DNA from: a virus
DNA: 25,662 nucleotides
IMG/VR virus record: IMGVR_UViG_3300020196_000215
Location: 1-25,662 of that record
Strand: one strand, 5' to 3'
Shown here: positions 1-25,662 of the stretch, piece by piece
How the letters are laid out: each line of letters starts with the position of its first letter
Numbering within the stretch: the first letter of the stretch is position 1
Program-made: the position numbers and the translations under genes
Notes under the pieces: model-generated
What the model saw: the letters and a program-made list of their open reading frames with translations, nothing else
Databases searched by the model: none
What the model was told of the DNA's origin: nothing

Positions 1-515
1 TGTTTAATCTGACCCTTTCTTCATCTTTTCGTAGTTATGAACAACAAAATTATCTTTATCAATTGTATCTTAAGGGACAGGGGAATCTTGCTGCTCCGCC
101 TGGTAGGTCTAATCATGAAAAGGGTCTCGCCATTGATGTTGCTAATGGTATTCCTTGGGTTCAAAAGTATGGGTCAAAATTTGGATGGATAAACACAGGT
201 ATGGGATTTTCTCAAAAAGAACCATGGCATTTCGACTTCAAGGGTTCTGTTTCTCCATCTGCTACACAAGAACAAACAACACCTACACCTGCAGCGATTC
301 AAAGACCATCAACCTCGACGGTAAATGTTGCAACTGAAAGACGGGGAGAAAACTATGTAGTAGTTGATCAAAGAAGTCCAAGAGTAAATACTAGTAGACA
401 AAATAATTATGGTTCTTCAGGAAGTTCAGGAGGCAATATTCGTGAGGAAGATTTGGCAGTCGCATTTATGAATAACATGAAAAAAAGATTGATGAATGAT
501 TTAGCATATGTATAG
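1..515 (+). CDS. M15/VanY-type peptidoglycan peptidase, 5'-truncated by window edge
   Basis: The frame is open from base 3, so the gene begins upstream of the window; the internal TTG at 63 is not a credible start. The visible protein opens with an SSFRSYEQQ segment followed by SNHEKGLAID and, about 40 residues later, EPWHFD. These are the H-x6-D and E-x-W-H zinc and catalytic signatures of the VanY/M15 D-Ala-D-Ala carboxypeptidase or endopeptidase family, so it probably cuts peptidoglycan stem peptides. After the catalytic domain comes a low-complexity Thr/Pro/Ser/Gly linker of about 70 residues, then a short helical C-terminus ending MKKRLMNDLAYV. The next gene ends in a very similar peptide. 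Only 12 bases separate it from the next start. Position beside the baseplate hub genes suggests a tail-associated lysin rather than a holin/endolysin-system enzyme; that location is inferred. Confidence 0.85.
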   Translation, partial: FNLTLSSSFRSYEQQNYLYQLYLKGQGNLAAPPGRSNHEKGLAIDVANGIPWVQKYGSKFGWINTGMGFSQKEPWHFDFKGSVSPSATQEQTTPTPAAIQRPSTSTVNVATERRGENYVVVDQRSPRVNTSRQNNYGSSGSSGGNIREEDLAVAFMNNMKKRLMNDLAYV

Positions 516-527
516 CAGTAAAAGAAA

Positions 528-2384
528 ATGATAATAACTCAAATCAAACCAACTACACTTAATCTTGAAAAAATCTCAGGTTCCGTAGTTACCTCTAACA
601 AAAAAATTGCGCTTACAAATAAATCAATCACTCAACTTAATAAAAAAATTGAAAAAAATAATATACAAAGAAATAATTTATTGAACGAAAAAAAACAAGC
701 AATAAAAAGACAATTGGAGTTTGATCGATTTAAGGAACAAGAGGCATCATTAGAATCTTCAGAAATAGTAAACATAAAACCAAGAGAATCACAAGAACTA
801 TTTCGATCAGGTTCTGGTGGTGGACTTTTTGGTAAACTACTTGGATTTTTTGGTTACATTGCTGCTGGTTGGGCGATTAGAAATTTACCTACTTGGATAG
901 GTATTGGTAATGAAATAATCAGGAGACTTGGTAATCTCAGATCAAATATTGCTATCTTTTTATATAACTTATATAATCCAGAAAAACAACCACCAGGAAT
1001 TCTCCAGAATTTTACAACTATAGTAAAAAGTGCTCTGGGATATGCCATGTCATTTGATTTTGAAAAAAGTTCAGAAGAGGTTCAAAACTCTATAAAAGGG
1101 CCCATACAAAATATCAATAATATGGGAGATTCAATCAAAGACTCTATGAATCTCATTACAAAACCATTTGATATTGGTGGGGCAATTCCATCACCAGGTA
1201 CCAATGTTGCTGATGAAGGTGCTTACACAAGTGGGTATACAAGCACAATGTCTGGGAGGGTCTTAGCAACAGACGCTAAGGCAACATACTATGATCCTGC
1301 ACTTGGAGGAATTAATGCAAGTGGCGCTAAAACGGCACAAGGACTTCCAGCAACTGCAACTGGTGAAGGTTATAGGTCAAACGTCTTTTCTGCTGCGGCA
1401 TTTCCAGAACTTATTGCAATTTTGCCAGGTGAATATACTCGTCCTTCAAAAGGATTTCCTGGTGGAAAGACATTATCAAAACCAATCAATTTAATTGTCA
1501 CTGATAGTAAAACAGGTAAGTCTGCAGTAATCAGAGTCAATGATGTTGGACCTGGCGTTTCTGGACACGCTAAAAATCATATGCTTGACTTTAGCGTTGC
1601 GGCAAAAAATTACTTTGGTGCTGCTAATATTAGTAGTGGATTAGAAATAAAATTAGCACCACCTGATGCTCAACCAGGACCACTTGATGCTAGTTCATCT
1701 AGGATGGTTACTTCGCCAGGTTCTGGAAGTAATATTGGACCTTCTATTCAACTAAAAGGATTTGCTGTAGAAAATCCAAGAGGACAAAAAGTAAAAGGAT
1801 ATTCTGGACTTACTCCACACCACAGTTATCAGTCAACAAGTGATGGTAGAGAAGTTAGAGACTTCACGATTTTTAAAGGAGATCAATATATAAATGCACC
1901 AGTTCCATCACCAGTTTCTGGAACAATTACTTGGACAGGATTTCTCACTGGTGGCGGTAACTGGATTGAGATTATGTCTAGTGCTGGAAAAGTAGAACTT
2001 GGGCATTTTAATAAAATTCTAGTGCAAAAAAATCAACAGGTTTCGGTTGGAACTATTTTAGGATTGCAAGGTAGCACTGGTAGGTCTACTGGTCCTCATG
2101 TTCACATACAAGCACCATCGAATGTTATTAGAAGTTATGTTGACGGATTAGTAAGTGGAACAATCATCGGGAGCTCCCCACCTTCTAAGATTCCAAATGC
2201 AATCGGTCCAGAGAGAACACCAACCAATATCATTATTCCAGAAACTCCAATAATAGAACAATCAGGAGCATCTTATGGCGATAGTGGACAACAGTCACCA
2301 TCTATGACTTTACCAATTCCTGAACTTACTGTGTTAAATAGATTTATCAAGAACAAATTACTTTTAGATTTGGCTTACAACTAA
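528..2384 (+). CDS. Tail-associated lysin with RlpA-like barrel and M23 peptidase domains
   Basis: 618 residues. Residues 1-75 are rich in Lys, Glu, Asn and Gln and look like a coiled coil. A Gly-rich hydrophobic stretch follows at about 95-150 (KLLGFFGYIAAGW) that could be amphipathic or membrane-active. About 245-365 resembles an RlpA-like double-psi beta-barrel: ATYYDPALGG, GAKTA, then VRVNDVGPG, which keeps the Asp of the family's V-R-x-N-D-x-G-P motif; the His usually found in the first motif is not evident. About 425-540 is an M23 (lysostaphin/LytM-type) domain with APVPSPVSGTI, GHFNKI, VSVGTILGLQGSTG and the HVHIQ metal motif at about 524. The C-terminus ends IKNKLLLDLAYN, like the upstream peptidase. 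The stop overlaps the next start by one base (TAATG). Two wall-degrading folds in one protein beside the hub genes suggest an enzyme that opens the wall during infection. Confidence 0.8.
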   Translation: MIITQIKPTTLNLEKISGSVVTSNKKIALTNKSITQLNKKIEKNNIQRNNLLNEKKQAIKRQLEFDRFKEQEASLESSEIVNIKPRESQELFRSGSGGGLFGKLLGFFGYIAAGWAIRNLPTWIGIGNEIIRRLGNLRSNIAIFLYNLYNPEKQPPGILQNFTTIVKSALGYAMSFDFEKSSEEVQNSIKGPIQNINNMGDSIKDSMNLITKPFDIGGAIPSPGTNVADEGAYTSGYTSTMSGRVLATDAKATYYDPALGGINASGAKTAQGLPATATGEGYRSNVFSAAAFPELIAILPGEYTRPSKGFPGGKTLSKPINLIVTDSKTGKSAVIRVNDVGPGVSGHAKNHMLDFSVAAKNYFGAANISSGLEIKLAPPDAQPGPLDASSSRMVTSPGSGSNIGPSIQLKGFAVENPRGQKVKGYSGLTPHHSYQSTSDGREVRDFTIFKGDQYINAPVPSPVSGTITWTGFLTGGGNWIEIMSSAGKVELGHFNKILVQKNQQVSVGTILGLQGSTGRSTGPHVHIQAPSNVIRSYVDGLVSGTIIGSSPPSKIPNAIGPERTPTNIIIPETPIIEQSGASYGDSGQQSPSMTLPIPELTVLNRFIKNKLLLDLAYN

Positions 2385-3712
2385 TGTCAATTAATTCTTC
2401 TGTATTTGAAACATTAATACTAGAATCTAATAATCAGAAAAGAACTGTAGACATAGTTGAAGGTGCGGTCAGCATTGATTACTATGAAGATATTTTTTCA
2501 CCAACTATTACTGCAAAAATTAAGGTAATAAACAGTAGCTCATCAATTGCTCCTGAAGGTGCTCCAGCACAAGAGAAACAATCAATTTATAACGGTTTGC
2601 CATTGAGAGGTGGTGAGAGAGTTGTGATGAAAATATCAGGAAATTCAGCAACTAATCCAGGATTAGATTTTTCTAAAAAACCTGCTGATTTTTTTATTGT
2701 TTCTAGTATTACTGACATCGTATCACAAACAGAGTCAGAAAGTTTTACACTACATTTAATTTCTAGGGAAGCAATTACAAATGAGACTTCAAGAGTTTCC
2801 AGAAAGTTTTCAAGTTCTTCAACAATTGACAACTCCATAAAGGCAATACTAGAAGAGTATTTGAAAACTAAAAAGATAGGAACGATTGATAAGACCTCTA
2901 ATTCTTATGGATTTATTGGTAATCTAAAAAAACCTTTCACTACTTTGATTTGGTTAGCGTCAAAGGCAGTTCCCGCTGAAAGTGGAGCAAATGCAGGATT
3001 TTTCTTTTATCAGACAAAGGACGGATTTCAATTTAGATCAATTGACTCTCTTATCAATCAAGAAAAGAAAGCGACATACACTAATAATCAGGGTGTAGAG
3101 TCATATGATTCTGATAATAAAGCAGTAAATAATGATTTTTCAATCTTGAACTACACAACAACCAAGAATGAAAATTTGATTGAAAAATTAAGACTAGGTG
3201 CATTTTCAAGTCAAAGAATGTTTTTTGATCCAAATAAATTTACCTTTACAGGTGAACAACAGGGTTCATTTGGTCAGACACAGTATAAGAAAAAAACAAA
3301 AACACTAGGTAGAAAACTTGATTTACCAAAAATATCTCCAGGTTCAGATAAGACTTTAGGAGATATTCCATCAAGAATTTTTACACAGATTTTAGATGTT
3401 GGAACATTAGAGCCTAAACCATCTAAAGAGACGAATTCTAATCCAATGGAATATCAAGCTCAGTCTCTAATGAGATATAATACTTTGTTTACTCAAGTAT
3501 TAGATGTTACTATTCCATCGAATACAAATTTAAGAGCTGGAGATGTGATTGAGTGTATTTTTCCCAAAAACACACAGGCATCAACCAAGGAATCTGACCC
3601 AGAGATAAGCGGTCTATATATCATAAAAGAACTATGTCACCATTTTGATAGTGATAATTCATATACATCGCTCAAATTAATTAGAGATACTTTTGGACAA
3701 AAAAGCAAATGA
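2384..3712 (+). CDS. gp27: Baseplate hub protein, T4 gp27-like
   Basis: 442 residues, close to T4 gp27 (391 residues) and its marine relatives. The N-terminus (VFETLILES, then DYYEDIFSPTITAKIKV), the LPLRGGERV segment at about 70 and SREAITNE at about 130 match what I recall of the gp27-type hub subunits of marine T4-like phages. The protein is mostly beta-rich with no signal peptide or membrane segment. In T4, gp27 forms a trimeric ring that joins the tail tube to gp5, and the gene immediately downstream here encodes a gp5-type OB-fold protein. The start overlaps the previous stop by one base and the stop overlaps the gp5-like start by four (ATGA), implying translational coupling and matched dosage. 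The assignment rests on recalled family resemblance plus the adjacency to gp5. Confidence 0.75.
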   Translation: MSINSSVFETLILESNNQKRTVDIVEGAVSIDYYEDIFSPTITAKIKVINSSSSIAPEGAPAQEKQSIYNGLPLRGGERVVMKISGNSATNPGLDFSKKPADFFIVSSITDIVSQTESESFTLHLISREAITNETSRVSRKFSSSSTIDNSIKAILEEYLKTKKIGTIDKTSNSYGFIGNLKKPFTTLIWLASKAVPAESGANAGFFFYQTKDGFQFRSIDSLINQEKKATYTNNQGVESYDSDNKAVNNDFSILNYTTTKNENLIEKLRLGAFSSQRMFFDPNKFTFTGEQQGSFGQTQYKKKTKTLGRKLDLPKISPGSDKTLGDIPSRIFTQILDVGTLEPKPSKETNSNPMEYQAQSLMRYNTLFTQVLDVTIPSNTNLRAGDVIECIFPKNTQASTKESDPEISGLYIIKELCHHFDSDNSYTSLKLIRDTFGQKSK

Positions 3713-6126
3713 TAGATGAATCTTTACTTAAGAGTAATTTTATAGGAAGAGATGGATTTCGTTGGTGGATTGGACAAGTAGCACCTGGAGAGGCACAAGG
3801 AGAACAATCAAATGGTGGTGGTTGGGGAAATAGAATTAAGGTTAGAATTTTAGGTTATCACCCTTATTCCGAAACAGAATTATCAAACGATGATTTGCCC
3901 TGGGCACAAATTTTATTGTCTACATCAACTGGTAGTGGTGCTGGAGGTTGTGCCACCAGTCATAAACTAAAACCATCTGATGTTGTTTTTGGTTTCTTTC
4001 TAGATGGTGATAATGCTCAGATTCCCGCAATTATTGCGTGCTTTGGAAAAACATCTGATATTGAGAAGGGTTCAGAATCTTATGAGTCACCATTCACTCC
4101 TTTTACTGGGTATACTGATAGGGTCAAAAAACCTAGTGGACCGCTAAAGGGTGATCAAAGTAATGAAGGAAACTCTAATTCACAAAAATCACCACGAGAT
4201 GTTTCACCAGCAATTGTTAATAAACTAAATCAGGAAAATCCAGATGATTTAGAGGTTCCTTACTATACAGGTGTTGGAAAAACAATTGTACTTGCAAATT
4301 CTTGTGGTGACACGGCACTAGCAGGAATGACTGCAGAAATTGATAATCTTCTTCAAAAAGTTCGTGATGGATTAGATGCAATCAGTAATCTAGATTTAGA
4401 AATTAATAGTTCTGTCGATAAAATTACTGGCATAATGAACATTTATACTGGTCAAATGATGAGAGAATTATATACTCAACTCATTCCAGCTCTCAATGAC
4501 GGGTTGAAATTACTTTATGAAACTGTTTATAACGCAGTTTTTGCTGCTACAGGGAGTACAACAATCGCTCATTTAGCTGGAGTCGCTGCTCAAACTGCAA
4601 TGCTTATTCCTGTTAAACTTTTAGAAGATGGATTACAAACTGTGGGTGCTTTAGTTGTTGATCTTGCATCTGGTTCAATTAAGGAACTCCTTTCTGGCAT
4701 GTTGAATAATGTTGATAATTTAGTGCCTTGTGCAGCAGAGCAATTCTCTGGGGCATTATTGAATAATACACTAGATAATTTTCTTGGAGCTATGGGTCCT
4801 CTTTTGGATGGAGTTTCAAAACTCTTAAGTTTGGTTGGATTTAATCCAGAGTCATCAATGCGTTCTACAATTGAATCTTTCCAAGCAATAGGGGGATTAT
4901 TTATGGGAGGTCAGTCACAAGGGGGGTGTTCTGGAATTGTAAAAGAATGGGTAATTGGTACAGGACCCAAAGATCCTGGTTGTGAAGAATCTGCCTACCA
5001 ATCAATCCTTAATAATATGAATAATGCAGCTGCAATTGGAAAAGGAGTATTAGAGGCAGTTGGAAATGTTCAGAATCTTTTGACAGATGTAGGAAACATT
5101 GTAGATGATGTGCAACAAGCTTTCCAACAAAAATATGGAACTTTTGATATCTTTAGTGGTGAACCTAAAGATCCAAGTTCCCCTTGCTATACTGGACCTC
5201 CAATTTCAAAATCTCCACCACAAGTACGCATTTTTGGTGGCGGTGGAACTGGCGCAACAGCTATTGCTCTTTTAGGTGATATTGTACCTACAAGATCAAC
5301 AGACATAGTAGATATTACAAATGTTAAGACTGCTAGTGTATTGGGTGTGGAGATTACAAATGGTGGTTTTGGATATGTAACACCACCATTTGTTGAATTT
5401 TATGACGAGTCAAAACAAGGATATGGCGCCGTGGGTAGAACATTTATTGATACAATTCCAAATTCACCAACTTTTAGTCAAGTTACAGGAGTGGAGATGG
5501 TTTCAGTGGGAGAGAATTATCCAGTCGGATATGCTCAGTTAGATTATAATATTAATTCAAACATTGCCGTAATTGCGGTTCAAATTATTAATCAGGGCAA
5601 AGGGTATTCTCAAAAAGATACTGCTTCGGATAATCTTGGTAATAATTATAAACTTTCTGTTAAGGATGGAAAAATTATTTTTGCACAAGTTTCAGATACT
5701 AAAAGAATTGATGAGTTACCAATAATTACTGTAACGACAAAAACAGGGAGAGGCGCAGTATTAAAACCAATTCTTGGAAGAGTTAGATTTAATCCTCCAG
5801 AGGAAATTGTAAGAGTTATTGATTGCCCAACACCTTCACTAACATCTGAAGTGGTAAAAACATCTTCCACTGCTATTGATACCGTAACACCTGTTGCATT
5901 ATCCACTCCTACCCCCACTCCCACTCCCACTCCCACTCCCACACCTACACCTACACCCACTCCTACCCCCACACCCACTCCTACCCCCACACCCACACCC
6001 ACTCCTACCCCCACTCCCACACCTACGCCTACACCTACCCCCACACCCTCTCCTACCCCCTCACCTTCACCCTCACCATCTCCATCTCCAGGTGGTGGCG
6101 GCGGCGGAGGCGGTTACGGTTACTAA
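3709..6126 (+). CDS. gp5: Baseplate hub/spike protein, T4 gp5-like OB-fold, with Thr-Pro and poly-Gly tail
   Basis: 805 residues. Residues about 14-120 match the gp5 N-terminal OB-fold: FRWWIGQVAPGEAQG, NRIKVRILGYHPYSE, DLPWAQILLSTSTGSG, then VVFGFFLDGDNAQIPAI. T4 gp5 has the same order of motifs (WFVGVVE, RVRVRVVGLHP, LPWMSVI, GTRVYGHFLD). Residues about 205-460 are helical and Leu/Ala-rich. About 500-720 are beta-rich and contain the motif EITNGGFGYVTPPFVEF, which also occurs in the large structural protein downstream. I see no T4-lysozyme domain, so catalysis is presumably handled by the two upstream lysins. The C-terminus is 24 Thr-Pro pairs, seven more Ser/Thr-Pro pairs, eight Gly and YGY. 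No needle repeats are present; a separate downstream gene appears to supply them. The start overlaps the gp27-like stop by four bases. Confidence 0.82.
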   Translation: MIDESLLKSNFIGRDGFRWWIGQVAPGEAQGEQSNGGGWGNRIKVRILGYHPYSETELSNDDLPWAQILLSTSTGSGAGGCATSHKLKPSDVVFGFFLDGDNAQIPAIIACFGKTSDIEKGSESYESPFTPFTGYTDRVKKPSGPLKGDQSNEGNSNSQKSPRDVSPAIVNKLNQENPDDLEVPYYTGVGKTIVLANSCGDTALAGMTAEIDNLLQKVRDGLDAISNLDLEINSSVDKITGIMNIYTGQMMRELYTQLIPALNDGLKLLYETVYNAVFAATGSTTIAHLAGVAAQTAMLIPVKLLEDGLQTVGALVVDLASGSIKELLSGMLNNVDNLVPCAAEQFSGALLNNTLDNFLGAMGPLLDGVSKLLSLVGFNPESSMRSTIESFQAIGGLFMGGQSQGGCSGIVKEWVIGTGPKDPGCEESAYQSILNNMNNAAAIGKGVLEAVGNVQNLLTDVGNIVDDVQQAFQQKYGTFDIFSGEPKDPSSPCYTGPPISKSPPQVRIFGGGGTGATAIALLGDIVPTRSTDIVDITNVKTASVLGVEITNGGFGYVTPPFVEFYDESKQGYGAVGRTFIDTIPNSPTFSQVTGVEMVSVGENYPVGYAQLDYNINSNIAVIAVQIINQGKGYSQKDTASDNLGNNYKLSVKDGKIIFAQVSDTKRIDELPIITVTTKTGRGAVLKPILGRVRFNPPEEIVRVIDCPTPSLTSEVVKTSSTAIDTVTPVALSTPTPTPTPTPTPTPTPTPTPTPTPTPTPTPTPTPTPTPTPTPTPTPTPSPTPSPSPSPSPSPGGGGGGGGYGY
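5905..6090 (+). repeat. In-frame hexanucleotide repeat encoding (Thr-Pro)24 plus a Ser/Thr-Pro run
   Basis: Thirty-one consecutive six-base units alternate ACN/TCN with CCN. The first 24 (5905-6048) encode Thr-Pro and the last seven encode Ser-Pro or Thr-Pro. The + strand has a single G (6027) across the tract. Units of six keep the frame when copies are gained or lost, so length could vary without breaking the protein. The peptide should form an extended, stiff polyproline-type rod before the eight-Gly tail at 6091-6114. Confidence 0.97.
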
Positions 6127-6133
6127 CTAAATA
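6127..6133 (+). promoter_or_regulatory. Candidate late promoter, CTAAATA
   Basis: CTAAATA starts directly after the gp5-like stop codon and lies 34 bases before the next ATG, in one of the two longest gaps of the structural cluster (41 bases). It resembles the T4-type late promoter box TATAAATA. The same heptamer also occurs by chance inside genes of this AT-rich sequence, for example near 13403 and 23570, so the call is weak. Confidence 0.3.
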
Positions 6134-6167
6134 GAAAATAGAAAGAATTTATTTTTGATTTATATTC

Positions 6168-6941
6168 ATGTCAAGATCAAATCAAAACTGGGAAGCTAGA
6201 GATATTTGGGCAATGCCTACTTTTAGGATTGATACTTCCACGCCACAAATGGGGGCAAATGGGTCTTTGGCATATGCGATGTATAGTTTCAATTCTAGTA
6301 ATGATGTAAATCTTACTGGTCTTACCGAAGGGGGGTCATACAGAATTTACAACGATAGATTTATCGAAATTGTAGCAGGAAATAAAACATCTGAAAAAGG
6401 TGTTGACATTGTTATTACTTCGATGGCTGGAGATGTTACAATTACTGCACTACGTAATGGATCTATTAGAATCAAAGGAAAAAATATAACAATTGAAGCT
6501 GATGAGGATGTAGATATAAAAGCAGGAAGAAATATCAGCATGAAAGGTGGTGCTGGAAGAATATTGTTAGACTCTAATATTGTTGATGCTAAGGGATTGT
6601 CTGGAAATGTTATATCAAAAGTGGAGGGTGGAACTTTTGGTACGAAAGTATTTGATGGAACTTATGTTGCTAAAGATGTTCTTGAAAAAGCAATGGCTGC
6701 GTTACCAAATATTCCAGTAACTGGTAATAACGTTGATGCGACTACAACAAGTAAACCTTGTATTCCATCTTCTGGAATTTCGACTACTGGAATTTCGACT
6801 AGTCGTTCCACTGCTAGTGCCACTGCTAGTACCACTGCTAGTACCACTGCAGGTCTTGATGCTGAATTGAGTCGTCCAATTACAAATGAGGAACGAGCTC
6901 AAGTAAGGAGTAATACTGTTCCTGGTGTCACTATCCTATAG
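6168..6941 (+). CDS. Small beta-helical virion protein, candidate separate gp5-type needle
   Basis: 257 residues. After an unrecognised N-terminal region (about 1-75), residues 78-150 have a strict alternation of hydrophobic residues with Gly/Asn/Asp turns: DIVITSMAGDVTITALRNG, then IRIKGKNITIEADEDVD, then IKAGRNISMKGGAG. This closely resembles the V-x-G-x-x-x-x-x strands of the gp5/VgrG triple-stranded beta-helix needle. In T4 that needle is the C-terminal part of gp5; here the gp5-like gene just upstream lacks it, so a separately encoded needle is a reasonable inference. The C-terminal 60 residues are Ser/Thr/Ala-rich and built on short DNA repeats. I see no PAAR tip domain. No strong ribosome-binding site precedes the ATG. 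It could instead be another spike-associated structural protein. Confidence 0.65.
   Translation: MSRSNQNWEARDIWAMPTFRIDTSTPQMGANGSLAYAMYSFNSSNDVNLTGLTEGGSYRIYNDRFIEIVAGNKTSEKGVDIVITSMAGDVTITALRNGSIRIKGKNITIEADEDVDIKAGRNISMKGGAGRILLDSNIVDAKGLSGNVISKVEGGTFGTKVFDGTYVAKDVLEKAMAALPNIPVTGNNVDATTTSKPCIPSSGISTTGISTSRSTASATASTTASTTAGLDAELSRPITNEERAQVRSNTVPGVTIL
6808..6850 (+). repeat. 12-bp in-frame minisatellite, about 3.6 copies
   Basis: Three 12-base units at 6808-6819, 6820-6831 and 6832-6843 (CCACTGCTAGTG/A) and a partial fourth encode a Ser/Thr/Ala tract near the C-terminus of the beta-helical protein. Just upstream, ACTGGAATTTCGACT-type 15-base units occur twice (about 6772-6801). Being in frame, copy changes would alter only the length of the linker. 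Confidence 0.9.
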
Positions 6942-6951
6942 GTAAAATCAC

Positions 6952-9900
6952 ATGCCAGCACCAGAAAATAGATTTATAGTTGGCGAAGAGGCGTGGTTTT
7001 ATCAGAATGCTAAGTTTTTCCAACAAATAGAGGCAGAACTTTTCAAAGGTGACATACAATCACCAGAGAATTCTACATTTAATAATGTAAGAATTAATGG
7101 TGGAATTTATGATTCTGCAAATTTTTCTGGTAATATTGGTGATCTTGTTTTATCTGACGGTAATGGGGGTTGGTTTTGGGGTAATGTTGGATATGGAACA
7201 GAACTTCAGGCTGCGAAGTTTAGAAAAACTTCTCTCACTGAAGATATCAATGTAACTTATGCGAATAGAGTTCCTATTCGATTTGATTCTGAAGTCTATA
7301 AAACTGACTTTTTTACGCATTCTAATACAACTATACCCCAAAGAATAACTATCAATAATAATGGTATTTACATTATCAATATCAATATTGGTATTGATAA
7401 CACTGGTGCGGCAGAGGTAAATCCAATATGCTCTATTTTCCTAAATGGAGTTGAAGTTACACAAACAAGAACCACTACCTACAGTGGTGGAACAGCAGCA
7501 GGAAATGGTAAAAACTTACAGATTGCAACACAAGCATTAATAAATGCTGGAGACTATATTGAAGTTTATGCCTGGATGGACCAGGCAGATCAAGCAACAC
7601 CAGTCAACACAATTGTCAATGCTACTGAGTTTTCAATTCTCAAAGCTGCTACTAGAGGACCTCAGGGTGTTCAAGGATTGCAAGGAGTTCAAGCAACTCA
7701 AGGTCTTCAAGGTAATCAAGGTCTTCAAGGTGCTCAAGCAACACAAGGTGGTCAGGGTCTTGCTAACCAGGGTATTCAAGGTCTTCAAGGTCTTCAAGGT
7801 CTTCAAGGAACTCAGGGTGTTCAAGGAACTCAAGGTGTCCAGGGACCTCTCAGTAACTTTCAAGGAACACAAGCAACCCAGGGGAATCAAGGTCTTCAGG
7901 GTCTTCAGGGGACATCAGTTCAGGGTACACAAGGTTTACAAGGTACACAAGGTCTTCAAGGTGGACAAGGAACTCAGGGTCTTGCTAATCAAGGTGTTCA
8001 AGGAACGCAAGGTCTTCAAGGTCTTCAAGGAGATCAGGGTGTTCAAGGAACTCAGGGACTTTCTAATCAAGGTGTTCAGGGAACACAAGCAACTCAAGGA
8101 ACTCAAGGTCTACAGGGATCCCAAGGTCTTCAAGGATCTCAAGGTGTTCAAGGTCAACAAGGAACTCAAGGTGATCAAGGTGTTCAAGGCACCATTGGAG
8201 ATCAAGGAACACAAGGTCTTCAAGGTAATCAAGGAACTCAAGGTCTTCAAGGTCTTCAAGGCAATCAAGGAACTCAAGGAACCCAAGGAACTCAAGGTCT
8301 TCAAGGAGATCAGGGTATTCAAGGAACACAAGCAACCCAGGGGATGCAGGGCAATCAGGGTGTTCAAAGCCCACAAGGAACACAGGGTCTTGTAGGACCT
8401 ATTGCTGGTGATCCAAATCAGGTAATATATAAAAACCCACAAAATATACCATCTGGTTCAGAAAACTTCAAGTTTTATGATTATGAATCATTGGTCACAG
8501 TTGGCGAACAAAGTGGTGCTGGTATTGTTAGTGCCACTACTTTTAAGGGTGAGGGCTCGCAACTAACTGGAATTGTTACAAGTGTTATTCCTGGAATTGG
8601 AATTGATATTGAGTCTACACAAGCAAATGGAAAAGGAATTGTAGAAATTACTTCCTACAAACCAGTAGGAAGAACAATCTATGTTTCATTAAACGGTAAT
8701 GATGATAATACTGGGTTGGCAGAAAATCATCCGAAAAGAACAATTAAATCTGCGGCATCGGTAGCTTTATTTGGTGATACAATCAAACCATTTCCAGGAA
8801 CTTATGTTGAAGAGAATCCAATTGTTCTGGCAAAAACAGTTTCTGTTGAAGGGACAGAACTTAGAAACGTGGTGATTACTCCAAAATATCCAGAGAGAGA
8901 TTTATTTTATGTTAATAGCGGTTGTCACGTTACAGATGTTAGTTTTAGAGGACAACCTTCAACAAATGGGGCTGCTATCGTTGCCTTACAACCACTATTA
9001 GGACCATCATCAGATAGATATTTTGATGCTGCAAGATTGCTTCGTTTCAATCTTGATTATATTGCAAGAGAATCTGTTGGATTCTTAACCAGTGGATTTA
9101 GTGGATTTGCAGGAAGTCATCGTGAACAAGATGCAGCAAGACTTCTTGATTTGAATACTGGATTTATTGCAGCAGAAGCAGTTGGATTCTTGACATCTCC
9201 ATCAGGATATAATTTTAATTTGAATAGTAATGATTATACAAACTGTAAAGAAGACGTTGTAAGTATTATAGATGCTGTCGCTAAAGATTTGAAAGCAAAC
9301 AGTAATAGAAATTCAATAGGTGCTGGATTTTCTTACTATAATAATTCTGGTGGATTGATTCACATTACTGGGATTGCAACCCAACAGGCTACAATTGCTG
9401 CGTTTGATTATGCTATAGGAATTGCAACTCATGTTATTAATAACTTGACCCCACCAATTTCATACCAGTCTGGTGTTGGGAGCATAACTCAATTCAAAGA
9501 TCTATCAGTTATTCAAGTTGCGGGTGGTTGTGTTGGTGTTGGAACTACAATCAGACAACTTGTTGGAATTATAACAAGTATGATTGGTATTGGAACAACT
9601 GCGGCTCCTGCAATTCGTTATGGTGTTAATCTAGATTCTATTGATTGTGCCGATGATATCAAAGACATTTATAAAGCAGTTTCTTTTGATATTACAAGAG
9701 GTGGTAATGCAAAATGTGTTGGGGCTGCAAAGTCATATTTTAATGATGACTTCAATTTCATTCCTAACACACTCAAAAATCCCGAAGAAGTTAAGCAGAC
9801 AGTTGCTACCCTTGACTATTCATTTAATATTGCAAGAGCGGTTGTAAACAACTGCACATGGGGTGGATACCCAGTAGGTCTTGGAACAACGGTTGTTAAT

Positions 9901-12900
9901 GCAGTGTATGATGCAAGCACAGGGATAACCACAATTACTGCGAATAATCATGGACTTGTCAAAAATGATGCGGCAAGAATTACTGGGCTGCTCTATGAGT
10001 GTGATAATGGTTCCCCAGGATTTGCAATTACAGTTTCTACCGCAACATATGATAAGACAACTGGTATATCAACAATTACATTGTCTTCTTCTCTAGATAT
10101 CGTATCTGGAGAAAGAGTAAGACTAAATGATCTAGTTTTTATATGCGATAGTGGTGGTGGACCATCAACAGCATCTTATCCTAGTGGTAACCTTGGATAT
10201 GATTTTACAGTTCTTGATGTAATAGAACCACCACCATCACGTCTAAGAAGGTCATCAACTAAATTTACGGTCAAAAATGGTGTTTCAACTCTTGATCACA
10301 CCTATGTTTCTGGAGGAACTGCTAGGAGACTTTATACTCCAGTATTTGGAATTTCTACCGCTTTTTATGATAAACTCACTGGTATCACAACAATTACCAC
10401 TGTCGGGTTGGGGACAACTGTTGGACCACATCTTTTCATTGAACCTAATAAAAAGGTAAAATTAGAAAATCTAGTATTCATTTGTGATAGTGGTGGTGGA
10501 CCTGCAACAGCATATTATCCTAGTGGAAATCTTGGATATGAGTTTAATGTTATCTCAACAAATAATGATCGTTACGTCGATGCCTCTAATCTTATAGAGT
10601 CAAATAAAAATGAAATCATTGATAAATCTTTAGCCGCAATAGCATTATCTTTCCCAGACTTTTATTATCCAAATGATTTACAAACCACTAGATTTTCTAG
10701 ATTCAAAGACTCATATCGCCTCATTCAATTAAATAAACAAGAAATAGTCGGAACTGCTTGGACTAATACTTATAATGTTTATCCAGGAATATCCACAACA
10801 ATGGATAAGTGCAAACGAGATCTTGCATATTTTGTTGATGCAGTTTCAACGGATGTCTTTAGTGGAGGAAATACTTACACAATTCAATTTACTAAAACAT
10901 ATTTCAATTCATCTGGCGCTCCTATTTCTAATGGATTAGTTGGAGAAATAACAGAATCTGTTTATGCATTCAATCAGGCAAGAAACCTGATGAAACTTGC
11001 AATTACTAATAATCTAACTATCACTGATCTTACAATTACTGCTGATCCTGGAACTGGCATTAATACCAGCACAGCATCTTGTGCGGATGTTCAACAGGCA
11101 ATTAATACTTTAGTTTCTATTGCAACCACTGCATTTACCAATGGTTCATTAACTAATGTCAATAAAATTCGTGTGAATAATGGGGTATTTCCTGCAGGAG
11201 AAAATAAGTGTCGTAGGGATTTAGGATTTATTGTTGATGCACTTATTAAGGATGTAAGATATGGGACTAATAAGCATATTCGTGAAGCCACGAGATCTTA
11301 CTTCACCGCCGCTGGTGTCCCAATTTCGGATGGATTGGTTGGAGAAACCGCACAGTCAATTGTCGGGTTCCATTCTGTGAGAGATTATGCAAAACTTGCA
11401 ATTAATAATCAACTCAATAATAGAGACTTAACAATTACGGCTGATCCAAATCCAGGAATCGGAACCACTTCAAATACAAATCCATATTCTTGTGCCGATG
11501 TTCAGTCAAATATCGATAATCTTGTCGGTATCCTTACATCAACTATTGGGATAGGAACTATAGGTCCATCTTTCCCAGATCTTTATGTTTCTAATAAAGT
11601 TAAGGTCAATGTTGGAGTTTCAACTTTAGATCACATTTATGTGACTGGTGGAACCCTCACCGCAAATTATACAACAAAAATCTTCCCAGATGGAACTTTT
11701 AATTACATTTTCCCTGTTAAATCTGTTGTAGGTCCAAACACATTTACTTTTGTTGCAGGTAAAACAGTTCTCCCTCATACTTATGTTTCGGGGGGAACAG
11801 TTGAAAAATATAGAAACTTCCAACCAACATTCACTCAAGTAAAAGACATGTCAATTCAGATTGACGGTCAAACAGGATATAATGATGCTCTCAATTCATG
11901 TAAAAATGTTATTTCTGCAATTCGTTCTTGTGTTGGAGTTGTAACAAGTATTGTTGGACTTGGATCAACAGCACTAAAATCTGGTTCTGTCGTTGTCCCT
12001 GCTTTTGGTGGTAATTCTGGATATGGATTCACAGATATTGTTGGTATAACTAGTGCGATTTATGAGGGGGAAACTGGAAAGACAACAATCACAGCACCTG
12101 GACTGATTGTTAGGGAAGGCGATCCAATTGAACTTAGGGATTTGATATTCTCTTGTACTTCTGGAACAGGGATTGGAACGACAACTCAAAAATTCCCATC
12201 TGGTAAATTTGGATACGAATTTTATGTTGATGAAATTAATTCAGATAATACTTTTGAAATTTATGTTGGTGTATCAACATTAATACATACTTATATCTCT
12301 GGTGGAACAATAATCAATCGTGCAATACCTGTCTCTTTCGCAACGTATGATCACATAACTGGCGTCACAACCATTACAGCACCAGGAGCGTTTGTTGATA
12401 TTGGTGATGTTGTATCTGTTAGAGATCTAGAATTTATTTGCACTAGTGGAGCTGCTACAACAACAATCTATCCTACATCTAATACTGGATATAATTTTGC
12501 GGTAGAGGAAGTCATAGGATATGGGTCAACTTTTGTTATCAATACAGGAATTAACACCATCCCTCATTATTACTTGACTGGTGGCGTTGTTGTTCCTCCT
12601 TACTCAAGAGGAACTGGGCCAATTGATCAGGGACCATATATCAGAAATGCTACCAATTTTATTGCCAATAGTATTGGGCTAAAAGTTGATGGTTTCAACG
12701 CTGAACCTGGAGATAAAGATGATATTGGCGTGACTGGAACAATGTCTGTAGACTCTTATACACAATTTAATCAAGGTGGTATTGGAGTATCAGTTACAAA
12801 CGGAGCATATGCTCAATTAGTTTCTATTTTTACAATCTGTGACGATATTGGAATCTTTACTAAATCTGGAGGACAATGTGATATTACCAACTCAAACTGC

Positions 12901-13728
12901 TCATTTGGCAACTTTGGTCTTGTCTCTGATGGTGTTGGTGATGCGACTTCAAAATCAATTTATCGTTATACCGCTCAATCCGTAGGAGAAGCGCAAATTG
13001 AAACTGATGAAATAGTTGTTTCTGGTGTTGGCACTTATAGACCTTACGATGGACAGGCAATTTATTTTGGTGATCTTTATAATACAGTATCTCGTATCGA
13101 GGTAACAAATGGTGGAAGTGGATATCTTTTCCCACCAGATGTAATAATCAGCGCCCCAACTGGTCCAAATGGAATTACTGCGGAGGGAAGTGCAAACATT
13201 GATGCGACAGGAACAGTAATATCGGTTGATGTAATTAGTTCTGGATCTCAATATTCAACACCACCAACAGTTACATTTTCTCCAATTGGTGGAGTTGGTA
13301 GCGGTGCTGCTGCAATATCATTTTTAGAACCAATTTATTTTAATATTCAAAGTGCAACACTTCCTGTTGCAGGAATCTCAACCATCACTCTATTATCAAA
13401 TCTAAATAGTACGATAGGTGCTGGTACAACAATTTATTTCTCAAGATTGAGTTTGCAAATTGCAACTTCAATCTCACTAGAATGGGTTGGATCTGGAACA
13501 AATATTAATACAGCAAAACCATCTCTGGGTGGAGTTACAATTCAACCAAATGAAGTTGATAAAATTAGAGGTGGACAAGTTGTATATACCAGTACAAACC
13601 AAGCAGGTAACTTCCAAATTGGAGATAATGTAGTTATTAACCAACTTACAGGAACAATTTCAGGTAGAGCCTTTAGTCAAAGTCTGTTAAATACAGTAAC
13701 TCCTCTCATTATTGCGTTAGGTAAGTAA
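6952..13728 (+). CDS. Giant modular virion structural protein with C1q-like and collagen-like regions
   Basis: 2258 residues. Residues 1-80 (VGEEAWFYQNAKFFQQIEAE, then NNVRINGGIYDSANFSG) look like a baseplate-attachment domain. About 85-234 resembles a C1q/TNF-like jelly roll (GIYIININIGI, SIFLNGVEV, AGDYIEVYAW). 236-483 is a Gly-X-Gln collagen-like stalk. From about 580, YVSLNGNDDNTGLAENHPKR and TIKSAASVALFGDTI resemble the start of a DUF1565-type right-handed beta-helix. About 690-1885 alternates helical and beta modules (separate entry). The last 360 residues contain two G-x-Y-x-x-P-P beta motifs and end with NQLTGTISGRAFSQSL, which I recall from cyanomyovirus structural proteins. Some relatives are annotated VrlC-like or simply virion structural protein; I do not assign a symbol. 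It is 10 bases after the beta-helical gene. It probably forms a long baseplate- or tail-attached fibre for surface contact. Confidence 0.75.
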   Translation: MPAPENRFIVGEEAWFYQNAKFFQQIEAELFKGDIQSPENSTFNNVRINGGIYDSANFSGNIGDLVLSDGNGGWFWGNVGYGTELQAAKFRKTSLTEDINVTYANRVPIRFDSEVYKTDFFTHSNTTIPQRITINNNGIYIININIGIDNTGAAEVNPICSIFLNGVEVTQTRTTTYSGGTAAGNGKNLQIATQALINAGDYIEVYAWMDQADQATPVNTIVNATEFSILKAATRGPQGVQGLQGVQATQGLQGNQGLQGAQATQGGQGLANQGIQGLQGLQGLQGTQGVQGTQGVQGPLSNFQGTQATQGNQGLQGLQGTSVQGTQGLQGTQGLQGGQGTQGLANQGVQGTQGLQGLQGDQGVQGTQGLSNQGVQGTQATQGTQGLQGSQGLQGSQGVQGQQGTQGDQGVQGTIGDQGTQGLQGNQGTQGLQGLQGNQGTQGTQGTQGLQGDQGIQGTQATQGMQGNQGVQSPQGTQGLVGPIAGDPNQVIYKNPQNIPSGSENFKFYDYESLVTVGEQSGAGIVSATTFKGEGSQLTGIVTSVIPGIGIDIESTQANGKGIVEITSYKPVGRTIYVSLNGNDDNTGLAENHPKRTIKSAASVALFGDTIKPFPGTYVEENPIVLAKTVSVEGTELRNVVITPKYPERDLFYVNSGCHVTDVSFRGQPSTNGAAIVALQPLLGPSSDRYFDAARLLRFNLDYIARESVGFLTSGFSGFAGSHREQDAARLLDLNTGFIAAEAVGFLTSPSGYNFNLNSNDYTNCKEDVVSIIDAVAKDLKANSNRNSIGAGFSYYNNSGGLIHITGIATQQATIAAFDYAIGIATHVINNLTPPISYQSGVGSITQFKDLSVIQVAGGCVGVGTTIRQLVGIITSMIGIGTTAAPAIRYGVNLDSIDCADDIKDIYKAVSFDITRGGNAKCVGAAKSYFNDDFNFIPNTLKNPEEVKQTVATLDYSFNIARAVVNNCTWGGYPVGLGTTVVNAVYDASTGITTITANNHGLVKNDAARITGLLYECDNGSPGFAITVSTATYDKTTGISTITLSSSLDIVSGERVRLNDLVFICDSGGGPSTASYPSGNLGYDFTVLDVIEPPPSRLRRSSTKFTVKNGVSTLDHTYVSGGTARRLYTPVFGISTAFYDKLTGITTITTVGLGTTVGPHLFIEPNKKVKLENLVFICDSGGGPATAYYPSGNLGYEFNVISTNNDRYVDASNLIESNKNEIIDKSLAAIALSFPDFYYPNDLQTTRFSRFKDSYRLIQLNKQEIVGTAWTNTYNVYPGISTTMDKCKRDLAYFVDAVSTDVFSGGNTYTIQFTKTYFNSSGAPISNGLVGEITESVYAFNQARNLMKLAITNNLTITDLTITADPGTGINTSTASCADVQQAINTLVSIATTAFTNGSLTNVNKIRVNNGVFPAGENKCRRDLGFIVDALIKDVRYGTNKHIREATRSYFTAAGVPISDGLVGETAQSIVGFHSVRDYAKLAINNQLNNRDLTITADPNPGIGTTSNTNPYSCADVQSNIDNLVGILTSTIGIGTIGPSFPDLYVSNKVKVNVGVSTLDHIYVTGGTLTANYTTKIFPDGTFNYIFPVKSVVGPNTFTFVAGKTVLPHTYVSGGTVEKYRNFQPTFTQVKDMSIQIDGQTGYNDALNSCKNVISAIRSCVGVVTSIVGLGSTALKSGSVVVPAFGGNSGYGFTDIVGITSAIYEGETGKTTITAPGLIVREGDPIELRDLIFSCTSGTGIGTTTQKFPSGKFGYEFYVDEINSDNTFEIYVGVSTLIHTYISGGTIINRAIPVSFATYDHITGVTTITAPGAFVDIGDVVSVRDLEFICTSGAATTTIYPTSNTGYNFAVEEVIGYGSTFVINTGINTIPHYYLTGGVVVPPYSRGTGPIDQGPYIRNATNFIANSIGLKVDGFNAEPGDKDDIGVTGTMSVDSYTQFNQGGIGVSVTNGAYAQLVSIFTICDDIGIFTKSGGQCDITNSNCSFGNFGLVSDGVGDATSKSIYRYTAQSVGEAQIETDEIVVSGVGTYRPYDGQAIYFGDLYNTVSRIEVTNGGSGYLFPPDVIISAPTGPNGITAEGSANIDATGTVISVDVISSGSQYSTPPTVTFSPIGGVGSGAAAISFLEPIYFNIQSATLPVAGISTITLLSNLNSTIGAGTTIYFSRLSLQIATSISLEWVGSGTNINTAKPSLGGVTIQPNEVDKIRGGQVVYTSTNQAGNFQIGDNVVINQLTGTISGRAFSQSLLNTVTPLIIALGK
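7657..8400 (+). repeat. Collagen-like Gly-X-Gln array, short copy (about 80 triplets)
   Basis: Nine-base units encode Gly-X-Gln, with X mostly Leu, Thr, Val, Ile, Asn or Asp. They occupy residues 236-483 of the 2258-residue protein. Phase is broken by GLANQ and GLSNQ inserts, a PLSNF segment, and triplets in which Ala replaces Gly (QATQG). The composition matches the much longer array in the gene at 14090, so the two stalks share an origin. Confidence 0.95.
9019..12600 (+). repeat. Alternating alpha and beta protein modules within the giant structural gene
   Basis: Two module types recur. The beta module follows a YDxxTGxTTIT strand, a D/N-L-x-F-x-C-x-S-G core, YPSGNLGY-F and VSTLDHTYVSGGT. 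Copies or partial copies lie at about 9891-10035, 10036-10320, 10342-10560, 11575-11815, 12043-12325 and 12331-12600. The helical module has C-(K/R)-R-D-L-x-F-x-VDA, a short S-G-G-N or Y-G-T-N turn, then a Y-F-x-x-x-G-x-P-I-S-(N/D)-G-L-VGE segment and a SCADVQ helix. Clearest copies lie at about 10798-11140 and 11194-11565, with more diverged ones at about 9019-9460, 9628-9855 and 11860-11975. The copies differ enough that they are old protein-level duplications, not recent DNA repeats. Boundaries are approximate. Confidence 0.75.
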
Positions 13729-13730
13729 AA

Positions 13731-14084
13731 ATGGCAGTAATTGCACTTAATAAATTTCGAACGATAAGAGTTGGTATAACGACTAATTTAGTTGGAATTT
13801 ATACTTGCCCAACTGGAGTAGCAACAATTGTGATTCTCTCCCAGGTAACTAATGTCGCTGCTGCAGGAAGTGTTTTTTCAGTTACTGCGATTCACTCTAG
13901 ACCTTCAGAGATTCCGTCCGATTATAAATTTGCAAATGCAATTCCAATTCCTTCAAATGATAGTTTGAATTTGATTACTGATGGAAGACTCGCTCTTGAA
14001 ACTAATGATGTTATCAAAATTCAAGGTAATGCGAATGATGTCTTGCAACTTGTTTTGAGTGTACTTGAAACCGCGAAGCAGTAG
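13731..14084 (+). CDS. Small beta-rich virion structural protein
   Basis: 117 residues, two bases after the giant structural gene and five bases before the fibre gene. The sequence pattern is NLVGIYTCPTGVATIVILSQ, then ANAIPIPSNDSLNLI and LALETNDVIKIQGN, ending in LQLVLSVLET. It suggests a compact beta-sandwich of a kind I recall from small structural proteins of marine T4-like phages. No signal peptide, cysteine motif or catalytic signature is visible; the single Cys is at about residue 26. Placement between two fibre-type genes suggests a connector, collar or fibre-attachment role, but that is inference. No strong ribosome-binding site is seen, so translation may be coupled to the upstream gene. 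Confidence 0.7.
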   Translation: MAVIALNKFRTIRVGITTNLVGIYTCPTGVATIVILSQVTNVAAAGSVFSVTAIHSRPSEIPSDYKFANAIPIPSNDSLNLITDGRLALETNDVIKIQGNANDVLQLVLSVLETAKQ

Positions 14085-14089
14085 CATAA

Positions 14090-17000
14090 ATGGCAAGATA
14101 TACCTCAGGAAGATATAGAAGATTTTCTCAGTCTGGTATTACCTCTGACAGATATGAATTTCTGGGTGTAGAGCAAGCTGAGCCAGATTTGGGGGATCCT
14201 CTTGTAGGTGTATCTTCTATTGGGGTAAAACCAGTTCCTAATGGCACATTTTATGATCAATATGTTCTAATTGCAGTTGGTACTGAGGTTGGTTCTCGTT
14301 ATTGGATAAAGTCTGAAAATTTATTCAGTCAGGGTATCCAAGGTATACAGGGTACGCAAGGTAATCAAGGTATTCAAGGCACTCAGGGTCTACAGGGTCA
14401 GGCGATACAAGGTGTACAAGGAAATCAAAGCACCCAAGGACTACAGGGTATTCAGGGTGAAACTTTTCAGGGAACACAAGGAACTCAGGGAATCCAAGGC
14501 ACTCAAGGGACCCAAGGTCTTCAAGGTCTCCAAGGTCTACAGGGTCTGAGTAATCAGGGCGTTCAGGGTACTCAAGGACTTCAAGGAGATGTTGGTATTC
14601 AGGGTGCCCAAGGTGTCCAAGGTCTTAGTAATCAAGGTGTACAAGGAACTCAAGGTCTTCAAGGTGATCAGGGTATACAGGGTACGCAAGGTGTCGGTTC
14701 TCAGGGTTCTCAGGGTGTTCAAGGTCTAAGTAATCAGGGTGTTCAAGGTGCTCAGGGAACTCAAGGTGTTCAAGGTGAACTTGGATATCAGGGTACACAG
14801 GGTAATCAAGGTATTCAAGGCACTCAAGGATTACAAGGTATTCAAGGTGAACTTGGATATCAGGGTACACAGGGTAATCAAGGTATTCAAGGCACTCAAG
14901 GATTACAAGGTATTCAAGGTGAACTTGGATATCAAGGAACTCAAGGTCTTCAAGGTCTACAGGGATTCCAGGGCACCCAAGGTTTACAAGGTATTCAAGG
15001 TTCTGGTGTTCAAGGTGTTCAAGGAACTCAAGGACTACAGGGATTCCAGGGCACCCAGGGTCTGCAAGGTGTCCAGGGGATGCAGGGGAATCAGGGTCTT
15101 CAAGGATTCCAAGGGACTCAGGGGTTACAAGGTCTTCAAGGACTTCAAGGATTAAGCAATCAAGGTGTCCAGGGTACTCAAGGATTACAGGGCACTCAAG
15201 GATTACAGGGTCTACAAGGTCTCTCTAATCAAGGTGTACAAGGTACGCAAGGAACTCAAGGTCTTCAAGGATCTCAAGGAACGGGTGTTCAGGGAACACA
15301 AGGAACTCAAGGTCTACAGGGATTCCAAGGCACCCAAGGTTTACAAGGCATTCAAGGAGATATTGGTAATCAAGGTGTTCAGGGAACACAAGGAACTCAA
15401 GGTCTGCAAGGTATTCAAGGTGCTGGAATACAAGGCAATCAAGGAACTCAAGGTCTACAAGGTCTACAAGGAACTCAAGGTCTGCAAGGTATTCAAGGTG
15501 CTGGAATACAAGGGTCCCAAGGAACCCAAGGATCCCAAGGAACTCAAGGTCTTCAGGGCATTCAGGGACAACTTGGATTTCAAGGTAGTCAGGGAACACA
15601 AGGTCTTCAGGGGTTCCAAGGCACTCAAGGACTTCAAGGGGATGTTGGTGTTCAGGGTACCCAAGGTTTACAAGGTCTTCAAGGAACTCAAGGTCTTCAA
15701 GGTTCTCAGGGTATTGGTGCCCAAGGATCCCAAGGAACTCAAGGTGTTCAGGGGTCCCAAGGCACTCAAGGATTACAAGGAATTCAAGGAGACCTTGGAA
15801 TCCAAGGCACTCAAGGTGTCCAAGGAGATCAAGGTACTCAGGGATTGCAGGGATCTCAAGGAACAGGTGTTCAGGGAACACAAGGAACTCAAGGACTTCA
15901 AGGATTACAAGGATTACAGGGTGTCCAGGGGGATATTGGTAATCAAGGTGTTCAGGGAACACAAGGAACTCAAGGTCTTCAAGGAGATCAGGGTGTTCAA
16001 GGAACTCAGGGCACTCAAGGTTTAAGTAATCAAGGAGCTCAAGGCACTCAAGGATTACAAGGATTACAGGGTGTCCAGGGGGATATTGGTAATCAAGGTG
16101 TTCAAGGTGTTCAAGGGACTCAAGGTCTTCAAGGTCTACAAGGTCTACAAGGTCTTCAGGGTACAGGTGTTCAAGGATTTCAAGGTACTCAAGGATTACA
16201 GGGGACTCAAGGATTACAGGGTTTACAAGGTCTCTCTAATCAAGGTGTTCAGGGAACTCAGGGTCTTCAAGGTATTCAAGGCACTCAAGGATTACAAGGA
16301 TTACAAGGCACCCAAGGTGACTTTGGTGTTCAAGGATTCCAGGGGACCCAAGGATTACAAGGGTTACAAGGCACTCAAGGTGACTTTGGTGTTCAGGGTG
16401 TTCAAGGCGCTCAAGGATTACAAGGATTACAAGGATTACAAGGCACCCAAGGTGACTTTGGTGTTCAGGGCGTTCAAGGAACTCAGGGTCTTCAAGGTAA
16501 TCAAGGAACTCAAGGGTTGCAAGGATTACAAGGCACTCAAGGTGCTGGATTCCAAGGAGCTCAAGGAACTCAAGGGTTACAAGGATTACAGGGCACTCAA
16601 GGTGATCTAGGTGTTCAGGGAACTCAGGGAACTCAGGGAACTCAGGGACTTCAGGGTGTTCAAGGAAATCAGGGATTACAGGGTCTTCAGGGTATTCAAG
16701 GTGTTGGTGCTCAAGGCACTCAAGGCACTCAAGGTCTTCAAGGTCTACAAGGCACTCAAGGTCTTCAAGGTTTACAAGGCACTCAAGCGACTCAGGGTAC
16801 TCAAGCGACTCAAGGTACTCAAGCGACTCAGGGTACTCAAGGATTACAGGGTCTTCAAGGTTCTCAAGGGACTCAGGGTCTACAAGGTCTTCAGGGCACT
16901 CAAGGTGTTGGTGCTCAAGGGACTCAAGGGACTCAAGGTCTCCAAGGTTTACAAGGTCTCCAAGGAACACAGGGAATCCAAGGTACGCAAGGGACTCAAG

Positions 17001-20000
17001 GTCTTCAAGGTCTCCAAGGAACTCAAGGACTTCAAGGTCTACAAGGAACTCAAGGAACAGGAGTACAAGGAACTCAAGGCACTCAAGGTTTACAAGGATT
17101 ACAGGGAACACAAGGATTGCAAGGAGATCAAGGTGTTCAAGGATTGCAAGGATTGCAGGGTGTTCAAAGTACTCAGGGTTTACAAGGTCTTCAAGGAACT
17201 CAAGGAATAGGAGTACAAGGCACTCAAGGTACCCAAGGCACTCAAGGTCTCCAAGGAACTCAAGGACTTCAAGGACTTCAGGGTCTTCAAGGACTTTCTA
17301 ATCAAGGTGTACAGGGGACACAAGGAACTCAAGGACTTCAAGGATCTCAAGGATTACAGGGTGTTCAGGGGGATATTGGATCTCAGGGTCTTCAAGGTAC
17401 ACAAGGTCTTCAAGGTACACAAGGTATTCAGGGCACACAGGGATTAGGAACTCAAGGTAACCAAGGCACTCAAGGTCTTCAGGGTCTTCAAGGTTCTCAA
17501 GGTGTTGGTGCTCAGGGAACTCAGGGAGTTGCTGGTGATCAAGGAACCCAAGGTCTTCAAGGAACTCAAGGTCTTCAAGGTAGACAAGGAACTCAAGGAT
17601 CAATAGGTAGTCAGGGAACTCAAGGAACTTTGGGTATTCAAGGTCTTCAAGGTCTTCAAGGTCTTCAAGGAACTCAAGGTGTTGGTGCTCAAGGTCTTCA
17701 AGGTAATCAAGGAACTCAAGGTCTTCAAGGGATTCAAGGTAACCAAGGTGTTCAAGGTGTAGGTGCTCAAGGTCTACAAGGTCTCCAAGGTCTTCAAGGA
17801 GTTCAGGGATCTGGAAATCAAGGAATTCAAGGGTCTCAAGGAACACAGGGTCTTCAGGGGTCTCAAGGAACTGGAACTCAAGGAAGTCAAGGCACACAAG
17901 GAACTCAGGGTGATCAAGGTGTTACACGATCTGGAACTCAAGGATTACAAGGTCTTCAGGGAACACAAGGAACTCAAGGGACTCAAGGCACTCAAGGAAC
18001 TCAAGGTGCTCAAGGAACCCAAGGTCCTCAAGCAACTCAAGGTCTACAAGGTGTTCAAGGTCTTCAAGGTCTTCAAGGTCTACAAGGTGTTCAAGGTAAT
18101 CAAGGGACACAAGGAATCCAGGGAAATCAAGCAACTCAGGGAACTCAAGGAACTTTGGGTCTTCAAGGTCTTCAAGGTCTTCAAGGTCTTCAAGGAAAAA
18201 GTCTTCAGGGAATTCAAGGAATTCAAGGAACACAGGGTCTTCAAGGTGTTCAGGGCACTCAAGGTGTTGGCGCCCAAGGATTACAAGGAACACAAGGATT
18301 ACAAGGAACACAAGGAACTCAAGGGTTACAAGGATTACAGGGCACTCAAGGTGCTCAAGGAGCCCAAGGAACTCAAGGATCAAGAGGTCTACAAGGCAAT
18401 CAAGGTCTTCAAGGTCTACAAGGCACTCAAGGAAATCAGGGAACTCAAGCGACTCAGGGAACTCAAGCGACTCAGGGCACTCAAGGTTTACAGGGTCTAC
18501 AAGGTCTTCAAGGATTAAGTATTCAAGGTATTCAAGGTGCTCAAGCAACACAAGGTGTTCAAGGCACTCAAGGTGTTGGTGCTCAAGGTCTTCAAGGTCT
18601 TCAAGGTCTCCAAGGTATTCAAGGTGGAATCGGTATTCAAGGTACCCAGGGTGTCCAAGGCACTCAAAGTGCTCAAGGAACTCAAGGTCTTCAAGGTGTT
18701 CAAGGAACTCAAGGTCTACAAGGTCTACAAGGAACTCAAGGTGTTCAAGGCACTCAAGGTGCTCAAGGGACTCAAGCAACTCAAGGAACACAAGCAACCC
18801 AAGGCACCCAAGGTGTTCAGGGTCTTCAAGGTAATCAAGGCACTCAAGGGATTCAAGGCAACCAAGGTGTTCAAGGTATAGGTGTTCAAGGCACTCAAGG
18901 CACTCAAGGTTTACAAGGTATTCAAGGATCTGGAATTCAAGGTTTACAAGGTCTCCAGGGACTTCAGGGAATTCAGGGTGTTCAAGGTTTAAGTAATCAA
19001 GGAGCACAAGGTCTCCAAGGACTTCAGGGTAATCAGGGTATTCAGGGCGTTAGTTTACAAGGTCTTCAAGGAACACAAGCAACTCAAGGAACCCAAGGTA
19101 TCCAAGGCACTCAAAGTGCTCAAGGAACTCAAGGTCTTCAAGGTATACAAGGATTAATAGGTCTTCAAGGTGTTCAAGGAACTCAAGGTCTCCAAGGTAA
19201 TCAAGGAACTCAGGGAACTCAAGGTCTCCAAGGTAATCAAGGAACCCAAGGTCTTCAAGGAACTCAAGGTCTTCAAGGCAGACAAGGAACTCAAGGAACT
19301 CAAGGGCTTCAAGGCAATCAAGGAACTCAAGGTGTTCAAGGTGTTGGCGCACAAGGATTACAAGGAACTCAAGGTGTTGGTGCTCAAGGAACCCAAGGAA
19401 CTCAAGGTTTACAGGGTCTTCAGGGAGTTCAGGGAACTCAAGGTTTACAAGGTATTCAAGGATCAGGAATTCAAGGATTACAAGGAGTCCAAGGCACTCA
19501 AGGCTTACAGGGTCTTCAAGGAACTCAAGGTGCTCAAGGGACTCAAGCGACTCAGGGCACTCAAGGATTACAGGGTCTTCTAGGTGTTCAAGGAACTCAA
19601 GGTCTACAAGGTCTACAAGGAACTCAAGGTAATCAAGGTCTTCAAGGCACTCAAGGTCTTCAAGGTAGACAAGGAACTCAAGGAACTCAAGGAACTCAGG
19701 GGCTCCAGGGGACTCAAGGTTTACAAGGGGTAGGCATACAAGGTCTTCAAGGCAATCAAGGAACCCAAGGTCTTCAAGCAACTCAAGGGACTCAAGGGAC
19801 TCAAGGTGCTCAGGGAACTCAAGGCAATCAAGGTATTCAAGGATCTGGTTCTCAAGGAGCTCAAGGCACTCAAGGGACTCAAGGTCTACAAGGTCTACAA
19901 GGTCTTCAAGGAAATCAAGGTGTTCAAGGAACTCAAGGTCTTCAAGGTAGACAAGGAACTCAAGCAACTCAGGGACTCCAGGGGACTCAAGGTTTACAAG

Positions 20001-22300
20001 GCAATCAAGGAACACAAGCAACCCAAGGTCTTCAAGGCAATCAAGGAACTCAAGGTCTACAAGGTCTACAAGGAACTCAAGGTCTACAAGGTCTACAAGG
20101 AACTCAAGGTAATCAAGGTATTCAAGGATCTGGTTCTCAAGGTCTTCAAGGTCTTCAAGGTAATCAAGGTACTCAAGGAACAGGGGTACAAGGTACTCAA
20201 GGCACTCAAGGCACTCAAGGAACTCAGGGTGTTCAAGCAACACAAGGTGTTCAAGGAACCCAAGGTCTTGGATTCCAAGGATCACAAGGGACTCAAGGTA
20301 ATCAAGGAACTCAAGGTGTTCAAGGTAGACAAGGAACTCAAGGTGTTCAAGGAACCCAAGGTCCTCAAGCAACTCAAGGTAATCAAGGAACTCAAGGCAC
20401 TCAAGGAACAGGGGTACAAGGAACTCAGGGTCTACAAGGTAGGCAAGGTCTTCAAGGCAATCAAGGAACCCAAGGTGCAACTGCCGCTCAAGGATCTCAA
20501 GGTACTCAAGGTGTTCAGGGTTCGGGTTCTCAAGGTACTCAAGGTCCTCAAGGCACTCAAGGAACTCAGGGTGTTCAAGCAACACAAGGAACCCAAGCTG
20601 TTCAAGGAACCCAAGGTCCTCAAGGGACTCAAGGCGCTCAAGGTGCTCAAGGATTACAAGGATTACAGGGGTTACAAGGCACTCAAGGTAGACAAGGAAC
20701 TCAAGGTGTTGGTCTTCAAGGGACTCAAGGTTCTCAAGGTCTTCAAGGTGCCGCTGGTACAAATGCTGGACAAGGTGCCCAGGGTATGCAAGCAACTCAG
20801 GGGACTCAAGGTCTTCAAGGTAGACAAGGAACTCAGGGATTACAGGGATTAAGTAATCAAGGAATTCAAGGTACTCAAGGTCTTCAAGGTAGACAAGCAA
20901 CCCAAGGTCTTCAAGGCAATCAAGGAACTCAAGGTCTTCAAGGTAGACAAGGAACTCAAGGTGCTCAAGGTACAATAGGATCTCAAGGTCTTAGTGGAAC
21001 ATCTGGTAACCAAGGAGCACAAGGCAGTCAAGGCGTTGGATCTCAAGGTACTGTTGGTTCTCAGGGAACTGTAGGTAGTTTCGGTTCCCAAGGTAATCAA
21101 GGAACTCAGGGCCGCCAGGGCACTACAGGAACGGGAGCTCAAGGTGCAATAGGATCTCAAGGTGCAATAGGAGCTCAAGGTGCAATAGGAGCTCAAGGTA
21201 CAATAGGAAATCAAGGGACTCAAGGTGTTCAAGGTAGACAAGGAACTCAAGGTGTTGGCTCTCAAGGCACTATTGGCGCTCAGGGAACGATAGGTGCTCA
21301 GGCATTCCAAGGAACTCAAGGTGTTCAGGGAAGGCAGAACCAGGGTGTTCAAGGTTCATCCGCTGGACAGGGAACACAAGGTAATCAGGGTCTAGGGGGA
21401 GTTGTTGGTGGACAAGGAACTCAAGGTGTTCAAGGACAAGTCGTAACAACAACACCATCGTCAATTACAAAAACCGTTTTTTCAGCAACAGCTGGACAAA
21501 CAGTGTTTTCGGTCAACTATGGTACACAATATATCCTTGTATATCTTAACGGTTCTCACCTACAAGAAAATGCAGAATACACCGCAACAAATGGAACTTC
21601 GGTTGTACTAACATCTGGTGCATCTGCTGGTGATATTATTGAAGTTGTTTACTTCAACCTTGGAAACTTTGTCAGAGGAATTCAAGGTGTTTCTGGTTCC
21701 TTCGCTGGACAAGGTGTTCAAGGTCTGCAAGGTAGTCAAGGTCCATTTGGTCCTCAAGGTGTTCAAGGTATTGTAGGTGCTCAAGGTTCTACAACAACTC
21801 TGAGTTATGCAGAAGATTCCACATCAGCAACAACTCATTATCCCGTATTCGTTTCTGGTTCTGGAGCTCAAAATGCAAAAGTCAGAACAACGGCAACTGC
21901 ATTCTCGTTCGTTCCAAACACTGGTAATCTAGTTGTACCAGGAACTGTAACTGCAAGTTCTGACAGATCAATCAAGACTCGCATTACTCCTATTGAAAAT
22001 GCACTTGAAAAGGTCAAGAAGTTGAGAGGTGTTGAGTTCAACTATAGATCTCATGGTGGCAAATCAATCGGTCTTATTGCACAAGAACTTGAGGGGGTCT
22101 TCCCCGAACTTGTTCACGGAGAAGGTGTCAAGTCTGTTGCTTACCAAAACTTGGTCGCTGTTCTTATTGAAGCAATAAAAGAAATGAGTGACACAATGGA
22201 TAAGCGTGATATGGCATACCGTAGAATTCTGTCTAGTTTTGATGAAAAACTATCAAATTTTATGAATAAATACGAAAAGAATGATGTAAACGAGGATTGA
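14090..22300 (+). CDS. Giant collagen-like tail fibre with C-terminal S74 chaperone
   Basis: 2736 residues. Residues 1-80 form a compact N-terminal domain ([14 protein letters not shown], then [11 protein letters not shown]), presumably the attachment end. About 81-2450 are Gly-X-Gln triplets. About 2455-2530 is a beta domain ([54 protein letters not shown]) of a type common in phage fibres. A second short Gly-X-Gln run follows to about 2570. From about 2620 comes a peptidase-S74 intramolecular chaperone (separate entry). S74 domains trimerise fibres and then usually cleave themselves off, so the mature fibre would be about 2620 residues. The chains are expected to form a trimeric, very long thin fibre. 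Long stop-free stretches in the other frames of the array are by-products of the nine-base repeat. No strong ribosome-binding site precedes the ATG. Confidence 0.88.
14333..21439 (+). repeat. Collagen-like Gly-X-Gln array, about 790 triplets
   Basis: A 7.1-kb run of nine-base units encodes Gly-X-Gln, with X mostly Leu, Thr, Val, Ile, Asn, Ser or Asp and almost no Pro. Gln uses both CAA and CAG, Gly mostly GGT and GGA, and the X codons vary, so most copies differ silently. Periodic irregularities occur: GLSNQ insertions (about ten), shortened triplets before GAQ, GVQ or GIQ (GVG, GTG, GSG), and Ala in place of Gly (QATQG) in clusters near 16790-16845, 18440-18480 and elsewhere. The last part (about 20950-21440) is more Ile/Ser-rich, with repeated GAQGAIG and GTIG segments. 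Confidence 0.98.
14777..14920 (+). repeat. Perfect 72-bp tandem duplication inside the fibre array
   Basis: Two identical 72-base units lie at 14777-14848 and 14849-14920, each beginning GAACTTGGATAT. A third copy starts at 14921 but diverges after about 14 bases. Most of the array is silently scrambled, so perfect identity over 72 bases indicates a recent in-frame duplication of 24 residues. Confidence 0.95.
21959..22300 (+). other. Peptidase S74 intramolecular chaperone domain of the fibre
   Basis: Residue 2624 starts the motif SDRSIK, matching the S-D-x-x-x-K signature whose Ser and Lys take part in self-cleavage in endosialidase-type fibres. It is followed by [29 protein letters not shown] and [18 protein letters not shown], all typical S74 elements. 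Cleavage before Ser2624 would release about 113 residues. The last 40 residues are charged and helical. Domain boundaries are approximate. Confidence 0.9.
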
Positions 22301-22301
22301 A

Positions 22302-22616
22302 ATGGCAAAACCAAGAGATCATGGTAATCTAGTTTCAAATACAATTACATTTGCCGACATCAGCAACACTAGACTTGGTGTTAATAGGTCTAACCCAGCT
22401 ACAACACTTGATGTCAATGGTGACATCACTGGTGGTCAATTATTAGCATCAGGACAACTCACACTGACTGGTCTTCCATATCTTAGAAATGCTAAGACTA
22501 TTGCTACCTCTTATACAATTCAATCAACTTATAACGAAGCCAGCATTGGTCCTATCACCATAAATAGTGGCGTCACAGTCATCATAGCTAGTGGTGGAAC
22601 CTGGACTATTTTATGA
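22302..22616 (+). CDS. Short fibre-type structural protein
   Basis: 104 residues. After an N-terminal MAKPRDHGNLVSNTITFAD comes TRLGVNRSNPATTLDVNGDI. This closely resembles the x-(V/I)-G-(I/V)-x-x-x-x-P-x-x-x-L-D-V-x-G-x-(I/L) motif found in the shafts of many phage tail fibres, usually ahead of an adhesive or S74 domain. The rest is beta-rich and Thr/Ile/Ser-rich, ending in IIASGGTWTIL. There is no S74 domain or collagen repeat. GAGG at 22292-22295, inside the end of the fibre gene, is well placed as a ribosome-binding site for the ATG at 22302. Only one base separates the genes. It may cap or decorate the fibre, or be a remnant of a fibre gene; which is unclear. Confidence 0.65.
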   Translation: MAKPRDHGNLVSNTITFADISNTRLGVNRSNPATTLDVNGDITGGQLLASGQLTLTGLPYLRNAKTIATSYTIQSTYNEASIGPITINSGVTVIIASGGTWTIL

Positions 22617-22670
22617 TATAATTAGATAGAATGCGTGATATCCTAAATCTATAGTTGAAATTGCAACAAA
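22617..22670 (+). promoter_or_regulatory. Intergenic gap with weak promoter-like elements
   Basis: At 54 bases this is the longest gap inside the structural cluster. It holds TATAAT at 22617-22622 without a good -35 box (best candidates near 22594 match three of six bases), and CTAAATCT at 22643, one base off the CTAAATA element seen at 6127. Either could start transcription of the small 3' genes. No terminator-like hairpin with a U run is visible. Confidence 0.22.
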
Positions 22671-23162
22671 ATGAGCACCTTAATTGCAAATACAGTATTA
22701 ACAACTAATATTCAACATACTAATGGTACAATATGTGCCACTATTGATTCTTCTGGAATATTTTTTACTCCAAATACACCTTATTTTCTTGCAACTAGAA
22801 ATGGACAAGGTGATGAAGGTGGTACTGGATATATGTCATTTGGTAATATTTTAGCAAACAGAGGAAATTGGTACAATGCAAATGGAACTGCCACGGCGCC
22901 AGTTACTGGACTTTATGCATTTTGGTGTAAGACTTTAACACCTAGTAATGGTGAAGTTATTGATTTACGATGGTATGTTAATGGAGCATCAACAGATAAT
23001 TATGGTGCAGGATATTCTGGTAATTGGAGTGCACATAAACCCATGATAGCACATTTTATAACTCTTTTGAATGCGAATGATACAGTGAGGGTTTATAATA
23101 TCAATAGCGGAACAAGATGCTGTGGCACCCATAATACATATATGGGATACTTGATTGGATAA
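22671..23162 (+). CDS. C1q-like fibre-tip protein, paralogue A
   Basis: 163 residues. The N-terminus, MSTLIANTVLTTNIQ, is of the type found on small cyanophage tail-fibre proteins and recurs in two neighbours. Residues about 40-163 resemble a C1q/TNF-like jelly roll: GNWYNANGTATAPVTGLYAF matches the F-x-A-P-x-x-G-x-Y strand, NDTVRVYNINSG the late strand, and NTYMGYLIG the closing strand. An unusual vicinal Cys pair (RCCGTH) lies near the end. C1q-like folds are trimeric and often bind sugars or proteins, so this is a plausible receptor-binding tip. The next gene, two bases away, is a close paralogue with short strongly diverged patches. No strong ribosome-binding site is seen. Confidence 0.68.
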   Translation: MSTLIANTVLTTNIQHTNGTICATIDSSGIFFTPNTPYFLATRNGQGDEGGTGYMSFGNILANRGNWYNANGTATAPVTGLYAFWCKTLTPSNGEVIDLRWYVNGASTDNYGAGYSGNWSAHKPMIAHFITLLNANDTVRVYNINSGTRCCGTHNTYMGYLIG

Positions 23163-23649
23163 TTATGGCTTCTGTTGTAAGTGCAAATACATTACAAACA
23201 ACCAATCTTACTGCTAAAGCAATTCCAACTGGATCTGCAATAACACCGTCTTCTGATGGACGGTTGTATCGACCTAATCTTCCTTATTTTATTGCAACTA
23301 GAAATGGACAAGGTGATGAAGGTGGTGGTGGATATATGTCATTTGGTAATATTTTAGCAAACAGAGGAAATTGGTACAATGCAAATGGAACTGCTACTGC
23401 ACCTGAAAAAGGACTTTATGCATTTTGGTGTAAGACTTTAACACCTAGTAATGGTGAAATTGTTGATCTAAGATGGTATATTAATGGAGCATCAACAGAT
23501 AGTTATGGTGCAGGATATTCTGGAAATTTCAGCGGTCATAAAACTATGGAAGCATTTGCTATTTTTGCACTAAATAAAAATGATACAGTGAGGGTTTATA
23601 ATATCAATAGCGGAACAAGATGCTGTGGCACCCATAATACATATATGGG
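22791..23649 (+). repeat. Gene duplication: near-identical DNA blocks at an offset of 503 bp
   Basis: 22791-23022 and 23294-23525 differ by only a few, mostly silent, changes. 23079-23146 is identical to 23582-23649 over 68 bases. Between these blocks, about 55 bases (23023-23078 versus 23526-23581) are strongly diverged, and the 5' ends of the two genes are unrelated apart from the first codons. Confidence 0.95.
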
Positions 23650-23668
23650 TTATCTAATCGGAGGTTGA
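23165..23668 (+). CDS. C1q-like fibre-tip protein, paralogue B
   Basis: 167 residues, paralogue of the preceding gene. The N-terminal 40 residues (MASVVSANTLQTTNL, then TPSSDGRLYRPNLPYF) differ, but from ATRNGQGDEGG onward the two proteins are nearly the same and share the TATAP, GLYAFWCKTLTPSNGE and RCCGTHNTYMGYLIG segments. The main difference in the common region is NFSGHKTMEAFAIFALNKN where paralogue A has NWSAHKPMIAHFITLLNAN, probably an exposed face. As in paralogue A, the fold looks C1q-like. The final codons contain GGAGG (23660-23664), which serves as the ribosome-binding site of the next gene. Confidence 0.68.
   Translation: MASVVSANTLQTTNLTAKAIPTGSAITPSSDGRLYRPNLPYFIATRNGQGDEGGGGYMSFGNILANRGNWYNANGTATAPEKGLYAFWCKTLTPSNGEIVDLRWYINGASTDSYGAGYSGNFSGHKTMEAFAIFALNKNDTVRVYNINSGTRCCGTHNTYMGYLIGG
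23660..23664 (+). promoter_or_regulatory. Shine-Dalgarno GGAGG fixing the start at 23674
   Basis: GGAGG sits nine bases before ATG at 23674. A TTG at 23665 in the same frame directly abuts the motif and is too close to be used, so the 116-residue form starting MEITVIIND is preferred. Confidence 0.85.
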
Positions 23669-23673
23669 CTTTT

Positions 23674-24024
23674 ATGGAAATTACTGTTATTATTAATGAT
23701 GTTCAAAAAAGAGCACTTGAACATACCATGTATGATATTCAAGATTGGCTGCAAAATGCAATTGATGTAAGATCGGAATCAGCTATTGAAGAATTACTAA
23801 AAGTAGAAACTGAAAGACTTATTAATGATCCTTATATTCAATCTATTCCAGCAAACAAAAATGAAATTATTCTAAATTCTCCAATAGAAACTGCTAAGGC
23901 AAGGACAATTAGAGTGGAAAAAGAATATGCTGCTGGATGTAATAATTGTGACAATACTCCAGTGCAAAATATTTCACCAGAAATTGATGCGATTTTCAAC
24001 GAAGCCCTAGGGAGGACGGTATAA
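23674..24024 (+). CDS. Small helical phage protein of unknown function
   Basis: 116 residues from the ATG chosen by the GGAGG at 23660. The first two thirds look helical: DVQKRALEHTMYDIQDWLQN, then AIEELLKVETERLI. This pattern (a short IQDWLQNAI helix followed by an amphipathic helix) recalls small conserved proteins found beside tail-fibre genes in various phages, but I cannot name a family with confidence. The C-terminal third has a CNNC pair, which might bind metal or form a disulfide, and ends ISPEIDAIFNEALGRTV. No signal peptide or membrane segment. Five bases separate it from the paralogue upstream, and its stop abuts the next start. A fibre assembly or adaptor role is possible from context only. 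Confidence 0.6.
   Translation: MEITVIINDVQKRALEHTMYDIQDWLQNAIDVRSESAIEELLKVETERLINDPYIQSIPANKNEIILNSPIETAKARTIRVEKEYAAGCNNCDNTPVQNISPEIDAIFNEALGRTV
24011..24015 (+). promoter_or_regulatory. Shine-Dalgarno GGAGG for the gene at 24025
   Basis: GGAGG lies nine bases before ATG at 24025, the same spacing as the site at 23660. Strong sites like these are absent in front of the large structural genes. Confidence 0.75.
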
Positions 24025-24393
24025 ATGAGTACCTTAAGAGTAGAAACAATTGAAGTTAATACCATTAGAAATTTTGCTGGAACGGCACTGAAGGACCAGC
24101 TTAAAACTGGATCTTCCACAGATTTCATGTCCTATGATTCAAATTATCGACATACATATGGAGTTAATTCTGGGCAGACTAGTTACACGTATCCTCCTGC
24201 TGGTTATTCAATGAGTAATCTAAAACAGTTTATAAATTCTTCAAGAGAAATTTACTTTGCTGGTGGTGTGGATGGAAACGATAGTCTTTATTGTTATTAC
24301 AATGTAAGGTCTGGGGATATTGAGTTAGTTGTTTATAATTCAGAACAAAGAGCTACGCCAGCTTGTAATTGGACTGGGAGTTGGGCTAAATAA
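24025..24393 (+). CDS. Small fibre-tip-type structural protein
   Basis: 122 residues. The N-terminal MSTLRVETIEVNTIRNFAGT shares the pattern of the two C1q-like paralogues (MSTLIANTVLTTN, MASVVSANTLQTTN), suggesting a common docking peptide. The remainder is Tyr/Ser/Asn-rich with YRHTYGVNSGQTSYTYPPAG, REIYFAGGVDGND and a closing ATPACNWTGSWAK. It has no recognisable catalytic motif. It is probably beta-structured and surface-exposed, consistent with an exchangeable adhesin or fibre-tip module. Its start directly follows the previous stop and its own stop overlaps the next start by one base (TAATG). Confidence 0.6.
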   Translation: MSTLRVETIEVNTIRNFAGTALKDQLKTGSSTDFMSYDSNYRHTYGVNSGQTSYTYPPAGYSMSNLKQFINSSREIYFAGGVDGNDSLYCYYNVRSGDIELVVYNSEQRATPACNWTGSWAK

Positions 24394-24803
24394 TGGATTT
24401 TTATCTCTTGGTAAAAGATGGCACTAATGCATTTAGTGTTACCTCACACTATCCAAATCTTAGTTCGGCACCAGATGTTAAATGTTATGTGGTCACTGAA
24501 GAAGATTATAAAAATTTTGCAAAAATAGATTACTGGTATAATCCAGAGACAAAAAGAATAGAGAAAAAACCAGATAATGAGATTTTAGAAATTAGATGGT
24601 ATGAACTGAGAGAAAAAAGAAATAGTTATCTTTTGAGATGTGATTGGACAGCTTTTCCAAGTTCTCCATTATCTCCAGAAAAAAGAGAAGAATGGGAAAT
24701 TTACAGACAAGAACTTAGAGATTTTCCTTCAACAATAACTGATCAAGAACTTTTATCTGTCAACAACGTTATCGAACTTACCTGGCCAATAAAACCTTCA
24801 TAA
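24393..24803 (+). CDS. Phage tail assembly chaperone-type protein
   Basis: 136 residues. The C-terminal half carries the signature of the Phage_tail_APC family: LREKRNSYLLRCDWTAFPSS, PLSPEKREEWEIYRQELRDF, ending LTWPIKP. Proteins of this family are usually encoded right after tail-fibre genes and are thought to help fibre folding or assembly. The N-terminal half (MDFYLLVKDGTN, then CYVVTEEDYKNF and YWYNPETKRIEKKP) is a more variable region, as is usual in the family. The gene overlaps the previous stop by one base, so the two are likely coupled. The position after four small fibre-type genes fits a helper for one or more of them. Confidence 0.8.
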   Translation: MDFYLLVKDGTNAFSVTSHYPNLSSAPDVKCYVVTEEDYKNFAKIDYWYNPETKRIEKKPDNEILEIRWYELREKRNSYLLRCDWTAFPSSPLSPEKREEWEIYRQELRDFPSTITDQELLSVNNVIELTWPIKPS

Positions 24804-24819
24804 TTAGATACTGCTTATC

Positions 24820-25605
24820 ATGCCTAATATTGCGAATGATAAAACTATTACATTTTCTGCTGCGGAATTAGCAAGAATTTGCTGTTCGGAAGATTCTCAT
24901 TTGAATAAAAATAATGATGGTGATGATGGTGAAATTGGAAAATATGCAGATCCAAGAAAATCTCCTGATTGGTTAATTGAAGAAATGGTAGATGATTCTA
25001 ATCTTACTAAAATTAAAAGATCTATTTCATCTACAATCAAAAAAAATTCATTGCAAAGTAGAATTTACGGTAAAAGTTCTCAGGGTAATATAAAACAGTA
25101 TAATTTGTTTGGACATATTGATAAAAGTATTACACTTTCATTACAAGAAAAAGTTAGAGATTGTCTAATTGAGCATAATCTAATAAATTCAGATACTTCT
25201 TTGACATTAACAAATTGTTGGACTTGCATTGGTTATAAAAATTCTTACCATATTGCACATAATCATACTTTGACTCGTCCTGGAGGAGCACTCTGCATTG
25301 ATCCTAGAATTATAAGTGTCACACTTTATATTTCTAGTCCACTAAAAGAAGGTGATTGTTCAAATCCAATGAGTGAAAATCATTCAAAAATGCACGACTT
25401 AATTGCTGGATTTTTCTATTTCTTCACCAAACCACATTTGATAAATTATGTAAAACCACAAGTAGGTAAAATGATAATTTTTCCGTCTTGGATAGTTCAT
25501 GGCACTTATCCACAAATTTCTGGAAAAAGACAAACACTAAATCTTTCTTTTGAACTTGATTCCCCACTTTTGGCACCAAAAATAAATTCTGGACAGACCC
25601 CTTGA
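24820..25605 (+). CDS. 2OG-Fe(II) oxygenase family protein
   Basis: 261 residues. The C-terminal half matches the putative 2OG-Fe(II) oxygenase family found in many cyanophages (2OG-FeII_Oxy_5-like): YHIAHNHT with His147 and His149 as candidate iron ligands, VTLYISSP, then VGKMIIFPSWIVHGTYP with the distal His227, and Arg237 in GKRQTLNLSFEL as the likely 2-oxoglutarate contact. The N-terminal 110 residues are less typical, with an acidic NNDGDDGE stretch. Reaction: oxidation of an unknown substrate using O2 and 2-oxoglutarate. Adjacency to collagen-like fibres suggests, but does not show, a structural protein as target; host protein or metabolite modification is equally possible. No strong ribosome-binding site is seen. 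The stop codon lies inside the -35 box of the following promoter. Confidence 0.8.
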   Translation: MPNIANDKTITFSAAELARICCSEDSHLNKNNDGDDGEIGKYADPRKSPDWLIEEMVDDSNLTKIKRSISSTIKKNSLQSRIYGKSSQGNIKQYNLFGHIDKSITLSLQEKVRDCLIEHNLINSDTSLTLTNCWTCIGYKNSYHIAHNHTLTRPGGALCIDPRIISVTLYISSPLKEGDCSNPMSENHSKMHDLIAGFFYFFTKPHLINYVKPQVGKMIIFPSWIVHGTYPQISGKRQTLNLSFELDSPLLAPKINSGQTP

Positions 25606-25630
25606 CACCCGCCCCAAGACCCCCTATAAT
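25602..25630 (+). promoter_or_regulatory. Perfect consensus sigma70 promoter
   Basis: TTGACA at 25602-25607 and TATAAT at 25625-25630 are separated by exactly 17 bases, the ideal geometry. The -35 box overlaps the oxygenase stop codon. Transcription would begin near 25637. An ATG at 25656 followed by AAA could begin the next gene, but no ribosome-binding site precedes it and only seven bases are visible. Consensus host-type promoters are typical of early genes in T4-like cyanophages, so an early unit probably starts here. Confidence 0.9.
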
Positions 25631-25638
25631 ATGGGGGT
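25619..25638. repeat. GC-rich palindrome around the -10 box
   Basis: ACCCCC (25619-25624) and GGGGGT (25633-25638) form an inverted repeat whose eight-base loop contains the TATAAT box. A further ACCCCC at 25649-25654 could pair with the same GGGGGT. No U-rich tail follows, so it does not look like a terminator. Confidence 0.85.
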
Positions 25639-25662
25639 AATCAAGAAAACCCCCAATGAAAA

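Follow-up and report, generated by a model that had tools for sequence, protein, structure and literature searches.

The tail-fibre gene and its array

The window that we have analysed is a stretch of viral DNA of 25,662 nt, positions 1 to 25,662 of the IMG/VR record IMGVR_UViG_3300020196_000215. Its + strand contains a tail-fibre gene (14090..22300), a single open frame which codes for 2,736 aa, about 267 kDa per chain. The protein includes a Gly-X-Gln collagen-like array (14333..21436, + strand, aa 82-2449), preceded by an N-terminal domain and followed by a knob, a second short collagen-like piece, a linker and a C-terminal chaperone. Another, shorter GXQ shaft of 246 aa (7657..8394, + strand) is found inside a neighbouring fibre/baseplate protein of 2,258 aa (6952-13728).

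The original prediction described about 2370 residues in a G-X-Q register. The length is practically exact, 2,368 aa, but the register is broken: strict parsing gives 666 GXQ triplets, 22 AXQ units and 96 interruptions. There are 81 breaks between runs of two or more units; 27 of them keep the register and 54 shift it, all 54 by +2 residues. Glycine is found at every third residue over a long stretch, mostly in register. The longest strict GXQ run has 20 triplets, compared with no more than 5 in any of 1,000 shuffled versions of the protein, so a chance origin of the pattern is excluded. Synonymous codons are mixed much as in the other genes of the window (Gln CAA/CAG 0.80/0.20, compared with 0.76/0.24 in the other genes); the pattern is therefore maintained in the protein and does not represent a DNA microsatellite. 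The Pfam Collagen family PF01391 matches 21 stretches of the array (E 1.1e-270, 874 bits, cut-off 27.2), a score which is inflated, as Pfam and PHROG scores are on repetitive sequence.

Besides its length, the unusual traits of the array are the near absence of proline and of charge. Only 4 of the 2,368 residues are Pro (0.17%), all of them in the X position (GPQ), and K+R+D+E account for 37 residues (1.6%). Proline and charge pairs are two well-known collagen stabilisers, as described in PMC7824840. The array does not have the usual complement of helix-stabilising imino acids or charge pairs, a feature which is common in collagen, not strictly defining. Taken by itself, such a scarcity of Pro and of charge pairs speaks against a fibre with a collagen helix. 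Prolyl hydroxylation of the shaft by the 2OG oxygenase at 24820 was considered, and rejected because all four prolines occupy X.

Length of the array

The array is also spanned by two contigs from the same virus population (L128 and L129, 99.2% and 99.7% identical to the window), which have the same C-terminal sequence. The gene is intact in both, with ORFs of 2,775 and 2,751 aa. Both contigs have 45 nt more than the window and L128 has another 72 nt: the differences in array length are whole triplets. Exact DNA repeats in the array reach 94 nt at most, and no 99-mer occurs twice. Since two more contigs cross the array, with whole-triplet differences and no exact repeat above 94 nt, the array length is no assembly fluke. 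An array inflated or rearranged through short-read assembly of the repeat might be suspected from the additional 45 and 72 nt, from short block substitutions in the window relative to the other contigs of the population, and from two contigs (L127 and L130) which terminate within the array. Nevertheless, the three complete ORFs are within 39 aa of each other and have both unique ends in common. With a maximum exact repeat of just 94 nt, we have rejected this explanation as barely credible.

Comparison with other arrays

As the original prediction held, arrays of this type are usually far shorter: the median length is 125 aa in the 283 complete distinct arrays of our pattern-selected survey. 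Its estimate of about twice a human fibrillar chain is also close to what we have found, 2.2-2.3 times the animal chains in PDB (1,056 and 1,028 aa). On the other hand, it is not the most extreme case: a strict, proline-free run of GXQ triplets in the viral contig G001 has reached at least 713 triplets where the contig stops, and its ORF has at least 3,867 aa. Of the complete single arrays in our survey, which is incomplete, the one in the window is the longest, without being the extreme. Among the 153 distinct arrays that reach 150 aa, 130 have less than 2% Pro and 8 have more than 5%. No long GXQ array is found in the stretches of seven phage records (L002-L006, L239 and L240), one of which, L003, has 7 GXQ units within a Lys-rich collagen. 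A 101-aa GXQ piece used as query had no match in phages, a result which is probably due to the low-complexity filter and does not count as evidence that isolates lack such arrays. Our literature search, with most subscription papers outside its coverage, recognised no description of Gly-X-Gln phage fibres. For one of the 37 PDB matches, 8zxl, Pro is found in every second triplet of the aligned sequence, and it is not used as evidence here; the alignments examined cover two of the 37.

The breaks are quite regular at the beginning of the array. Its first 789 aa, a boundary set after seeing the data, contain 33 runs with a mean of 7.2 triplets and a CV of 0.31, against 0.75; none of 5,000 random placements is equally regular. 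Array residues 789-2200 are less regular (P about 0.06), as is the array taken whole (P about 0.013). Such a super-repeat is pronounced in the N-terminal third alone, and other arrays do not generally have it. Whole-triplet indels, together with quasi-regular segments of 7-8 triplets in this third, suggest growth of the shaft by duplication.

A rule that all register breaks share one class was also rejected. It holds here, where 54 of 54 are +2, but not in a set of 219 other arrays with a length of at least 100 aa, from which the loci of the window virus and duplicates (judged by the first 40 residues) had been dropped. Of the breaks of up to 12 residues in this set, 788 keep the register, 288 shift it by +2 and 258 by +1. 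The exclusive presence of +2 breaks is therefore not usable as proof of a triple helix.

N-terminal domain and gene neighbourhood

The N-terminal domain (14090..14332, + strand, aa 1-81) is presumed to be a docking domain. It has a 22-letter consensus core and homologues in the cyanophages P-SSM2, S-PRM1 and S-CAM9 and in 64 viral loci, several of which are near-copies; our alignment A2 includes the window and 28 of the 64. A tail fiber family, phrog_8745, matches aa 1-37 (E 2.4e-5). The AF2 model of the domain is of low confidence (mean pLDDT 60.5).

A GXQ shaft (20 or more GXQ units) is found in the same ORF in 28 of the 64 loci. Another 35 have 0-2 GXQ units, with a different shaft or none, two of them (L169 and L187) running off the contig; the remaining locus, L172, is cut ahead of any shaft. 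In P-SSM2 the domain is joined to Gly-Pro-X collagen; in S-PRM1 and S-CAM9 it is joined to beta repeats, KGQKGE plus GPT collagen and an S74-type end. As judged from these sequences, the N-terminal domain is conserved while the shaft is swapped, and the gene has the make-up of a modular phage tail fibre.

The gene is placed among baseplate hub and tail lysozyme genes, like its counterpart in P-SSM2. A conserved N-terminal domain and a location in the baseplate/fibre module are features of cyanophage-type tail fibres, and both are found here.

Presumed distal tip

The array is followed by a beta-rich knob (21437..21676, + strand, aa 2450-2529), a possible receptor-binding or tip domain. Ten loci contain matches to it, including L128 and L129, which belong to the virus population of the window, and its AF2 model has strands (block pLDDT 51-77 over residues 11-80). 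Next come the second short collagen-like piece (21677..21790, + strand, aa 2530-2567) and a linker with a beta region ahead of the presumed cleavage site (21791..21958, + strand, aa 2568-2623). The order knob, collagen, chaperone is common to the window, L142 and L133.

The protein ends with a Peptidase_S74 intramolecular chaperone (21959..22297, + strand, from Ser2624), which includes a long C-terminal helix and matches PF13884 (E 8.3e-14, 52.1 bits, cut-off 22). Ser, Asp and Lys are invariant in all 11 rows of alignment A3, whose tips were picked by similarity; in the window we find Ser2624 and Lys2629. The same five-residue spacing is described for Ser1264/Lys1269 in T5 pb1 (PMC4690869). 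A profile search with ten tips gave matches to 6f45, 8jov, 7dc3 and 3gud across the S74 part, while phmmer with the tip alone found no PDB chain. The best fold match is 7dc3 (MyRF ICA, E 1.5e-3), from a low-confidence AF2 model (pLDDT 56.3) with which Foldseek gave no match reaching E 0.001. The original description of a collagen-like fibre, here of a phage tail, is supported.

Proposed structure and alternatives

The most probable reading, which we consider likely, is a homotrimeric tail fibre of a T4-like, cyanophage-related phage, with a docking N-terminal domain, a collagen-like shaft, a knob/S74 tip and the function of a flexible tether. In virions, the N-terminal domain would dock on the baseplate or tail and the array would form a long, thin, triple-helical shaft, with the beta knob and the S74 chaperone at its far end. 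The S74 domain would gather three chains, so that the helix zips from the C-terminus, and would then cleave itself off at Ser2624. Register breaks may act as hinges and hence make a flexible tether, which would search a larger volume for the host receptor; a shaft of about 2,370 aa with almost no proline is probably a very long tether of this kind. With a rise of 0.29 nm and persistence lengths of 40 and 85 nm, the calculated contour is about 0.69 micrometre and the root-mean-square reach about 0.23-0.32 micrometre. The line of 0.7 micrometre in the original prediction is thus right as a contour length, not as a straight line: because of the tens of interruptions, a flexible coil with a usual reach nearer 0.2-0.3 micrometre is more likely.

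The same tail fibre might have an array which forms no triple helix in water, being a disordered, Gln-rich entropic tether or a different fold with a three-residue period, for instance bundled polyproline-II strands. Its low Pro (0.17%) and charge (1.6%) and its 54 register breaks would agree with this, and polyproline-II bundles with Gly at every third residue do exist, for example the snow flea antifreeze protein. We regard it as unlikely: the same N-terminal domain precedes proline-rich or Lys-rich collagen in relatives, the S74 end is trimerising, and G001 keeps 713 triplets unbroken, which would be needless in a disordered chain. It is less probable still that the protein is not a host-binding tail fibre and has a structural or decorative role instead (in the neck or baseplate skirt, or as a fibre binding other surfaces). 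Docking of the N-terminal domain at the baseplate or tail is presumed, collagen-like proteins are also described on capsids (SPP1 gp12, PMC6316719), and Anabaena phage A-1(L) has neck fibres of about 100 nm (PMC10966104); however, tail fibres typically have such a gene neighbourhood and such an S74/knob tip.

If the shaft of the tail fibre is indeed a triple helix, phages may have found a second evolutionary route to collagen. Their helix would have no imino acids and hardly any charge, and Gln in almost every Y position (Thr, Leu or Val in X) would take the place of proline and hydroxyproline; it would remain stable at ambient temperature for more than 700 triplets and serve as a tether of sub-micrometre length. 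G001 and the window protein would then be two extremes of a widespread class, to which the 130 low-Pro arrays of our survey would belong. We offer this proposal tentatively, at somewhat less than an even chance for the whole of it. Proline, hydroxyproline and charge pairs are the usual explanation for the stability of collagen; hundreds of natural Gly-X-Gln triplets in which all three are missing offer a test of whether Gln in Y alone holds a triple helix. The array also tests the maximal length of a phage fibre, suggests that cyanophage-like phages may have a class of very long fibres for host searching, and is a possible source of new collagen materials.

Comparison with known fibres

The closest known relatives are PSSM2_023 (P-SSM2), AXN58396.1 (S-PRM1), AOV60402.1 (S-CAM9) and phrog_8745, which have the same N-terminal domain (35-44% identity) and a collagen-like shaft. 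The baseplate neighbourhood is shared with P-SSM2, the S74-type end with S-PRM1 and S-CAM9. Their collagen is short (the longest unbroken GXX run has 19 triplets in PSSM2_023, and S-PRM1 and S-CAM9 reach 59), and it is Pro- or Lys-rich, unlike the 2,368 aa of Gly-X-Gln with 4 Pro in the window.

EPclA and EPclB, from E. coli O157:H7 prophages, are phage fibres with a collagen helix (predicted in the window), a C-terminal trimer domain and a preference of Gln for Y. As reported in PMC3368898, biochemical work has established EPclA as a trimer with a genuine collagen helix, whereas the window fibre is known from its sequence; both proteins are GPK/GPQ rich, have other ends and are much smaller (trimer about 145 kDa). 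Fibres with an S74 (endosialidase) intramolecular chaperone, such as T5 pb1 and the K1F endosialidase, also end in a trimer chaperone which cleaves itself, with a Ser-Lys spacing of five residues (self-cleavage is predicted in the window); their shafts and tips are described as beta-structured (PMC4690869), unlike the collagen-like shaft found here. The baseplate fibre FibU of staphylococcal phage 80alpha has a predicted collagen-like part as well, of about 30 residues (178-208) according to PMC7048315, compared with 2,368 in the window.

Structure of the array

The window, which is an entire virus record of 25,662 bases, contains a fibre ORF at 14090–22300 on the plus strand, encoding 2,736 aa. 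Its Gly-X-Gln array (nt 14333–21436, residues 82–2449, 2,368 aa) agrees in position and length with the original prediction. The single G-X-Q register that was also proposed is not found: The array is made up of 666 GXQ and 22 AXQ triplets with 96 interruptions. GTQ (214), GLQ (191) and GVQ (70) are the most abundant triplets, and the 2,368 residues include just 4 Pro, 1 Lys, 15 Arg, 17 Asp and 4 Glu. The longest strict GXQ run has 20 triplets, compared with a maximum of 5 in 1,000 shuffles. Long alternative frames overlie the array, for example 19050–20975 on the minus strand (641 aa). They look like a mechanical by-product of repeated codons, not genes.

Between runs of at least two units there are 81 breaks: 27 keep the register and 54 shift it, in all 54 cases by +2 residues (GV, GS, GLSNQ and similar). 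Arrays of other phages use both break classes, with G(P/S/A)LSNFQ frequent. Runs in the first 789 aa, a boundary picked after inspecting the data, are regular (mean 7.2 triplets, CV 0.31 vs 0.75 for random placement), a regularity equalled in none of 5,000 random placements. Beyond this boundary regularity is not clear (P about 0.06); over the whole array P is about 0.013.

Synonymous codon choices are mixed in the array. Its exact DNA repeats reach 94 nt at most, therefore reads of ordinary length could resolve it. The 64 viral loci with a related N-domain (aa 1–81) include four, L127–L130, which are near-identical to the window (99.2–99.95%). L128 (2,775 aa) and L129 (2,751 aa) cross the whole array and have the same C-terminal sequence as the window, while the L127 and L130 contigs end within the array. 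L128 and L129 confirm the array length. They are not independent lineages, since all four belong to one virus population with the window. Both contain 18 and 27 nt which are missing from the window, and the L128 array has a further 72 nt; every length difference among the three arrays corresponds to whole triplets. These indels, together with the regular runs in the first 789 aa, fit shaft growth by duplication of 7–8-triplet blocks.

At 4923–4925, 10275–10277, 17924–17927 and 22094–22096 the window has short block substitutions with respect to every same-population contig covering the site. Three of the four sites are homopolymers in the window, and all four are likely consensus errors. The window interruption GVTRS reads GVQGS in L128, L129 and L130.

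Array length in other viruses

The survey combined matches to a DNA pattern encoding 12 Gln-Gly steps (at least 120 stretches) with the 64 N-domain loci, so it is incomplete and biased towards GXQ; many loci contain just part of their contig. We have found 347 distinct arrays in at least 146 loci, 283 of them complete, with a median of 125 aa for complete arrays. Among the arrays listed, four reach 1,000 aa: L128 (the window's virus), L166 (1,667), L079 (1,275) and L026 (1,029, a lower bound, as it stops at the locus end). Twelve records were then selected for GXQ counting, where contig G001 has 983, four times the 245 of the window's virus. In G001 (IMGVR_UViG_3300036770_004472, the contig of L038; loci L191 and L192), an ORF at nt 2–11603 runs in from the contig start and spans at least 3,867 aa. 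It contains an unbroken strict run of at least 713 GXQ triplets, with no Pro, reaching the contig end. Four further collagen blocks with small domains between them are also present, and by eye an S74-like end. Thus, no complete array among those listed is longer than that of the window, but G001 is more extreme.

Tip, folding and reach

In Pfam, the fibre matches Collagen (E 1.1e-270, a score inflated by its repetitive sequence) and Peptidase_S74, a self-cleaving trimer chaperone (E 8.3e-14, aa 2624–2676). The tip includes the S74 domain and a beta knob that has matches in 10 loci (2 from the window's own population). All 11 of 11 aligned tips share Ser2624 and Lys2629, the same spacing as that reported for Ser1264/Lys1269 of T5 pb1 (PMC4690869). 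The tip alone gave no match in a phmmer search of PDB chains; a profile from ten tips matches the solved S74-type chains 6f45, 8jov, 7dc3 and 3gud. The best fold match of a weak tip model (mean pLDDT 56) is the MyRF ICA domain (E 1.5e-3).

The S74 chaperone probably trimerises the C-terminus, the shaft would then zip towards the N-terminus, and the chaperone would afterwards cut itself off, with the N-domain probably docking on the tail. At 0.29 nm per residue, the computed contour length of the array is 687 nm. If the persistence length is taken as 40 or 85 nm, the root-mean-square reach would be 227 or 320 nm, respectively.

The main doubt about such a fibre is the fold of its Gly-X-Gln shaft. 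Recombinant bacterial collagens, which have no hydroxyproline, are reported to melt at 23.5–35.6 °C, with a plateau at 36–39 °C past about 150 residues, and Lys-Glu or Lys-Asp pairs raise their stability (PMC7824840). Firmicutes collagens are described as rich in Thr and Gln, thought to form hydration networks (PMC8968730), and E. coli prophage collagens as favouring Gln in Y (PMC3368898). Because of these melting temperatures, the hydration idea and the Gln preference, a Gln-based helix in cool water is plausible, as a prediction only.

N-domain and gene neighbourhood

Collagen-like phage fibres are already known, and triple collagen repeats have been noted in pelagimyophage and cyanomyophage structural genes (PMC7029224). 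In the portions of the literature searched, we recognised no paper on Gly-X-Gln fibres that lack proline. The N-domain matches tail-fibre proteins of the cyanophages P-SSM2, S-PRM1 and S-CAM9 at 35–44% (12 records altogether). In P-SSM2 it is followed by proline-rich collagen, in the other two by beta repeats, Lys/Pro collagen and an S74-type end. A GXQ shaft is found in the same ORF in 28 of the 64 viral loci, 35 have 0–2 GXQ units and one is cut, although these are not independent events, because several loci are near-copies. In contig G002 (nt 34818–43464, minus strand), a 2,882-aa frame has the same kind of N-domain, GXQ blocks of 1,093, 332 and 69 aa and, by eye, a different C-terminal end. 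This is another sign of module swapping.

Neighbours of the fibre gene include a baseplate hub/tail lysozyme (3709–6126; phrog_1922, E 5e-120), a tail protein (phrog_350) and other fibre-like genes. The closest relatives of the hub protein are in S-SKS1, S-SRM01 and P-SSM2 (33–40%). A 2OG-Fe(II) oxygenase gene (24820–25605; PF13759, phrog_81) lies close to the fibre genes, as likewise in S-PRM1 and S-CAM9. The array has zero Pro in Y, hence no hydroxylation target for this enzyme. Two adjoining, mutually similar small fibre-like proteins are encoded at 22671–23162 and 23165–23668; the latter weakly resembles C1q (E 7.4e-4, below the cut-off). The C-terminus of the hub protein has a (Thr-Pro)n/(Ser-Pro)n tract with a Gly-rich tail (5903–6077), a region where L128 is 6 nt shorter.
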